Shown in pieces: positions 1 to 64,000 of a DNA stretch of 64,000 bases (positions within the stretch are counted from its first letter, which is position 1; every line of letters starts with the position of its first letter). The translations under genes and the position numbers were made by a program. This stretch comes from Sporocytophaga sp. (lineage in GTDB: Bacteria; Bacteroidota; Bacteroidia; Cytophagales; Cytophagaceae). The notes under the pieces were generated by a model that was not told the DNA's origin, made no database searches, and saw nothing but the letters and a program-made list of their open reading frames with translations. The stretch spans positions 1 through 64,000 of the forward strand of contig NZ_JAGHZZ010000022.1 of assembly GCF_017745095.1 (NCBI RefSeq). The letters run 5' to 3'.

Positions 1-145
1 GGATATTTCTTTGATGGAGTCATAGTCTGTTTGAGGAAGAATAAAAGTAAAAAACAAAGGTAGATATAAAATATATTTTTTTATACTAATATGTATTTGA
101 TGTCCAAAAAAATAATTAAATTTTCATGATTATTTTTAAGATAAG

Positions 146-1192
146 ATGGAAGATACCACTGGTCCTTCAGATAGTAGAATCATAAAGTATATCGATGCAA
201 TCCATAAAGAGAGATGGGTGAGTGTTGCGGTCAGGTATGATGAGTTTTCAAGGTTTACTTTGACTTTTATTTTACCTATTAAAAAACACTTACTTGATAA
301 ATCTTTAATTACATATTTCTATCACCGTAAGGGGTCTAACAATAATGTTATTCAATTAAATTTTGTTACTTCTCCATTTTATCTTCAAAGAGAAATAAAA
401 CCATTTCTAATTGATATGCTTAATAGTTATTTCGGAGAAGAATACTTACAATTAAATTATAATATAACCACCATAGATATGACTATGTGTGAACATAAGC
501 TTGGACTTGATGGCATCGACTTACAAAATCTTAAGTTATTTTCTACAGAAGATTTATATACAAGTCCTATCACTTATTCCATTGGTGTACAAGGAGGCAA
601 GGCGTTATCTGAACTGTTATCTGTCTCGTCAGAAATCCTTTTGTTTGAGGTGTCTTCAAATGATCATTTTATTCAAAGCCAGGATTGTATTGAAAAATCA
701 ATGACTTTTAATCTTATCCTTCTATATTATTTTATTCCTGATAAAAATAGTCAATACGAGTTTTTGTCCTGGGTTTATGAAAGTATGCTTACTCAAATGG
801 ACAATAAATCGGCTAGTGTGCTAACAGAGTTGGAGACCTCTTATCTTGAACAAAGAGAGCTGCTTTCAGCTTATGTGGATTATATTGAAGATACCTTATC
901 ATCTGCAGAAGTATTTGAAGATGACTGGATGAATGACTGGAATAAAGCTTGCTATAAGTACAAGAATTTACTTAATGAATTAAGCGGTTCTGGAAAGCTA
1001 ACTATGCCTTATGATGTAAAAGACAATCCAACAATCCACTGGGCAATTGATAACAAAACTTATCAGAACTGGCAGATAGCTTATTTCATGGTGTCTTCTA
1101 TAAATGGACAGTTAGGAATTAATTTCAATACTGAACTAAATATATTGTTTTGGCTCAAAAAGGTATTTCAAGAATTGTATGTGAATGATTAG
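146..1192 (+). CDS. Stand-alone SpaB_C-like (lanthipeptide elimination / thiopeptide-type) protein A
   Basis: A 348-residue soluble protein that I read as a stand-alone relative of the C-terminal glutamate-elimination domain of LanB dehydratases. Visible support is a family-like middle segment (about residues 145-165, YSIGVQGGKALSELL then a Ser-rich helix) that matches the usual YGG...ala..LF..dS layout, and a C-terminal SIN-QLGI---ELN motif resembling the end of SpaB_C domains. It is a clear paralogue of the protein at 4307-5296: both share FEDxWxNDWxKxCxK, then P-D-K spacing, then QxW....Y...SINxQLGI...ELN. No glutamylation (LanB N-terminal) domain is fused to it or seen elsewhere in the window. 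It faces the minus-strand gene block across an 18-bp gap. In known systems such domains eliminate glutamate from glutamylated Ser/Thr or catalyse thiopeptide cyclisation; which applies here is unknown. The family call is from memory of motifs. Confidence 0.6.
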   Translation: MEDTTGPSDSRIIKYIDAIHKERWVSVAVRYDEFSRFTLTFILPIKKHLLDKSLITYFYHRKGSNNNVIQLNFVTSPFYLQREIKPFLIDMLNSYFGEEYLQLNYNITTIDMTMCEHKLGLDGIDLQNLKLFSTEDLYTSPITYSIGVQGGKALSELLSVSSEILLFEVSSNDHFIQSQDCIEKSMTFNLILLYYFIPDKNSQYEFLSWVYESMLTQMDNKSASVLTELETSYLEQRELLSAYVDYIEDTLSSAEVFEDDWMNDWNKACYKYKNLLNELSGSGKLTMPYDVKDNPTIHWAIDNKTYQNWQIAYFMVSSINGQLGINFNTELNILFWLKKVFQELYVND

Positions 1193-1209
1193 GGACTAAT
1201 CGTTTAATA

Positions 1210-3207
1210 TCAATCGATTAGTTCCTTGAATTTGTTAATAGATCCCGCAAAGAAAGCTAACAGGTTTATTTTTCCTTCAGCTTTTTCACCTTCATTGATA
1301 TAAAAGCAAAATGATTTTATTCTTGACATCAGGAAGTTAAAGTTTTGATCTTCCGGAAGGGATGTGAAGTCAAAGTGGAGCCATTGATAATCTTGTTCTA
1401 TATTTGCTTTGGTTAGACTTTTTATGGAAAAATCATTTTCGTTTTCATCTCTGGCCACAATATCCATAGTTAAACTGGCACTATTGTTTCCACTCATTAA
1501 TATCATAATATGTCTGTTTTCTTTTTGAGAAAGGTCAATATATAAATCAAGACTTAAAGGGTGCTCTGATTCTTGTAATGACAAGCGAAAATATTCATCA
1601 TCATCTTTGTTATAAGATATCGTGATAATTTCATTGTCAGCATCGGATTTAATTTTGTAAGCGTTGGAATATAAATCAGCATCTAAAAGGTCCGCATTTC
1701 CAGTGTCAAATTCATTGAAATAATAGTATCGCTTTTGGACAGGAGAGAATATTTTGGTTAAACTTGCCTGGTCCTGATAATATTGTGCTTTTCCATTATT
1801 CAGCCAGTTAATTACATCAAAGGTACTCAATGAATAAGGAAAGAATATTTCACTCTCAGGATTCCAGAAATCCATGAGGATGAAATTTTCTTTATTTATA
1901 AGTTCTTTAAGCTTATTCTTATCGTGATATTTTAAAAAGCAAACCTTATTTTTTACAGGTATATTCTGGAAGTTGTTTATTTCATTAGTGTTATCTTCTT
2001 CATGTGAAGCATCCATCTTGAAATAAATATTATCCCATACTATTTTGATTTTTCCCTCTTCCCATGATTTTAATGCATCTTTTTCAGATCTGAATTTTGT
2101 AAAATGTATTTCAATATCATCAAGTTTTCCAATAGGATATTGAACTCCATAGGTATGCCTGAAATCATGAATGTTATTACTTTCTGATAAATCAATGAAT
2201 TTGATTTCCTTGTTGATGTAATAACTAAACCTTTCAGTTAGTTTGACAAAATCCTTATTGTAAATACGTATTCCAATGAAAGGAGTGAGCTTTGGGAAGT
2301 TAAAAGCCTTGTATAATTCCTCACCCCAATTATCATCACTAACTATGGTAAATTGTTTATTATTTAGAGAATCCGGGTTTAAAGGCTTTCTGAATTCACT
2401 TTTAATCCAGGGTAAATTTTTTCTATAAAGATTATAAATTCTTTTTAGATGAATATTTTCATGAAAGTCTCTGTAGAGCTCTTCAATGCTAAGGTAGTTC
2501 AGTGAATATTTTTGTTGATCTATATGTTTACTCCACACACCTCCCGAATGAATAAGGTAAACACCTCCAAAGAAGTTGTGTACATAACCTTTTCCTTTGT
2601 TTAGCAATGTCCAGAAAATCTGAGTATCCCAACAGTATCTATTCTTTTCGAAATGTTGAGTATCCTGCATGGCACTATTTCTGAAAACCATTGTCAGCGT
2701 TTGTGTCAGCCACTTTTCAAAATAGTTTTCCTGGCCAAATTCAAATCCTTCTGGTTTATCAATAAAGAGTTCAGGGTGAAGATCTTCTTCATATTTCTGA
2801 GTATCCGTATAAAACCTTTTGTATCTGTGACAAGAAATCACATATTGAGGATTTTCGTCAAGAAATCTAATTTGCTTTTTTATTTTATCAGGGTCGGTCC
2901 AGTAGTCGTCACCATCCAGAGTGGCTATGTATTCTCCTGTGCATGATCTGAAATTATGCAGGCAGTTTTTTGAGACTCCGAGATTTTTTTCATTTAATAT
3001 CGGTCGAATGATCTCAGGGTATTTCTTTTGATAACTTTTAATTATTTCTCTTGTATTATCTGTACTGCAATCATCACTTACTACAATTTCATATTTATAG
3101 TCATGATTCTGAGATATAATGCTGTCAAGGGCTTTTGCAATGTATTTCTCATGATTATAAGTAGTCATTGCAACACTGAATTTCAAAGGATAGCTTTGAA
3201 TCATCAT
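1210..3207 (-). CDS. Family 2 glycosyltransferase fused to DUF1919 and a C-terminal sandwich-like domain
   Basis: 665 residues in three parts. Residues 1-230 are a GT-A family 2 glycosyltransferase: SVAMTTYNHEKYI at the start, VVSDDCSTDNT for nucleotide binding, and the metal-binding LDGDDYW. Residues about 285-445 match DUF1919 (WGEELYKAF, TPFIGIRIY, DIEIHFTKFRSE, KIVWDNIYFK), a domain known from exopolysaccharide loci. The last 150 residues are strand-rich and may bind carbohydrate; I do not recognise them. It is the last gene of a tight minus-strand set with the glycosyltransferase at 3217-4269 (9-bp gap) and the SpaB_C-like protein at 4307-5296, so it probably acts on the same product. 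Whether the acceptor is the cluster's peptide or an envelope glycan cannot be told from sequence. Confidence 0.75.
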   Translation of the reverse strand: MMIQSYPLKFSVAMTTYNHEKYIAKALDSIISQNHDYKYEIVVSDDCSTDNTREIIKSYQKKYPEIIRPILNEKNLGVSKNCLHNFRSCTGEYIATLDGDDYWTDPDKIKKQIRFLDENPQYVISCHRYKRFYTDTQKYEEDLHPELFIDKPEGFEFGQENYFEKWLTQTLTMVFRNSAMQDTQHFEKNRYCWDTQIFWTLLNKGKGYVHNFFGGVYLIHSGGVWSKHIDQQKYSLNYLSIEELYRDFHENIHLKRIYNLYRKNLPWIKSEFRKPLNPDSLNNKQFTIVSDDNWGEELYKAFNFPKLTPFIGIRIYNKDFVKLTERFSYYINKEIKFIDLSESNNIHDFRHTYGVQYPIGKLDDIEIHFTKFRSEKDALKSWEEGKIKIVWDNIYFKMDASHEEDNTNEINNFQNIPVKNKVCFLKYHDKNKLKELINKENFILMDFWNPESEIFFPYSLSTFDVINWLNNGKAQYYQDQASLTKIFSPVQKRYYYFNEFDTGNADLLDADLYSNAYKIKSDADNEIITISYNKDDDEYFRLSLQESEHPLSLDLYIDLSQKENRHIMILMSGNNSASLTMDIVARDENENDFSIKSLTKANIEQDYQWLHFDFTSLPEDQNFNFLMSRIKSFCFYINEGEKAEGKINLLAFFAGSINKFKELID

Positions 3208-3216
3208 TTGTATTGT

Positions 3217-4269
3217 CTAGGAAACGAAAATTTTTTCTGTAGAAAAGTTCTTGTAAACAGTGCCTTTTCCAAATCCATTTTTATTTACCCCAGCTCTTTT
3301 TTCTATGTTGGAAAGAAAGTGTCCGTAGTTGGTGATTAGTGGAAGGTCATAAGAAAGCTTAGCAAGAAATTGCTCATGTGTGATGTTGTAATAAATGGTA
3401 TTATTATAATTTAAGCAATCATCTTGTTCAGTAAATGTGTATGTAGGTTTACTTTCAGTTGACTTAATAATAATTTTGTCTCCTGCTTTTTCCCATTGTA
3501 TGGATTCCCATTGGTTGTTATCAAGGACTGCAGGGGCTGGGGTTTGGGTATTGGGTGATAGAATACCTTTGTGTGCAGTTCCGTTTTTATACAATACTAA
3601 AACAATTGACCTTTCATGCGTTTCATAGTTAATGTATATTTTATGGAAATAATTTGTGAAGAATTCGTTCTCAACTCTATTTTCATTTCCATGCTTAATA
3701 GCATGAAGGAAGTTCAAGTCCATTATAATGTTTTCTTTTTTACCGCTATTTACAAGTCTTTCATAAAGGTCATCATCTTCAAATCCATATCCACTCATTC
3801 TTTCATCGTAGCCTGAGACATCCATGAAGTCTTGTTTTGATGCGCAAAATCTACCCAATGCATCTCTGAGGTAATAAAACTTTCTTTTTGTATCAGGTAC
3901 CAGAAAAAGGTTTTCCTGCTCCTCAAATCTTTGGGAAACATATTCGGCAAAACCTTTCCCTAGGAAGTTATCTGCATCAGTATTACAAATGATGTCTCCG
4001 CTTGCCAGTTTGAACATGAGATTTCTGGAATGACTTCTGTCAAAATAGTCGGCTTCGTCATATCGGTAATATACCAGAATTCCATTCTCTATATATTCGG
4101 ACATTTCCGACTTTATCCAACTTGAAAGGCCGTCAGAAGAGCTGTAATCCATTACTATAAACTCCAGGTTGCCGTAAGACAAATTGTTTTTTATATTTTG
4201 AGGAAGGGTTTGCTTTAGGTGATGCAGTCTGTTCATACAGACAGTGCAAAATGATATTTTATGTTTCAT
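3217..4269 (-). CDS. Family 2 glycosyltransferase, paralogue of the one at 5438
   Basis: 350 residues. The first 215 are a GT-A fold: ISFCTVCMNRLHHLKQTLP at the N-terminus, VMDYSSSDGL, the metal site NTDADNF, and a galactosyltransferase-like acceptor region (SGYDERMSGYGFEDDDLYERL). The last 130 residues are a strand-rich domain ending in FGKGTVYKNF. The protein at 5438-6493 has the same order of motifs and the same FGKG--Y-NF ending, so the two are duplicates sitting on opposite strands around the SpaB_C-like gene. It is in a probable operon with the neighbours on both sides (9 bp and 37 bp). Substrate unknown; a family 2 enzyme beside a C39 exporter recalls glycocin S- or O-glycosyltransferases, but that is only context. 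Confidence 0.8.
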   Translation of the reverse strand: MKHKISFCTVCMNRLHHLKQTLPQNIKNNLSYGNLEFIVMDYSSSDGLSSWIKSEMSEYIENGILVYYRYDEADYFDRSHSRNLMFKLASGDIICNTDADNFLGKGFAEYVSQRFEEQENLFLVPDTKRKFYYLRDALGRFCASKQDFMDVSGYDERMSGYGFEDDDLYERLVNSGKKENIIMDLNFLHAIKHGNENRVENEFFTNYFHKIYINYETHERSIVLVLYKNGTAHKGILSPNTQTPAPAVLDNNQWESIQWEKAGDKIIIKSTESKPTYTFTEQDDCLNYNNTIYYNITHEQFLAKLSYDLPLITNYGHFLSNIEKRAGVNKNGFGKGTVYKNFSTEKIFVS

Positions 4270-4306
4270 TATTCGATAAACCTGTGTCTTTATTTCATTA
4301 ATAGCA

Positions 4307-5296
4307 TTAGGTGTTAGCTTCCTCAGCTATTAGGGCAATGCATTCTTTGATTGTATAAATCAAATTGAGTTCATATGCATTCAAAATACCCAATTGTGAA
4401 TTGATAGATCTCAGGTAATATTGAATTACGAGCCATTTTTGCTGGTCTTCTTCGCTAGTGCCTAAATCTTCATTAAGTTTGAAATCTTCAGGCGCGATGA
4501 ATTCACCATTATTTTGAAGTGTGTTAACTTTATTGTTTATTTTGCAACACAGTTTATACCAGTCGTTAAGCCATTCGTCTTCAAATTTATCATTATCAAG
4601 TATGGTAGAAGTAATATAGCATACATAGTCTCTTAGATTTTCCTTCTGTTCACTAAAAGTTGATTGCAAACCTTCCAGCAATTCATTTTTGAATTTTTCC
4701 TGATCTTGACCTCCCTGAGTTAATTTTAAGATGTTGTTAAAAAATGATTCATAAAAGCAGGAAGCATTTTCTAGATTTTTGTCAAAAGCAAGGAAAAGAA
4801 CTACGTGAAGTTGAATGCCTAGACCAATTGCAGTGTCTACGTTCCATTCATCCCCTGTAGCTTCAATGAAATCAAGTATTGTAGATGATGATTCTGACAG
4901 CAATTCTTCTGCTAGGGTTGAAGCTTGCAGACCGCCAGTTTCCATAATATCAAATAAGAAATAATCATTAATATGAATATGATTATTTGGATATGGCAAA
5001 AACCAATCGTTAACAGGCAGCTCAATTTTTTTGGCAGGAGCAGGATGAATTTTAAAAAACTCTATAGCCTTATGTCTTGCAATAGATTTTATTAAATCTC
5101 TGTTGTTTTCATCATTGATCTCACACATTATAATCACATTCTCTCCGCGATCAAAACTACGGTTGAAAATTACTTTGCTGGTCAGCTCCTTATCATATAA
5201 TTCATCTTTGATTGGCAGAACTACATCGTGAATGATTTTTTCTATTTCGTTATGATAAAGAGAAATAGATATCCAGGGGTTGCGCAATGCTTTCAT
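4307..5296 (-). CDS. Stand-alone SpaB_C-like (lanthipeptide elimination / thiopeptide-type) protein B
   Basis: 329 residues and the better match of the two paralogues to the thiopeptide-type bacteriocin biosynthesis / SpaB_C family. The N-terminus has the characteristic PWISISLYHNEIEKIIHDVV..P (the W--L-YH...L---V-P opening of these domains). The middle has DIMETGGLQASTLAEELLSESS, which parallels the family's YGG.....LF..DS segment, and the end has SINSQLGILNAYELN. In full-length LanB proteins this domain removes glutamate from glutamyl-Ser/Thr to give dehydro residues; free-standing versions can also be pyridine synthases. It is first in the minus-strand set and is transcribed divergently from the glycosyltransferase/exporter operon at 5438 across a 141-bp gap. 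No tRNA-Glu-dependent glutamylation domain is encoded in the window, so it may work with a partner outside it or do different chemistry. Confidence 0.65.
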   Translation of the reverse strand: MKALRNPWISISLYHNEIEKIIHDVVLPIKDELYDKELTSKVIFNRSFDRGENVIIMCEINDENNRDLIKSIARHKAIEFFKIHPAPAKKIELPVNDWFLPYPNNHIHINDYFLFDIMETGGLQASTLAEELLSESSSTILDFIEATGDEWNVDTAIGLGIQLHVVLFLAFDKNLENASCFYESFFNNILKLTQGGQDQEKFKNELLEGLQSTFSEQKENLRDYVCYITSTILDNDKFEDEWLNDWYKLCCKINNKVNTLQNNGEFIAPEDFKLNEDLGTSEEDQQKWLVIQYYLRSINSQLGILNAYELNLIYTIKECIALIAEEANT

Positions 5297-5376
5297 TTTA
5301 ATGTTTTTAAAAATGTGTGTTTGATCTGTTTACAGAAAATTAATGATTCAAATTAGGTATATATTTTTTGGAGGTT

Positions 5377-5392
5377 TGTATCTTTTGTTACA
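5377..5392. promoter_or_regulatory. 16-bp palindromic motif upstream of the exporter operon
   Basis: TGTATCTTTTGTTACA: arms TGTATC and GTTACA around TTTT, one mismatch in the arms. A nearly identical, perfect copy lies at 11240-11255 upstream of the oxygenase/precursor unit. It sits 45 bp before the start codon at 5438, inside the divergent gap to the gene starting at 5296, and includes TATCTTTTG, which resembles a Bacteroidota -7 box with one extra T. It could be an operator, a promoter element, or both. Confidence 0.45.
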
Positions 5393-5437
5393 ATCAATAA
5401 AAAATGTGGGACCTATTTTTATAGAAAAATAAATTCA

Positions 5438-6493
5438 ATGGGTCTATTAAAAATCTCTATTTGTACGGTTTGCATGAACAGGCTTCATCATATAATGCAA
5501 ACCCTTCCTGCAAATATTGAAAATAATAAAGATTATCCTGAAGTAGAGTTTGTGCTGCTGGATTATAATTCTTCTGATGGTCTGGAGGAATGGGTAAAGG
5601 ATAATATGGACATTTACCTAAAAAGTGGTGTTCTAAAGTATTATCGTACAGAAGAACCGGCTTTCTTTGACAGGACGCATTCAAGAAATTTATTATTCAA
5701 GCTTGCAACAGGAGAAATTATATCTAATGTCGATGCTGACAACTTTACCGGAATAGGATATGCTGCATATCTCAATGAGGTATTTTCCAATAATAATGAT
5801 ATTTATGTTGTAGCTGATACCAAAAAGAGGTATTACTTTTTGAGAAATGCTTTCGGTCGTTTTGCTTGTCAGAAGAAGGATTATTTATCAATTGGTGGAA
5901 TGGATGAAACCATGAAAAGTTATGGGTCAGAAACAATTGACTTATATGAAAGATTGTCAAATCTGGGAAGGAAAGAATATGTCATAAGAAATACTAATTT
6001 GCTTAAAGCGATTAGTCATGCTGATGAAGAGAGGATCGAAAATGAGTTTTTTCTTAAAAATATAGATAGGTTTTATAATAAGTACCTTTCTTATGATTCT
6101 TCAGAATTGCTTTTTTTATTCAAAGATCACTCTTATGAAAAATGCAAAATAGTTTCGGAATTAGTCGAAACTCATTTGCCAGCCACATTATTGGAAGGTT
6201 CTCTTGAAAAGGGGACCTGGTCTGAAGATGGAGAAAACGTCAGGTTAAATAATAGTAAGAATTATAAGAAATCAGACAATGGTAGACTTACAGAATCTGA
6301 CAATAATGACGGAGCTTTTTATCAGATTGACGATGCTCGATTTCTTCAGAATGTTGCCAAGAATTATTCATTTATAGTTAACAACGATAAGTTAATTCAG
6401 AATAAAAAAGACAAAAGCCTTGTGGTGAATGGTGAATCATTCGGCAAAGGCCGTGTGACTTATAATTTTGAAACTTTGGTAAATATATCATAA
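5438..6493 (+). CDS. Family 2 glycosyltransferase, first gene of the exporter operon
   Basis: 351 residues, paralogous over its whole length to the protein at 3217-4269: ISICTVCMNRLHHIMQTLP, LLDYNSSDGLEEW, the RTHSRNLLFKL helix, the metal site NVDADNF, GGMDETMKSYG, and the terminal FGKGRVTYNF. The N-terminal 215 residues are a GT-A fold; the remainder is an unrecognised strand-rich tail. The acidic residues after MKSYG differ from the paralogue (SETIDLYERL versus FEDDDLYERL), so acceptor or donor choice may differ. It is followed after 9 bp by the C39 exporter gene and is clearly co-transcribed with it. The role is inferred to be glycosylation of the cluster's product before or during export. 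Confidence 0.8.
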   Translation: MGLLKISICTVCMNRLHHIMQTLPANIENNKDYPEVEFVLLDYNSSDGLEEWVKDNMDIYLKSGVLKYYRTEEPAFFDRTHSRNLLFKLATGEIISNVDADNFTGIGYAAYLNEVFSNNNDIYVVADTKKRYYFLRNAFGRFACQKKDYLSIGGMDETMKSYGSETIDLYERLSNLGRKEYVIRNTNLLKAISHADEERIENEFFLKNIDRFYNKYLSYDSSELLFLFKDHSYEKCKIVSELVETHLPATLLEGSLEKGTWSEDGENVRLNNSKNYKKSDNGRLTESDNNDGAFYQIDDARFLQNVAKNYSFIVNNDKLIQNKKDKSLVVNGESFGKGRVTYNFETLVNIS

Positions 6494-6502
6494 GTACTGC
6501 GC

Positions 6503-8695
6503 ATGAAGAAATTTCCATTCTATTTTCAGCTCGATCAGATGGATTGTGGGGCTACGTGCCTTAGAATGATTGCTAAGTATTATGGTAAATCTCTTGCCAT
6601 TGAAAAGATCAGAGATAAGTGTTATGTAGGAAGAGATGGAGTTTCTCTTCTCGGTATCAGTGATGGTGCCGAAAATCTGGGTTTTCATACCCTTGCAGTA
6701 AGACTTTCTTATGATGTTCTTGCGAATGAAGCTCCTCTTCCTTGTATACTCTATTGGAGAGAAAAACACTTCCTGATTCTTTATAAGGTAACAAAGACTA
6801 AATTGTATGTTGCAGATCCCGCTATCGGTTCAATAACCTATACACCTGAAGAGTTTAAGAAAGCATGGATTATTCCAAAAGCTAATGAAACTCCTGAGGG
6901 CTTTGCTTTAATGCTTGAGCCAACTCCTGCATTTTATGAAGATGAAGATAATGTCGAAACCAAGAAATCCGGGATAAAGCATTATCTAAAGTATCTCAGA
7001 CCATATAAAAAATATTATTTCCATCTGATATTAAGTCTGAGTGTAGCTACGGTTATTTCATTGTTATTGCCCTTTCTAACTCAATCAATGGTAGATGTGG
7101 GTATCAACAATCAGGATGTCGACTTTGTATATGTAGTGTTGATTGCTCAGATAGTTTTATTTCTGAGCAGCAAGTCAGGTGAGTTTGTAAGAGGGTGGAT
7201 TTCATTTCACATGATCAGCAAGGTGAATGTGACCATTCTGTCTGATTTTTTAGTGAAGCTCATGAAACTTCCTGTAGCCTACTTTGACAGGAAGACTCCA
7301 GGAGATATTCTTAAGCGAATTGAGGATCATGAAAGGATTCAATTGTTCTTAACAACTACATTGGTTCACTTTGCATTCTCGTTGATGAGCATGGTCATAT
7401 TCGGGTGTATTCTGGCCTATTATAGTGTCGGACTCTTTCTAATATTTGCGATAGGTAGTCTTCTATATTTTACCTGGATTTTTTCATTGCTTGCGAAAAG
7501 AAAAGTACTTGATTATAGAAATTTTGACCAGGCAGTTCTTAGTGAAAACAATACCATTGAACTGGTGACTGGTATGCAGGAAATAAAGTTGCAGAATTGT
7601 GAAAGACAGAAGCGGTGGGAGTGGGAAAAGATTCAGGCAAAAAGATTTAAGCTGGGGATTGATGGTGTTAGACTTGGACAGATAGAGCAGACAGGTTCTT
7701 CCATTTTGTATGAAGTAAAAAATATTCTTTTGACATTTTATGCAGCCATGCTAGTGATTCAGGGAGAAATGACCCTGGGTATGATGCTTGCAGTCCAATA
7801 TATTGTCGGACAGCTCAACTGGATGACTGTTGATATCATTCGTTTTGTTCATGATACTCAGAATGCTCAGTTAAGTATTAGCAGGTTAGCGGAAATTCAT
7901 GAAATGCCGAATGAAGAAACGGAAGAATCTGTAATGGATGCAGATATTGAGCGGGTTCAGGATATAATATTTGAAAACGTCTCCTTTCAGTATGGAGGTC
8001 CGAGATCTAAAATGGTATTGGAAGATATCAATCTAAGAATTCCACACAATAAAGTAACTGCTATTGTTGGGACAAGTGGAAGCGGAAAGACAACCTTATT
8101 ATCGCTCCTGCTAAAGTCTTATAAGGTAACACATGGAGCTATTAAATTTGGCAAATCAAATATCAATAATATCAGCTTTAAATCCTGGAGGAAAAAATTT
8201 GCCTGCGTAACTCAGCAAAGTTTTATTTTTTCTGATACGATCGCTAGAAATATTGCAGTTGGTGAAGAAATTATTGATAAGAAAAGGATGAAAGAAGCTA
8301 CCATTACCGCTAATATCCGTGATTTTATAGAGGAGCTTCCTATTGAATATAATACAAGAATAGGGGCCAGCGGAGTGGGTCTTAGTCAGGGGCAGAAGCA
8401 AAGAATATTGCTTGCAAGAGCAGTATATAAAAATCCTGAGATATTATTACTTGATGAAGCTACAAACTCTCTGGATGCCAATAATGAGAGAGTGATTATC
8501 AATAATCTTAATGAGTTTTTTAAAGGTAAAACAGTGGTTGTTGTGGCGCACCGACTAAGTACAGTGAAGGATGCAGACCAGATAGTGGTATTAGAAAAAG
8601 GAAAGATTGTAGAAGTTGGCAATCATGAATCATTGATTAAAAGTAAAGGAGCATACTTTAATCTCGTTAAAAATCAATTGGAACTTGCAAGCTGA
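6503..8695 (+). CDS. Peptidase-containing (C39) ABC exporter for a double-glycine leader peptide
   Basis: 730 residues with the full bacteriocin-exporter plan. Residues 1-135 are a C39 cysteine peptidase with the triad visible as Cys15 (DQMDCGATC), His89 (EKHFLILY) and Asp105 (VADPA). A six-helix ABC membrane domain follows (about 165-450), then the nucleotide-binding domain: Walker A GTSGSGKTT near 523, signature LSQGQKQR near 626, Walker B ILLLDEA near 648 and the switch His in VAHRLS. The signature has LSQGQ in place of the usual LSGGQ, seen in other exporters. These proteins sit in the inner membrane, cut leaders after GG and pump out the rest. The only visible substrate candidate is the 57-residue peptide at 12129, which ends at GG. 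The stop overlaps the HlyD start by one base. Confidence 0.93.
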   Translation: MKKFPFYFQLDQMDCGATCLRMIAKYYGKSLAIEKIRDKCYVGRDGVSLLGISDGAENLGFHTLAVRLSYDVLANEAPLPCILYWREKHFLILYKVTKTKLYVADPAIGSITYTPEEFKKAWIIPKANETPEGFALMLEPTPAFYEDEDNVETKKSGIKHYLKYLRPYKKYYFHLILSLSVATVISLLLPFLTQSMVDVGINNQDVDFVYVVLIAQIVLFLSSKSGEFVRGWISFHMISKVNVTILSDFLVKLMKLPVAYFDRKTPGDILKRIEDHERIQLFLTTTLVHFAFSLMSMVIFGCILAYYSVGLFLIFAIGSLLYFTWIFSLLAKRKVLDYRNFDQAVLSENNTIELVTGMQEIKLQNCERQKRWEWEKIQAKRFKLGIDGVRLGQIEQTGSSILYEVKNILLTFYAAMLVIQGEMTLGMMLAVQYIVGQLNWMTVDIIRFVHDTQNAQLSISRLAEIHEMPNEETEESVMDADIERVQDIIFENVSFQYGGPRSKMVLEDINLRIPHNKVTAIVGTSGSGKTTLLSLLLKSYKVTHGAIKFGKSNINNISFKSWRKKFACVTQQSFIFSDTIARNIAVGEEIIDKKRMKEATITANIRDFIEELPIEYNTRIGASGVGLSQGQKQRILLARAVYKNPEILLLDEATNSLDANNERVIINNLNEFFKGKTVVVVAHRLSTVKDADQIVVLEKGKIVEVGNHESLIKSKGAYFNLVKNQLELAS

Positions 8696-10023
8696 TGGTA
8701 GAGATAGAAGATAATATTAGAAGGAGTGATGCTGTACATGAAATGATGGCCCGCACTCCTCCATGGATTGCAAGGACTGGTAGCATATTACTGTTTGTAT
8801 GGTTTTGTATATTGCTAGCATTAAGTTTTATTATAAAGTATCCTGAAATACTTGATGGACCTATTAATATTACTACTAAAACTCCTCCCGCAGAATTGGT
8901 AGCCAAAGCAAACGGGAGGATTAACCTTTTGGTAGCGAATAATGATATGGTCAGTAAAGATCAGATTATAGCCTATATAAAAAATCCAGCCTCTTTTGAT
9001 GAGGTGGTGAGACTGAATAAGCTCATGCCTTTTTTCGGTGACCTGGTAAATAATCCGACTAAAATTAGGTCTAAAATGGATTCTATTCCTAACCTTACTA
9101 ATCTCGGACAGGTCCAGAATGCCTATAATGCTTTTGTCAGTAAGTTGTTTGCATATGACCTAACTTATACACTTGAAAAAAATAAGAGGCTTGTCCAAAG
9201 TAATCTTGAACAGGTAGGAACTTTAGAAAGAAAAGCTATTCTTCTGGATGAAAAGGATATGGTTCTTCAACAAGAATTACAGATTGCTGAAGATAATTTT
9301 AAAAAGGATCAGTCATTGTATGAAAGAGGACATATCTCCAAACTTGATTATGATGCATCCAAGACTAATTTCCTTCAGACTAGGAAGAATATACAGAATA
9401 ATAGACAAGCATTGATTGAAAACAGGCAAAATCTTCAGCATCTATCTTATAGTAATAATGAACTGACTTTAAGTGATAAGGAGCAAAAAGAGTCCCTTAA
9501 TGTAGGAATAAAGGGCTCTTATAATATTCTGGTTTCAGAGCTTAAAGCCTTTAAAGAAGAGTTCTTTATGACTTCTCCAATTTATGGAAATGTTACCTTC
9601 TTTGATGTATGGAATAACAATCAGTTTGTAAATAAAGGTGATCAGGTAGCATTCATAGTAACAGATTCAAAAGATATATTAGGTAAGCTGCAGGTAAAGG
9701 GTAACAAATTCGGTAAAGTAAAATTAGGGCAAAAAGTAAGAGTGAAGCTGAATAGCTACCCAATGTCTGAATATGGAATCTTGTTTGGAAAAGTCAGTAA
9801 CATATCCAAGGTCAATAAGAATAATGTTTATGTTATTGATGTGGATCTTCCTGATACACTTATTACAACTTATAAGAAACATATTCCTTATAAGCATGAA
9901 ATGAAAGGTCTTGGTGAAATCATTACTGAGAACATGAGTATTATTGAAAGAATATTCTATCACATGAGATCTATTGGAAGAAAAGAATATATCGGTGACG
10001 AAGAACTGCAAAAAAAGCCATGA
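8695..10023 (+). CDS. HlyD-family periplasmic adaptor of the type I exporter
   Basis: 442 residues. A short cytosolic N-terminus (residues 1-27) leads into one transmembrane helix (about 28-50), then a lipoyl-like half motif (AKANGRINLLVANNDMVSKDQIIAYI), a long helical hairpin (about 150-270, with many Gln/Lys/Glu heptads), the second lipoyl half (TSPIYGNVTFFDVWNNNQFVNKGDQVAFIV) and a beta-barrel region. This is the membrane fusion protein that joins the ABC exporter to an outer-membrane channel. It is translationally coupled at both ends: its start overlaps the exporter's stop and its TGA overlaps the next gene's ATG. The TolC-like partner is probably the gene at 13503. Confidence 0.9.
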   Translation: MVEIEDNIRRSDAVHEMMARTPPWIARTGSILLFVWFCILLALSFIIKYPEILDGPINITTKTPPAELVAKANGRINLLVANNDMVSKDQIIAYIKNPASFDEVVRLNKLMPFFGDLVNNPTKIRSKMDSIPNLTNLGQVQNAYNAFVSKLFAYDLTYTLEKNKRLVQSNLEQVGTLERKAILLDEKDMVLQQELQIAEDNFKKDQSLYERGHISKLDYDASKTNFLQTRKNIQNNRQALIENRQNLQHLSYSNNELTLSDKEQKESLNVGIKGSYNILVSELKAFKEEFFMTSPIYGNVTFFDVWNNNQFVNKGDQVAFIVTDSKDILGKLQVKGNKFGKVKLGQKVRVKLNSYPMSEYGILFGKVSNISKVNKNNVYVIDVDLPDTLITTYKKHIPYKHEMKGLGEIITENMSIIERIFYHMRSIGRKEYIGDEELQKKP

Positions 10024-11222
10024 AAAAGTCAAAGAGAATATTATTTCTGGGTGGTTCAAAATTTCAGATTCCGCCTATCATATATGCCAAAGCGCAAGGT
10101 CATCATGTAATAACATGCGATTATCTTCCTGAGAATCCCGGGCATCAGTTTGCAGACGAATATTGTAATCTTAGCACCACTGATTTTGATGCTGTTTTAC
10201 AGCTGGCAAAAGAAAGAAATGTAGATGGTATTGTCGCTTATGCTTCAGATCCGGCTGCACCAACTCAAGCTTATGTGGCAAATGAGATGGGACTTCCTTC
10301 CAATCCTTATGAATCAGTAAAGATACTTGCCAGGAAAGATCTATTCAGAGACTTTTTATCTAAGCATAATTTCTATGTTCCAAAGTCAAGAAGCTTTTAT
10401 TCCTTAAAAGATTCATTAAGCTGGTTCAGAGAAATCAAAAAGCCAGTAATTGTAAAACCTGTAGATTCATCAGGAAGTAAAGGTGTTACTAAAATATTTG
10501 ATGAAAGCCAGCTTGAAGAGTCGTTCAACTATGCACTATCTTTTAGCAGAGAAAAGAAGGTAGCTATCGAAGAGTTTTTTGTCAGAGACGGGTATCAGGT
10601 TGCAGGAGATGGTTTTGTTGTAAATGGAAAACTTGCATTCAGATGCTGGGCGAATGAACATTTCGATAAGCTTTGTAATCCATTTGTTCCTATTGGTGAA
10701 AGTTTCCCTTCGATCATGACGGAGAAAACACTGGAACAAGCTCATAGAGAGACACAGAGGCTGCTTGATTTATTAAATATAACACAAGGTGCATTGAACT
10801 TTGACTTTCATTATGATAAAAACGGTGATTTTTCTTTTCTTGAATTAGGGCCTAGAAACGGAGGCAATCTTATACCAGAAGTGATAAGGTATTCTACTAA
10901 TGTAGATCTTGTCAAATATACGGTGGACTCAGCCTTGGGGATTGATTGTTCTGAGTTATCTCAGATTGAAGCAACAGGTTTTCATTCATCTTATATGTTA
11001 CATGCTCTGGAGGATGGAATTGTTAAAGATATCTGGTATAGCAAGGAGATAAGAGAGAATATTCTGGAAGAAAGCATTTTTATTAAAAAAGGAGATAAGG
11101 TTAGCAGGTTCAATGGATCTAATCACACTCTTGGAACAATGATTATGAAATTCGAATCAAGGGATGAAATGATAGAAAAGATGGACAACATGGAAAAATA
11201 TCTTAAAGTAGTGTTAGAGTAA
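10020..11222 (+). CDS. ATP-grasp ligase (carbamoyl-phosphate-synthase-like fold)
   Basis: 400 residues. The N-terminal pre-grasp domain opens with RILFLGGSKFQ, residues about 105-300 hold the ATP-grasp domain (KPVIVKPVDSSGSKGV for the nucleotide loop, GALNFDFHYDKNG and LGPRNGGN for the Mg-ATP site), and a C-terminal subdomain closes the protein. ATP-grasp enzymes activate a carboxylate as acyl phosphate and join it to an amine, thiol or hydroxyl; related members make dipeptides, amides and esters in natural-product clusters. Here the ATGA overlap with the HlyD gene ties it firmly to the export operon, which is unusual for a housekeeping ligase. One candidate role is adding a residue or amine to the free C-terminal glycine of the peptide at 12129; this is inference. 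It could instead be a nucleotide-sugar or amino-acid enzyme. Confidence 0.8.
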   Translation: MKKSKRILFLGGSKFQIPPIIYAKAQGHHVITCDYLPENPGHQFADEYCNLSTTDFDAVLQLAKERNVDGIVAYASDPAAPTQAYVANEMGLPSNPYESVKILARKDLFRDFLSKHNFYVPKSRSFYSLKDSLSWFREIKKPVIVKPVDSSGSKGVTKIFDESQLEESFNYALSFSREKKVAIEEFFVRDGYQVAGDGFVVNGKLAFRCWANEHFDKLCNPFVPIGESFPSIMTEKTLEQAHRETQRLLDLLNITQGALNFDFHYDKNGDFSFLELGPRNGGNLIPEVIRYSTNVDLVKYTVDSALGIDCSELSQIEATGFHSSYMLHALEDGIVKDIWYSKEIRENILEESIFIKKGDKVSRFNGSNHTLGTMIMKFESRDEMIEKMDNMEKYLKVVLE

Positions 11223-11239
11223 AAGTTTTTATGAGTGTA

Positions 11240-11255
11240 TGTAACTTTTGTTACA
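11240..11255. promoter_or_regulatory. 16-bp perfect palindrome upstream of the oxygenase/precursor unit
   Basis: TGTAACTTTTGTTACA, a perfect inverted repeat (TGTAAC, TTTT spacer, GTTACA), 70 bp before the start codon at 11326. The second copy, with one base changed, is at 5377-5392 upstream of the other plus-strand unit. The pair suggests a shared regulator or shared promoter for the cluster. As RNA it could also form a weak hairpin just after the ATP-grasp gene. Confidence 0.5.
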
Positions 11256-11325
11256 GAGTTCTAGCATGTTCAGATTTAATTTAGCTTTATAATTATTCGT
11301 TAATTAATTTTTAAACTAAATATTC

Positions 11326-12078
11326 ATGTCACCTACTTTTATAAAAGATATCAGCTACTCTAAATCAAAAGACTTTCCGGAACAATTGAAGAAATTGATT
11401 AAAGAAACTAAGGTTGTACATTTAAGAGATCTTCCTGAAAATATAGACTATAAAGAGTTTTATTCTGAACTTGTTCTTCAGTTGGGAGATATTGTGGGGA
11501 TAGGTGAAGATGCATTGACAGGAAATTCCAATCAGGAACAATGGACAGATATAAGATACGATAAAGCTAAGGAGAATACATTCCGCCATAGTAATACCAG
11601 ACAACCATTGCATACGGATGCTGCATATGCAAGCTTTGATCTAGATGTAAATTTTTTCTTTTGTTTGGAAAATGCTGAATTAGGAGGAGCGACAACGTTT
11701 GTGGATGCTGAATCTATCATATACATCCTTTCAAAGTATGAACCTGAGCTGTTTAATAGAATTCAGAAAACAGAAGTAAAGTTTGGTAAAGGTGAGGATC
11801 AGAGAAAGACAAGAAAGATCATATATACAGAAGACTCAGTGCTTAAGTTAAACTGGAATTATTATAGAGTTTCTCCAGAGAACACTGATGAGGCAAAGGC
11901 ATTATCTGAGGATTTTCATAATTTTCTTGAAAACAGAATTGTAGCTGCTGGATTGCAAACTCCTATATCATTAAAGGTCGGTGATGGCTTGTTTTTTCAC
12001 GATACTACTATATTGCATGGAAGAAATTCTTTCTTTGGAGAAAGATGTCTGATCAAAGGTGGGTTTAACTTTAACTGA
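11326..12078 (+). CDS. Fe(II)/2-oxoglutarate-dependent oxygenase (TauD/clavaminate-synthase type)
   Basis: 250 residues. The iron-binding facial triad is visible as His96-x-Asp98 (QPLHTDAAY) and His231 (DTTILHGRNSF); Arg233 or Arg240 is a candidate for 2-oxoglutarate binding. FFFCLENAELGGATTFVDA is the typical strand segment after HxD. This family hydroxylates, desaturates or halogenates unactivated carbons, often on amino acids, free or bound to carriers. It begins a new unit 104 bp after the ATP-grasp gene and lies 50 bp upstream of the putative precursor peptide, so its substrate is probably that peptide or a residue joined to it (inference). Confidence 0.85.
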   Translation: MSPTFIKDISYSKSKDFPEQLKKLIKETKVVHLRDLPENIDYKEFYSELVLQLGDIVGIGEDALTGNSNQEQWTDIRYDKAKENTFRHSNTRQPLHTDAAYASFDLDVNFFFCLENAELGGATTFVDAESIIYILSKYEPELFNRIQKTEVKFGKGEDQRKTRKIIYTEDSVLKLNWNYYRVSPENTDEAKALSEDFHNFLENRIVAAGLQTPISLKVGDGLFFHDTTILHGRNSFFGERCLIKGGFNFN

Positions 12079-12128
12079 TTACAGCATCAATATAATACTT
12101 ATACAGAAATAGATTTAATTATTTTAAC

Positions 12129-12302
12129 ATGGAAAATTTAGACGAAAAAGCATCCGAAAAGCCTGAAGTGCCTAAGGAAAATGAAGGTTCTGAGTCAAAA
12201 GGGAAGAAAAAGAAAGTTTCTCTTTCTGAATTCAAAGTTAAGAGCTTCGTGACTGACGTAAAAGTCGAGCAGATGCAGTTCCTAAAAACTGCAGGAGGTT
12301 AA
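12129..12302 (+). CDS. Putative RiPP leader/scaffold peptide ending in Gly-Gly with no core
   Basis: A 57-residue peptide, very hydrophilic and Lys/Glu-rich at the N-terminus, then KKKKVSLSEFKVKSFVT and a C-terminal FLKTAGG followed at once by TAA and TAG. The LSxFKVxSFVT...GG layout is what I know from leaders of Bacteroidota lanthipeptides (pinensin-like) that C39 exporters cut after GG. Relative to the GG, positions -7 (Phe) and -12 (Val) are hydrophobic as expected; -4 is Thr rather than the usual Leu/Met. What is missing is any core: shifting frame at the end gives only 5-8 more codons with no Cys and no Ser/Thr-rich stretch. It has no clear Shine-Dalgarno sequence, as is usual here. It lies between an oxygenase and a glycosyltransferase gene. 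Confidence is high that it is a real gene, lower for its role. Confidence 0.75.
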   Translation: MENLDEKASEKPEVPKENEGSESKGKKKKVSLSEFKVKSFVTDVKVEQMQFLKTAGG

Positions 12303-12350
12303 TAGTATCAATTAAGTAAAATTCAGATTTATTTCTATTTCATTTCATTC

Positions 12351-13463
12351 ATGGATAAAGTGCCGGAAGTTTCATGTATATGTATCACTCACAATAGAGT
12401 TGATATGTTCAGGAGAGCAAAGAAGTGTTTCTTGAATCAGACCTATGAAAATAAAGAATTAGTGGTTTTGTTTGAAAATGATCCTGCTACTGAAGAACAT
12501 GTTAGAAATTCTTCTGAATATTCATATTTTGAGCTCCATGAATTGCCAGAGGCCTTTCCATTTATCATTGTTCAGTTTGAAGATGAAAACGGGGAGGCCT
12601 ATAATTCTGCTCTGAGACAAAAAGCATTGTTAAGAAACAATGATGGTCATGTCTTAACTTACATTAACAGCAAATGGGAATACATGTACATTAGTCCTTT
12701 AGTTTATGAGTTTACACTTATTCCTGTTAATGATTATTCATTTAAGCTATTGTGGAATGAATTGTGGGTAAATATTAATAAAGATGGATCTGTCATATTA
12801 ACAGCCCATGAAACGGATGCTCTAATTTATGGAAGCACTGAATTAGTTGACACATCCGTACGTCTGGACCTTAAATGCTTTGAGCCTAACAACAGAAGTT
12901 TAGAAAGATACGGCTGGGAGAAAAAGGCAGTGAGGCCTAATGCTGATAGCAATATTGTTTTCTACAAAGTGATGGCAAAGCAAAGGATGTCTCTTGGAAT
13001 GAAGAGAAACCTTTCTATAAGAGCAGCTCATGGTGAGTATATATGTGTCTGGGATGATGATGATTATTATTCTGAAAATAGAATATCCAATCAGATGAAT
13101 TTTCTTCGGTTCTCTGAGAAAATGGCTTGTTCTCTCGCCTATGAGATATTTTTTGATCATAATTCTGGAAGGGCTTACTATAATTTTGAACGTTCTACTG
13201 GTCATGAAAACTCGCTTCTTTTCAGTAAAAAAGATGCAGGTCAATATGGCAATCTGAATGTAGAGGAAGATACTCCGCTATTGCTTAATTTCTATAACAG
13301 AAATCAACTTGCCATAATGGATGATCCTGAACTGTATGTCTATAATTTTCATAAAAGAAATACCTGTACGAATTCTCACTTTCAGATGTTTATAGGAAGA
13401 TCAACCCTTCTTGATAATGAATATACTTTAAAGATAAAAGAGCTTCTTGAATTGCCCGTGTAA
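12351..13463 (+). CDS. Family 2 glycosyltransferase with a ~145-residue insertion in the GT-A fold
   Basis: 370 residues. The first 45 are a normal family 2 start (VSCICITHNRVDMFRRA, FLNQTY-N-ELVVL). The expected continuation, RMSLGMKRNLSIRAAHGEYI with the metal site VWDDDDYY, appears only at about residue 207. Between them lies an insertion (about 50-200) rich in Trp, Tyr and strands (WEYMYISPLVYEF, WNELWVNIN-DGS), which I do not recognise but which resembles a small beta domain. The acceptor region then ends in a short helix. It starts 48 bp after the precursor peptide and in the same reading frame. Context suggests it glycosylates the cluster's product, with the insertion as a possible leader- or acceptor-binding module (inference). 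Confidence 0.75.
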   Translation: MDKVPEVSCICITHNRVDMFRRAKKCFLNQTYENKELVVLFENDPATEEHVRNSSEYSYFELHELPEAFPFIIVQFEDENGEAYNSALRQKALLRNNDGHVLTYINSKWEYMYISPLVYEFTLIPVNDYSFKLLWNELWVNINKDGSVILTAHETDALIYGSTELVDTSVRLDLKCFEPNNRSLERYGWEKKAVRPNADSNIVFYKVMAKQRMSLGMKRNLSIRAAHGEYICVWDDDDYYSENRISNQMNFLRFSEKMACSLAYEIFFDHNSGRAYYNFERSTGHENSLLFSKKDAGQYGNLNVEEDTPLLLNFYNRNQLAIMDDPELYVYNFHKRNTCTNSHFQMFIGRSTLLDNEYTLKIKELLELPV

Positions 13464-13502
13464 CTTTAATATTTAGTTTCTGCAAGTTGTTGAGTGAGGT
13501 AA

Positions 13503-14861
13503 ATGAACAGTAGGTTAAAAATAATCGTTATATTTTTTTTATTTGTTGCCGGAACTAAATCATATGCTCAGAATAAGTTAAATCTTGATGCATTGATAGC
13601 TCTGGCAATAAAGCAAGATTTTTCTGTTCAACTTATAGAACAGGAACTTAATAAAGCCCAGATAGAGCAAAGAATAACCAGATCCAGTATTTTGCCAACG
13701 GTTAGTTTTAATAACTGGAATGGTTATTATGATGGTAGATATTATGATCCTTTAAAGAATGATTTTTTCTATAATCCTACCCTTGTAGGAAATATGGGGC
13801 TTACGTCTACGTGGGGGATATATAATGGAGGTTATAGAAATACAAAACTTTCCATAGACCATATCAATATCAATATACAATTGCTCAATCTTGAAAAGAA
13901 GAAAAGAGAAATAAGCAGGGAAGTGATTGGTCTGTATAGTGCCATAGTCCAGGCAAATAATCTTATTGATATTTACCAGAAAAAAATAGATCTGTATGCT
14001 ACAGAGACAACAAGAATAAAAGAGCTGTACTTACTTGAAAAAGTTACTGCAGTTGACACTTCTGTTGTTGCATTGACAAGAATTGATGCAGAGGATAAAC
14101 AACTTCAACTTAAATACAAGCTTGAATTGGATCTTCATCAGCTAGGATTGCTAACTAATGAGAACTTATTGCTTAGCGATATTGAAAGCAATCCTGAATT
14201 TAGCTTTGATCAGTTTGATCAGAATGAATCGGTATACAGTATTTACGATGATACGACAGCGCTCAAAAATTCCTCTATCAGCTACAGAATTAAAAGTTTA
14301 GAAATTGAGAAAGCCCGATATTCTACAGAGTTACAGAAAGCACAGTTTAAACCATCGGTAAAATTTGAAGCAGGACTGAATACAGGTTACTCTTCTAATC
14401 TCAGGAATGAAGCTGCCAATAGAAACTCTGAGGGTAAATATGTTTTCTTAAAACAGTTTGAAAGCAATAGATATAATTCTACAAGTTTAAATATCTATAT
14501 CCCTGTATTTGATAGAAGAAACAGGCTTCTGGAGCGTCAAAACAGAGTGGGAGAAAATATTGCCAAGATCGAAGAGGCACAGACTGGAAGAAAGATTTTT
14601 ATAAAGTATTCTTTGGCCAAAAAAGAGCTAGGAGTAAAATATAAGAAACTGAAAATTTCTCAGGTACAGGTAACAGAGATTAATAAACTTCTTATAAACT
14701 ATAAGGAGCGATTTGCGCTTGGAAGATTACGTGTCAATGATCTTTTGATTGCTAATGAAAAGTTGATTGATGGTGAAATAAATTTTAGCAACAATTACTT
14801 CGAATTTTATAAAGCCCTTAAAACCTTTGAGCTTGATTATACAGGCAATCTCAGTTTCTGA
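13503..14861 (+). CDS. TolC-like outer-membrane channel of the type I exporter
   Basis: 452 residues with a signal peptide (residues 1-22, hydrophobic IVIFFLFVAGTKSYA then Q). Two long-helix/strand repeats follow, with typical openings LNLDALIALAIKQDFSVQLIEQEL and the later KNSSISYRIKSLEIEKARYSTEL, separated by beta-barrel strands. This is the outer membrane efflux protein family (PF02321). It is the last gene of the plus-strand set and completes a peptidase-ABC/adaptor/channel secretion system with the genes at 6503 and 8695. It ends 7 bp before the convergent DUF1080 gene. Confidence 0.88.
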   Translation: MNSRLKIIVIFFLFVAGTKSYAQNKLNLDALIALAIKQDFSVQLIEQELNKAQIEQRITRSSILPTVSFNNWNGYYDGRYYDPLKNDFFYNPTLVGNMGLTSTWGIYNGGYRNTKLSIDHININIQLLNLEKKKREISREVIGLYSAIVQANNLIDIYQKKIDLYATETTRIKELYLLEKVTAVDTSVVALTRIDAEDKQLQLKYKLELDLHQLGLLTNENLLLSDIESNPEFSFDQFDQNESVYSIYDDTTALKNSSISYRIKSLEIEKARYSTELQKAQFKPSVKFEAGLNTGYSSNLRNEAANRNSEGKYVFLKQFESNRYNSTSLNIYIPVFDRRNRLLERQNRVGENIAKIEEAQTGRKIFIKYSLAKKELGVKYKKLKISQVQVTEINKLLINYKERFALGRLRVNDLLIANEKLIDGEINFSNNYFEFYKALKTFELDYTGNLSF

Positions 14862-14868
14862 TTTTGGT

Positions 14869-15738
14869 TTAAAAGTAGCCCGCATATTCAGAAGGAAGGT
14901 TATTTATAGGTTTTATCTGTATATCTTTGAAATATACTTCAGCAGCTTCGCTTTGTAACTGTATTCTACCTTTTGTTAATGGTTTAAGAATGCCATCCAC
15001 ATAAGATGAATTGGATAGTGCCATTACGACTTTGCCATTTACGATGTGCAGACTTTTGTCCCCATATGTGATTAGCTCCAATTCATTCCATTTATTATCA
15101 GGGAGCTCGTTATTACTTCCTGCCTTGCAATAATTGCCTGCAGAGGTTCCTGATCCAAATGAAGTCAAGATACCCTTTTGAGTAAATGTATATGGTTGGT
15201 TATCGGTTTCTTTTATGGCTTTAATATTTATTTTGGAATTGGCTATACACCAATAATCTCCCATACTTTCTTCGATGATCTGAAACTCTTGAGACAACAT
15301 CCACGATCTCCAATAGTCAACGCCACATTCTCCTTGGGAATGATATAGAATTCCTGAATCTTTTGCTTCATTTAATCTTGGTATCCATTTTTTAGTACCC
15401 CACTTTACCTTTAGTTTGAAATGATAGTTTTCAAATGATTCTTTAGTATAAACACATCCATAAATTTCCCCTGAAATCCTTAGCACTGGTTCTCCATTTT
15501 CTTCAATAACAGAAAATACATTGTTGATATTTTTATTATAACCTATTGGCTTTAGTAAGTCTCCGGAATCATTTACTGGAGCTTCTCCTTTATAGCCATC
15601 TTTATGCGGAAAGCTTAAATATATATCCCATTTTGATAGATTTTTATCAAGCAATGTGATCCACTGAGCTTTACGTCCACTTGCTCCTATAAATATTATT
15701 AGGATTATGACTGATGAAATGATGATAAGCTTTTTCAT
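14869..15738 (-). CDS. DUF1080 (3-keto-disaccharide hydrolase-type) secreted protein
   Basis: 289 residues with an N-terminal hydrophobic segment (residues 4-20) that is a signal peptide or anchor. The body matches the DUF1080 / PF06439 concanavalin-like fold: ITLLDKNLSKWDIYL at the start, ENYHFKLKVKWG, DSGILYHS, SQEFQIIE, NKWNELELITYGDKSLHIVNGKVV and a final GRIQLQSEAAEVYFKDIQIKPI. Members cleave 3-ketoglucosides or bind glycans in the periplasm. It converges on the TolC-like gene and is probably not part of that cluster. Substrate unknown. Confidence 0.85.
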   Translation of the reverse strand: MKKLIIISSVIILIIFIGASGRKAQWITLLDKNLSKWDIYLSFPHKDGYKGEAPVNDSGDLLKPIGYNKNINNVFSVIEENGEPVLRISGEIYGCVYTKESFENYHFKLKVKWGTKKWIPRLNEAKDSGILYHSQGECGVDYWRSWMLSQEFQIIEESMGDYWCIANSKINIKAIKETDNQPYTFTQKGILTSFGSGTSAGNYCKAGSNNELPDNKWNELELITYGDKSLHIVNGKVVMALSNSSYVDGILKPLTKGRIQLQSEAAEVYFKDIQIKPINNLPSEYAGYF

Positions 15739-16046
15739 GATTGTTATAAATTCGCATAAATATAATAATATGATGGATGATCCATGCTATTTATTTATAG
15801 TAGAATAGCCCCTTTTACTTATTGTAAAAGTTATTTTGTGTTTGAAAAATCCTAAATTGTAAAAAAATAATCCTTTGTAGAGTCTTAGGTTTATGTGTAC
15901 TTAATTGTTTGTCTGATTGGAGATTATATTCAAAATTATTAGAGTGGTAATATGTCCTTTTCTTTTAGAAAAAATCCATTTTTTGAAGAATGTGGAAAAC
16001 TGAAACAGGAATGCTTCGTACATTACTATAGCTAAAAGGTCACCCT
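15739..16046. other. Intergenic region between divergent genes
   Basis: About 308 AT-rich bases between the DUF1080 gene (minus) and the histidine kinase (plus). It must carry promoters for both, but I could not find a convincing TTG-N19-TAnnTTTG pair. No ORF with coding character is visible. Confidence 0.5.
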
Positions 16047-17909
16047 ATGGAATTAGAACTTGACACCCTCATTGAAGCCGAATTCTTTAATCTATCTTCA
16101 GATCTGATGATTGTGATGAAAAAAGGACGGCTGATGCAGGTGAATACTGCATGGAAACAAATTTTGGGTTGGACTCCCGAAGAAGTGAAAGGCAGACAAT
16201 TAATTGATTTTATTCATCCTGATGATGTGGAAATGGCCCTCCATGTGGGAAAAGCTATTCATAAGGCAGGTATTGATATTTACGTCGAAAACAAATATCT
16301 GACTAAAGATGGATCTTATAAATGGATTAGCTGGAAGACCTTTGCTAAATCAGGACTTGTTCTTGGGGTAGGTAAAGAAATAACCCATGACAAAGAAAAA
16401 GATGCACATTACAGAAAAATCGATAACTATAGAAATTCTTTGCTTGAAAATGCCAGGTATCTCATTATATCACTTGAGAAAAATGGTATCATAAGAACTT
16501 TTAATCGGGCAGCTGAAAGTATGCTTGGGTACAGAGCTATAGATGTTGCTGAAAAAATTACACCAACTTTATTCTTCAATAAATCAGAATTGCAGGAAAG
16601 AAGCCGTGAACTGGAAGCAAAGATTGGTCAACCTGTTAATTATGGATTTGATTATTTTCTTAAATCCGCACAACATAATTTTGCCAATGAACAAGAGTGG
16701 CTTTGGAGGAGAAAAGACGGCACTCAGGTTCCATTGCATTTATCTGTTTCCCCGGTACGTGATGAGCATAATGAAATTTCGGGTTTTTTAATTATTGGAA
16801 GTGATATCTCCCAGAAAAGAGCGGCTCAGAAGAGGTTAAAGGATAGTGAAACTATATTCAAGGCTATGAATGATGCTAGTCCATTGGGTATATTTCTTAC
16901 AGATGCCAATGGGGAATGCATTTATTCAAACCGTGCATTTCAGAGCCTGACTGGTTTAGATTTGTCAGAAACGTTTGGATTCTTCTGGAATAAAATTGTT
17001 CATGAAGAAGAAAAAAGTGAAATGCTTCAGCTGTGGGATGCCGCTATTGCCAGTCATACTAACTTTCAGAAGAAGATAAGGCTGGTTTCATCATCCAATA
17101 CTATTAAATGGGTTGATGTAAATGCAGCTCTTATCAATGAACACGAGCCTTCGCTTGGATATGTAGGCATCGTTGTTGATATCACCAAAGAAATCGAAAG
17201 CAAGAGAGAACTGGAGGGAACTCTGATAACATTAGAGAAAAGTAATAAAGCTCTTGATAACTTCGCTTATGTTGTTTCTCATGATCTCAAAGCACCATTG
17301 AAGAGTATAGCAGCAATGATTAATTTCATAGAAGATGATCTTAAGGCTGGAGGTAATAATGCTTCAGAATATGTCAAATTGTTAATGGGGCGGGTTTGCA
17401 AGATGGCAGAAATCATTGAAGGCGTACTTGATTTCTCTAGAATTGGTCATCATGCTGTGAGGAAAGAATTTATCAATGTAAAGCAGTTGGTAACAGACCA
17501 GGTAGAATTTCTGACAGTAGAAAAGCCTGCTGACATTCGAATAGAAATGGAGGAGTTTGAAATAATAGAATCTAAAATTCTCCTTACTCAGATATTCTCT
17601 AATCTTATTAGCAATGCTGTTAAATATAATGACAAGGAAAAATGTAAAATAACTATAAGGGGTAAACTCTCGGAAGGGCATTGTTACTTTGAAGTAGAGG
17701 ATAACGGACCTGGTATTCCTGAAGAGTTTCACGAAAGAGTATTTGGGCTCTTTGCTACTTTAAGAGATGAAAGGGTAAAAGACAGCACTGGCATTGGTCT
17801 TGCAATTGTGAAGAAGATTATTGAAGAGGAACTGAATGGAAGCATTCGAATCCAAAGTAAAATGGGGCTGGGGACAATATTTATATTTTCCTGGGAGACC
17901 AGAATGTAG
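16047..17909 (+). CDS. Multi-PAS sensor histidine kinase (soluble, hybrid-free)
   Basis: 620 residues, no transmembrane segment. There are three PAS domains: residues about 8-120 (LMQVNTAWKQILGWTPEEVKG, IHPDDV), 135-265 (FNRAAESMLGYRA with a PAC motif WRRKDGTQVPLHLSVSPVRD) and 270-390 (YSNRAFQSLTGLD, GIVVDIT). A kinase core follows: H-box FAYVVSHDLKAPLKSI near 415, N-box IFSNLISNAVKYN, G1 DNGPGIPEEF and G2 GTGIGLAIVKKI-like STGIGLAIVKKI. No receiver or effector domain is fused and no response regulator lies nearby, so it is an orphan kinase. The stop codon runs straight into a hairpin repeat (17907-17968). Confidence 0.92.
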   Translation: MELELDTLIEAEFFNLSSDLMIVMKKGRLMQVNTAWKQILGWTPEEVKGRQLIDFIHPDDVEMALHVGKAIHKAGIDIYVENKYLTKDGSYKWISWKTFAKSGLVLGVGKEITHDKEKDAHYRKIDNYRNSLLENARYLIISLEKNGIIRTFNRAAESMLGYRAIDVAEKITPTLFFNKSELQERSRELEAKIGQPVNYGFDYFLKSAQHNFANEQEWLWRRKDGTQVPLHLSVSPVRDEHNEISGFLIIGSDISQKRAAQKRLKDSETIFKAMNDASPLGIFLTDANGECIYSNRAFQSLTGLDLSETFGFFWNKIVHEEEKSEMLQLWDAAIASHTNFQKKIRLVSSSNTIKWVDVNAALINEHEPSLGYVGIVVDITKEIESKRELEGTLITLEKSNKALDNFAYVVSHDLKAPLKSIAAMINFIEDDLKAGGNNASEYVKLLMGRVCKMAEIIEGVLDFSRIGHHAVRKEFINVKQLVTDQVEFLTVEKPADIRIEMEEFEIIESKILLTQIFSNLISNAVKYNDKEKCKITIRGKLSEGHCYFEVEDNGPGIPEEFHERVFGLFATLRDERVKDSTGIGLAIVKKIIEEELNGSIRIQSKMGLGTIFIFSWETRM

Positions 17910-17968
17910 CAACAGTTTGGAGCAAGAGCAACAAAATACTTGGTCTTGCTGATGATCAATTGTTGCTA
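17907..17968 (+). repeat. Gene-end hairpin repeat, copy 1
   Basis: Nested inverted repeats starting at the stop codon of the kinase: outer arms TAGCAACA (17907-17914) and TGTTGCTA (17961-17968), inner arms AGCAAGA (17921-17927) and TCTTGCT (17944-17950). The left half is closely similar to the element at 35064-35120 after the CzcB gene; both contain CACAGTTTGG or AACAGTTTGG followed by AGCAACAAAATA. Two related hairpins right after unrelated genes suggest a dispersed palindromic element or RNA-stabilising 3' structure. Confidence 0.6.
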
Positions 17969-18007
17969 ATATTTTTTTTAATAATAGATAAAAACATTCA
18001 AAACAAA

Positions 18008-18037
18008 AGAGACTCCCCAAAGGCAGTCTCTTTTTTA
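18008..18037 (+). terminator. Intrinsic terminator, probably bidirectional
   Basis: Arms AGAGACT (18008-18014) and AGTCTCT (18025-18031) with a 10-base loop, followed by six T and preceded by an A-rich run, between the convergent kinase gene and the membrane protein at 18059. Confidence 0.8.
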
Positions 18038-18058
18038 TTTATTCAACAAAACATATAA

Positions 18059-18412
18059 CTAAAGCATCGGAACAAAATGAATTGCAGCGATTGCAATACT
18101 TAAAAGGAGGTTAAATCCAAATACTCCAACTATATATCTCATCGGCAAAATAGATATATTACTTACAAGCACTGCAAAGGTAGACAGCGTAAACAATAGT
18201 ATACTAATGTCTGAAAATGCTGAATGAAAAAACGATATTAATAATAATAATGGAGGTGCGATAATACAACCTTGAATGATTATAAGTGCCCCGGCAATGG
18301 GGAATCTGTAATTTTCAAGAGAATCAATCCAGTTCTCTATTTTTGACCAGGTAGAAACATTTGCATCATTGGTTAAAATCTGGCCGGTATATGATTTTGT
18401 TATAGCTCCCAT
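18059..18412 (-). CDS. Small membrane protein of unknown function
   Basis: 117 residues from the chosen start (MGAITKSYTGQIL); the frame stays open for 25 more codons upstream, but that extension is hydrophobic and poorly supported. The N-terminal 40 residues are soluble (WSKIENWIDSLENYRFPI), followed by three hydrophobic segments (about 42-62, 66-86, 90-114). No family recognised. The layout (short soluble start, three helices) resembles small Bacteroidota inner-membrane proteins of unknown role. It stands alone between a terminator and a 230-bp gap. Confidence 0.6.
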   Translation of the reverse strand: MGAITKSYTGQILTNDANVSTWSKIENWIDSLENYRFPIAGALIIIQGCIIAPPLLLLISFFHSAFSDISILLFTLSTFAVLVSNISILPMRYIVGVFGFNLLLSIAIAAIHFVPML

Positions 18413-18644
18413 AATTTTTTTGTTTGTGTTTATGATACAAATGTATTCTAGCATTATCAGATTAATAATGACATAGATTATCCCCAAAGATGATTTTTGT
18501 CATCATCTGATGTTTAACTTAAGGTTTAAGGAAATGGAAATCTTTGAAGGTTTAAAATCCGGCAATCGGACTAAAAAAATGAATAAGAAAAATGGTAGCT
18601 AAGTATGGATTTCTTGAATATAGAAATCCATACTATTCTAGTTT

Positions 18645-19604
18645 TTATTGTTTTCCAGCAACAATCTTCTGTTGCGGAATTCTAATTTCATAGGTTTCCT
18701 TTTTCTTTATCCTTAGCTTAAAATTATCAGTATTGTTAAACCATGGATTTAATTGTCTTAGCTCTTTGTAGGTTGTGTTGTTCTTTTTTGCAAAATCAAC
18801 AAGGTTATCTATGTCATCATTTACCGTTATGGTAGTGAATTGAAAAGGCTCATATTTTTCAGTATGAGGAACAAAATACCCATAAGCCTCCGGATTCTCC
18901 AGAATTAGTTTTAAAGCAAGTATCCGATATACATATCTGGCAGTTTCTGAATTGAGGTGCAGGTCAAAGAAATTATCTACTTTCTGATCTTCCAATCTGT
19001 TTTTTATACCTTTCATTCCAACATTGTAGGAAGCTGCAGTGAGTACCCAGTTATTCAGATTAGAGTTTGCCCATTTAAGATATTTGCAGGCAGCTTCTGT
19101 TGCAAGTTTTGGATCTCTCCGCATATCAACATCCTGGTTCATTTTGAGATCATAATCCTTGGCGGTTTTCTCCATAATTTGCCACATTCCCATTGCTCCC
19201 GCATAGGAGGAAGCGTTATTGTTGAACTCGCTTTCAATTACAGCCAGGTATAGAAAGTCAGGATGTACTCCGGATTTTTGAAGAATTTCGGTTACAAACG
19301 GTCTCCAACGTTCTACATTCTTGATAATAAGTAGAGTGTGTGTTTGGCGGAAAGTATTGACCATCAATTCATACTCCAATGCTTCCCTTACATCAGTTCT
19401 CTGTACCGGAATTGTTTCACCTGCAAAAGTTACTACTTCCGGAATTGGTACGGAAGTAATGCGCTGAAATGGCATTTTTGCGCTCGCTATTGCTTCATCT
19501 GCCTTACTTTCACTTGTTTCAGATAAATTTTGTTCTGGCCCGTTCCCTGATTTACAGGCCAATAAAAACAGTGATAGTAAGGGAATGAGTAATGATTTTT
19601 TCAT
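18645..19604 (-). CDS. Lytic transglycosylase lipoprotein (MltD-like, SLT domain)
   Basis: 319 residues. The N-terminus is a lipoprotein signal with lipobox LLAC and Cys17. The SLT domain spans about 110-220: catalytic Glu124 in LAVIESEFN, then the family markers SSYAGAMGMWQIM and LTAASYNVGMKGI. After the domain comes YETAR-like SETARYVYRILALKLI, and the C-terminus (250-319) has a LysM-like segment (ITVNDDIDNLVDFAKKNNTTYKELRQLNPWF). It cleaves peptidoglycan glycan strands to 1,6-anhydro products, in the periplasm at the outer membrane. It is monocistronic. Confidence 0.92.
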   Translation of the reverse strand: MKKSLLIPLLSLFLLACKSGNGPEQNLSETSESKADEAIASAKMPFQRITSVPIPEVVTFAGETIPVQRTDVREALEYELMVNTFRQTHTLLIIKNVERWRPFVTEILQKSGVHPDFLYLAVIESEFNNNASSYAGAMGMWQIMEKTAKDYDLKMNQDVDMRRDPKLATEAACKYLKWANSNLNNWVLTAASYNVGMKGIKNRLEDQKVDNFFDLHLNSETARYVYRILALKLILENPEAYGYFVPHTEKYEPFQFTTITVNDDIDNLVDFAKKNNTTYKELRQLNPWFNNTDNFKLRIKKKETYEIRIPQQKIVAGKQ

Positions 19605-19799
19605 GCTTTTAAAACCAGTTGAATTATTTTATTTCAACAGTAACGAAAATATGGTTGAAACGGTAAATTTATTTAACTAAAATTAAAACAGGATTAATAA
19701 ATGGCCTGATTATAAATTCGTTTTGTGAATTTCTAAAAAAAATAAGATTTAAAAAACTTTTTAAAGAATGAGTTATAGAGAAGAGTAGGGACTGATTCC

Positions 19800-20282
19800 C
19801 TAAGTTTTAATCAGTCCGGCTCCTGTACCTAAGGCTATCGTATCTTCAATACCTCCAAGTATAGCATCTTCAATTTTAAATGCACTTGCAAAGTATTTCC
19901 GGGCATAAAAGCTTGCATAGGTCATTGTCAATGCGGATAAGCCTCCAAGCACTAAGCCGGTTATTCTTTTCTGTTTATAAGCCTTGAAAATAGTAGCACC
20001 TACCAATCCTCCGGAAATGATTCTTGTGACCAATTGGGGGGCGGATGTTCTGTCTGGAGCCGCTGGTAACTTATCGCCTACAATTTCTCCTATACTTAAT
20101 ATTTTTGTAATTACATTACTTATAGGTAGTTGAAGGAATTTCAAATTAGAATTTGAAAGGGATTTGAATGATTTGCTATTCAAAAATTGTGATACAAGAG
20201 AAGGGGCAAATGTTGCTCTCATTCCGGCAATTGCTCCTAGCCCTAAAGTTAGTTGTATTGCTTTTTTTCTATTCCTTTTCAT
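19800..20282 (-). CDS. DUF4126 membrane protein
   Basis: 160 residues from the chosen start. That ATG is preceded by AAGGAG four bases upstream, a good ribosome site for this genome; the longer frame adds nine residues and is less likely. Family signs are GMRATFAPSLVSQFL, GEIVGDKLPAAPDRTSAPQLVTRIISGGLVGA and a C-terminal hydrophobic hairpin, as in DUF4126. Four to five membrane segments are likely. Function unknown in the family. A stand-alone gene. Confidence 0.8.
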   Translation of the reverse strand: MKRNRKKAIQLTLGLGAIAGMRATFAPSLVSQFLNSKSFKSLSNSNLKFLQLPISNVITKILSIGEIVGDKLPAAPDRTSAPQLVTRIISGGLVGATIFKAYKQKRITGLVLGGLSALTMTYASFYARKYFASAFKIEDAILGGIEDTIALGTGAGLIKT

Positions 20283-20395
20283 AAGACTCCTTGGCCGATA
20301 TATTATCAATTCATTTCTTCTTTACTTTTTAACATGAACCGAAAAATTATAGTTTTCCTAAGGGAAGTTTGTCGTTAGAAAGATGATTTAGCCTT

Positions 20396-21469
20396 TTATT
20401 TTTTCTTGGATTTATCGTTATCTTTCATGTTAATGGTATTGTCTATATTGGGCAATAACACTTTAATAAAGGCATTGCTGATAAGATTGGTAATAACTGT
20501 CCAAACCTGAATTTTAGGATTGTCAAGCTGCCCTGAAAATGGAACTTTGGTAGCTATACGATCTTTCGGATGGTTTTTGAATATCTCACCCAACCCTTCA
20601 ATAGCAGCCTCATATAGAAATCGAATAGGTCCTAGCTTTTCTTCTTTGGGCTTCAGCACATTCAGGTTTTCAATAAGCGGCTTTACATATCCTTTTATAC
20701 CTCCATCTTTACCCGCAGCTTCTATATATAGGCCAACAGTGCCTTCCTGAACGTCAAACTTACCATAAGCTTTAAAGAAATCATTCAGTTCTGTTGCGGG
20801 AAGTTTTTCCATTTTAGCATCCATATCGAAGTATGGGCTTTCGGCGTAGGGGTCAAAATGTAAGTTAAAATTGAAAGTACCAGTTTTCATTGCTTTACCA
20901 GTTGCTGTAATATCTGCAACCATCGTCTTTGAGAGCTTTTCACTGTTTGTAAGATTATTGGCAACTGCATGTACAGATTGTAGATATAAGTTAATATCAG
21001 GCTTCACTGAATAATCTCTGTAATGGATTTCACCGTTTAATACTTCTAGCCGATTAATTTTTAGTGGAAATAATTTCTTAACAGGCTCTCTCCAATCATT
21101 GTTTCCGCCGTCCTGATTTGCTCCTTTGCCTCCGGTTACAAAGTTAAGAGCACAATTATTGATGATTACTTCTCCAACGAATGCTCCCTTAAATAAGGCT
21201 TTCCACTGTACAGAAAGATCGGTTTTTTCAGCAAGAAAAAAAGGAACATAGGCTTTGCCCTCAGTCTTTTCAATGTTCAGATGGTGAATGGCATATGCAC
21301 CTCTTATAAGGTGTATGTCTATGTCATCTACATGTCCCTTATATCCGTTAAGTTCGGAAAGCGTATTATTCACATATCTTAAAACTACGTAAGGAAGCGC
21401 TAATCTGAATGCTATCAATAGTCCCAGCAATATTAAACTTATCTTCAAATACAATCTCTTTTTCTTCAT
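20396..21469 (-). CDS. DUF748 / AsmA-like envelope protein
   Basis: 357 residues with one N-terminal transmembrane helix (residues 7-27) and a long strand-rich periplasmic part. Family features are YVNNTLSELNGYKGHVDDIDIHLIRGAYAIHHLNIEK after the anchor, then IINNCALNFV and INRLEVLNGEIHYRDYS, typical of DUF748 proteins of the AsmA/TamB-like superfamily. These are thought to help lipid or protein traffic to the outer membrane. The last 25 residues are Lys-rich. Monocistronic. Confidence 0.8.
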   Translation of the reverse strand: MKKKRLYLKISLILLGLLIAFRLALPYVVLRYVNNTLSELNGYKGHVDDIDIHLIRGAYAIHHLNIEKTEGKAYVPFFLAEKTDLSVQWKALFKGAFVGEVIINNCALNFVTGGKGANQDGGNNDWREPVKKLFPLKINRLEVLNGEIHYRDYSVKPDINLYLQSVHAVANNLTNSEKLSKTMVADITATGKAMKTGTFNFNLHFDPYAESPYFDMDAKMEKLPATELNDFFKAYGKFDVQEGTVGLYIEAAGKDGGIKGYVKPLIENLNVLKPKEEKLGPIRFLYEAAIEGLGEIFKNHPKDRIATKVPFSGQLDNPKIQVWTVITNLISNAFIKVLLPNIDNTINMKDNDKSKKK

Positions 21470-21877
21470 CGCTTAGCTTTATGAATGTTAAAAAAGAACA
21501 TAAGGAGTTTAGGGATTGTTTATCGAAGTAAGGGAAAAATTACTTTTTGTAAGAATTTGTCAGATATAAAGGCTTTGATTTTTAATTGTTTAATCTTTGC
21601 AAAAGATGAAAAATGTAATCTATAAAGGTGAAATGTATGAAGTAAAAAACAGGAGTGAATCAGATAAACAAATGATAGCTCAAGTTAAGCTATTACCAAA
21701 AGTCATTATTAAGAGATTAGATATATTATATGTCAATATTAAACATTTTGTAATACATGAGTGAAAAAATATATTAGTAAGAGAATTGTATACAGATTGA
21801 TTACTTAAGCTTTGAATTGATATGCCTGTTAATCAAACTCAGATTAGAGTAGGTAATGAACGTTCATTTTAAATGCT
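21470..21877. other. AT-rich intergenic region
   Basis: About 408 bases between the DUF748 start and the Lgt stop. It holds one doubtful small ORF (21606-21764) and no clear terminator or repeat. Confidence 0.5.
21606..21764 (+). CDS. Doubtful small ORF (52 residues)
   Basis: Starts MKNVIYKGEMYEVKNRSES and ends VNIKHFVIHE. It is the only open small frame in this gap with a reasonable residue mix (Lys/Glu at the start, hydrophobic at the end), but there is no recognisable family, no clear ribosome site and no operon partner. It may be chance. Confidence 0.25.
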   Translation: MKNVIYKGEMYEVKNRSESDKQMIAQVKLLPKVIIKRLDILYVNIKHFVIHE

Positions 21878-22711
21878 CTATGTTGTTACTGACTTCTCTT
21901 CATCTTTAAATGTTGACCGTCTTTCTTTTTTTCTAAAGCTATAATATAAAACATAAAAGCCAGTCAGGACAAGAGGTATACTTAGTATTTGCCCCATGTT
22001 AAGACTTAAGCTGTCTTCAAACGATTCCTGATTCTCTTTTACAAACTCAACCAGAAACCTCTGACCAAATAAGGCGATCAGAAAAATTCCGAAAATCATT
22101 CCGTTATACATTGCATTTCGTTTATTCTTCCAGATAAAAAACAATATCACAAACAGCATGAAACAAAAGAGCGCTTCATATAACTGGCCAGGATGCCTGG
22201 GGATGTTGTCTACTTGTTTGAATATAAACGCCCAGGGTAGATCAGTAGGTTTACCTGTGATTTCTGAATTGATAAGATTCCCCATGCGAATAAATCCACC
22301 TGTTAATGCAACTACAATCACAAGCCTGTCAAGCATCCAGAGATAATTATAATTCTTGTTTTTGCAGAAAAGAAATAGTCCTGTTAAAATTCCAATTGCC
22401 CCGCCGTGACTGGCAAGTCCAGCATATGGAGGAAGTATAATTTGTAGCGGATTTTCTATGAATGCATAAGGCTCATAAAACAGGAAATGTCCGAATCTCG
22501 CGCCCAAGATGCTTGAAATAAAGATATATATGGTCAATGATTCAACATCTTGAATGGGTTTGTTATCCTTCTTGAAAAAATGGAACATAACCTGTTGACT
22601 AAGCAGAAATCCTAATAGCCATGTAACTCCATACCATTTTAAGGGCCAATTGATTAATGGAATAGTAAAAATTTCAGGATTAGGATTCCAGATTATATAA
22701 TCTAATAACAT
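21878..22711 (-). CDS. lgt: Prolipoprotein diacylglyceryl transferase
   Basis: 277 residues, seven membrane helices. The Lgt signature is present as GGFIRMGNLINSEITGKP (family GRxGNfxNxExxG; Arg to Met-flanked variant keeps R-x-GN-x-x-N-x-E). Further markers are the HGGAIG motif with the catalytic-region His (SHGGAIG), and RHPGQLYEALF. The N-terminal part reads WPLKWYGVTWLLGF. It moves diacylglycerol from phosphatidylglycerol to the lipobox Cys of lipoproteins in the inner membrane, a step needed by the lipoproteins in this window (SLT, CzcB). The last 30 residues are charged and cytosolic. Confidence 0.93.
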   Translation of the reverse strand: MLLDYIIWNPNPEIFTIPLINWPLKWYGVTWLLGFLLSQQVMFHFFKKDNKPIQDVESLTIYIFISSILGARFGHFLFYEPYAFIENPLQIILPPYAGLASHGGAIGILTGLFLFCKNKNYNYLWMLDRLVIVVALTGGFIRMGNLINSEITGKPTDLPWAFIFKQVDNIPRHPGQLYEALFCFMLFVILFFIWKNKRNAMYNGMIFGIFLIALFGQRFLVEFVKENQESFEDSLSLNMGQILSIPLVLTGFYVLYYSFRKKERRSTFKDEEKSVTT

Positions 22712-22846
22712 TGATTGATGGCTTAAAAATTTTTTTCAAGTTTTCGTACTAAGATAGCAATCAACTTATCTTCATTTGGTAATGAAGTGAAATATAATTC
22801 ACTGGAAAATTTTAATTACACTTTTTTTACATCCTTTTTGTGAAAG

Positions 22847-22868
22847 TAGTCTATTTGAGAATAGACTA
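22847..22868. repeat. Perfect 8-bp inverted repeat upstream of the PadR operon
   Basis: Arms TAGTCTAT and ATAGACTA with a 6-base centre. It lies about 200 bp before the PadR start and shares the -CTAT/ATAG- ends with the palindrome at 22970-22990. Possible second operator site. Confidence 0.4.
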
Positions 22869-22969
22869 TAGTGATCCATTTGTTAATTAGTATAAATAGT
22901 AATGTATTGGTTTATAGGTTATTAATATTTTTACATTACCTTTTATTAAACATTACCTGTAAAAATAAG

Positions 22970-22990
22970 GTACTATGTATTGTATAGTAC
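22970..22990. promoter_or_regulatory. Palindrome over the -33 box, candidate PadR operator
   Basis: Arms GTACTAT (22970-22976) and ATAGTAC (22984-22990) with a 7-base centre that contains the TTG of the -33 element. A repressor bound here would block the promoter, which fits autoregulation by the PadR protein encoded next. Confidence 0.5.
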
Positions 22991-23009
22991 TTAATAAATT
23001 TTACCTTTG
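22980..23009 (+). promoter_or_regulatory. Bacteroidota-type promoter of the PadR-PspC operon
   Basis: TTG at 22980-22982, 19-base spacer, then TACCTTTG at 23002-23009, an exact fit to TTG-N19-TAnnTTTG. Transcription should start near 23015, which rules out the alternative TTG codon at 23007 as the start of translation and supports ATG 23046. Confidence 0.7.
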
Positions 23010-23045
23010 GGCTCATATAGTTGTCATAAAACCAAAACGGATAAT

Positions 23046-23393
23046 ATGAATATTGAGAATACGCAGAGTCAGATGCGGAAAGGGATTTTAGAATTCTGCA
23101 TTCTTTCAATAATTCGAAGAGGGGAAGCCTATCCCAGTGATATTGTCGAAGAAATGAAGGCAGCGAATTTGCAGATTCTGGAAGGTACACTTTATCCTTT
23201 ACTTACCAGATTGAAAAATGCGGATATGCTTACCTACAGATGGGTAGAAAGCACTTCAGGGCCACCGCGAAAATACTTTTCCCTGACTGAAAAGGGAGAA
23301 CTCTTTTATAAAGAATTAGAGCAAACCTGGAATGAATTGTCAAACGGCGTCAATGCCCTGACGAATAAACCAAACACATCAACAAACCAATAA
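23046..23393 (+). CDS. PadR-family transcriptional regulator
   Basis: 115 residues from MNIENTQSQMRKG; the frame runs further upstream to a TTG that lies inside the promoter and cannot be the start. A PadR winged helix is clear: RKGILEFCILSIIRRGEAYPSDIVEEMKAANLQI, EGTLYPLLTRLKNADMLTYRW, SGPPRKYFSLTEKGELF. PadR proteins are dimeric repressors. The partner gene 47 bp downstream encodes a PspC protein, the standard Bacteroidota pairing, so it probably represses that envelope-stress gene and itself. Confidence 0.92.
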   Translation: MNIENTQSQMRKGILEFCILSIIRRGEAYPSDIVEEMKAANLQILEGTLYPLLTRLKNADMLTYRWVESTSGPPRKYFSLTEKGELFYKELEQTWNELSNGVNALTNKPNTSTNQ

Positions 23394-23440
23394 CAATGTC
23401 CTAAAAACTGAAGGGCATTTTCAACCAAAAGGAGTCAGAT

Positions 23441-25462
23441 ATGAAAAAGATCATCAACATAAATCTCAGTGGAAGGGTGATAATGATTGAAGATACGGCT
23501 TATGAAAAACTTAAAGCTTACATAGATAGTCTTCGTCAATATTTCGCCAAAGAAGAAGGAGCGGATGAAATAATAAACGATATAGAGAACAGAATAGCAG
23601 AGCTTATGAACGATAAGATTCGCAAAGGAGCTCCTGCTATTTCCGATGCACATATAGAGGAGATTGCCTTGCATATGGGCAGACCAGAAGACTTTGCTGC
23701 AGAGGAGGCAAATGAATTTGAAACTGGGTCAAAACAAAAGGCAGAATATGCTCATGCTAAAGCTTCTGATTCAGCAGGAAGAAAAAAAGGGCGTTTGTAT
23801 CGCGATGCAAATGATAAATTTCTTGGTGGAGTGTGCAGTGGTATAGCTGAATACTTTGGCATGGATCCAGCTATCGTAAGAATTTTATTTGTAATTGTTA
23901 CCATCAGCGGGTTTGGTTTTGGTGTATTTATATATATTCTCCTTTGGGTAATATTACCTTCTAAAAACCTTGAAAATCCAATAACAAAGAGGTTGTACAG
24001 AAATCCTGATGATAAAATGATTGCTGGTGTTGCAGGTGGACTTGCTGCTTATTTCGGACAGGAGACAAAAATATTCAGGCTTATCTTTGCGGCCCCGCTT
24101 ATCATCGGAATATTCATTACCCTTATAAGAGGTATTTTTTGGAGTTTAAGTTTTCCATTTTTCCCAGGTTTCTTTTTCGGTTCTGCAGGCAGCACATTTA
24201 TATTGGCTTATTGCATCTTATGGATTGTTTTACCTGAGGCAAAAACAGATTATGAGAAAATGGAGATGCGTGGTGAAAAGATAGATGTCAACAAGATTGC
24301 GAAAAATATGAAGGAGCGGGTACGTGAATGGGGAGAAGAGGTGAAAGGCTCTGCGCAAGACTTACGTGATAAAGCTAAGAAATATGCGGATACAAGAGGA
24401 CAATCATTTACCTCTGAAGTGAATCATGCTATGAGGCAGAACCGATCAGGTTTTTTTCGTGCGATTGGCACACTTGTAAAAGTATTCCTGTTGTTTATTG
24501 TGAGCATGATAGTTCTATGTTTAGTTGTATCACTTGCCGGAGTAGCTATCGGTGGCTTTGCATGGTGGCCTGTCAATAACTTCTTATGGACTGATGACTG
24601 GCAGAAATTTTTTGCCTTAGGTGCTTTGAATTTTTTAGTACTAATACCTCTCATTGGTTTAATAACATGGCTTATAAGACGTATCATGGGGATTCGTTCT
24701 CGTCATTCCTATTTAGGTTGGATATTCGGGATATTGTGGATGGGAGGATGGGTTTCTTTGGTTTTATTTGGAATCAGCATGGCAAGAGAATTTCGTGAGT
24801 ATGAAGGGACGGGAGAGACCTCTGTTGCTACTGTGAGGCCAGACATTGATAAATTAACGCTGACTGTATCAGATCCAAAATTATATTATGGAGGCAATTT
24901 CAGCTGGATGATGAATGATCATGACCATGATTATGATTATGATGGACAAGGTTTTGATCTTTCTTCCGATACTTTAAAATTATCTTGGATAAATTTTAAT
25001 ATAGATAAAAGTTTAGATTCCTTGTATCATGTTTCTGTCAGAACATACAGCTTTGGTTCTACTAAAGACGCTGCGATTGATAGAGCTGAAAAACTACAAT
25101 ACAAAGTGATAGTGAGAGATAGTATGTTGGACCTTGCAAATGGCTTTTCAATATATAAAGACGACAAGTGGCGAGGACAAACAGTTGTGGTGAATATTCA
25201 AGTGCCTGTGGGGAAAAAGATCCGTCTTGATGAATCAGTGAAAGGTAAGTTAATACCAGCTGTTGTCATGAATGATAAAAGCCATGCAAATAAAAAGTTT
25301 AGTTTTAAAGGAAGAAAAGGTGTTTGCTGGAAAGCTGATGTTGATTACACAATGCAGGAGAATGGGAAATTAATAGATAAAGAAAGTAACAAAGAAATTG
25401 ATGCAGACTGTCATAAAGGAAGCCATTGGAGAAAAAGAAAGAGAAAAACGGTTGAAATGTAG
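23441..25462 (+). CDS. Double PspC-domain envelope-stress membrane protein
   Basis: 673 residues. Residues 1-100 form a soluble helical region (ADEIINDIENRIAELMNDK, HMGRPEDFAAEE) like the HAAS-type start seen in these proteins. Two PspC domains follow (about 117-178: KFLGGVCSGIAEYFGMDPAIVRILFVI; about 186-265: KMIAGVAGGLAAYFG), each with membrane helices. Then a charged amphipathic region, more helices (about 345-465) and a strand-rich C-terminal domain with an Asp/His run (NDHDHDYDYDGQ). PspC proteins sense or counter membrane damage. Same operon as the PadR gene. The C-terminal domain resembles the LiaF/DUF-type adhesin-like tails often found here. Confidence 0.88.
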   Translation: MKKIININLSGRVIMIEDTAYEKLKAYIDSLRQYFAKEEGADEIINDIENRIAELMNDKIRKGAPAISDAHIEEIALHMGRPEDFAAEEANEFETGSKQKAEYAHAKASDSAGRKKGRLYRDANDKFLGGVCSGIAEYFGMDPAIVRILFVIVTISGFGFGVFIYILLWVILPSKNLENPITKRLYRNPDDKMIAGVAGGLAAYFGQETKIFRLIFAAPLIIGIFITLIRGIFWSLSFPFFPGFFFGSAGSTFILAYCILWIVLPEAKTDYEKMEMRGEKIDVNKIAKNMKERVREWGEEVKGSAQDLRDKAKKYADTRGQSFTSEVNHAMRQNRSGFFRAIGTLVKVFLLFIVSMIVLCLVVSLAGVAIGGFAWWPVNNFLWTDDWQKFFALGALNFLVLIPLIGLITWLIRRIMGIRSRHSYLGWIFGILWMGGWVSLVLFGISMAREFREYEGTGETSVATVRPDIDKLTLTVSDPKLYYGGNFSWMMNDHDHDYDYDGQGFDLSSDTLKLSWINFNIDKSLDSLYHVSVRTYSFGSTKDAAIDRAEKLQYKVIVRDSMLDLANGFSIYKDDKWRGQTVVVNIQVPVGKKIRLDESVKGKLIPAVVMNDKSHANKKFSFKGRKGVCWKADVDYTMQENGKLIDKESNKEIDADCHKGSHWRKRKRKTVEM

Positions 25463-25493
25463 ATTGATTACACGAATCATCAATTAAATCGGT

Positions 25494-25538
25494 AAAGGCT
25501 TATGCTAAGAAGAAACCTCTGAGTGTAAGCCTTTTGTT
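25494..25538 (+). terminator. Probable terminator after the PspC gene
   Basis: Arms AAAGGCTTA (25494-25502) and TAAGCCTTT (25526-25534) with a T-rich tail (TTGTTGT), 32 bp after the stop. Confidence 0.55.
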
Positions 25539-25646
25539 GTAATGTTATGCCAGAGTATGAAACTCGGTGTATAGGTTAATCTTTTTCAGCTTCTGGAATT
25601 GGCATTTTTTTAGTATATTGACAATAGGTCTTGTAATTGAATTTAT

Positions 25647-26057
25647 ATGAGGTTTAGTAAGTATAAAGGATTTAAATTCATATTTCTTTTTATGGTATTA
25701 GCAGCTTCAATTGAAGGGGTTGCGCAAGCAAACTCTAATAATAGAGATGTTCATAAGAGATTAGAAGGAAGTTGGCTTTTGATGGGTCAAAATTCCGATA
25801 GTTTGTTTTTGGAAAGAAATTTAGGTGGGAACTTCAATCTTGGACATAAATTCGAGTTGAATTGGGATGGTACTTTTTTTGATATTTATTCAGCAGGGTG
25901 TGGCAATGATCCTAATATTCATAATTATGAAGGTGCATGGAGACTTGACACAGCGAAGATGATCCTTACAACTTCTTTTCAAGGAAGCTTAAACATCAAT
26001 TTTTATAAAATTATTAAATTAACTGACCATAATCTTGTGCTTGTAAAAGTTGGTTGA
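25647..26057 (+). CDS. Secreted lipocalin-like small protein, unknown function
   Basis: 136 residues with a signal peptide (hydrophobic residues 10-24, cut after GVAQA). The mature part has LEGSWLLMGQNSDSLFL, FELNWDGTFFDIYSAGCGNDP and YEGAWRLD-AKMILTT, the G-x-W ... strands ... W layout of small lipocalin-like barrels found in Bacteroidota. One lone Cys. No neighbours in an obvious operon. Family assignment is weak. Confidence 0.65.
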   Translation: MRFSKYKGFKFIFLFMVLAASIEGVAQANSNNRDVHKRLEGSWLLMGQNSDSLFLERNLGGNFNLGHKFELNWDGTFFDIYSAGCGNDPNIHNYEGAWRLDTAKMILTTSFQGSLNINFYKIIKLTDHNLVLVKVG

Positions 26058-26107
26058 TCAGGTGAAGCAATAGACCCCTGTTTGAAAAATGAACATTTAT
26101 TTTGTAT

Positions 26108-26177
26108 AGAGTCACATTGGGATCGTGAAAAAAGATTTTTTAATTTAATCTTTCAAGCCTACTATATATGTGACTCT
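26108..26177. repeat. Nested inverted repeat before the membrane protein gene
   Basis: Outer arms AGAGTCACAT (26108-26117) and ATGTGACTCT (26168-26177) match perfectly over 10 bp. Inside are inner arms AAAGATT (26131-26137) and AATCTTT (26147-26153). If transcribed it folds into a long hairpin ending 13 bases before the ATG at 26191. It might also be a small non-autonomous element or a regulator site. Confidence 0.5.
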
Positions 26178-26190
26178 TGCCAGAGATAGT

Positions 26191-26712
26191 ATGATATTAA
26201 AGGAGTTTTACAATCGAAACAAACCACTCATAAATTCTATAATAACAGGAATAATTTATTTTATTTTTTCGTGGTCAGTTGACTTTAACGAAGGAATTAA
26301 AGTTCTATTTATTTCTGTTATGATGTTCCTGCCTGGGCTGACATTCCCTTTGGTAACAACCTACTATAAGTTAAAAGGAGAAAATAAGATTTTGATTCAT
26401 CTTATTTTATCAGTTTTGATTTATCACTGTAGCGTTTGGTTATTTAGTGGAGAGGGAGTAATTAAATACATCACCATAGCTGCGGGGATATTTGGCTCAT
26501 TACTTTACTTGATAATTACTAAGTTAATCCTAAAAAGAGATATTTCCTTTATTCAGATTATGATAACATCATTATTGAGTGGATTAGCATTTTTACCATA
26601 TGAACTGATTGGAAGGGAAGGAATATTAATTGGATTAGCTATTTTACAATGGAATATATTTAATGGCATAGTGTTGAATCATGAATTTAAAAGATCGATC
26701 GAAAGTCATTAA
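26191..26712 (+). CDS. Multi-pass membrane protein of unknown function
   Basis: 173 residues from MILKEFYNRN; a GTG 21 bases earlier is possible but lies in the right arm of the inverted repeat. Five to six hydrophobic segments (INSIITGIIYFIFSW, VLFISVMMFLPGLTFPL, ILIHLILSVLIYHCSVWLF, YITIAAGIFGSLLYLIITKLI, IMITSLLSGLAFLPYEL, ILIGLAILQWNIFNGIVL). Family not recognised. Confidence 0.65.
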   Translation: MILKEFYNRNKPLINSIITGIIYFIFSWSVDFNEGIKVLFISVMMFLPGLTFPLVTTYYKLKGENKILIHLILSVLIYHCSVWLFSGEGVIKYITIAAGIFGSLLYLIITKLILKRDISFIQIMITSLLSGLAFLPYELIGREGILIGLAILQWNIFNGIVLNHEFKRSIESH

Positions 26713-26848
26713 AAAAAAAGATAATAAAGCTATAGCAAGCTTAAATCAAGTGATACTTTTTGTCATTGTAAGTTTAGAATAAAGTCAGAAAAAAGGATTT
26801 AATTTTATTCGGATCTTTTATTTCTTATCATTCTGTAATTCTTTGTTG

Positions 26849-26884
26849 AAAAACGACCTGGGAGATACAAGTCGTTTTTTTTAA
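26849..26884 (+). terminator. Intrinsic terminator
   Basis: Arms AAAAACGAC (26849-26857) and GTCGTTTTT (26871-26879) with a T run to 26881. The same core (AAAAACGA/TCGTTTTT) recurs in the terminator after ahcY. Confidence 0.8.
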
Positions 26885-27103
26885 TCAAGGCTATAAGAGA
26901 AGAGCTAATTACATGTGATATCCAGGTTGTATCCTCTGAAGTATTAATGGTCATGAATCTTATTTGTTAAAACTATCACTAGAATAATATTCTACAAAAT
27001 AGGAATTAGATATACTGATTTAGAATATTTTTCTTTATTTTTTTTATTTAAAGGTGTTTATTCTAAGTTTGTCCTGTTATTAGGTAATAAATTCTAAAGA
27101 GCA

Positions 27104-27111
27104 TAGCTTTG
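27104..27111 (+). promoter_or_regulatory. Possible -7 box of the ahcY promoter
   Basis: TAGCTTTG fits TAnnTTTG and lies 32 bp before ATG 27143. No TTG is found at the expected -33 spacing, so support is partial. Confidence 0.35.
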
Positions 27112-27142
27112 TATTATTGCGAGTAAAGAGTTTAGTAAACGG

Positions 27143-28501
27143 ATGGAGAAATTTCATCTGTTTGAAATGGAACCTTTAAAAACAACTAATATTATGATTG
27201 CAACATTTGAAAAATACAAGGTAAAAGATATTGGTCAGGCCGATTGGGGCAGAAAAGAAATTAGCTTAGCTGAAGCTGAGATGCCAGGTCTGATGTCAAT
27301 TCGCAAAGAATTTGGCGCGTCTAAACCATTAAAAGGAGCTCGTATTGCAGGCTGTCTGCACATGACTATCCAGACAGCTGTATTAATTGAAACCTTGATT
27401 GAATTAGGAGCTGAAGTAACTTGGTCATCATGTAATATATTCTCTACACAGGATCATGCTGCTGCTGCTATTGCTGCTGCCGGTGTTTCAGTTTATGCCT
27501 GGAAAGGTATGAATGAAGAAGAATTTGACTGGTGTATTGAGCAGACATTATTCTTCGGTGAGGACAGAAAGCCATTGAACATGATCCTTGATGATGGTGG
27601 CGATTTGACAAATATGGTACTTGATAGGTATCCTGAATTAGTTCCTGGTATAAGAGGTATATCAGAAGAAACAACTACCGGAGTATTACGCTTACATGAG
27701 CGTGTGAAAAAAGGAAAATTGCCATTGCCTGCAATCAATATCAATGATTCAGTTACTAAATCTAAATTTGACAACAAATATGGATGTAAAGAATCATTGG
27801 TAGATTCTATCCGTCGTGCTTCTGATGTCATGATGGCTGGTAAAGTTGCTGTGGTTGCCGGATATGGTGACGTAGGGAAAGGCTCTGCAGCTTCATTGCG
27901 TGGAGCAGGTGCCCGTGTAATTGTTACAGAAATAGATCCGATCTGTGCATTGCAGGCAGCTATGGATGGTTATGAAGTTAAAAAAATGGATGATGCTGTG
28001 AAACGTGCTGATATTATTGTTACTGCTACAGGTAACTTTAATATTATCGTCGGACGTCATTTTGAATCTATGAAAGATAAGGCCATTGTTTGCAATATCG
28101 GTCACTTCGATAACGAAATTGATATGGCTTGGCTGAATGCAAATCATGGTAAGTCTAAAATAGAAATCAAACCTCAGGTTGACAAATACACTATCAAAGG
28201 CAAAGATATTCTTATCCTTGCTGAAGGTCGCTTGGTAAACCTTGGCTGCGCTACAGGTCACCCATCTTTCGTGATGTCTAATTCTTTCACTAACCAGACA
28301 TTAGCACAGTTGGAACTTTGGACAAATGGTTCTAACTATGAGAATAAAGTTTACACACTTCCTAAACATTTGGATGAAAAAGTTGCTCGTTTGCACCTTG
28401 CTAAAATAGGGGTTGAATTGGATACTTTGTCAACAGATCAAGCTAACTATATCGGTGTTAAAGTAGAAGGACCGTACAAGTCTGACGAATACAGATATTA
28501 A
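27143..28501 (+). CDS. ahcY: S-adenosyl-L-homocysteine hydrolase
   Basis: 452 residues. It splits S-adenosylhomocysteine into adenosine and homocysteine in the cytosol, closing the methyl cycle. Family motifs are abundant: [69 protein letters not shown], the NAD-binding [38 protein letters not shown] and the C-terminal Lys-Tyr pair (PYKSDEYRY). The first 17 residues are unlike other members, so translation may begin at ATG 27194 ([13 protein letters not shown]). Codon use is the most regular of the window, fitting strong expression. Monocistronic, with a strong terminator. Confidence 0.96.
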
Positions 28502-28885
28502 TATTTGATTATTCATAAAAGACTCCTATCTAATTGCCAATTTGATAAGAGCCTAAACTTTAAGAAAAACGATCTGCGTAAATGCAGGTCGTTTTTCTTT
28601 TTTAATCAAATTACTAAAAAGCATAAGATCAGAGACTCACAGAATGGGCGATCACTTACCAGAAAGTTTTACAAAGAATATTGAAGACATTTTAACTGTT
28701 AAAAAGGAAGCATGATCATTTATAGGAATTTTAGCTGGTAAAGAGCTGATTTCTTTATGTTATACATTGGTAGTTAGGTGATTATTAGTTGAGAGATTAT
28801 GTAATATGTATAAGAGCAAACCGTTAAATTATACATAATTTCCTTGAAAGGATTGTTTTGTTCAGGTTTTTGTTAAATTAGCGAT
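28502..28885. other. Intergenic region
   Basis: 384 bases holding the ahcY terminator, then AT-rich sequence. Just before ATG 28886 there is TTG (28853-28855) and, 18 bases on, TAAATTAG (28874-28881), a one-mismatch -7 box. That would start transcription at or next to the ATG, giving a nearly leaderless mRNA for the DUF6660 gene. Confidence 0.35.
28564..28604 (+). terminator. Intrinsic terminator of ahcY
   Basis: A 14-bp stem (28564-28577 with 28584-28597, one G-T pair), 6-base loop, followed by TTTCTTTTTT-type tail. Very strong. Confidence 0.9.
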
Positions 28886-29203
28886 ATGAAGTTTTTCGTT
28901 TTTATAATTAGTGTCTATGTCATGGCTTTGTCAATAATGCCGTGCCTGGATTCTTTTACCTGTGAAGGAGAAAAATCTTCTATATCTATTTCCGGAATTC
29001 ATAACCACAGTGAAGATGAGGGTGACTTATGTAGCCCTTTTTGTATTTGTTCCTGCTGTGGTTGTTCGTTTGTAGGAGTTAATATACCTGTATTTTTTAG
29101 CCAGAGTATAAAGACAATTGAGTCACGAGGCAATGTTCCTTATTACACTCAATTTAATTCTTCTTATTACCATTCATTCTGGCAGCCGCCAAAGCTTTCC
29201 TAA
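28886..29203 (+). CDS. DUF6660 small Cys/His-rich secreted protein of metal efflux operon
   Basis: 105 residues with a signal-type N-terminus. The mature part carries several Cys and His: a HNHSEDEGDLC stretch, then CSPFCICSCCGC, and an ending SYYHSFWQPPKLS. This arrangement matches DUF6660, a family I know as the regular first gene of CzcA/CusA operons in Bacteroidota. The Cys cluster and His suggest metal binding in the periplasm. It precedes the RND pump by 227 bp; the operon link is from context. Confidence 0.82.
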   Translation: MKFFVFIISVYVMALSIMPCLDSFTCEGEKSSISISGIHNHSEDEGDLCSPFCICSCCGCSFVGVNIPVFFSQSIKTIESRGNVPYYTQFNSSYYHSFWQPPKLS

Positions 29204-29430
29204 TACCTACTGATCGGATATTTGAATCTACTTGTATGGTTGTAACTAGAGAACTGGTTGCATACATTTGCCATTCATTTATTCTTAAATTAATTAAAAA
29301 CAAAGGAGGAGAGTGCATACAAACTTTCCGGATTTTATTTCATGCTACGTGAGGTTTATTGGGCCTGATTGGCTATAGCAGCATGGAGCTTTATCCATAA
29401 GGGACGCACTATTTAAATCAGAATTTATCT

Positions 29431-32400
29431 ATGTTAGATAAGATTATATATTTCTCGATAAAGCATAAGTTAATTGTCGGGATGTTAACTATTGCGCTTA
29501 TTATCTGGGGTTGTTGGTCTGCAACCCGTCTTCCGATTGATGCGGTACCTGACATCACTAATAATCAGGTACAGGTCATTACTACAAGTCCCTCTCTTGC
29601 TGCTCAGGAGGTAGAAAGGCTAATTAGCTTTCCTGTGGAAATCAGTATGGCTAATATTCCAGGGATCATTGAGATCCGGTCAATTTCCAGATTTGGCCTT
29701 TCAGTTGTTACAATCGTTTTTGCGGATGACATAGATATTTATTGGGCAAGACAACAGGTTTCAGAACGATTGAAAGCTGCTATTGAGCAGATTCCCAAGG
29801 GTGTCGGAATTCCTGATTTAAGCCCTATTACAACAGGTTTAGGGGAAATCTATCAATATGTTCTTCACCCCAAAAAAGGATATGAAAAGAAATATTCAGC
29901 TATGGAACTACGCACCATTCAGGATTGGATTGTACGAAGGCAGATGCTGGGTACAAAAGGAGTTGCAGATATAAGCAGTTTTGGTGGTTATCTTAAACAA
30001 TATGAGGTAGCGATTGATCCTGAAAAACTTCGCAGTATGAACATTACCATAGGGGAAGTGTTTGCAGCTCTGGAAACCAATAATCAGAATGCGGGAGGAG
30101 CATATATCGACAAACTTCCCAATGCCTACTTTATAAGAACGGAAGGACTTGCCGGAGGGTTGGAGGATATTAAAAAGATTGTTGTCAAGAATACGACTAA
30201 TGGAACACCTGTGTTAATGCGTGATGTTGGTATTGTTCAATTGGGACATGCAATCCGCTATGGCGCGATGACCCGCAATGATCAGGGGGAGGCAGTCGGT
30301 GGTATTGTGATGATGTTAAAGGGGGCGAACTCCAATGAAGTAATTGGAAATGTAAAAGAGCGAATTGAGCAAATCAGCAAATCTTTGCCTGAAGGCATCG
30401 AGGTAGAAGCTTTTCTTGACAGAACAAAACTTGTAGATAATGCAATTCATACAGTTTCAAAAAATCTGATTGAAGGAGCCCTGATAGTAATTTTTGTCCT
30501 CGTATTAATGCTGGGCAATTTCAGAGCAGGTATTGTGGTTGCTTCTGTCATTCCCCTTGCCATGTTGTTTGCCATTTCGATGATGAATCTCTTTGGGGTA
30601 TCCGGAAACCTGATGTCTCTTGGTGCTATAGATTTCGGATTGATCGTGGATGGTGCCGTCATTATTGTAGAAGCGACTTTGCACCACATAACAGACAGAG
30701 GTCTTACTCATAGGTTATCTCAGGATGAAATGGATTCAGAAGTTTTTGATGCAGCTTCCAAAATAAGAAGTTCAGCAGCTTTCGGGGAAATCATTATCCT
30801 GATAGTTTATCTGCCAATACTTGCTCTGGTTGGCATTGAAGGGAAAATGTTTAAACCTATGGCTCAGACAGTATCATTCGCGATTCTAGGAGCTTTTATA
30901 CTCTCTCTTACATACGTGCCTATGATGTCCGCTCTGTGTTTAAGTAAGAAAACTGAGCATAAGAAAAATATATCTGATAAGATTATGGAGTTTTTTCAGA
31001 ATGTATATCATCCTCTACTGGAATTTGCTTTAAGAAAGAAGATGGTTGTTGCTTTGACAGCATTTTTGTTGTTTGGTGGAAGTCTTTGGCTGTTTTTGAA
31101 CATGGGAGGAGAGTTTATTCCGACTCTAGATGAAGGAGACTTTGCTGTAGAGACGCGGGTGTTGATGGGAAGTTCCATGCAGGAGACTATTAACACTGCA
31201 TTAAAAGCAGGAGAAATTCTGAATAAAAAATTTCCTGAAGTGAAAGAGGTTATAGGTAAAGTAGGATCAAGCGAAATACCTACAGATCCAATGCCTATTG
31301 AGGCATGCGATCTTATGATCATTCTGAAAGACAAGGATGAATGGACAAGTGCTTCGACCAGAGATGAGTTAGCCAACAAAATGCAAGAAGTTCTCGAAAA
31401 TGAATTACCGGGAGTGAATTTTGGTTTTCAGCAACCTATTCAGATGCGCTTCAATGAATTGATGACAGGTGCAAGACAAGATGTGGCCATAAAAATTTAT
31501 GGTGAGGACCTGGACATTCTTACTGAACAGGCAAATAAGCTTGGTAAGATTGTTTCCCCGATAGAAGGAGCCAAGGACCTATATGTTGAGAAGGTAACAG
31601 GTTTACCACAGATTGTAGTTTCATTTGACCGAGATAAAATTGCTCAGTTCGGGTTAAACATTGATGAAATGAACAGGATTATACGAACTGCTTTTGCAGG
31701 GGAGGCTACTGGTCTTGTCTACGAGGGAGAAAGAAGGTTTGATATGGTTGTAAGATTAGATAAAGTGGACAGACAGAATATAGATGATGTAAGGCAAATT
31801 TATGTCACTACACCAAAAGGTACTCAGATACCTTTATCACAGGTAGCTAACATAGAATTCAAAGTAGGTCCGAATCAGATTCAAAGAGACGATACCAAAA
31901 GGAGAATAATAGTGGCTTTTAATGTGAGGGGACGAGATGTGGAAAGTATAGTTGAAGAGATCAAATCAAAGGTGGATAAGCAAATGAAACTTCCTCCGGG
32001 TTATTTCATTACCTACGGTGGCCAGTTTAAAAATCTGATCGAAGCAAAGGAAAGATTAAGTATAGCTGTACCGATTGCTTTAGGTCTTATTTTCATATTG
32101 CTTTACTTTACTTTCGATTCTGTAAAACAAAGTATACTGATTTTTACTGCCATCCCACTTTCTGCAATCGGAGGAGTCTTAGCACTGAATCTGAGAGATA
32201 TGCCATTCAGTATTTCTGCAGGAGTTGGTTTTATAGCACTTTTCGGAGTAGCGGTGCTTAATGGAATAGTACTTATAGGAGAATTCAATAGATTAAAAAG
32301 CAGCGGCCTGACAGACTTGTATGAGATAGTCAGAAAAGGAACAGAGATTCGTTTACGTCCGGTATTAATGACAGCTTTGGTTGCCTCACTGGGCTTCCTG

Positions 32401-33798
32401 CCTATGGCGCTGTCTCAGGGGGCCGGTGCTGAAGTACAAAAACCTCTTGCCACTGTAGTAATAGGAGGTTTAATATCAGCGACCCTGCTTACCTTGCTTA
32501 TTCTGCCAATACTCTATATCTTTTCCGAGACAGGATTTAAGAGGATATCTCCTGCTGCAATGACTCTGCTGGTTTCAGTGTTTTTGTTTTTATCTGGGAA
32601 CAATGCGGAAGCACAAACAGCTCCCCTGAGTATTTCCTTAGAACAAGCCTTACAAATGGCTCATGAACAGAGCAATTCGATCAAATCTGCTCAATATGAG
32701 GTAGCATATAATAAAGCGCTGAAAGGAACTTCAACAGAGATCACTAAGACGAATGCAACTCTCATGTATGGTCAGTATAATAGTTTTTATAATGATAATA
32801 ACATAACTTTGTCTCAGGATATCCCTTTCCCTGTAGTTATGCATCGTCAGGCTCAATATTACAAAGCTACGACGAAGAGTGCTGAGTATAATCTTGCTGT
32901 AATACAGAACGACCTGGACTATAAGATTAAAGTTGCCTATTATAATCTAAGATTAGCCAAATCCAGAATGCAATTGCAGCTTAAGCTTGATACGCTTTAT
33001 TCCAACTTTCTGAATGCTGCTGATCTGCGGTTAAAAACTGGAGAAACAAATACACTTGAAAAAGCTACTGCTCAAAGTCAGTTTTATGAAAATCGTACGT
33101 ACATCACTCAGGTCAATGCTGATATAAAGATTTATGAAACACAGCTTCAGACCTTCTTGAATAGCGGAGAGCCTGTAACCTCAATAGAATCATCCTTGGA
33201 TAAAAGAACTTTGATTTTGATGGAAGATACAAATGCAATTGTGTCCAATCCTTCATTAAATTTCTTTCAGCAACAAGTGGAAGTGGCAAATGCCAATAAG
33301 ACGCTTCAAAAGGCCAGATTGCTTCCGGATATAAATCTGGGATACTTTTCTCAAACGCTTTATGGGGCTACAGATTATAAGGATGTGTCTCTGGTTGCAG
33401 GCAAAAGGCAGCGGTTCCAAGGGGTGATGGTTGGCGTTTCTTTACCGTTATGGATCAAACCTCAAATGTCCAGAATAAAGGCAACAGATGCTTCTGTAAA
33501 CGCTGCTAAGACAAGCCATAAAGCTTTTGAAAGAAACCTTCAGGGTGAATACGAGAATGCTTATCAGCAGTATGAAAAATACAAGATAAGTCTGGAGTAT
33601 TATGAAAGCAATGTATTGCCTACGGCTCAGGTTCTGGAAAATAGCGCCTGGAAGAATTATCGCACTGGCAATATAGGTTACCTGGAATTTTCTCAGGGCA
33701 TAGCCAGAGCAGTTGCTATTGAGCAAGGCTATCTAAATGCTTTAAATCAGTTTAATCAATCCATCATTGTAATAGAATATCTGATTGGAAATAAATAA
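29431..33798 (+). CDS. CzcA/CusA heavy-metal RND pump fused to a CzcC-type outer-membrane channel
   Basis: 1455 residues. Residues 1-1040 are an HME-RND transporter: N-terminal IKHKLIVGMLTIALIIWG, R-L-PIDAVPDITNNQVQV, the TM4 charged motif GAIDFGLIVDGAVIIVE, the two periplasmic loops, and TM8-12 (LIFILLYFTFDSV, GVAVLNGIVLIGEFNRL, RLRPVLMTALVASLGFLPMAL). After the last helix there is a second hydrophobic stretch ending AEAQ (about 1065), which looks like an internal signal peptide, then a TolC-like part (LSLEQALQMAHEQSNSIKSAQYEV to the end). The fused layout is common in Bacteroidota. It exports Cu/Ag or Zn/Co/Cd by proton exchange; metal choice cannot be told. Confidence 0.92.
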   Translation: MLDKIIYFSIKHKLIVGMLTIALIIWGCWSATRLPIDAVPDITNNQVQVITTSPSLAAQEVERLISFPVEISMANIPGIIEIRSISRFGLSVVTIVFADDIDIYWARQQVSERLKAAIEQIPKGVGIPDLSPITTGLGEIYQYVLHPKKGYEKKYSAMELRTIQDWIVRRQMLGTKGVADISSFGGYLKQYEVAIDPEKLRSMNITIGEVFAALETNNQNAGGAYIDKLPNAYFIRTEGLAGGLEDIKKIVVKNTTNGTPVLMRDVGIVQLGHAIRYGAMTRNDQGEAVGGIVMMLKGANSNEVIGNVKERIEQISKSLPEGIEVEAFLDRTKLVDNAIHTVSKNLIEGALIVIFVLVLMLGNFRAGIVVASVIPLAMLFAISMMNLFGVSGNLMSLGAIDFGLIVDGAVIIVEATLHHITDRGLTHRLSQDEMDSEVFDAASKIRSSAAFGEIIILIVYLPILALVGIEGKMFKPMAQTVSFAILGAFILSLTYVPMMSALCLSKKTEHKKNISDKIMEFFQNVYHPLLEFALRKKMVVALTAFLLFGGSLWLFLNMGGEFIPTLDEGDFAVETRVLMGSSMQETINTALKAGEILNKKFPEVKEVIGKVGSSEIPTDPMPIEACDLMIILKDKDEWTSASTRDELANKMQEVLENELPGVNFGFQQPIQMRFNELMTGARQDVAIKIYGEDLDILTEQANKLGKIVSPIEGAKDLYVEKVTGLPQIVVSFDRDKIAQFGLNIDEMNRIIRTAFAGEATGLVYEGERRFDMVVRLDKVDRQNIDDVRQIYVTTPKGTQIPLSQVANIEFKVGPNQIQRDDTKRRIIVAFNVRGRDVESIVEEIKSKVDKQMKLPPGYFITYGGQFKNLIEAKERLSIAVPIALGLIFILLYFTFDSVKQSILIFTAIPLSAIGGVLALNLRDMPFSISAGVGFIALFGVAVLNGIVLIGEFNRLKSSGLTDLYEIVRKGTEIRLRPVLMTALVASLGFLPMALSQGAGAEVQKPLATVVIGGLISATLLTLLILPILYIFSETGFKRISPAAMTLLVSVFLFLSGNNAEAQTAPLSISLEQALQMAHEQSNSIKSAQYEVAYNKALKGTSTEITKTNATLMYGQYNSFYNDNNITLSQDIPFPVVMHRQAQYYKATTKSAEYNLAVIQNDLDYKIKVAYYNLRLAKSRMQLQLKLDTLYSNFLNAADLRLKTGETNTLEKATAQSQFYENRTYITQVNADIKIYETQLQTFLNSGEPVTSIESSLDKRTLILMEDTNAIVSNPSLNFFQQQVEVANANKTLQKARLLPDINLGYFSQTLYGATDYKDVSLVAGKRQRFQGVMVGVSLPLWIKPQMSRIKATDASVNAAKTSHKAFERNLQGEYENAYQQYEKYKISLEYYESNVLPTAQVLENSAWKNYRTGNIGYLEFSQGIARAVAIEQGYLNALNQFNQSIIVIEYLIGNK

Positions 33799-33806
33799 TT
33801 TACGTC

Positions 33807-35060
33807 ATGAATAAGTTAATATATATCATCACATTTTCATACATGATTTTTATCTCTGCGTGTAATTCAGATCCGGAGAATAAAAATGAAGAGTATCATG
33901 AAGAAGAAAGTAGTGTTAAACTGACGGCCAGTCAGTATAAGAATGCCAGTATTGCTTTTGGTAAAGTTGAAATGAAAAATATCAGTTCTACTTTGCCGGT
34001 AAATGGCTTATTAGATGTGCCTCCTCAGAACCTAGTAACAGTTGCTGCCATGATGGGTGGATTTGTAAAATCAACCCATCTTTTACAAGGCATGAGAGTT
34101 AAGAAAGGAGAGGTTTTGGTAACAATACAAAATCCTGATTTTATCCAGATTCAACAGGACTACCTCAATAATAAGAGTAAACTTCTCTTCGCCGAGCAGG
34201 AATATAAAAGGCAGGAAGAACTGGCAAAGGATAATGTAGCTTCTCAAAAAACATTCCAGCAGGTTACTTCAGAATATCAAAGTCTTAAAGCCATGCATGA
34301 AGGTTTATTGGAGAAGCTTTCGATCCTGGGGATTAATCCATCTACGGTTGAAAATGGAGCGATTAAAAGCATTGTATCAATTGTCTCACCCATTAGCGGA
34401 TATGTTACTGCTGTTAATATAAACATCGGGAAGTATGTCAATCCGCAAGACCTGATCTGTGAAATCGTTGATACTGACCATTTGCATGCAGAGCTCACCG
34501 TTTTTGAGAAGGATGTATTTAAAGTGAAAGAAGGCCAGAAAATAAAATTTCAACTGGTAAATGAGGAGCACAAATTTAGAACAGCTACTGTTTATCTTAT
34601 AAACAGAAAAATTGGAGAAGACAGAACTGTAAGGGTACATGCTCACCTGGATAAAGAAGACAGGAATCTTTTACCCAATACTTATCTGAAAGCATTTATT
34701 GAGATCACAGATAATCTTACAACGGCATTACCAGACGAAGCTGTGGTTTCGTCAGGTGGGAAATATTTTATATTCATCAAAGATGAAGGTCATGGCCACA
34801 CGCACGAAGAAAGCGTACCTCATGAGAGAAATGATAAATATACTCCGGATCATAAAGGTGATGAAGGCAAACATAAAGAAGAAGTTTCAGAAGAATTTTC
34901 TTTCAAATCTATAGAAGTAAAGAAAGGCGTATCTCAGAATGGATTTACAGAAGTTATTTTACCTGAAGGTTTTGAAACTGATGCTGAGGTTGTGGTTAAA
35001 GGGGCATACGCTTTACTTTCAAAAATGAATAATTCTGAAGAGGAAGGACACGGTCACTAA
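33807..35060 (+). CDS. Periplasmic adaptor of the metal RND pump (CzcB-like lipoprotein)
   Basis: 417 residues, starting 8 bp after the pump gene. Signal with lipobox ISAC (Cys19). Core features are MMGGFVKSTHLLQGMRVKKGEVLVTIQNPDF (first lipoyl half), a helical hairpin (QQDYLNNKSKLLFAEQEYKRQEELAKDNVASQKTFQ), and SPISGYVTAVNINIGKYVNPQDLICEIVD (second half). Residues about 330-362 are an inserted His/Glu-rich loop (HGHTHEESVPHERND, DHKGDEGKHKEE), and the protein ends in EEGHGH; both are likely metal ligands for delivery to the pump. Confidence 0.92.
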   Translation: MNKLIYIITFSYMIFISACNSDPENKNEEYHEEESSVKLTASQYKNASIAFGKVEMKNISSTLPVNGLLDVPPQNLVTVAAMMGGFVKSTHLLQGMRVKKGEVLVTIQNPDFIQIQQDYLNNKSKLLFAEQEYKRQEELAKDNVASQKTFQQVTSEYQSLKAMHEGLLEKLSILGINPSTVENGAIKSIVSIVSPISGYVTAVNINIGKYVNPQDLICEIVDTDHLHAELTVFEKDVFKVKEGQKIKFQLVNEEHKFRTATVYLINRKIGEDRTVRVHAHLDKEDRNLLPNTYLKAFIEITDNLTTALPDEAVVSSGGKYFIFIKDEGHGHTHEESVPHERNDKYTPDHKGDEGKHKEEVSEEFSFKSIEVKKGVSQNGFTEVILPEGFETDAEVVVKGAYALLSKMNNSEEEGHGH

Positions 35061-35063
35061 AAA

Positions 35064-35120
35064 TCAGCCACAGTTTGGGCAACAGCAACAAAATATTCTT
35101 GCTGTTGTTCAAACTAATAG
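35064..35120 (+). repeat. Gene-end hairpin repeat, copy 2
   Basis: Stem 35074-35088 with 35099-35113 (TTTGGGCAACAGCAA against its complement, two G-T pairs), 10-base loop, four bases after the CzcB stop. The left arm is close to copy 1 at 17907-17968. No T run follows, so it looks more like an mRNA-end stabiliser or dispersed element than a classic terminator. Confidence 0.6.
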
Positions 35121-35202
35121 TTTATTTAATTAAAATTAATAAGATCTTAGAAGCGGCTATGTTGAAGAGTTATTCCGGCTGTGAGTTGGAGCGGTTTAAA
35201 AA

Positions 35203-35514
35203 CTAAAAATTTTCTTCTCCAAATGCTACAATGCTATCGAGGATGGGTAAAGCTTTTTCTCCCTTTTCAGTTAACTTATATTCCACTCTTGGAGGTACTT
35301 CAGCATAAGCTATTTTAGCTACTAGACCTGCATCCATAAGTTCCTTTAATTCCTGAATTAACATTTTTTCACTCACATCAGGGATCAAACGTTTCAGTTC
35401 ACCATATCTTTTGGCTCCATCACGCATCTTTCGGATTAGCATCACTTTCCATTTGCTTCCAACAAGCTTCATTGCTTTTCGGATACCGCAATCTTCATCC
35501 AAATTTTTTTTCAC
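35203..35514 (-). CDS. HxlR-family (DUF24) redox-type regulator
   Basis: 103 residues, a single winged helix: CGIRKAMKLVGSKWKVMLIRKM, RYGELKRLIPDVSEKMLIQELKELMDAGLV, PPRVEYKLTEKGEKALPIL. The conserved Cys9 near the N-terminus is the residue oxidised or alkylated in quinone- and aldehyde-sensing members (YodB, QorR). It is transcribed divergently from a quinone-oxidoreductase gene, the standard pairing, so it probably represses that gene until a reactive electrophile modifies Cys9. Confidence 0.9.
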   Translation of the reverse strand: MKKNLDEDCGIRKAMKLVGSKWKVMLIRKMRDGAKRYGELKRLIPDVSEKMLIQELKELMDAGLVAKIAYAEVPPRVEYKLTEKGEKALPILDSIVAFGEENF

Positions 35515-35559
35515 AAAATCTATAATTTTTCAGGCTTATAATCAGTAATTCTAACTTCT

Positions 35560-35590
35560 AAGTAAGCACCTTACCAAAAAGTAAGTACTT
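35560..35590. promoter_or_regulatory. Candidate HxlR operator: two 12-bp direct repeats
   Basis: AAGTAAGCACCT at 35560-35571 and AAGTAAGTACTT at 35579-35590, 19 bases apart start to start, in the divergent gap. The second is itself an inverted repeat (AAGTA-AG-TACTT). Paired direct repeats of this size match the way HxlR dimers bind. Confidence 0.5.
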
Positions 35591-35635
35591 GACTAAAGTA
35601 ATGAAATGCCTCAATTTTATCAAAAAAAAACTCTT

Positions 35636-36619
35636 ATGAAAGCGATTAACTTATATAACTACGGTACAGCAGAAACCTTACAATTTAATGAAACCCTCGT
35701 ACCACAAATTAATGAAGATCAGGTTTTGGTAAAAGTCTATGCAGCTTCTGTCAATCACATTGACGGATTAAAAGCTTCGGGTGCTATCCAACAAATTTAT
35801 CCTTTGCAGTTCCCATGGATTCCCGGGAGTGATTTTTCTGGTAAAATTGAGGCTTTGGGAAGCAAAGTTACTGGCTTTAAAGTTGGAGATGAAGTATACG
35901 GCAATAGCCCAACAGGAGGTGCCTATGCTGAATATGTTGCCGCAAATCCAAATGCCATCTCCCAAAAGCCAAAATCACTTTCGTTTATCGAAGCTGCTTC
36001 AGTTCCAGTTGTGGCGGGAACAGCGTGGCAAGGCTTGTTTAAATATGCTCATCTGATTTCAGGTCAGACTATTCTAATCCATGGTGGTGCAGGAGCAGTA
36101 GGGGCCTATGCTGTTCAGTTTGCTCATCAGGCTGGAGCTAAAGTTATTGTCACAGCTTCCGGGACTGATAAAGCATATCTTACTTCATTGGGGGCAGATG
36201 AGGTAATAGATTATAAAACAAATACCTTCGAATCAATGGTGAATGATGTTGATGTTGTTTTTGATCTTGTAGGAGGAGAAGTTCAAAAACGTTCTTATTC
36301 AATTATAAAAAAAGGAGGATATCTGATTGCTACAAATCAACCAGTATCTGAAGAAGATGCCTTAAAGCACAAGTTTTCCGGGATCTTTATGCATCATGTT
36401 CCTTCAAGCAAAGATCTGTCGTATTTTGCTGAGTTATTTGATAAAGGCTTATTAAAAGCAGATATTGCAAAAGTGTTTTCCATTGAAAAAACAAGTGAAG
36501 CATGGAAAGCCCTTTCATTAAATCTTCCTGGAAAGATTCTTCCTCATACAGATAAAAATTATTCATGGCAAGATAAGAAACATGGAAAAATCGTACTCGA
36601 ACTTTTTAACTCATATTAA
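35636..36619 (+). CDS. NADPH:quinone oxidoreductase-like zinc-free MDR enzyme
   Basis: 327 residues from MKAINLYNYG, the usual family start; an upstream ATG at 35606 adds ten unlikely residues. MDR fold: ASVNHIDGLKASG, FPWIPGSDFSGKIEALGSKV, GDEVYGNSPTGGAYAEYVA, and the NADP-binding ILIHGGAGAVGAYAVQFAHQAGAKVIVTAS. It lacks zinc-ligand Cys residues, so it is of the quinone oxidoreductase (zeta-crystallin) branch and reduces quinones or enones. Divergent HxlR gene upstream; strong terminator downstream. Confidence 0.9.
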   Translation: MKAINLYNYGTAETLQFNETLVPQINEDQVLVKVYAASVNHIDGLKASGAIQQIYPLQFPWIPGSDFSGKIEALGSKVTGFKVGDEVYGNSPTGGAYAEYVAANPNAISQKPKSLSFIEAASVPVVAGTAWQGLFKYAHLISGQTILIHGGAGAVGAYAVQFAHQAGAKVIVTASGTDKAYLTSLGADEVIDYKTNTFESMVNDVDVVFDLVGGEVQKRSYSIIKKGGYLIATNQPVSEEDALKHKFSGIFMHHVPSSKDLSYFAELFDKGLLKADIAKVFSIEKTSEAWKALSLNLPGKILPHTDKNYSWQDKKHGKIVLELFNSY

Positions 36620-36633
36620 AAGTCAAATGTAAA

Positions 36634-36664
36634 AAGACACCTCTTCAAAGGTGTCTTATTTTTT
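36634..36664 (+). terminator. Intrinsic terminator of the oxidoreductase gene
   Basis: Arms AAGACACCT (36634-36642) and AGGTGTCTT (36649-36657), 6-base loop, then ATTTTTT. Confidence 0.88.
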
Positions 36665-36858
36665 AGAACCTCATTAAACAAAATTTGATACAATATTCAA
36701 GATTTACAGGCTGTTAAGTTTTTACAGTAGATTGTAAATTAATATAAAACTACCACCATGAGACAACAAAACTTGAGCCTTCTAAAGTATAAGTTTGCCT
36801 TTATGTTAAGTATTTTCCTTATATTTCGGAGTTAGGACGTTTAACAGGATAAACAAAT

Positions 36859-38049
36859 ATGATAATTGAACCTAGAATGAGAGGATTTATTTGTTTGACC
36901 GCTCATCCAAAAGGATGTGAGGCAAATGTATTAAATCAAATTCAGTACACCCAACCTAAGGGACAGATTAAAGGGCCTAAAAATGTGCTCGTAATAGGTG
37001 CTTCGACAGGCTTTGGTCTTGCTTCAAGAATTGTAAGTGCTTTTGGTGCCGGAGCTTCCACAATTGGTGTTTTCTTTGAAAAGGCACCATCGGAAGGCAA
37101 AACAGCTTCACCGGGATGGTATAACAGCGCTGCCTTTCAAAAAGAAGCAAAAAAAGCAGGCCTTTATGCAAAAAGCATTAATGGTGACGCTTTTTCTGAT
37201 GATATCAAAAACAAAACCATTGACCTGATAAAAAAAGATCTGGGTAAAGTAGACCTGGTAATATACAGCTTGGCTTCTCCGGTGAGAACCAATCCAAAAA
37301 CCGGGATTACTCACCGTTCGGTACTTAAGCCTATCGGTCAGAGCTATACCAATAAAACAGTAGATTTCCATACTGGTGTGGTTTCCAGCATTTCCATCAA
37401 TCCTTCTACTGAAGAAGATATTGAAAATACCGTAGCTGTAATGGGTGGAGAAGATTGGCAAATGTGGATCGATGCTCTTTTAAATGCAGGAGCTCTGTCT
37501 GACAATGCAACAACGATTGCATACTCGTACATAGGACCTGCACTTACCGAGCCTGTTTATCGCAAAGGAACAATTGGAAAAGCTAAAGATCACTTGGAAG
37601 AGACTGCTTTTAAAATAACTGATTCGTTAAAAAAGTTAAACGGAAAGGCATATGTTTCTGTGAATAAAGCATTGGTTACTCAGGCTAGTTCGGCTATTCC
37701 TGTAATTCCTTTATACATCTCACTTCTGTATAAAACAATGAAGGAAAAAGGGATTCATGAAGGATGTATTGAGCAGATAGATCGTTTGTTCAGAGAACGT
37801 TTGTATACAGGGCAGGAAATACCTACTGATGATAAAGGGAGAATAAGAATAGATGATTGGGAAATGAGAGCTGATGTTCAGGATAAAGTGGCTGAACTAT
37901 GGGAGCAGGCTACTAGCGAAACTTTGCCTGTAATCGGCGACTTGCAGGGATATAAATCAGATTTTCTGAATCTGTTTGGTTTTAATTTTTCTAACGTCAA
38001 CTATTTAGAAGACGTTAATGAAAATACACAGATAGAAGAGTTGCAATAA
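36859..38049 (+). CDS. fabV: Trans-2-enoyl-ACP/CoA reductase, FabV type
   Basis: 396 residues, the normal FabV length. Visible family features are MIIEPRMRGFICLTAHPKGCEANV, the NADH-binding LVIGASTGFGLASRI, LVIYSLASPVRTNP, the active-site Tyr/Lys region SYIGPALTEPVYRKGTIGKAKDHLE (YxxxxxxxxK), and the end LFGFNFSNVNYLEDVN. It carries out the last reduction of each fatty-acid elongation round and is naturally triclosan-tolerant in other bacteria. A possible -7 box TAAGTTTG lies at 36790, though its TTG partner is too close (14 bases). Confidence 0.95.
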   Translation: MIIEPRMRGFICLTAHPKGCEANVLNQIQYTQPKGQIKGPKNVLVIGASTGFGLASRIVSAFGAGASTIGVFFEKAPSEGKTASPGWYNSAAFQKEAKKAGLYAKSINGDAFSDDIKNKTIDLIKKDLGKVDLVIYSLASPVRTNPKTGITHRSVLKPIGQSYTNKTVDFHTGVVSSISINPSTEEDIENTVAVMGGEDWQMWIDALLNAGALSDNATTIAYSYIGPALTEPVYRKGTIGKAKDHLEETAFKITDSLKKLNGKAYVSVNKALVTQASSAIPVIPLYISLLYKTMKEKGIHEGCIEQIDRLFRERLYTGQEIPTDDKGRIRIDDWEMRADVQDKVAELWEQATSETLPVIGDLQGYKSDFLNLFGFNFSNVNYLEDVNENTQIEELQ

Positions 38050-38076
38050 TTTTGTTAGAATTTTAATTGAACAAAG

Positions 38077-38111
38077 TGCCTTCAATTATCATAATTGAAG
38101 GCATTATTTTT
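38077..38111 (+). terminator. Intrinsic terminator of fabV
   Basis: A 13-bp stem (38077-38089 with 38091-38103) followed by TTATTTTTTT. Confidence 0.88.
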
Positions 38112-38196
38112 TTAGATTGATCGTTGCTTATTAATTTTTAAATACTACTTCAGAAATTACTATCTAGATAAAAGTCATATTATAGTATTATTTGCA

Positions 38197-38562
38197 ATGG
38201 AAACCATATTTACTTTTAAAGAACAAATTGGTAAACGAGGATATTATGCTGAATTATCAATTCGTGTTGAAAAGAAAAGATCTATTAACAATTATCCTCA
38301 AATAATTTTTAACGGATTAAATAAAGAAAATGAAGAATGGATATCAGCGTTTCGTTTTGGTGCAGATTTATTTTTGGAAAAACATTGGAAGGAAACGTCA
38401 GATATACTAGTTATAATTGATTATTTTTTCTGGTATCCTCGTGATACAACAATGATGGTTACTGCATTTGTAATGTATAATGCACTGTGTCAGATTTATG
38501 ATATTAAATTGAATAAAATTATTTTTGATAAAGAGCAAGAATGTTTCTTAGTTACCCCATGA
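38197..38562 (+). CDS. Hypothetical protein, 121 residues
   Basis: Soluble, mixed alpha/beta protein with many aromatic residues (FGADLFLEKHWKE, IDYFFWYPRDTTMMVTAFVMYNALCQIYDI). No signal peptide and no recognised family. It lies alone between the fabV terminator and a broken VOC gene. Coding is likely from residue composition and an uninterrupted frame; function unknown. Confidence 0.6.
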   Translation: METIFTFKEQIGKRGYYAELSIRVEKKRSINNYPQIIFNGLNKENEEWISAFRFGADLFLEKHWKETSDILVIIDYFFWYPRDTTMMVTAFVMYNALCQIYDIKLNKIIFDKEQECFLVTP

Positions 38563-38573
38563 TGAACTAAAAG

Positions 38574-38788
38574 GTGAAACCAAGAATCTTTGTATTGACA
38601 TTAGTAGTAGCAGACTTGGAAAAATCAATTGAGTTTTATCGTGACAGACTTGAATTGTCAACCGAATAATTATCGGAAAGGAATTGGAATATGGTGCTGT
38701 GGCTTTCCTTTACCTGAAAAATGGTCTCAAGCTAGCTTTTTGGCCTAGAAAGAGTATCTCAAATGATAGGGGTGATAGAGAATGTTAA
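38574..38788 (+). pseudogene. Remnant of a glyoxalase-fold (VOC) gene
   Basis: The first frame from GTG 38574 reads VKPRIFVLTLVVADLEKSIEFYRD, a typical VOC N-terminus, and stops at 38667. The next frame (38669-38788) continues the same fold with IIGKELEYGAVAFLYLKNGLKLAFWPRKS and then stops. So there is one frameshift, and the second half of the domain is missing: about 70 residues remain of the usual 125. The frame assignments are read directly; the family is from memory. Confidence 0.7.
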
Positions 38789-38845
38789 ACTAATCAGTTA
38801 TAAAAAGATTCCAGCCTGATACACAAGCCGGAATCTTTCAATTAT

Positions 38846-41416
38846 TTATCTTATGATCAGTTTTTCCGTATAATTTTTTGTCTCTGAAGTAATCTTTAAA
38901 TAATAAACACCTGGACTGAGTTTTTGTGTATTAACCCTCAATGGCCCATCTTTGAGCCTTGATAAATCTCCGTTAAATACCACTTCTGATAAGCCTTTTA
39001 AATCATAAATTTCTATAATTCCATGAACCGGCTCTTCTTCATTTAATGAAATATCTACATACTCCGTTGATGGATTAGGATAACATCTTACTGAACTTTG
39101 TGAATCTGTATAATTATCTCCCACTCTTGGACTGCTATATACTACATTAAAAGTATATGTTCTTGTTTTTCCTTCAATACCACTTCCATATACTCCTGTA
39201 TAGGCAGTTGTCTGGATCGTATTTACTCCGGCTGTGAGGGTTCCTTTATTTGATATACCATTTGCATCACCGAAAAGGCTGTAGGGAGCCGCGTTTTCCA
39301 TAACATTTAGAGCTCCGTTGTTATAATTTATACGCACACTTCCAACAACTCCATGAGTATATGCAGTTACAGAAACTTTCTCTCCATAGACAAGGTTAAT
39401 TGTATTACCATTTTCCGTGTGAATTTCTTGGGTTCCGTTTATTAGCCCATAAATAACAAGCTCATAGACCGATGGATTAGTTACATCAATAGAAAAAGTA
39501 ATTGAGCTTGTTTTCAGCAAGGCCCCGTTTCCATTAGATCCTGAATATTCCTTGGCGACGACGGTGAAAGTATCAGAGCGTACATAATTCCAGGAATTGA
39601 AGTTTCCATTATTGTCACCTGCCAGAGAATAGGGGGCGACATTTTCTACTGAAAACTGGCTACCATTTAAAGTAAATGAAACACTCTTCGAATTATAAAC
39701 AGGATTGTATTTTACGTTTATCTTAGTAGAGCCATCCAATGAGACATTCATTTGATTTCTGATCCTTGTGATATAGGAATCGCTATCGGAGTCAATCAGA
39801 GTAAAAGCGCCAGGTTCATTATCACAGGAATTCAGGTTTCCGTCATAGATCCATAATTTAGTTATATCTCCTCCTGGCTTATACGGATTATAGGTTGTGA
39901 AAATGATTTTGGAATTCAGTTCAGTGAAATTACTACTTCCTGCAAGGGATATGCCGCAAGCATTTCTGACAGATCGCGTAGTGGTAAGATCTGAAACGAA
40001 AAGCTGATTATAGTCATCGCTGTATATTGGACTATCATATTCGGACGGACCGTCTATGGCAACAAAGTACAATTTATTACCTATAACCAATGGTTTGCCA
40101 TCATATGGACCATATTCTGAAGGTGTAAAATGTGAACCATTGCCGGGAGTCCCGTCAGTTTTATAAAATCCTAACCAGGTCATCTGGCCCATATCCCCTA
40201 AAACAACCTGGTTGCCAACTGGAAATAAACCATGTAAATAGTTGTCAGGACCGAATGTGGTGAGGAATGTTCCTGCAACTGTTCCATCAGAGATGAGCAG
40301 GTTAAAATTTCCACCTCTGTCAAACACTGCATAATATTTTCCATTATGGAAGAGAGAAGTTAACTTATATTCTCTCCAATGATCGTTCAGGATTTTAAAT
40401 TGTTCTGTACCGGCAGCTGTCCCATCTGTCTTCCATATATAACCTTTCATATCATTCTCATCAGAAATAAGAAAATATACATTTCCTGAATCAGCATATA
40501 GAAGATCAATTAACCACCAATAAGAGTTGACTTTAATTCTTGTAACTAGACTTGTTCCGGCGGAGGTCCCATTTGTTTTCCAAAGTTCTGCCGAATCAGC
40601 CGTAACTTTTCCAATAAAGTACTGAAACCCGCCAGTGGTTAAAACTGTGTCTCCGTTAAAGCCATTGATAGCACCGGGAGCCACATCTTTTACAATGTCA
40701 GTACCTGAAGTGGTTCCATCTGTAATATATAGCTCGCCTCCGTTTGTTCCATTGTCTCCTTTGAAATAAACTTTTCCTCCCGATACCCATGGACCTCCTG
40801 CATATCCACTGGTAGAGCCTGAGCTCACATCTTTCAGCAGAAATGTACCGGTAGTTGTGCCATCAGTCCTCCACAACTCCTTGCCATTAGCTGCAGTCGT
40901 TGCCTGAAAATAAAAGATTCCGTTATGAGAAACAGATTTAGATGTACCAAATCCATCTCCGCTTCCGGCTTCAATGTCTTTTAATAATATTGTACCTGCT
41001 ATTGATCCGTCTGTTCTATAGAGTTCGTTTCCTGTGGCTGTTTCCTTAGCAGAAAAATATAAATAGCTTCCTGTAGTTGAAAGGTATTTTATACTTCCAT
41101 ATACATAAGTCTTTAATAAAACAGTACCGGAATTAGTACCGTCACTCTTCCAGAGTTCAGTTCCTCCCTTTATAAAATAAAGTAATCCATTGGACTCATA
41201 GAAATTGTTGATTCCCGAAAGGCCCGACTTTACAAATGAAGTTCCGGAGACTGTCCCATCAGTCTTCATAAGAGAATCATTTGTGGCGAAAAATACAAAG
41301 TTTGCAGCTTTTACAAAGCCAGCGCTGTTGTTTGAAATTACCCTCAGCTGTTGTGGCTGGGAAAAACCAATTTGACCTAACAACAAGGCCAAAAAGAGTA
41401 GATTTAATTTTCTCAT
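38846..41416 (-). CDS. Large secreted ELWxxDGT-repeat protein with T9SS sorting tail
   Basis: 856 residues. Signal peptide (1-19, ending in FSQ). Residues about 45-470 carry about nine copies of an ELWxTDGTxxGT-type repeat (ELWKSDGTNSGT, ELYRTDGSIAGT, ELWRTDGTTTGT and others), spaced near 45-55 residues, expected to form a beta-propeller. Two Ig-like segments follow with a paired AAPYSLFGD / VAPYSLAGD motif (about 570-755). The last 80 residues are a type A T9SS tail (RCYPNPSTEYVDISL, GVYYLKITSETKNYTEKLIIR). It is exported and anchored or released at the surface. Role unknown; possibly adhesion. Confidence 0.9.
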   Translation of the reverse strand: MRKLNLLFLALLLGQIGFSQPQQLRVISNNSAGFVKAANFVFFATNDSLMKTDGTVSGTSFVKSGLSGINNFYESNGLLYFIKGGTELWKSDGTNSGTVLLKTYVYGSIKYLSTTGSYLYFSAKETATGNELYRTDGSIAGTILLKDIEAGSGDGFGTSKSVSHNGIFYFQATTAANGKELWRTDGTTTGTFLLKDVSSGSTSGYAGGPWVSGGKVYFKGDNGTNGGELYITDGTTSGTDIVKDVAPGAINGFNGDTVLTTGGFQYFIGKVTADSAELWKTNGTSAGTSLVTRIKVNSYWWLIDLLYADSGNVYFLISDENDMKGYIWKTDGTAAGTEQFKILNDHWREYKLTSLFHNGKYYAVFDRGGNFNLLISDGTVAGTFLTTFGPDNYLHGLFPVGNQVVLGDMGQMTWLGFYKTDGTPGNGSHFTPSEYGPYDGKPLVIGNKLYFVAIDGPSEYDSPIYSDDYNQLFVSDLTTTRSVRNACGISLAGSSNFTELNSKIIFTTYNPYKPGGDITKLWIYDGNLNSCDNEPGAFTLIDSDSDSYITRIRNQMNVSLDGSTKINVKYNPVYNSKSVSFTLNGSQFSVENVAPYSLAGDNNGNFNSWNYVRSDTFTVVAKEYSGSNGNGALLKTSSITFSIDVTNPSVYELVIYGLINGTQEIHTENGNTINLVYGEKVSVTAYTHGVVGSVRINYNNGALNVMENAAPYSLFGDANGISNKGTLTAGVNTIQTTAYTGVYGSGIEGKTRTYTFNVVYSSPRVGDNYTDSQSSVRCYPNPSTEYVDISLNEEEPVHGIIEIYDLKGLSEVVFNGDLSRLKDGPLRVNTQKLSPGVYYLKITSETKNYTEKLIIR

Positions 41417-41800
41417 AGGTTTATTTTTATTTAAAAAATATTAAAACCTTATGATGGCTTAATTGTTAGGGAAAAATGTATTTTCTTTAAATAATAATTT
41501 TAAAATGACATCTTAAGTGTGTTTTATTTTACATTAGAATGTATTGTTGTGTAGGGAAGAATAACTAGGTCCTTAAGTTTGAATTTTCCAGGCTTACACC
41601 GGAGCATTCAGGTGGTTTTCTCATTGTTGCAGGAATGATTCGGATTCTTTGGGAAACATATTAAATTAAAAGTCTATGTTTTAAAGTCATTAGGTCTAAA
41701 CATTCTTCATTGCAGATAATTGAGCATTAATTAAATTCAGTAAAAGTGAGTCTTACCTATAAAGAACCAATTTCAACGAAGGACTTAACTACTCAGATAA
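41417..41800. other. AT-rich intergenic region between divergent genes
   Basis: 384 bases; promoters for the repeat protein (minus) and the SLATT-like gene (plus) must lie here, but no consensus pair or convincing ORF was found. Confidence 0.5.
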
Positions 41801-42247
41801 ATGAAAATAAAAGAGCTAAATGAGGACCTGATTTATAAAAGTGTACAACTGTGGATTGATAAAATCAGAAACAAAAAAAGAAGATATGCCGCATTCTATA
41901 AGGTTTCCAGAGTTCTGACATTTTTCGGAAGTGCTTCCATTACAATTATTGTAGGATGGAAGAAGCCAGAGGAATTGGAAATGTCTTCGGCAAATTTAAT
42001 ACTTTTAATAAGTGCATTTATCGCATTTACAGCTGCAATTGAAGGATTATTTGATCTTAAGGATAAAGCTAAAAGCTACGATGTTTTCTTATTTGAATTG
42101 AGAAGGCTGAGAGATCGAATGTCTTATGATTACAGCAAAGATCAAAAGCTTTACGAACAAAATAAAGATCAATACTTCAGTAAATATGAAGGAATCCTGA
42201 ATGCTCAAAAAATGATTATTGAAAACTCTTATGAATCGGAGGAATAG
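41801..42247 (+). CDS. Two-helix membrane protein, SLATT/DUF4231-like
   Basis: 148 residues. An N-terminal charged helix (YKSVQLWIDKIRNKKRRYAAFYK) leads into two membrane helices (about 38-56 and 64-84, separated by KKPEELEMSS), then a charged C-terminal helix (FDLKDKAKSYDVFLFELRRLRDRMSYDY). That plan is the one of SLATT and DUF4231 proteins, thought to be membrane effectors when joined to nucleotide-signal enzymes. Here it stands alone with no nucleotidyltransferase or SLOG gene nearby, so a defence role is not supported. Confidence 0.55.
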   Translation: MKIKELNEDLIYKSVQLWIDKIRNKKRRYAAFYKVSRVLTFFGSASITIIVGWKKPEELEMSSANLILLISAFIAFTAAIEGLFDLKDKAKSYDVFLFELRRLRDRMSYDYSKDQKLYEQNKDQYFSKYEGILNAQKMIIENSYESEE

Positions 42248-42532
42248 AGTGCCTTCTCAATAATTATATCGAATGTTTCCATCCTGAGGCCGGGGAGATG
42301 GGATGAGATGATTTAATGTTTAAACATTTTTTTATTTTGAGGGTTACTTTACCTATATTTGACTGTAGGTGAATTGAATAAAGAAAACTTATCTCTTTGG
42401 TTGATCTAGCAGGAGTGTGCAAAACTGAATTGTCAAAGATTTGCGATCACCTGCATGGAATAGGACTAATGTGGGAATGTTCTTTTTCCTAGGATGTATT
42501 TAACTCTATAACCTTATAAACATTATTCTACC
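42248..42532. other. Intergenic region with a 14-bp palindrome
   Basis: Contains AATGTTTAAACATT at 42315-42328 followed by a T-rich run, possibly the end signal of the SLATT-like gene. A 33-codon open frame at about 42390-42490 has no start codon and is probably chance. Confidence 0.35.
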
Positions 42533-43153
42533 ATGAAAAAAATATTTATAGCCACGTTATTTTCATTAATCATTTCTTCAAGTAATGCCGCCATCCATGT
42601 TGTATTAGTTGGACAAGGCGGAAATAAATTTGCACCAACCGATTTAAATGTAATTGTAGGGGATACAGTCAGGTTTCAATGGGTAAGCGGATTTCATACA
42701 ACAACATCAACAAGTATTCCTGCGGCAGCAGAATCTTGGGATGAAGTCATAGCAAACAGCGGCGATGAGTTTGATTATATTGTTAAAACTGAAGGAAAAT
42801 ATTCTTATGTGTGCACTCCTCACGCTGCAATGGGAATGGTAGGTAGTTTTACTGCTACTCAAAGTGTAACAGGGATTGCAAGTCAGTACGCTTCGATTAA
42901 AGAATCTGCAAATATCACCCCAAATCCTGCAACTGATCATACTACACTTATCTTTAATTCAGATATTGCTTTTAAGGGTTTTCTGAAGATATATGATAAC
43001 AGTGGTATCATGATCTCTGAAGAGAAATTGAAAGTAGAGAAAGGTGAAAATTCTATATTGGTTAGCACCAGTTTATTGAAATCAGGATTATACTATGTCA
43101 ACTTGTTTAATCAAGAAGATGTGTTCCTTGTAAAGAAAATGATCAAACAGTAG
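42533..43153 (+). CDS. Secreted cupredoxin (plastocyanin-like) with T9SS tail
   Basis: 206 residues. Signal peptide 1-19. Residues about 22-110 form a cupredoxin: VIVGDTVRFQWVSGFHTTTS provides the first His, and YSYVCTPHAAMGMVGSF gives Cys, second His and Met, a complete type 1 copper site. The remaining part is a linker and a T9SS tail (ITPNPATDHTTLIFN, GLYYVNLFNQEDVFLVKKMIKQ). It is a surface or extracellular electron-transfer or copper-binding protein. Monocistronic. Confidence 0.9.
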   Translation: MKKIFIATLFSLIISSSNAAIHVVLVGQGGNKFAPTDLNVIVGDTVRFQWVSGFHTTTSTSIPAAAESWDEVIANSGDEFDYIVKTEGKYSYVCTPHAAMGMVGSFTATQSVTGIASQYASIKESANITPNPATDHTTLIFNSDIAFKGFLKIYDNSGIMISEEKLKVEKGENSILVSTSLLKSGLYYVNLFNQEDVFLVKKMIKQ

Positions 43154-43205
43154 GGAAAGTTAAGTTGTAAGTAATAAGGCTTTTAAAATTAAAAATCGAA
43201 TTTGT

Positions 43206-43232
43206 AGAGACGCCATGCTGGCGTCTCTTTAT
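43206..43232. repeat. GC-rich palindrome (GAGACGCC type), possible terminator
   Basis: Arms AGAGACGCCA (43206-43215) and TGGCGTCTCT (43219-43228) with a TGC centre. Its base content is unlike the AT-rich surroundings, and it resembles the GTAGAGACG... palindromes found dispersed in many bacterial genomes. It may also end transcription of the cupredoxin gene (TTTAT follows). Confidence 0.6.
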
Positions 43233-43288
43233 CTATGAAATATAAATTCGATTAATTACCTCAAGTATAAAATCTCTTGATTAGAGCC

Positions 43289-43555
43289 TTAAGAAAGAAG
43301 TAAAGTGTCATTCCAATCCCGAATGACAAAAGATTTAACGAGCCCTTCCAGAATAAACGGGTCTTCCTTTACAAACTCCTCTGCTGCTGCCCGAGTTTTG
43401 AATATGGCCATATTTCCTCTATCACTAAAAGGACCGATACCGATCACATCTCCTCTATCGATGTATTTTTCAACAACAACTTTATGTCTTGGATAAACAG
43501 CCATGATTACATCCATTGATGCTCCTGATGATTCTCCGATAACTACTGCTTTCAT
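43289..43555 (-). CDS. YciI-family protein
   Basis: 88 residues, ferredoxin-like fold of the YCII family: HKVVVEKYIDRGDVIGIGPFSDRGNMAIFKTRAAAEEFVKEDPFILEGLVKSFVIRDWNDTLL. The conserved DPF---G region is intact. Some members are dehydrochlorinases or hydrolases; most are unassigned. It lies 19 bp after the VOC gene and is probably in one unit with it and maybe the AraC regulator. Confidence 0.85.
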   Translation of the reverse strand: MKAVVIGESSGASMDVIMAVYPRHKVVVEKYIDRGDVIGIGPFSDRGNMAIFKTRAAAEEFVKEDPFILEGLVKSFVIRDWNDTLLLS

Positions 43556-43574
43556 TAAAATTCTGATTTAATTT

Positions 43575-43970
43575 CTAATTGTTTGAATGCAATCCAATAT
43601 TGTTTCCTTCAGTATCCGTGAAAAATGCCATGTATCCTGATTGCTCGTCTATTAAGGTTTTGGGCATTGTAATTTTTCCTCCTGATTTTTCAATTCGGTT
43701 AAGTACCAATTGGATATCAGGATTTCCATTAAGATAAACTATTGAACCTGTAGCACTTGGTGTATGCATTTCACTTTGAACCAATGCACCTCCAACTTTT
43801 CCATTGCTGCTGTCAGATGGTAACATCGCCATTTTCATTCCCATCATCTCCATTTCTGTTAATTCTGTTTCCAAGATTATTTCATAGAATTTTTTCGCTC
43901 TGGCAATGTCCTTCACTGCAATTTCGAACCAATTGATAGCATTGGTCTCTGAACTGATTTTTTCGCTCAT
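43575..43970 (-). CDS. VOC-family (glyoxalase/bleomycin-resistance-like) protein
   Basis: 131 residues with one vicinal-oxygen-chelate unit pair: NWFEIAVKDIARAKKFYEIILETEL, then GGALVQSEMHTPSATGSIVYLN and IEKSGGKITMPKTLIDEQSGYMAFFTDTEGNNIGLHS. Residues like the terminal GLHS and the FTDTEGN loop are typical. Substrate unknown; related proteins are often annotated as lactoylglutathione lyase-like. Upstream of the YciI gene and 89 bp downstream of the AraC gene. Confidence 0.88.
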   Translation of the reverse strand: MSEKISSETNAINWFEIAVKDIARAKKFYEIILETELTEMEMMGMKMAMLPSDSSNGKVGGALVQSEMHTPSATGSIVYLNGNPDIQLVLNRIEKSGGKITMPKTLIDEQSGYMAFFTDTEGNNIGLHSNN

Positions 43971-44059
43971 GGAATTATTATCTGATTATTTGGTTTAATT
44001 TTTATTGTGTAAAATAAATCAAACAATATTCTGCAAAATTGTAAAAAAGGGAAATAGCC

Positions 44060-44851
44060 CTAAAAATGCTTCCCAAAATCATTGTTGAATTTTGAGTATT
44101 GTTTTGGGGAATAACCTGTATAGCGCCTGAACTCCTTTATAAGATGAGATTGATCGTAGTATAAATCATCGGAATTAATTTCCTCCGTTGAAAAATGTTT
44201 GTAGAAATGTTGAAAGCGATAGATTGTCGCCAGAGTTTTTGGTGAAATGCCCAGATGATTTTTAAAAAGTAAATCCAGGTAACGTTTTGAATAACCAGTC
44301 TTTTTCTCCAGTTCATTTATTGTTGTCAATCCGTGCAGTGAGGAAATTAAATTGACGGAGTAGTTTACTACCAGATTGTTTCTTCTGTCATTAGAGAGTT
44401 GCTTAATAAGAAATTCCTGGATGATATTAATCTTTAATTTCGGATCTTCTGTGTCTGTTATTTTTTGATATAAGTCTTTTGAGTCTTTTCCATATAAATC
44501 TGAAAAGGAAAAAAGATTGTTTGTCAGTTGATGCATCGGGATATTCATAAATCTGTAGGCTCCATGAGTTGTCAATTCGACACCAATTGATCCTGTTATA
44601 TCTTTTGGAGTTCCCAATGTAACTGGTACATCCCTGAGGCCGATGAAATAAATATCACCTTCTTTGCAAATATCTGTCTTTTTATTGTCAGTTGTTGTTA
44701 ATTCACTTTTGTATGGAATAATAATTTTTGCTCTGGCATTTGGAGCAATCAGAGTCCCATGGTTTATAAATCCGCTGTTGTTTTCAAACAACCAGATCTT
44801 TGTAATATATGGTTTAAGCTCTTGTCGTGGTTGTATGAATTGTAATTTCAT
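44060..44851 (-). CDS. AraC-family transcriptional regulator
   Basis: 263 residues. The N-terminal part (MKLQFIQPRQELKPYITKIWLFE, APNARAKIIIPYKSEL) is a DUF6597-like sensor domain. The HTH region (about 178-255) has TINELEKKTGYSKRYLDLLFKNHLGISPKTLATIYRFQHF and the second helix pair DQSHLIKEFRRYTGYSPKQY. It probably controls the YciI/VOC genes lying just downstream on the same strand. Confidence 0.88.
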   Translation of the reverse strand: MKLQFIQPRQELKPYITKIWLFENNSGFINHGTLIAPNARAKIIIPYKSELTTTDNKKTDICKEGDIYFIGLRDVPVTLGTPKDITGSIGVELTTHGAYRFMNIPMHQLTNNLFSFSDLYGKDSKDLYQKITDTEDPKLKINIIQEFLIKQLSNDRRNNLVVNYSVNLISSLHGLTTINELEKKTGYSKRYLDLLFKNHLGISPKTLATIYRFQHFYKHFSTEEINSDDLYYDQSHLIKEFRRYTGYSPKQYSKFNNDFGKHF

Positions 44852-45126
44852 TTGTTCAAAAAGTGCTTATTCTTTAAATTAGTTAATCATTGTGAATTGT
44901 TAAAATATGGATTAGAGGTATTGGGAAATATAAATTTGCAGTTTTTATTTTTTTAATCAAAGAAGACAGAGAGGTGGAATTGTCCTTACTGAACCATCAA
45001 GCCATATAAATGAGGAGGATTTATTATAAAGATACAATATTCCTTAACACAAAAACCTATCAGTAGTTATCAATAAGCATAACTCCTTTAAGAAATGTTT
45101 TTTGAATATTTTCTGATCGATTAGAT

Positions 45127-46614
45127 ATGGCAAAAACTCATAATGCAAATAATATTCAAATAAATAAATCTACATTCCTGAATTCAATGCTCGCAAATTC
45201 AAGATTAGCTTGTATCCTAATTCTTAATAAAGAAGGAATAATTTGGGAGATGAGTCATGGCATTGAGGAACAATTGGGATATACTCACGAAAATCTTATC
45301 GGTAAGCATTTTTCAATTCTTTTTACAGAAGAGGATCTGAAAGAAAATAAACCAGGGAAAGAATTACAGGTGGCGAAGGAAAAAGGTTTTGGCATTGATA
45401 ATAATTATATTATTCATAAAAACGGGGACCTTATATGGTGTCAGGGTGAAAGTATAGTTGTCGATGATGAGGGAGAAATATATTTCGTCAAGTATATTTA
45501 TAACATCAATAAGCAGAAACAGCTTGAAGAGTCGCTTAAAAAGTCTAAAAAGTTTTCTGAAAGTGTTCTTGAAACTATTGATAATCCTTTAATAGTCCTG
45601 GATAGTAACCTGGAGATATTAATGGCTAATAATTCTTTTCATAAGGTATTCAATCCTCATCAGGAGGAGATCATCAAAAAGTCATTTTTTGAAATTAAAT
45701 ATTTTAAATTGAATGTTAAAAAACTCAGAGAATTACTGGAAAAGATCCTCCCGGAAAGCACCTTGATTAAAAATTATGAAATAGAGTTCAGTCTTCCCGA
45801 TGGACAAAAATTTTTTCATTTAAATGCTCAGCAAGTAACAGAGGAGGGAAGGAAAGTACAGGAGATTCTCATTGCTTTTCAAGATGTGACTGATGAAAGG
45901 ATTATGAAAGAAAATCTCAATAATAAAAATGAAGAGTTAAACAAGGTCAATAAGGATCTTGATACTTTTGTTTATACAGCCTCTCATGATTTGAAAGCAC
46001 CTATCAATAATATTGAGGGATTAATTACTGTTATGGAGAATAACCCTGATTTTTCTGAGGGTACTTATGAAGTGATTCAATTGATGAGGGAGTCCATTGA
46101 TAAATTTAAGAGTAATATTAATGACCTTTCAACAATTGCTAAGATTGAAAAAGAAGGAAATGGAAAAACGGCACCAGTTAAATTGGAAGAATTATTTGAA
46201 GAGGTAATTTATAATTTAAAAGAAGAGATTAAAAAAACTGAAGCTATTATTTCGTCTGACTTTTCACAGACACCCACTTTAAAATTTTCCAGAAAAAATC
46301 TTAGAAGTATATTTCATAACCTTCTTTCAAATGCAATAAAATTTAAATCTCCTAACAGAAAGCCTGAAATATCTGTAATCACAGAAAAAGTAAATAGTTA
46401 TATTCTGTTAAAGGTAAAAGATAATGGGATTGGTATAAAAGAAGAGGATAAGGGAAGGGTCTTAGCTTTATATCAAAGACTGAATCCTGATATAGAGGGC
46501 TCTGGTGTGGGTATGAATATTGTAAAAAAGATTATTGATAATAATGGAGGTGAAATTGAAATTGATAGTGAAGTAGGGAAGGGAAGTATATTTAAAATTT
46601 ACATTAAAATATAA
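45127..46614 (+). CDS. Two-PAS orphan histidine kinase
   Basis: 495 residues, soluble. PAS 1 (about 18-135: ILNKEGIIWEMSHGIEEQLGYTHENLIGKHFSILFTEEDL, IHKNGDLIWCQGES), PAS 2 (about 145-260: NPLIVLDSNLEILMANNSFHKVF), coiled linker, then the kinase: H-box FVYTASHDLKAPINNI near 290, N-box IFHNLLSNAIKFKS, G1 DNGIGIKEED, G2 GSGVGMNIVKKI. It is paralogous to the kinase converging on it at 46657-47790. No response regulator is encoded nearby. Confidence 0.92.
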   Translation: MAKTHNANNIQINKSTFLNSMLANSRLACILILNKEGIIWEMSHGIEEQLGYTHENLIGKHFSILFTEEDLKENKPGKELQVAKEKGFGIDNNYIIHKNGDLIWCQGESIVVDDEGEIYFVKYIYNINKQKQLEESLKKSKKFSESVLETIDNPLIVLDSNLEILMANNSFHKVFNPHQEEIIKKSFFEIKYFKLNVKKLRELLEKILPESTLIKNYEIEFSLPDGQKFFHLNAQQVTEEGRKVQEILIAFQDVTDERIMKENLNNKNEELNKVNKDLDTFVYTASHDLKAPINNIEGLITVMENNPDFSEGTYEVIQLMRESIDKFKSNINDLSTIAKIEKEGNGKTAPVKLEELFEEVIYNLKEEIKKTEAIISSDFSQTPTLKFSRKNLRSIFHNLLSNAIKFKSPNRKPEISVITEKVNSYILLKVKDNGIGIKEEDKGRVLALYQRLNPDIEGSGVGMNIVKKIIDNNGGEIEIDSEVGKGSIFKIYIKI

Positions 46615-46656
46615 GGCACTAAGCTTAGAGCTTAAAGTATAAATTATAAAGCTTTT

Positions 46657-47790
46657 TCAAATCGGGAAATACACTTTGACTGTTGTACCTTCTCCTGGCT
46701 TACTTTCCAGTTCTATTTTTCCTCCTTCATTTTCAATAATTCTTTTAACTATAGCCATTCCCATTCCTGATCCTTCCACATGATGGTGACTTCGCTGATA
46801 CATTTGAAAGATGTTTTCCTGATCTTCCTTTTTTATCCCTAAGCCATTATCTTGAATAGTTAGTAATATGTATGCCCCCTCCATTTTCTTTGTAGCTATC
46901 CGAACTATTGACTTTTTTTCCAGAGACCTGTATTTAATAGAATTAGATAAAAGATTCGTTAAAATGCTTCTTAAATTCTTTTTAGAAAATTTTATGATAG
47001 GAGCATTTTCAAAGTCTTTTATAAATTCAATCTTAATCTTATCTATATCATCTTTAAAGTCTGTTAAAACTTCTTCCAATAGCTCATCAATATTTATATC
47101 TTCCTCTTGTATCTTTTCAGTTTCTTGTTCCCTGGCAATGGATGACAATTCCCGGATTTTATTCCGAAAGCTTTCAATGAGATGATATATTTTGCCTATG
47201 AAAAATTTTGATTCAGAAGATTCATTAATAAAAGATTCAAGATATCTGATTAATCCTTCTATGCTGTTAATTGGAGAAATCAAATCATGTGAAACAGTGT
47301 AAACAAAATTATTCCGATCATTTATGATCTTTTTCAAATCACTGTTTCTCTGTTGCAGTTCATGTTCTAGTATCTTTTGCTCAGTAATATCCTGTAAAAG
47401 TTTTATCAGAAAGGTTCTGTTTTTATCGTCTTTAGTATAGATACTTTCTCCATGTACCCAAAGTTGAGAGCCATTCTTGTGTAAGATGAAATTATTGTCA
47501 AGGGAAGATCCTGTCCTTATTGTTCTTGATAATTCTTTCTGAGGAACAGCATTGTTTCTGTCTTTTTCTATAAACAGTATTGAAAAATTTTTGTCAATTA
47601 AGTCGTCTTTAGAATATCCAAAAGTTTTGATAAAAGCCTCATTAACATCAATAATCACACCTTCTGTATCTAATATTAAAATAGATGTAGCCTTTGCATT
47701 ATTAAACATTATTTTAAAGAACAAAGAACTATACAAACTTAACTTGTCATCGTTGCCCTTTGAGTTTTTGCCTTTATCTTTATTACTCAT
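46657..47790 (-). CDS. One-PAS orphan histidine kinase, paralogue of the neighbour
   Basis: 377 residues. One PAS (about 35-150: ILDTEGVIIDVNEAFIKTFGYSKDDLIDKNFSILFIEKD, LHKNGSQLWVHGES), then the kinase: H-box FVYTVSHDLISPINSI, where the Lys and Ala after Asp-Leu found in the sister are replaced by Ile-Ser, N-box ILTNLLSNSIKYR, G1 DNGLGIKKED and G2 GSGMGMAIVKRI. Similar to the kinase on the opposite strand over PAS 1 and the core; it lacks the second PAS. The two genes end 42 bp apart. Confidence 0.92.
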   Translation of the reverse strand: MSNKDKGKNSKGNDDKLSLYSSLFFKIMFNNAKATSILILDTEGVIIDVNEAFIKTFGYSKDDLIDKNFSILFIEKDRNNAVPQKELSRTIRTGSSLDNNFILHKNGSQLWVHGESIYTKDDKNRTFLIKLLQDITEQKILEHELQQRNSDLKKIINDRNNFVYTVSHDLISPINSIEGLIRYLESFINESSESKFFIGKIYHLIESFRNKIRELSSIAREQETEKIQEEDINIDELLEEVLTDFKDDIDKIKIEFIKDFENAPIIKFSKKNLRSILTNLLSNSIKYRSLEKKSIVRIATKKMEGAYILLTIQDNGLGIKKEDQENIFQMYQRSHHHVEGSGMGMAIVKRIIENEGGKIELESKPGEGTTVKVYFPI

Positions 47791-47840
47791 AATCTAAATT
47801 AGGTTTAGGATTTACAGGTAACACAAAAAAAAATTAACTT

Positions 47841-49172
47841 CTAAACCATAGCCCTCACTTCAGAAATATTTATCACAGGAAGGTATCTGATAAATAACAG
47901 GAACATAAAAAAGAATAAGCCAAGAGAGAATATGAATACACCGATATCGTAAATAGTAGGAGTGAAAACAGACCAGGAGGAGGGAAGAAAGTCTCTTGAG
48001 AGGGATACGACAATTATTACATAACGTTCCATCCACATACCGACATTTACAATGATTGAAAGGATAAAGCTAAATACGATATTTCGCCTTAAGCTTTTTT
48101 TCCATAATAATTGAGGAAGTATAAAATTAAACAGATTGATCATGAAGTAATACTTCGCATAATTGCCCATGAACTTATAGAGCATTTGATACACCTCAAA
48201 GCCGTTATTTGAATAGAACGCTATAAATACTTCTGTCATATAAGCGAGCCCCACAAGACCCGCCATAAAGAGGACGATTTTATTCATATTTTCAATATGA
48301 AGTATCGTAATATAGTTTTCGAGTTTCAATAATTTCCTTACAAGTATCATCAATGTAAGCACCATTGCAAACCCTGAATGGATGGCTCCTGCAACAAAAT
48401 AAGGAGGGAAAATAGTTGAATGCCACCCAGGAACAATGCCAGTGGAGAAGTCCATTGAAACAACAGAGTGTACAGAAACAACCAAAGCCGTTGCCATTCC
48501 TGCCAATACAAGCATCATAGGTTCATAACGTCTCCAAAGCTCTATATTATTATTCCACCCAAAGCTGAGTAAATTATATATCTTTTTCAGAATACCTTTA
48601 CTTCTGTTTGCAAGTAATGCAAGATCAGGAATAAGTCCAAAATACCAATAAACAATAGAAACAGTAAGATATGTTGTTACCGCAAATGCATCCCAGACAA
48701 GTGGAGAATTAAAGTTTACCCAGATTTCCTGCCTGTTCGGATATGGTATTATGTAATATAACAACCATGGTCTTCCGAGGTGAGCAGCAATAAATAAGGC
48801 GGAGCAGAGTACAGCACATATGGTCATTGCTTCAGCAGCTCTGTTGATGGAGTTTCTCCATTTAGCCCGAAATAGTAAAAGAATGGCAGATATTAAAGTG
48901 CCGGCATGCCCGATTCCTATCCACCAAACAAAATTTGTAATATCCCAAGCCCAATTAATAGTTTTATCTTCTCCCCACATTCCAACGCCGTCCCACCAGG
49001 TTTTTGCAAGGCAATAGCCCCCAGACAGGATCATAAGAACAGATATCGCCAGTGCTATCCTCCAGTTATTTAAAGCCTCAGTGGTCAGGGGAGCTAAAAT
49101 ATCTTCTTTGACATCATTCTGTGTTCTGTTGTTTAAAACCAGAGGTTCTGCCAAAATTTGGTCATCATTCAT
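47841..49172 (-). CDS. Orphan NrfD/PsrC-type membrane protein (ActC-like)
   Basis: 443 residues, about ten membrane helices. It has the layout of the quinone-binding subunits ActC/ActF of alternative complex III and of NrfD/PsrC: WWIGIGHAGTLISAILLLFRAKWR, AAHLGRPWLLYYIIPYPNRQEIWVNFNSPLVWDAFAVTTY, SVVSMDFSTGIVPGWHSTIFPPYFVAGAIHSG, and WMERYVIIV near the end. No partner subunits (cytochrome ActA/E, Fe-S ActB, ActD) are nearby, so its electron partner is not visible. It follows the SDR gene by 41 bp on the same strand. Confidence 0.82.
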   Translation of the reverse strand: MNDDQILAEPLVLNNRTQNDVKEDILAPLTTEALNNWRIALAISVLMILSGGYCLAKTWWDGVGMWGEDKTINWAWDITNFVWWIGIGHAGTLISAILLLFRAKWRNSINRAAEAMTICAVLCSALFIAAHLGRPWLLYYIIPYPNRQEIWVNFNSPLVWDAFAVTTYLTVSIVYWYFGLIPDLALLANRSKGILKKIYNLLSFGWNNNIELWRRYEPMMLVLAGMATALVVSVHSVVSMDFSTGIVPGWHSTIFPPYFVAGAIHSGFAMVLTLMILVRKLLKLENYITILHIENMNKIVLFMAGLVGLAYMTEVFIAFYSNNGFEVYQMLYKFMGNYAKYYFMINLFNFILPQLLWKKSLRRNIVFSFILSIIVNVGMWMERYVIIVVSLSRDFLPSSWSVFTPTIYDIGVFIFSLGLFFFMFLLFIRYLPVINISEVRAMV

Positions 49173-49213
49173 ATAAAAAAATCTTGAAGTGCATTTTCAG
49201 AAACTCTTATACT

Positions 49214-50296
49214 TCAAAATTGTTCAGAAGATTTTAAATCAAGATTTTGTCTCATTTTCTTTTTTAATATCCAACCAATAGTAGTTATAACTCCCAATCC
49301 AATGAATATTTTATTTTTGTTCATACTTAGCCAAAGTTCGGTACTTTTAGAAGAGGCATCCTTATCAAAAGAACCATGTGATCCATGATCTCCAGGGACA
49401 GGAGCATATAAATTATTTAATCTATCAGGGTCTTCTTTAAGTTCTGTTTGTTGTCCTTTATAACCTTCTTTTGCAAGTACATGATCACCCAACCAGGGAG
49501 CAATCTTATTCCCCAATATGGAGTATAAAGTGGGGTAGCCAACATATATTTCCCTTCTGTTATGCTTAGCCGCATATACAATGGCTCGGGCAGCTACTTC
49601 TGGCTGATATATTTTTCCCATGGGTTTGGCTTTATTGGGAAGACGACTTTTTACAAGTTCAAATTGTGTAGTATTCATGGCAGGCAGTTGTACCATACAG
49701 GTCTTTATCTTGCTTTTATCATGAATTAATTCAGCCCTTAGAGCATCATAGAATCCTTCAATAGCATGTTTGGCTGCGCAGTATGCGGATTGTAATGGTA
49801 TTCCTCTGTAAGCTAGGGCAGAGCCTACGAAAATGATTGAGCCTTTATTTCTTTTGCGCATGTGTTTTAATGCTGCCAAGGTCCCGTATACTTGTCCTAG
49901 GTAGGTTACTTCTGTTACACGCTTATATTCTTCCGCTAACATTTCATTTACAGGTGAAAAAACACTCACCATAGCATTATTTATCCAAACGTCAATTGGG
50001 CCCAACTCATCTTCAATATCATCAGCAATTTCTTCGATTTTACCAGCATCAGCAACATCTACTTGTTTTATCAAAGCTTTGCCTCCCAGTTTTTCTACTT
50101 CTTCCTTTGCTCCTGACAATCCATCTTCTCCTCTTGCAAGGAGTGCAATAGAGCAACCAAGTTTGGCGTACTCCCTTGCGATACTCCTTCCCAGTCCCGC
50201 AGATGCTCCTGTAATTACTATTACTTTAGGTGAGTCGTCTTTGAAATAGGAAAATACTTTTCCGATAAAACTATCATTCATAAATATTTCGACCAA
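49214..50296 (-). CDS. Short-chain dehydrogenase with C-terminal membrane tail
   Basis: 360 residues. Rossmann fold SDR: VIVITGASAGLGRSIAREYA, DVWINNAMVSVFSP, SALAYRGIPLQSAYCAAKHAIEGF (catalytic Ser and Tyr-x-x-x-Lys). After the core (to about 250) comes PGDHGSHGSFD and a final hydrophobic helix (IFIGLGVITTIGWILKKKM) as a likely anchor. This tailed SDR type is common in stress loci next to YciF and DUF6766 proteins. Substrate unknown. Confidence 0.87.
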   Translation of the reverse strand: MVEIFMNDSFIGKVFSYFKDDSPKVIVITGASAGLGRSIAREYAKLGCSIALLARGEDGLSGAKEEVEKLGGKALIKQVDVADAGKIEEIADDIEDELGPIDVWINNAMVSVFSPVNEMLAEEYKRVTEVTYLGQVYGTLAALKHMRKRNKGSIIFVGSALAYRGIPLQSAYCAAKHAIEGFYDALRAELIHDKSKIKTCMVQLPAMNTTQFELVKSRLPNKAKPMGKIYQPEVAARAIVYAAKHNRREIYVGYPTLYSILGNKIAPWLGDHVLAKEGYKGQQTELKEDPDRLNNLYAPVPGDHGSHGSFDKDASSKSTELWLSMNKNKIFIGLGVITTIGWILKKKMRQNLDLKSSEQF

Positions 50297-50338
50297 TGCT
50301 ATTACTCCTTAAGTTAGCTATATATATGAGGGAAGGAA

Positions 50339-50503
50339 TTATTTTTTATCTTGACCCTTAAATTTGTCTTCTTTTCTTTTATTGGGTTCATCTTGAGTAT
50401 ATTCTCCTCCTTCATTTTCATAGTGATGGGGTTGCTGAGAACTTTGATAAAGGTTAGAATTTTTAGCTTTATCTTTTTCTACTTTTTTATCAGGATCTAT
50501 CAT
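50339..50503 (-). CDS. Small hydrophilic protein, 54 residues
   Basis: Read from the minus strand: starts MIDPDKKVEKDKAKNSN, middle QSSQQPHHYENEGGEYTQ, ends KEDKFKGQDKK. It is highly charged, without hydrophobic core, and Gln/Asn/Glu/Lys-rich. The plus-strand frame over the same DNA encodes an implausible Phe/Ile run, so the minus frame is the real one. Similar short polar proteins accompany stress genes in Bacteroidota. It lies 42 bp upstream of the SDR start on the same strand, a probable operon. Confidence 0.65.
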   Translation of the reverse strand: MIDPDKKVEKDKAKNSNLYQSSQQPHHYENEGGEYTQDEPNKRKEDKFKGQDKK

Positions 50504-50597
50504 ATCATTATCATTTTAATTTCCACTATATAACATTAAAACAGCCTCTTATCGGGAAAAAGTTTCTGTTTTATTTTACCTGAAAAATTCATGTCGG

Positions 50598-52445
50598 ATG
50601 TCTGTAAACAATCATCACAACCATCAGGTTAAAAGATTTCACGAAAACCATAACCCCAACAGTATGAGCCAAAATGTAAGTGATTTCCTTCTCAAAAGAC
50701 TTTCTGAATGGAATATTAAAAGAATTTTCGGTTATCCCGGCGACGGTATTAATGGGATAATGGGTGCTTTAGACCGAGCGGAAGGCCTGATTGATTTCAT
50801 TCAGGTGAGACATGAGGAAAATGCGGCATTTATGGCTTGCGGACATGCAAAGTATACAGGTGAAGTTGGTGTTTGTCTCGCTACTTCAGGTCCTGGTGCA
50901 ATACATCTTTTAAACGGATTATATGACGCCAAAATGGATCATCAGCCTGTTGTTGCCATTGTAGGTCAACAAGCAAGAGGAGCAATGGGTGGATCTTATC
51001 AGCAGGAGGTTGATCTGGTCTCTTTGTATAAAGATGTAGCACACGAATATGTGATTATGGTTACAGAACCTTCTCAGATGAGGCATGCAATAGACAGAGC
51101 TTTCCGGATTGCATTGACAGAAAGAACTGTTACCTGCCTGATCATTCCTAATGATCTTCAACTTGAAAAGGCAGTTGAAACTCCAGAACATAAACATGGA
51201 ACAATACACTCTGGAATGTCCTTTTCCAAACCTCTTATTGTACCAGCTCGAGAAGATATAGCAAAAGCTGCAGATATATTAAACGCTGGTCAGAGGGTAG
51301 CTATTCTTGTTGGTGCTGGAGCCAATGGAGCTGGAAAAGAGGTAATAGAAATTGCAGAATTACTAGGTGCGGGAATCGCAAAGGCATTATTAGGCAAAGC
51401 CGTTATATCGGATGATCTGCCATATGTGACCGGTTCTATTGGGTTATTGGGAACTTCTCCAAGCTGGGATATGATGCAGGAGTGTGATACGCTTTTGATG
51501 ATAGGTTCATCTTTCCCATATTCTGAATTTTTGCCAAAAGAAGGGCAAGCCAGGGGAATACAAATAGATATTGATGGAAGGATGCTTAATATAAGATACC
51601 CGATGGAAATAAGTCTAATGGGGGATAGCAAGGAAACACTTCGTGCACTGATTCCATTAGTCACTCCTAAACAAGACAGGAGTTGGAGGAACAGAATCGA
51701 AGAAAATATTAAAGACTGGTGGAAGGTTTTGGAGAAACGGGCAATGGCAAGTGCACATCCAATTAATCCACAAAGAGTATTCTGGGAGTTATCAAGTAGA
51801 TTGCCTGATAATTGCATTCTTTCTTCAGACTCCGGATCATCTGCGAATTGGTTTGCAAGAGACCTTAAGATAAGATATGGAATGAAAGCTTCCTTATCCG
51901 GAAATCTTGCTACCATGTGTCCGGGAATTCCATATACCATTGCAGCCAAGTTTGCTTTCCCCGACAGGGTTCCAATTGCCCTGATCGGAGACGGAGCAAT
52001 GCAAATGCTGGGAATAAATGAATTGATAACAATTGCAAAATACTGGAAACGCTGGAGTGATCCGAGATTAGTAATTCTCGTTTTAAATAACCAGGATCTT
52101 AATCAGGTAACGTGGGAGCAAAGGGCGATGGAAGGTAATCCTAAATATGAAGCTTCACAGAATATACCAGATGTACCTTATGACCGTTATGCAGAAATGT
52201 TAGGCCTTCGTGGATTAAGTATGGAAAAGCCAGAAGATGTCGGACATGTTTGGGATGAAGCCTTTCGTTCTGATCGCCCAGTTGTGATCAATGCACACAC
52301 GGATCCTAATGTCCCTACATTGCCTCCTCATATTACATTTGAGCAAGCCTATGCTTTTGCTAAAGCAATGTTTAAAGGCGATCCAAACCAACTGGAAGTA
52401 TTAACTCAAACATTAAAGGACAAAGCACAAAGTTTTCTTCCATAA
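50598..52445 (+). CDS. Thiamine-diphosphate-dependent oxidase/decarboxylase (pyruvate-oxidase-like)
   Basis: 615 residues; translation may begin at ATG 50664 (MSQNVSDFLLKRL), as the first 22 residues (His/Asn-rich) are unlike the family. Three domains: N-terminal Pyr domain with catalytic Glu in RHEENAAFMACGHAKYTG and PGAIHLLNGLYDAK, a central FAD/NAD-like Rossmann domain (AILVGAGANGAGKE), and the PP domain with the ThDP motif GDGAMQML...(about 25)...NNQDLN. This is the PoxB/acetolactate-synthase superfamily. With the two enzymes downstream it forms an operon (6 bp, then 10 bp gaps). The reaction is not certain: oxidation or decarboxylation of a 2-keto acid. Confidence 0.9.
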   Translation: MSVNNHHNHQVKRFHENHNPNSMSQNVSDFLLKRLSEWNIKRIFGYPGDGINGIMGALDRAEGLIDFIQVRHEENAAFMACGHAKYTGEVGVCLATSGPGAIHLLNGLYDAKMDHQPVVAIVGQQARGAMGGSYQQEVDLVSLYKDVAHEYVIMVTEPSQMRHAIDRAFRIALTERTVTCLIIPNDLQLEKAVETPEHKHGTIHSGMSFSKPLIVPAREDIAKAADILNAGQRVAILVGAGANGAGKEVIEIAELLGAGIAKALLGKAVISDDLPYVTGSIGLLGTSPSWDMMQECDTLLMIGSSFPYSEFLPKEGQARGIQIDIDGRMLNIRYPMEISLMGDSKETLRALIPLVTPKQDRSWRNRIEENIKDWWKVLEKRAMASAHPINPQRVFWELSSRLPDNCILSSDSGSSANWFARDLKIRYGMKASLSGNLATMCPGIPYTIAAKFAFPDRVPIALIGDGAMQMLGINELITIAKYWKRWSDPRLVILVLNNQDLNQVTWEQRAMEGNPKYEASQNIPDVPYDRYAEMLGLRGLSMEKPEDVGHVWDEAFRSDRPVVINAHTDPNVPTLPPHITFEQAYAFAKAMFKGDPNQLEVLTQTLKDKAQSFLP

Positions 52446-52451
52446 TAAATA

Positions 52452-53549
52452 ATGGAAAAAAATCTTGTCCGTATTGAAAATGTGAATGTTTCTGTCTATA
52501 AGATCCCAACCCAAACTCCTGAAGCTGACGGGACTTTGGATTGGGATCATACTATTCTTGTATATGTAGAAATCAGAGGTGGTGGTGAAACAGGCATTGG
52601 TTACTCTTATGCAAGCTTAGCTGCAGGTGTTTTAATCAAAGAACTGCTTTCTGAAAAGATAACAGGAATGAACATCTTTGATATTCCATCAATAGTCCAT
52701 CAAATGATTCACGTCATACGGAACCAGGGGAGAGATGGCATAGCATCCATGTCTATTTCCGCGATAGAAACTGCATTGTGGGACTTAAAAGCTAAAATAC
52801 TTAATCTTCCTTTAGTAAAATTATTAGGAGGCTTAAAGGAAAATGTAGAAGTATATGGAAGTGGCGGATTTACCAATTATTCTGACCGGCAATTGGAAGA
52901 CCAAGTAAGACTATGGAAGTCTTTCGGGATAAATAAAATAAAAATTAAAATAGGAAGAGACTTTAAAGAAGATGAATCCAGAATCATAAAACTCCATAAA
53001 TATCATGGTGCTAAGCTTGAAATATTTATAGATGCCAATGGCGCGTATCAAAAAAAAGAAGCTTTGCTCAAAGGAAAGAAGTTTGCAGAAATGGGAGTGG
53101 TCTGGTTTGAAGAACCTGTCTCTTCTGACAATATAGATACACTTAAATTCCTTTCTGAAAATGTTCCTCCTCCGATAAGTATTGCTGCAGGAGAATATGG
53201 GTATGATCTGTTTTACTTTCACAGAATGCTGAAGGCAAAGGCAGTAGACATATTACAAATAGACGCAACCAGATGTGGTGGATTTTCGGAAATGATAAAA
53301 GCAATGAATCTAGCTGAGGCATTCAGTGTTCCTGTCTCCACACATTGCGCTCCTCATCTTCACCTTCATGTAGCATGTGCCACAGGCGTCATTCACATGG
53401 AATACTTTTATGATCATTTTAAAATAGAGACCGAACTGTTTGATGGTGCAACTACTCCTGAAAATGGATATCTGAAGCCAGACTATTCAAGACCAGGAAT
53501 AGGATTGGAACTTAAGAAAAAAGATGCTGAAAAATTTTTGTATAGATAA
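52452..53549 (+). CDS. Enolase-superfamily enzyme (mandelate racemase / sugar-acid dehydratase type)
   Basis: 365 residues. The capping domain (1-125) and TIM barrel are complete. Catalytic set: Lys-x-Lys in KIKIKIG, metal ligands Asp in FIDANGAY, Glu in WFEEPV and Glu in IAAGEYG, Asp in LQIDATRCGG, and His in THCAPHLHLH, the mandelate racemase arrangement. Such enzymes abstract the alpha proton of a hydroxy or sugar acid to racemise or dehydrate it. It is the second gene of the operon, so it likely makes the 2-keto acid for the ThDP enzyme or supplies the hydroxy acid for the dehydrogenase downstream. Confidence 0.9.
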   Translation: MEKNLVRIENVNVSVYKIPTQTPEADGTLDWDHTILVYVEIRGGGETGIGYSYASLAAGVLIKELLSEKITGMNIFDIPSIVHQMIHVIRNQGRDGIASMSISAIETALWDLKAKILNLPLVKLLGGLKENVEVYGSGGFTNYSDRQLEDQVRLWKSFGINKIKIKIGRDFKEDESRIIKLHKYHGAKLEIFIDANGAYQKKEALLKGKKFAEMGVVWFEEPVSSDNIDTLKFLSENVPPPISIAAGEYGYDLFYFHRMLKAKAVDILQIDATRCGGFSEMIKAMNLAEAFSVPVSTHCAPHLHLHVACATGVIHMEYFYDHFKIETELFDGATTPENGYLKPDYSRPGIGLELKKKDAEKFLYR

Positions 53550-53559
53550 AATCACACCA

Positions 53560-56529
53560 ATGGAATATAAAACATCCAATTTACCTTTAAATTTTCCTGA
53601 CAAATCAGATGTAGATGTAGAACAATTGTATAATGAGCTCAGAAATAAATTAAAAGGAGAAGTCAGATTTGATGATGGAACCAGAGCCATGTATTCAACC
53701 GACGCATCTAATTACAGGCAGGTTCCTATTGGTGTTGTGATCCCAGTAAATGTACAAGACATTATTACAACTACAGAGGTTTGTCGAAAGTATAGAGCTC
53801 CTCTTTTATCAAGAGGCGGAGGTACTAGCCTGGCAGGTCAGTGTTGTAATGTTGCTGTAGTAATGGATATGTCCAAATACTATAATCAAGTTCTTTCAAT
53901 CAATAAGGAATTAAAACTGGCATCTGTGCAACCAGGAATTGTATTGGATGAATTAAACAAGCAAGCTCAAAAAGTAGATTTGATATTCGGTCCTGATCCT
54001 TCTACCCATAGCCATTGTACCTTAGGTGGTATGATTGGAAATAATTCATGCGGTGTACATTCTGTAATGTCAGCAATGCATGGACTCGGAGCCAGAACTT
54101 CAGATAATCTCCATTCAATGGAAATTCTCACTTATGATGGTCTGCGTATGACAGTGGGGAAAACATCTGAAGAAGAATTAAATAAGCTGATCAATGAAGG
54201 AGGACGTAAAGGTGAAATTTACAAGCGACTAAAAAATTTAGTTGATAAGTATGGAGACGAAATAAGAAAGCGCTATCCTAAAATTCCGCGAAGAGTATCG
54301 GGCTACAATCTTGATGAATTGCTTCCTGAAAATGGATTTAATGTAGCAAGAGCACTGGCAGGTACTGAAGGTACTTGTGTTATTTTCTTAAATGCTAAGC
54401 TTCATTTGCTTCCTAATCCTGGTGCCAGATCTGTACTCATTTTGGGATATCCAGATATAGTTCAGGCTGGAGCTCATGCACACGAATTACTAAAATTTAA
54501 CCCCATTGGTCTTGAAGGATTCGATCACCAACTTTATGATTACATGGTCAACAGGCATATGCACGTACAAGATCTCAAACTTCTGCCCGAGGGTAAAGGT
54601 TGGCTTTTTGTTGAGTTTGGAGGAAAAGATAAGGAGAATGCAGATAATCAGGTAAAGCAGGTGATGGAGGCGTTGAAGAGAGGTGATAACCCACCTAATA
54701 TGATATTTTATGATGATCCGGAACAAGAACATAAATTATGGAGGATAAGAGAAGCTGGTCTGGGAGCTACAGCGTTCGTTCCGGGGCTTCCAGACGCTTG
54801 GGAAGGTTGGGAGGACACAGCAGTGCATCCTGAAAAACTGGGTGATTATCTTAGTGATTTTAGCAAGCTATTAGAAAAATATAACTATCATTCGGCTTTG
54901 TATGGCCACTTTGGACAAGGGCTTTTGCATTGCCGTATCAATTTTGATCTGGAAACCTCTGATGGTATTTTGCATTATAGAAAATACCTTGAAGAGGCAT
55001 CAGATTTGGTAGTCAGATATAATGGCTCTTTTTCAGGTGAACATGGAGATGGACAATCTAAAGCAGAGCTTTTGCCTAAGATGTTTGGCAATGAGCTAAT
55101 AGCAGCATTCAGAGAATTTAAATCAATATGGGATCCAAAAGGATTGATGAACCCAGGTAAAGTAAGTGATCCATATCCTATTGTATCCAATCTTAGACTT
55201 GGGGTTTCTTATAATCCGGCAGAACCTGAAACTTATTTTAAATTTCCTGAAGACAAAGGCAGTTTTGCAAGAGCAGTGTTGAGGTGTGTTGGCGTGGGTG
55301 AATGTAGAAAACACAATGGAGGAACAATGTGTCCGAGTTATATGGTCACTATGGAAGAGCAGCATTCTACCAGAGGCAGAGCTCATAAGCTTTTTGAGAT
55401 GTTGCGTGGGGAAGTAGTAAAAAAAAGCTGGAAAGATGAATCTGTAAAGGAAGCACTTGATTTATGTCTTGCATGCAAAGGATGTAAAGGCGATTGCCCT
55501 GTGAGAGTTGATATGGCCACTTATAAAGCAGAGTTTCTTGCACATTATTATAAAGGTAAGATAAGGCCACTTAGTGCTTACTTGTTTGGAAGGATTGCTC
55601 AATTTTCAAGATTTGCAATGCTCTTTCCGGGCTTGTCTAATGCAGTAAAAAATTCATCTTTAACAGGTTCATTTATCAAGAAGATTTCAGGGATTGCAAG
55701 TGAACGCAAAGTTCCTGATTTCGCAGAAGAGAGCTTTAAAAAGTGGTTCTTTAAAAGAAGTATTGTAAATCAAGGAAAGCCTATTGTAATTTTATGGGCA
55801 GATACTTTCAATAATTATTTTCATCCTCACATTGCTATTGCAGCAACAGAAGTACTGGAATATCTTGGATTTCAAGTGAAAGTCTTTAGGCAACCTCTTT
55901 GCTGCGGCAGACCTTTATATGATTTTGGAATGCTTGATACTGCTCAAAAGTGGCTTTTGGAACTTCTGGAACATGTAAAGGATGATGTTAGGAGAGGGAT
56001 AAGTATTGTTGGTCTGGAGCCAAGTTGTGTCAGTGTCTTCAGAGATGAACTCGTTAATCTCTTTCCAAATAATGATGATGCAAACAGGGTTAGTCAGAAT
56101 ACCTTTATGTTAAGTGAATTTTTAGAGAAGAAAGTTATAGATTATAGTTTTCCTCAATTAAAAAGAAAAGCTATTATTCACGGTCATTGTCATCATAAAG
56201 CGATAATAACGATGAAAGATGAAATCTCTGTATTAAATAAGATTGGACTTGACTGTAATGTGCTTGATGCAGGATGCTGTGGCATGGCTGGTAGTTTTGG
56301 TTTTGAAGAAAAACATTACAAAGTATCGGTTGCAGCAGGAGAACGTGTATTGCTTCCAGAAGTAAGAAAAGTTGAAAACGATACACTCATAGTTATGAAT
56401 GGATTCAGTTGTAAAGAACAAGTTGTTCAACTGGCCAATAAATCTTCTTATCATCTTGCGGAAATTTTAAAGATGGCGATAGAATCAGAAAAGGATCATA
56501 GGGAATCAGCTAAACAGATTCAGACCTGA
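53560..56529 (+). CDS. YdiJ/D-2-hydroxyacid dehydrogenase-like FAD + Fe-S oxidoreductase
   Basis: 989 residues from MEYKTSNLPLNF, which follows the previous stop by 10 bp; an earlier in-frame ATG (53524) overlaps that gene. FAD (PCMH) domain about 40-270: VPIGVVIPVNVQDIITT, RGGGTSLAGQCCN, GPDPSTHSHCTLGGMIGNNSCGVHS. FAD-oxidase C-terminal domain with ALYGHFGQGLLHCRINFD and SGEHGDGQSKAELL, then ferredoxin-like CVGVGECRKHNGGTMCPSY and CLACKGCKGDCPVRVDM. Two CCG segments (CCGRPLYDFG, CCGMAGSFGFE) close it. E. coli YdiJ, about 1018 residues, has this plan and oxidises D-2-hydroxyglutarate-type acids, passing electrons on to the chain. Confidence 0.9.
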   Translation: MEYKTSNLPLNFPDKSDVDVEQLYNELRNKLKGEVRFDDGTRAMYSTDASNYRQVPIGVVIPVNVQDIITTTEVCRKYRAPLLSRGGGTSLAGQCCNVAVVMDMSKYYNQVLSINKELKLASVQPGIVLDELNKQAQKVDLIFGPDPSTHSHCTLGGMIGNNSCGVHSVMSAMHGLGARTSDNLHSMEILTYDGLRMTVGKTSEEELNKLINEGGRKGEIYKRLKNLVDKYGDEIRKRYPKIPRRVSGYNLDELLPENGFNVARALAGTEGTCVIFLNAKLHLLPNPGARSVLILGYPDIVQAGAHAHELLKFNPIGLEGFDHQLYDYMVNRHMHVQDLKLLPEGKGWLFVEFGGKDKENADNQVKQVMEALKRGDNPPNMIFYDDPEQEHKLWRIREAGLGATAFVPGLPDAWEGWEDTAVHPEKLGDYLSDFSKLLEKYNYHSALYGHFGQGLLHCRINFDLETSDGILHYRKYLEEASDLVVRYNGSFSGEHGDGQSKAELLPKMFGNELIAAFREFKSIWDPKGLMNPGKVSDPYPIVSNLRLGVSYNPAEPETYFKFPEDKGSFARAVLRCVGVGECRKHNGGTMCPSYMVTMEEQHSTRGRAHKLFEMLRGEVVKKSWKDESVKEALDLCLACKGCKGDCPVRVDMATYKAEFLAHYYKGKIRPLSAYLFGRIAQFSRFAMLFPGLSNAVKNSSLTGSFIKKISGIASERKVPDFAEESFKKWFFKRSIVNQGKPIVILWADTFNNYFHPHIAIAATEVLEYLGFQVKVFRQPLCCGRPLYDFGMLDTAQKWLLELLEHVKDDVRRGISIVGLEPSCVSVFRDELVNLFPNNDDANRVSQNTFMLSEFLEKKVIDYSFPQLKRKAIIHGHCHHKAIITMKDEISVLNKIGLDCNVLDAGCCGMAGSFGFEEKHYKVSVAAGERVLLPEVRKVENDTLIVMNGFSCKEQVVQLANKSSYHLAEILKMAIESEKDHRESAKQIQT

Positions 56530-56694
56530 AGCCCTTAATTTGATCTTTTTTGGACTAGAGATTTGGCAGAACTTTTCATTAAAAGCATAGCTGATTCGGA
56601 TGTACTTAAAAATATAAAGAAGTTAGTATTTCAGATTAAAATAACTTTCTTTGATAAACGAGCAAGGTTACCTTAATTATATTAGAATAAAATC

Positions 56695-56724
56695 AAAAAA
56701 GGAGATTTGGAGTCTCCTTTTTTG
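56695..56724 (+). terminator. Bidirectional terminator
   Basis: Arms AAAAAAGGAGA (56695-56705) and TCTCCTTTTTT (56713-56723), between the convergent FAD/Fe-S gene and the Gfo/Idh/MocA gene. Confidence 0.88.
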
Positions 56725-56741
56725 TTCTATAATGACAGCTA

Positions 56742-57773
56742 TTAAACATGGGTATATTCCTGAATTTTTTCCAGAGTTACTCTTTCTCCTGTTTTAGCTG
56801 ATTTATAAATGGCTTCTATTATCTGAACATCAATAAGTCCTTCTATTCCCGAAGCCCTATTATGAATTCCATTTATGATAGTATCAGCAATACCCTCCAT
56901 CTGAGCTTTTTGCTGATTAATTCTTTCTACCTTAAGATTACCCTGCTCTGTAGATCCTTGCAAACCGTAGTAATAATAAGCGGGGCTTATTTCAATATAA
57001 CCTTTTTCTGCTTCTACATATAATTTGTCGGATTCTTTAGTATAGCTAGAACTGCAATAAGCAATTACATTATCAGGAAACTCCATTTCCCAGGTTACAT
57101 CACCATCCACTTCACTAGGCCTTTCAAAAATTGTATTTTCTAGTTTGACATTTCTAACTGCAATGGGATTTTTTCCAACTACATATCTTGCAGCTTGTAT
57201 TACGTATATGCCAACATCTACCAGAGCACCACCTCCGGCAAGGTCCTTTTGAAGCCTCCATTGTCCATTGTCTTCTATTTTAAAACCAAAGCTGCCCTCA
57301 ATTTTCTTTATTGGGCCTTTTGCTTTGGTTTGACCTAGCTTCATCGCTTCTAGATGATGAGGCTCAAAATGAAGTCTGTATCCAACAAATAATTCAACAT
57401 TGGCATCTTTGCAGGCTTTGATCATTCTTTCACATTGCTTGACAGATGTGCCCATAGGCTTCTCCGTTATGACATGCTTTCCGGCCATAGCGGCTCTTAT
57501 AACGTATTCTTCATGCATTGCATTCGGAAGTGCTATGTAAACGATATCTATATCTGTATTACCTTTGATTGAGTCAAAGTTGTCATAGTTATAGATATTC
57601 TTTTCTGGGATATCGTATTTTGTAGAATATTCCTGGGCTTTTTCTTCAGATCCTGTAACAATTCCTTTGAGACTAAATGATTCGCTTTGAACTATTGCAG
57701 GAATCAATTGGCCTGTACTGTATTTACCCAATCCCACCATCGCAATGCCCAGCTTCTTATTCTTTTTATTCAT
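56742..57773 (-). CDS. Gfo/Idh/MocA-family oxidoreductase
   Basis: 343 residues. N-terminal NAD(P) fold (LGIAMVGLGKYSTGQLIPAI, VYIALPNAMHEEYVIRAAMAGKHVITEKPMG with the catalytic-region Lys) and C-terminal substrate domain (GQWRLQKDLAGGGALVDVGIYVIQAARYV). It resembles glucose-fructose oxidoreductase-like enzymes that act on sugars or sugar acids. No signal peptide. It follows the ferritin-like gene on the same strand after a terminator, so it likely has its own promoter. Confidence 0.9.
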   Translation of the reverse strand: MNKKNKKLGIAMVGLGKYSTGQLIPAIVQSESFSLKGIVTGSEEKAQEYSTKYDIPEKNIYNYDNFDSIKGNTDIDIVYIALPNAMHEEYVIRAAMAGKHVITEKPMGTSVKQCERMIKACKDANVELFVGYRLHFEPHHLEAMKLGQTKAKGPIKKIEGSFGFKIEDNGQWRLQKDLAGGGALVDVGIYVIQAARYVVGKNPIAVRNVKLENTIFERPSEVDGDVTWEMEFPDNVIAYCSSSYTKESDKLYVEAEKGYIEISPAYYYYGLQGSTEQGNLKVERINQQKAQMEGIADTIINGIHNRASGIEGLIDVQIIEAIYKSAKTGERVTLEKIQEYTHV

Positions 57774-57815
57774 ATCAATTTTTTGTTAAGTAAAGTTTAC
57801 AGAGCGATTGATAAA

Positions 57816-57854
57816 AAAAATAAATTACCTTATAGATTAAGGTAATTTATTTTT
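57816..57854 (-). terminator. Intrinsic terminator of the YciF-like gene
   Basis: A 17-bp A/T-rich stem with a CC/GG centre (57816-57832 with 57838-57854). Read on the minus strand it is followed by a T run (TTTTTTTATC). Confidence 0.8.
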
Positions 57855-57876
57855 AAGCAATCTAAGTTTGCTAGTT

Positions 57877-58374
57877 TTATGCAATAGCCTTTTTGTTAAT
57901 CGATTTCTTGGCAAGGTCATTGAGCTTTGTGTCTGCTGCTTTTTCTTCATTTAAAGTTTCAGTAAGCAGTTGATGTACCTCTTTATGCCCCAGTTTTTCT
58001 GCATAATGCACAACAGTACCATATCCTGAAATTTCATAGTGCTCAATTTTCTGAGCAGCAGCGATTAAGCCAGCATCTTTAACTTCCGGAGTGGCATTTT
58101 CATCAATGAGATCTTTACCTTCTTCAATTAATCCTTCCATGGCAAGACATTTTGTATTCCCATGTTTGGAATTTAAAAGTGTAAATACTCTGTCCAATCT
58201 TTCCTTTTGTGCATTAGTCTCTTCAAGGTGCGATTCAAAAGCTTCCCTTAAAGCGGGATTGTTAGCCTCTTTTGCCATTTTTGGTAGAGCATGTATTAAT
58301 TGCCTTTCCGCGCTATAAAGGTCTTTTAGCTCATATAATAAAAGATCTTCCAGGTTTTTAAGTTTTGTTGTCAT
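57877..58374 (-). CDS. Ferritin-like DUF892 protein (YciE/YciF type)
   Basis: 165 residues, four-helix bundle. Family features: LEDLLLYELKDLYSAERQLIHALPKMAKEANNPALREAFESHLEET, GLIAAAQKIEHYEISGYGTVVHYAEKLGH, LLTETLNEEKAADTKLNDLA. The Glu and His residues in E-x-x-H pairs (SHLEET, KIEHYEI, NEEKAAD) are the diiron ligands. YciF-type proteins rise under general stress. The gene is beside a SDR, a small polar protein and a DUF6766 remnant, a common stress island content. Confidence 0.93.
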   Translation of the reverse strand: MTTKLKNLEDLLLYELKDLYSAERQLIHALPKMAKEANNPALREAFESHLEETNAQKERLDRVFTLLNSKHGNTKCLAMEGLIEEGKDLIDENATPEVKDAGLIAAAQKIEHYEISGYGTVVHYAEKLGHKEVHQLLTETLNEEKAADTKLNDLAKKSINKKAIA

Positions 58375-58457
58375 AATAGTATTTTATGATTATCTAAAAA
58401 AAACAGATACAGGTTTTAAATTGTTTTTCCTTAATGTTTAAGTGGATTTTTATAAGA

Positions 58458-59200
58458 TTATTGCCTTGAGACCTGGATAATCAAACCATGATGATTATCA
58501 CTATGCGGAGCTGGAAATTCAACAGCTAAAGCTATCTTCCAATTATTGTTTAGGTTAACTTGTAATCCGGAATTAATTACACTGATCTCGTTTTGGCCTG
58601 TTATATAATCTGTAATTAGGGTCAGTTTTTCTTTAATAAGTACCTTTTGTAAACCCAGTTGCATTCCGATAAATTATTATTATTATTATTATGTCCGATA
58701 TATTCCTGATTACCGTAATAAACTCCGATCACCGCATAATTTTTTGTATCAGGAATTGTAAACCTGTTATTTAAAAAGGAGAAATTAACAAATGCAGGAT
58801 TGGTATGGTCGTTAACACTTATATTATACCTGATCGGCTTCCAATACCTATTTTATACCATTCTGTTAGTTTAAATATTTTCTGTATATGCCAAAAAAAT
58901 ATCAGGATTTTGAGATGGTTCTTCTTTATCAATATTAAGTTTTCTGTTCAGAGGCCTGGTATGTACAGTCAATTGATTGATCATTATTCCTGTCTTCCAA
59001 TTTGTTTTTAATCCCAGAGTGGTAATTATCGACGTAGAGATATTCCTGTTAATAATACTACTCTGTGTTTGAAAAAATATTTTTTTAAATTCTACAATTT
59101 CAGAAGAGGGAACGTCAATTAAGTTTTTCTGTGCATTAGCTTTAATAGAACATAATAAAATAAAAAGGATTATATATTTCCACCTTGTTTTTGTGGCCAT
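58458..59200 (-). pseudogene. Broken gene for a secreted barrel-like protein
   Basis: The 5' part (59200-58871) begins MATKTRWKYIILFILLCSIKANAQ, a signal peptide, and runs to IFLAYTENI-stop. The adjoining frame continues with IFKLTEWYKIGIGSRSG, another with NPAFVNFSFLNNRFTIPDTKNYAVIGVYYGNQEYIGHN, and the last (58664-58458) with MQLGLQKVLIKEKLTLITDY to VSRQ-stop. So at least three frame changes separate pieces that read as one protein of about 250 residues. It would be an outer-membrane or periplasmic beta protein. The pieces were joined by eye; sequencing error cannot be excluded. Confidence 0.65.
58673..58690. repeat. Trinucleotide repeat (ATT)6
   Basis: Six ATT units inside the broken gene, reading as a run of Asn on the minus strand, next to one of the frame changes. 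Slippage of such runs changes length by 3, so by itself it does not explain the frameshift. Confidence 0.85.
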
Positions 59201-59280
59201 AAAAGTGGCAAGCTTAAGTGTTCTTTCCTTTGTGCAAAACAAATGAGCTTCACTTTTTGTTAAATTTTTATTTGCAAGAT

Positions 59281-59664
59281 ATGAAGAAGCATTATCCCTC
59301 ATTTATTAAAAGAAACGGCCTGTCCTTGTGTCTAATTCTTTTGTTTTTACTTTTTATTACAGGACAGATTCTTACAGGGTGGCAGGAATACAATGAAGAA
59401 CTGCTTGATCTGGGAGGGAAAGAATTGGGATTGAGCTCTTATCTGTTATCTGGTCATTTCATTCAAACTACGTTTGAGAATTGGGAAAGTGAATTTCTGC
59501 AAATGGGACTTTATGTATGGCTCACTGTTTACCTAAAGCAAATGGGATCGGCAGAATCTAAATCTCTGACAGATGTAGAGGAGGTTGACCGAATCCCTAT
59601 TGCTCATCCTGACGCACCTTGGCCTGTCAGAAATGGTGGAATGTTAGATTGTATAAGCCTATGA
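59281..59664 (+). pseudogene. DUF6766 protein, C-terminally truncated
   Basis: From MKKHYPSFIKRNGLSLCLIL, 127 residues; an earlier in-frame start only adds an implausible leader. It matches the first half of DUF6766: GLSLCLILLFLLFITGQILTGW, ENWESEFLQMGLYVWLTVYLKQMGSAESK, PWPVRNGG. Members known to me run on for 60-90 residues with a final pair of helices after PWPVRRGG; here a stop comes 8 codons later. So either a truncated gene or a very short form. The two membrane segments at the start remain. Confidence 0.65.
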
Positions 59665-59850
59665 CAGATCTGCAACAAAAGGAATCAGAAAGCTTTAAGA
59701 AATTGCTTGAAGAACATAGGGGATTATTCGAGTATAGAGGAAATGTTCCAGAATACGATTGATAAAGGATATAACCTAGCATTAATTGATTGTAATGGTA
59801 ATGTATTTTATCTTCATGAGCCTGATGCAAGCGATTGCAATACAAATTAA
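59661..59850 (+). pseudogene. Small frameshifted ORF
   Basis: Two overlapping frames both look coding: 59661-59762 (MTDLQQKESESFKKLLEEH, charged helix) and 59743-59850 (MFQNTIDKGYNLALIDCNG, then NVFYLHEPDASDCN). Joined by one frameshift near 59720-59745 they would give a single acidic protein of about 60 residues. No family recognised. Confidence 0.35.
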
Positions 59851-59986
59851 TTAGTGTTATACAATTAATTATTAAGCCGAATATTTCATAGCGTTCGGAT
59901 CAATAATCCAATATCATGTTCAGTTAATAAACAATATATCTTTTGCGGTAATTATATATTAGTGATATTCTCAATAGTCTTATAAT

Positions 59987-60490
59987 ATGAAGTCCATACT
60001 TTCAGATCTGGAATTGATAAAAGATATTTTGGTTTCCAATAACCAGACATTATCCGTTGCAGAAAGTGTAACTGGCGGAAATATTCAAGCTCTGCTAGCT
60101 TCGGTTCCAATGGCTATTGATTTTTATCAGGGTGGTATAACAACCTATAATATTGGACAAAAAGTTAAACATCTGGGAGTTGAACCCATACATGCCATCA
60201 AATATAACAGTGTGTCAGGTAAAGTAGCAAGTGAATTGGCTATTGGAGCAATCAAACTTTTTATGAGTGACTTTGCCATTGCTGTTACAGGCTATGTAGG
60301 ACCTGATGAGAATAATGATTCAGATAATCCTATTGCATTTATTTCCATTGCAAGACATTCAATAGAGGGAATTTCTGAAGTTTATAATGAAAAAATAGAA
60401 TTCGAATTAAAGGAAAGAGATGAAGTTCAAAGATATTTTGCAGAATCCGCGATAAGAATATTTGGTCAATATTTGTCAAAGGGTGATTAA
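59987..60490 (+). CDS. CinA C-terminal-type nicotinamide-nucleotide amidase
   Basis: 167 residues, the stand-alone PncC/CinA C-terminal domain. Catalytic region SVAESVTGGNIQALLASV (Ser of AES), then GGITTYNIGQKVKHLGV with Tyr and Lys, and AIAVTGYVGPDENN in place of the usual GIAGPxGG. Members convert nicotinamide mononucleotide to nicotinic acid mononucleotide. The glycine-rich loop is altered and extended (GPDENNDSDNP), so activity is less certain. It stands alone between broken genes but is itself intact. Confidence 0.82.
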   Translation: MKSILSDLELIKDILVSNNQTLSVAESVTGGNIQALLASVPMAIDFYQGGITTYNIGQKVKHLGVEPIHAIKYNSVSGKVASELAIGAIKLFMSDFAIAVTGYVGPDENNDSDNPIAFISIARHSIEGISEVYNEKIEFELKERDEVQRYFAESAIRIFGQYLSKGD

Positions 60491-60523
60491 TAAGAGGATC
60501 AGAAGTTCAGAAGGGGTACACCG

Positions 60524-61201
60524 TCAAAAAGAATTCGGATATAATATAAATGAATTTCTTCTGGCTTTATCTGAAGAGCTATTACACTTAAAGATCATGG
60601 CGAACATACAAGTTATAATTCCGAGGGATATAGCAAAATTCAATACGTGAAATATATAGATTGTAAAATCTGGTAACAGGCTTGTTAGCCATTTACTTAA
60701 TGCAGTGAGTACTCCGGTAACAGCCATTGAGATAAGCAACAAAAAGCCAATTGTTAAAACAATTCCAAAGGTTTTGGTTCTATCGAATATAACTTTTAAT
60801 ATCCCTGCATCTTCTCTTGTTTTTACTTCCCACATTCTGTTAAGAGCTTTTTGCATTTGCATAAAGAGAGTAGTTGCACTTAATACCAGTACTCCAATAC
60901 CTATTATAAGCATTACTGTTGAATTAGCCTGTACATTTGCATTTTGAATCATAGTTTGGATCTGTTGCGCCGAATTCGGGCCTATAGTATTACCAATTGT
61001 CTTCGATATTTCTCCCTGAATAGCTTCCTTCCCAAAGATTAATCCAGCCACATTGATCAGAATAATTAAAATAGCAGGCAATGAAAATATCGCATAATAA
61101 GACACTGCAGCGGCATGAGTAAATGCATCGTCATCATTCCATTCTTTATATGTATCTTTTAATATTGCTCCAAGGTCTCTGAATTTGAATTCGTTTTCCA
61201 T
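60524..61201 (-). pseudogene. YihY/BrkB-family membrane protein, C-terminally truncated
   Basis: 225 residues. The first 200 match YihY/BrkB: FRDLGAILKDTYKEWNDDDAFTHAAAVSYYAIFSLPAILII, ATTLFMQMQKALNRMWEVK, IGFLLLISMAVTGVLTAL, FAMIFK. Then the sequence turns into CNSSSDKARRNSFILYPNSF and stops, while normal members (about 300 residues) carry on with two or more helices. So the last third appears to be lost, perhaps by deletion up to the CinA-like gene. An apparent fourth damaged gene in 3 kb. Confidence 0.6.
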
Positions 61202-61335
61202 ATTCCATTATGGTTCTAGCCACAACCATATATTTTAAAACATATAAATTGTTATCTCTTGTTCAATAATATCCGAACGATAATAAAAATGAAGCAGTTT
61301 TGAAGTAAGTAGATTGTTTATTTGAATCACAAATT

Positions 61336-63171
61336 ATGAATATGAAGAAGACTATAATTGGAATAATCTTGCTCTTGGCGGGAATTATCCTTTCGATAAA
61401 TACATATGGCCAATCTGATCTTGATCCAAATGTGGGGATAATGGATCCGATAATGGTAACTAATCCGAACTTTCTTGTAACTATCATAGCAGGAGTTCTG
61501 ATGGCACTGGGCTTTCAGTTTATTCTGACTAATCTATCTGTCGCATTAGGTATTACATCTATTGGTAATATCAAGCAGAGAACAGAAAGGTTTCTACGCA
61601 ATACCTATCTGAATTCAAAAGAAGAAGTAGGAGAGGAAGAGCCAGAAGATAAGAAAGAGACTAAAAACGTGGCTTCTAAATTTATGTCTTTGGCTGGCGG
61701 GTGGACTTTAGTCACAGGAACTATTTCATTATTCCTTGCTTGTATGTTGGCAGTTAAATTATCATTAATAGAAAGCAATGCAGTTGGTTTCACTTTAGGT
61801 CTGGTAATTTGGGCAGTATTCAGTATGGTGATGATTTATCTTGAAACACGAGCTCTAGGTTCCATTATCAGCGGTGTCTGGGGAGCTGCAATTAGTGCTA
61901 TAAGATCAGGAATTTCAGGAGCAGGGTCAATATTCTCTAGTCGTGAATCTCAGGCTGATAGGGACAAAAACGTGGTTGACAAGATCAGAGACGAAGTGTA
62001 TCAATTAGTGGAAGATCCAGAAATGAACACTAAGTTCGATAATGTCATAGAGAAGATAAGACCAAAGTTTGATACCCATCAATTTAAAACTGAGCTAGCT
62101 GAATTGTTAAATGAGATAAAAATAGAGCAAAAAGGTAGCGTTTCTCCTGACATTAGGGAACTATTTATTAAGGTAGCTGAAAAGGAGCCTGCTTTCAGTA
62201 GAACCGATGTTTCCAGTTTAGATAAAATATTTGAAAGCGCGCTAGCAGGTGTAGGATTGTCCGGAGTATCCAGACAGGCAGGGGGACTTGGTTCTAAAGC
62301 TTCAGAATATGTAAAGGGAGAGGTTTTACCAAAAGTTAAGGAAGAGTATATTCCTAAATTTAAAGAAGAGTATCTGCCCAAAATTAAAGATGAGATGGAA
62401 CATTATGTGATGGATAGAAACCCGATAGATACTGATCCAGAAATTGTAAGAGCAGAGATAGATGAAATATTTAGTCATGAAGTAGATATTTCAAAAATAA
62501 AAAGTCAAGGAAAGATATTTGATAAAGATGATATTGCTACTGCGGTAGCAGACCAAAAAGGTGTCAGCAGATCTGAAGCTTTGAACGTGGCAGATAAATT
62601 AGAAGATGCATTGAATTCTATTCTGCGTTCATCAAATATCAAAGAAATTGTAAGTCCCAAATTAGAGGAGACTAAAGAGAAATTTGAGGAAACTAAAGAG
62701 AAGGTTAAAGAAACTCTTGGGGAAAAGAAAGAGGAATACATGAATCGACTAGAAGGTAGGTTCCAACAATTGTTCAGAAGAATTGATAGACCAGAATTGG
62801 ATTATAATCTTTTGAAAAAAGAGTTCATTTTTATGATTCAGAATCCAAGATTGGCGCCAAAGGTATTAAAGATGAAGTTGAAACAAATGGATTCTAATAC
62901 TTTGGTTGGACTTTTAACTGCTAGCGGAACGCTGAATAAATCTGAAATAAATAATGTAGTTCGAAAATTCGAAGACGTAAAATCGGATTCATTTCAGAAA
63001 ATGGATCAAGCTGAGGATTTAATTAGGCGTAAAACAAGAGAAGCTAGTGAGTTTGCCTTAGAACAAGCAGAAAATACCAGAAAACTTGCCGCGGAAGCAG
63101 GATGGTGGTTATTTGCTATGTTGGTTATATCTGGCATCGCAGCAGGTTTAGGTGGAGCTTTAGGAATGTAA
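61336..63171 (+). CDS. Large membrane protein with long coiled cytosolic region, unknown
   Basis: 611 residues. Helices at about 5-25 (possibly a signal, ending TYG), 44-72, 116-140 and 147-190, and a last one at 588-609. In between are about 400 charged residues: segmented helices with paired elements (EVDISKIKSQGKIFDKDDIATAVADQKGVSRSEAL resembles a domain seen again near NRPELDY...LTASGTLNKSEINNVV), KVKEEYIPKFKEEYLPKIKDEM and LEETKEKFEETKEKVKETLGEKKEEYM, which form amphipathic coiled coils. I know similar proteins in cyanobacteria and Bacteroidota with no assigned role. Monocistronic, strong terminator. Confidence 0.7.
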   Translation: MNMKKTIIGIILLLAGIILSINTYGQSDLDPNVGIMDPIMVTNPNFLVTIIAGVLMALGFQFILTNLSVALGITSIGNIKQRTERFLRNTYLNSKEEVGEEEPEDKKETKNVASKFMSLAGGWTLVTGTISLFLACMLAVKLSLIESNAVGFTLGLVIWAVFSMVMIYLETRALGSIISGVWGAAISAIRSGISGAGSIFSSRESQADRDKNVVDKIRDEVYQLVEDPEMNTKFDNVIEKIRPKFDTHQFKTELAELLNEIKIEQKGSVSPDIRELFIKVAEKEPAFSRTDVSSLDKIFESALAGVGLSGVSRQAGGLGSKASEYVKGEVLPKVKEEYIPKFKEEYLPKIKDEMEHYVMDRNPIDTDPEIVRAEIDEIFSHEVDISKIKSQGKIFDKDDIATAVADQKGVSRSEALNVADKLEDALNSILRSSNIKEIVSPKLEETKEKFEETKEKVKETLGEKKEEYMNRLEGRFQQLFRRIDRPELDYNLLKKEFIFMIQNPRLAPKVLKMKLKQMDSNTLVGLLTASGTLNKSEINNVVRKFEDVKSDSFQKMDQAEDLIRRKTREASEFALEQAENTRKLAAEAGWWLFAMLVISGIAAGLGGALGM

Positions 63172-63185
63172 TTTATGTTATCATT

Positions 63186-63231
63186 AAATAATCACAAAGG
63201 ATATGTAACAGCATATTCTTTGTGATTATTT
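63186..63231 (+). terminator. Intrinsic terminator
   Basis: Long stem AAATAATCACAAAG-G-ATATG (63186-63205) against CATAT-T-CTTTGTGATTATTT (63212-63231), 6-base loop, with a T-rich tail. Confidence 0.8.
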
Positions 63232-63415
63232 TGAATTTTTATAATTGTGGGATTTGCCTTGAAATCTATCCGCATAAAAATGAAATCTGCTCAGTTATTT
63301 TTGTTTTAAAAACATGCGAATAATAGTAAGTATAATAGGCTTCCTTCATTAAAAGTGTTTATTTTTGATAACTGTCATAAATTGAGCTATCTTCATATAT
63401 GTATTTTAAAATATA

Positions 63416-64000
63416 ATGTCAGTTTTTAGAATAGAAAATCCTTGTCACGAAGAGTGGGAGAATATGAAGATAGGAGTAGATTCAAGATTTTGCAATCATT
63501 GTACCAAGAATGTTATTGATTTTACAGGGAGAACAAGAGATGAGATACTTGAATACATATTAGTCAATTATAATAAAAATATTTGCGGAAGATTCTATTC
63601 CCGGCAGCTTGATTTCAACCTCTCAGATTTTATCATAACAATTCAAGCAGTCTCTAAAAATAGGCAAAATAACAATCTTTCTTTTTATCTGCTAACTCTT
63701 GGAACACTGATCTTTTCGGTTCTTGATAATGAAGCAACAGCTCAGGTTAATTCACCAGCGTTAAATAATAATCAAAGTGAAATTTCTTCAGTGCCTTCTG
63801 ATAGAGGAGATTCTTTAAAGGCTGTTTTAAAATGCAGTAAGCCAAAGTCTTTGGAAGAAAATATCATTGAAGAGCAAGAAGTCATCTTCGGCATGATCAA
63901 GACAGAGCTTGATAGTAATCTCCGTTGTATAGGGCCATATACCCATGCTGAAATAATGCCTGAATTTAATGGCGGGATGGAAGGACTTATGAATTATTTA
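63416..64000 (+). CDS. TonB-like protein with N-terminal Cys domain (partial, runs off the edge)
   Basis: Starts ATG 63416 and stays open through the last base (195 codons). The N-terminus has PCHEEWENMKIGVDSRFCNHCTKNVIDFT...CGRFYSRQL, the conserved Cys-x2-Cys-x-K-x-V-x-DF domain found in front of many Bacteroidota TonB or carboxypeptidase-regulatory proteins. A membrane segment follows (about 83-100). The last residues (IMPEFNGGMEGLMNYL) match the start of the TonB C-terminal domain (P-F-GG...L..Y), so this is probably a TonB energy transducer. Confidence 0.75.
   Translation, partial: MSVFRIENPCHEEWENMKIGVDSRFCNHCTKNVIDFTGRTRDEILEYILVNYNKNICGRFYSRQLDFNLSDFIITIQAVSKNRQNNNLSFYLLTLGTLIFSVLDNEATAQVNSPALNNNQSEISSVPSDRGDSLKAVLKCSKPKSLEENIIEEQEVIFGMIKTELDSNLRCIGPYTHAEIMPEFNGGMEGLMNYL

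Follow-up and report, generated by a model that had tools for sequence, protein, structure and literature searches.

A pinensin-type leader peptide that ends at its Gly-Gly motif and its possible role as a carrier

The peptide and its gene cluster

We analyzed a window of 64,000 nucleotides from Sporocytophaga sp. that starts at base 1 of contig C14, so the gene cluster described here is cut at its left. A coreless leader peptide of 57 amino acids, our proposed carrier, is encoded at 12129..12302 on the forward strand. The open reading frame (ORF) runs from an ATG at 12129 through 57 codons to a TAA at 12300-12302, which is followed by an in-frame TAG at 12303-12305. The translation, MENLDEKASEKPEVPKENEGSESKGKKKKVSLSEFKVKSFVTDVKVEQMQFLKTAGG, ends in FLKTAGG and matches the NCBIfam model NF038180 (leader_pinensin) with 29.7 bits (cut-off, 24), covering model positions 1 to 28 of 28. 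An earlier sequence-only reading had described a 57-residue leader layout that terminates at GG with TAA-TAG, and the ORF and the model match confirm it: the peptide is a pinensin-type leader ending exactly where the core should begin.

The genes from 6503 to 14861 all lie on the forward strand. They encode, in order, a C39 peptidase-ABC exporter with its catalytic Cys, His, and Asp present (6503..8695), an HlyD-type membrane fusion protein (8695..10023), an ATP-grasp ligase resembling L-amino-acid ligases (10020..11222), a TauD/TfdA-type Fe(II)/2-oxoglutarate oxygenase (11326..12078), the peptide, a GT2-type glycosyltransferase (GT_c; 12351..13463), and a TolC-type outer membrane efflux protein (13503..14861). 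The ATP-grasp gene, the proposed source of the loading enzyme, overlaps the HlyD gene by 4 bases, and the peptide, exporter, HlyD, ATP-grasp, and oxygenase genes apparently form one operon. Further left lie a glycosyltransferase (GT_b; 5438..6493, forward), a stand-alone LanB C-terminal/TbtD-fold protein in which the usual HxRLR and IHM motif residues are missing (4307..5296, reverse), another glycosyltransferase (GT_a; 3217..4269, reverse), a GT2-DUF1919 protein (1210..3207, reverse), and a second, divergent LanB-C-like protein (146..1192, forward).

The left part of the cluster sits at the end of contig C21 and is contiguous in three congeners. It encodes a third LanB-C-like protein, a DegT-type sugar aminotransferase (closest to the NCBIfam model DesI but scoring under its cut-off), and two further GT2-DUF1919 proteins, the gene for one of which is cut by the contig end on C21. 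The congeners' clusters hold six glycosyltransferase-type genes. No LanC cyclase was found with Pfam among the scanned cluster proteins (twelve ORFs of the window and two of the four proteins from the left part). Of the three GT2-DUF1919 genes in congener G003, two are each divided between two frames (L031/L032, composite 8852-10847 and 13461-15471), through errors in the metagenome-assembled genome (MAG) or decay. The divergent intergenic stretch at 5297-5437 is promoter-like, with DNA strongly conserved in the four genus genomes.

We looked for a core outside the reading frame. In the window, 48 bases separate the stop from the next gene; the distance is 43, 44, and 48 bases in the congeners and 94 bases in the Bacteroidia MAG G425. 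In the Flavobacteriales MAG G029, the end of a facing gene lies 38 bases from the peptide. With the next gene only 38 to 94 bases away where visible, there is no room for a core. The RNA at the stop is no more structured than its shuffles (z, +1.65), which, together with the next gene 48 bases off, speaks against a core reached by recoding. As for a separate core gene, no ATG-initiated ORF of at least 12 residues was common to the cluster gaps of the four genus genomes among the ORFs listed, partly the three longest per gap. Two candidates were rejected. A 29-residue ORF just before GT_b (within 5297-5437) in the window and G001 does not keep its ATG in G002 and G003 and lies in the conserved promoter-like DNA. 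A hydrophobic ORF of 18 to 23 residues left of the third LanB-C-like gene is present in G001, G002, and G003 and absent from the window's genome.

Homologues, core-bearing relatives, and selection

Coreless homologues were found in seven genomes from three families: the four genus members (G000 to G003), G029, G175, and G425. All seven end in (K/N)TAGG followed by a stop and keep the tail MQFL(K/N)TAGG; their N-terminal halves diverge, and overall identity to the window's peptide ranges from 44 to 96%. Within the genus, the peptide is single copy in all four genomes (93 to 100% identity). In six genomes, the homologue is accompanied by the same types of genes, encoding an exporter, LanB-C-like proteins, and glycosyltransferases. 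In the seventh, G175, the contig stops 173 bases past the peptide and so cuts the locus, and searches of that genome for the exporter (E ≤ 1e-100) and for LanBC (E ≤ 0.01) gave no match. After the G175 peptide gene there is an inverted repeat that looks terminator-like by eye (L076:743-890), and a phage-type integrase-like sequence lies upstream. The orthologue alignment proposed by the sequence-only reading thus gave the outcome that it had named as support for a scaffold, with every end at GG and the same exporter, LanB-C, and glycosyltransferase set in all but the contig-cut genome.

The family is rare, since a phylum sample gave a match in 1 of 395 genomes, the window's own. Among 84,980 species scanned, the peptide was matched at three loci, in G003, G029, and G425. 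In a class sample, NF038180 matched 7 of 395 genomes at E ≤ 0.001, with G029 (31.2 bits) and G175 (22.3 bits, under the curated cut-off of 24) among the coreless finds; the coreless peptide of G425 gave no NF038180 match at E 0.01. An order sample of 390 genomes gave matches at E ≤ 0.01 in 10 of them. Five of these carry coreless peptides (the four genus members and G425), and core-bearing peptides came from G489, G455, and G426, along with a second peptide of G425. Two further matches were discarded, L095 (G417) being no leader and L096 (G446) no open frame. In the order of G029, 2 of 10 genomes matched (G029 and G175). Within the window's family, the peptide search matched 7 of 19 genomes at E ≤ 1, strongly only in the four genus members, and no copies were found in the plasmid and viral contig collections.

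Core-bearing pinensin-type leaders look different. All 29 that we compared, including L061 and L093 (the latter from G426), continue for 28 to about 100 residues past their GG-like site. The spacing from SFVT to that site is 13 residues in 25 of them (counting L057, L063, and L069, whose site reads GGG), 12 in one, and 15 in three (L092, L094, and L093), compared to 15 in all seven coreless peptides. Further, the N-terminal part before the motif has 24 to 37 residues in the coreless family versus 5 to 11 in 26 of 27 core-bearing leaders. Two truncated pinensin-type leaders, counted in neither group, stop before any GG (L023:1501-1566 in G010 and L067:1501-1563 in G065) and exemplify what decay looks like among these leaders.

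Constraint on the peptide resides in its second half. In none of the six pairwise comparisons of the four genus genomes do codons 29 to 57 show a nonsynonymous change; synonymous codon changes number 2 to 12 per pair. Over the whole peptide, dN/dS is 0.04 to 0.07, not below that of the two genes flanking the cluster (0.03 to 0.07). The exporter (0.01 to 0.02), HlyD, and ATP-grasp genes are the most constrained of the cluster (0.01 to 0.03; three pairs each), with 0.04 to 0.08 for the glycosyltransferases and 0.14 to 0.18 for the LanB-C-like protein at 146-1192, the least constrained; all of these genus ratios are rough, as many dS values exceed 1. At the level of sequence, these comparisons show that purifying selection holds the peptide to end at GG and that a C39 exporter, LanB-C-like proteins, and glycosyltransferases are inherited along with it.

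The sequence-only reading had kept open a decayed precursor, a sequence error, or a strain-specific mutation. Decay would account for the joint absence of the core and the LanB N-domain (see below), as after loss of a lanthipeptide pathway, and truncated leaders such as L067 and L023 do exist. However, those leaders do not end at GG, the same end recurs in seven genomes of three families, not one replacement has entered codons 29 to 57, and the exporter's dN/dS is about 0.02. Because the orthologues stop at GG with the same gene types alongside, these alternatives fall away: a sequencing error or strain mutation is ruled out by the seven genomes, and decay is excluded for practical purposes.

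The exporter and the LanB-C-like proteins

We placed 20 C39 exporters in a tree. The six that belong to coreless clusters group together as a single clade (support, 100/100), which adjoins the exporter of G010 (97/97). The G010 cluster is of the lanthipeptide type, with two LanB-C proteins and a glycosyltransferase 46 to 48% identical to GT_a and GT_b of the window. Given this exporter kinship and the lanthipeptide-like character of the G010 cluster, the coreless system probably arose from a G010-like cluster.

Aligned to LahT (6mpz), the window's exporter has the catalytic Cys, His, and Asp, and the triad is also intact in G001 to G003 and G029. The earlier claim of an intact C39 triad therefore stands for the window and G029 but does not extend to G425. 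In that genome, the exporter (L079:6307-6370; contig coverage, 1.5) has Ala in place of the catalytic Cys (DAGAAS; GAC GCT GGC), with Gln, His, and Asp remaining, and C39 release is thus impossible there as sequenced. The tail of the G425 peptide is nevertheless unchanged. If the Ala is real, something other than C39 cleavage preserves GG in that lineage; a loading site or a docking shape would be in keeping with this, and C39 release would not.

The whole peptide might instead be the substrate, glycosylated on Ser/Thr or Lys by the glycosyltransferases of the cluster and then exported or retained uncut. The six glycosyltransferase-type genes of the congeners and the G425 C39 domain without its Cys are in keeping with this, as are Ser39 and Thr54, the invariant Ser/Thr positions of the seven homologues. 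Yet Ser39 belongs to the SFVT motif, which is common to core-bearing leaders, and the remaining Ser/Thr positions vary. Moreover, the C39 domain is intact in the genus and in G029, and if it cut after GG, the leader would stay in the cell. We regard modification of the whole peptide as distinctly improbable.

C39 domains cut after GG and make hydrophobic contacts at positions -4, -7, and -12 (PMC6363468). The spacing of 15 places Thr at -4 of the coreless GG, which is unusual for C39, whose groove usually takes a hydrophobic residue at this position. An alternative reading places the true cut after LKTA, which aligns without gaps to the LKGG of pinensin leaders, so that Gly-Gly itself would be a two-residue core. 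In this ungapped, by-eye alignment to the leaders with a spacing of 13, the hydrophobic residues L52, M49, and V44 fall at -4, -7, and -12. Thr-Ala, however, is absent from the C39 sites given in PMC10885120 (GG, GA, and GS), and the core-bearing leaders L092, L094, and L093 carry GG at spacing 15 as well, with a core after it. A minimal core of this kind is highly improbable.

We found no match to the LanB glutamylation domain (PF04738) in any of the four genus genomes (E ≤ 0.001), which bears out the earlier remark that no LanB N-terminal domain is seen. The domain does occur in G004 and G010, members of the same family with core-bearing pinensin-type leaders. The elimination-type domain, for its part, is kept and multiplied in the coreless clusters; the window's LanBC has counterparts in G029 (44% identity) and G425 (35%). 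Since a PDB sequence search with LanBC found no match, we turned to a fold search. The model of the 4307-5296 protein (mean pLDDT, 89.8) best matched the thiopeptide pyridine synthase TbtD with bound leader (5wa4; E, 7e-11; TM, 0.73; 14% identity), followed by other cyclases and class I dehydratases. Its score with the NCBIfam TbtD/PbtD model is 20.5 bits (cut-off, 325), and the remaining LanB-C-like proteins are tied to it through sequence only.

The Arg of HxRLR (HLRLR) and the His of IHM, which from work on NisB we take to be the elimination-catalyzing residues, are present in G004 and one G010 protein and replaced in the proteins of the window, G029, and G425. Glutamate elimination is therefore unlikely here, and a leader-binding or new role for the LanB-C-like proteins seems more likely. 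Bacteroidetes class I leaders have been described to end in GG and occur with C39 proteases, along with extra LanB-C-like proteins of unproven role (PMC7268733).

Loading candidates and the possible carrier role

The ATP-grasp protein, a ligase of the amide-forming type, aligns over its full length with 4dim (E, 2e-30) and over most of it with the L-amino-acid ligase 3vot (E, 5e-16), and its dN/dS of 0.02 to 0.03 is near that of the exporter (three pairs each). In the genus, the ATP-grasp and TauD genes separate HlyD from the peptide. G029 and G425 have HlyD directly adjoining the peptide, and no ATP-grasp or TauD homologue was found in the stretches examined from them. The ligase and the oxygenase thus appear to be genus restricted among the coreless clusters. 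The earlier reading had listed an ATP-grasp ligase, LanB-derived proteins, an oxygenase, and glycosyltransferases near the peptide; all are present in the window, but the first and the third were seen in the genus only.

Interspersed with the LanB-C and glycosyltransferase genes of G029, or adjacent to them, are genes for an adenylation-carrier protein, a condensation protein, a flavoprotein, and a phosphopantetheinyl transferase. The stretch after its coreless cluster (L074:12249-19999 and L102) holds nonribosomal peptide synthetase (NRPS) adenylation-carrier, condensation, FAD protein, and second adenylation protein genes, and by eye also lysine N-hydroxylase-like and aminotransferase-like genes; the sequence of G029:C5 is masked past about base 24,000. 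The visible cluster part of G425, which runs to a contig edge past the peptide and two glycosyltransferase genes, holds neither the ATP-grasp/TauD pair nor the NRPS set; its leftmost portion includes a GH18 chitinase-like domain fused to a LanB-C-like domain (L098:16246-18066). About 7.6 kb further left in G425, beyond ordinary-looking genes, there is an ORF (L098:5976-8684) similar by eye to a double D-Ala-D-Ala ligase, which we leave out of the cluster.

In the plasmid collection, the sole annotated collection searched, the nearest relative of the ATP-grasp protein is encoded in a sugar cluster of Brachyspira (53% identity). This gene, from a Brachyspira hyodysenteriae plasmid (L073:5102-6301), lies beside a radical SAM/SPASM gene, and no GG peptide was found in the gap adjoining it. 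Because this closest plasmid relative sits in a sugar cluster, with no GG peptide in that gap, the ligase may act on sugars instead of the peptide. The leader could then work in trans: it would never be loaded, and by binding the LanB-C-like proteins and the C39 domain without a covalent link it would recruit or activate them for a sugar-based product of the glycosyltransferases, DegT, and the ATP-grasp protein. Apart from the Brachyspira relative, the many sugar enzymes of the cluster, the binding of leaders by TbtD-type proteins (5wa4), and the leader-and-GG shape retained in G425 with its Cys-less peptidase are consistent with such a role. It leaves the free GG C-terminus in all seven homologues unexplained, however, as a docking leader could bear extra residues, and we consider it unlikely.

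Among known systems, the pearlin pathways offer the nearest comparison. PEARLs extend a carrier peptide by C-terminal phosphorylation, a protease then releases the product, and the carrier is reused in the cell (PMC9303977, PMC10885120); the release proteases are M50 or TldD/E (PMC10885120). An origin of PEARLs from ATP-grasp proteins has been proposed (PMC11117183, PMC11962472). Of the pathways treated in the cited literature, only those with PEARLs are described as assembling products at the C-terminus of a ribosomal carrier (PMC9303977, PMC10885120, PMC11117183). Like the pearlin carriers TglA, TmoA, AmmA, and BhaA, the coreless peptide is a short, ribosomal, leader-like peptide without a core, whose C-terminus is the proposed loading site, and the proposed acyl phosphate activation would be ATP-grasp-like chemistry as in PEARLs (PMC9303977, PMC11117183). 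Unlike pearlin systems, the genus genomes lack a match to the PEARL-type LanB N-domain (a statement based on the PF04738 search of G000 to G003), and stand-alone ATP-grasp or NRPS proteins are present instead. Release would be by a C39 exporter rather than M50 or TldD/E, and the GG end is free.

The cluster shares with the pinensin-family class I lanthipeptides of Bacteroidota the NF038180 leader, the GG end, the C39 exporter, and LanB-C-type proteins, and its nearest exporter outside the coreless clade, of the 20 in the tree, belongs to the lanthipeptide-type cluster of G010. It differs in the peptide without a core, the four genomes without a PF04738 match, the lack of LanC in the scanned cluster proteins, and the replaced LanB-C motif residues. 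The fold and stand-alone form of the 4307-5296 protein recall the TbtD/PbtD pyridine synthases, but there is no dehydrated core peptide to cyclize, and the NCBIfam score is far below cut-off. A graspetide-like reaction would need core residues for the ATP-grasp enzyme to modify on side chains, and none exist. LysW-type amino-group carriers are small carriers whose C-terminal residue is loaded by an ATP-grasp enzyme; LysW ends in Glu, loaded on its side chain, unlike the coreless peptide with its Gly-Gly and C39 site. With the defining features checked and missing, the cluster is neither a lanthipeptide nor a PEARL system; its function is most likely that of a carrier-peptide system in which loading and release are different. 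The literature on coreless or truncated leaders and PEARL-like carriers, judged largely from bibliographic entries, holds no description of this peptide family.

Since several distant bacteria keep the coreless end, the peptide is probably a reusable handle for building and exporting a small molecule. The best of several models, to which we give an even chance, is that it is a carrier loaded at its C-terminal Gly and freed by the exporter, the loading itself being proposed. The ATP-grasp ligase would phosphorylate the C-terminal carboxylate of Gly57 and join it to an amine, of an amino acid or amino sugar. The leader part would dock the oxygenase, the LanB-C-like proteins, and the glycosyltransferases while the load is modified; the C39 domain would then cut after GG, and the product would leave through HlyD/TolC. 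In G029, the adenylation-carrier and condensation proteins may take the loading part. A peptide that ends at GG makes sense if a C-terminal addition is cut off again, because the encoded form is already the product of the C39 cut; for the same reason, each release would regenerate the carrier for reuse.

Against the carrier model stand the ATP-grasp gene not conserved in the other families, the sugar-cluster setting of the nearest plasmid relative of the ligase, the Cys-to-Ala change in G425, Thr at -4, G175 without detectable exporter or LanBC, and a whole-peptide dN/dS no lower than that of the flanking genes. The scaffold model of the sequence-only reading thus gained the orthologue pattern that it had named as support, but its enzymes fared unevenly, with the ATP-grasp ligase and oxygenase in the genus only, NRPS genes in their place in G029, and neither set in the visible part of the G425 cluster.

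We tentatively suggest a broader, new logic in Bacteroidota, somewhat less probable than not, in which a lanthipeptide leader lost its core and became a reusable Gly-Gly carrier. Loading would need no aminoacyl-tRNA and would be the task of interchangeable amide-forming modules, ATP-grasp in the genus and NRPS adenylation/condensation in G029; glycosyltransferases would extend the amino-acid or amino-sugar load, and the C39 exporter would provide a thioesterase-like release that restores the encoded carrier. If true, a PEARL-free family with C39 release would widen the carrier-peptide logic and join ATP-grasp with NRPS chemistry, and the proposed descent of PEARLs from ATP-grasp ligases would become testable in an independent case. 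A pinensin-type leader ending in TAGG-stop would also serve as a search handle for clusters that precursor-based mining could discard as truncated.

A few further genes lie apart from the coreless clusters. An extra LanB-C-like protein is encoded outside the cluster in the window's genome (G000:C3; L087:9062-10042), near what by eye are an acyl-carrier-like small protein and an M50-like metalloprotease. The window also holds, at 29431-33798, an ORF of 1455 residues in which, by eye, a heavy-metal RND pump appears to be joined to an outer membrane protein of the TolC-like kind.
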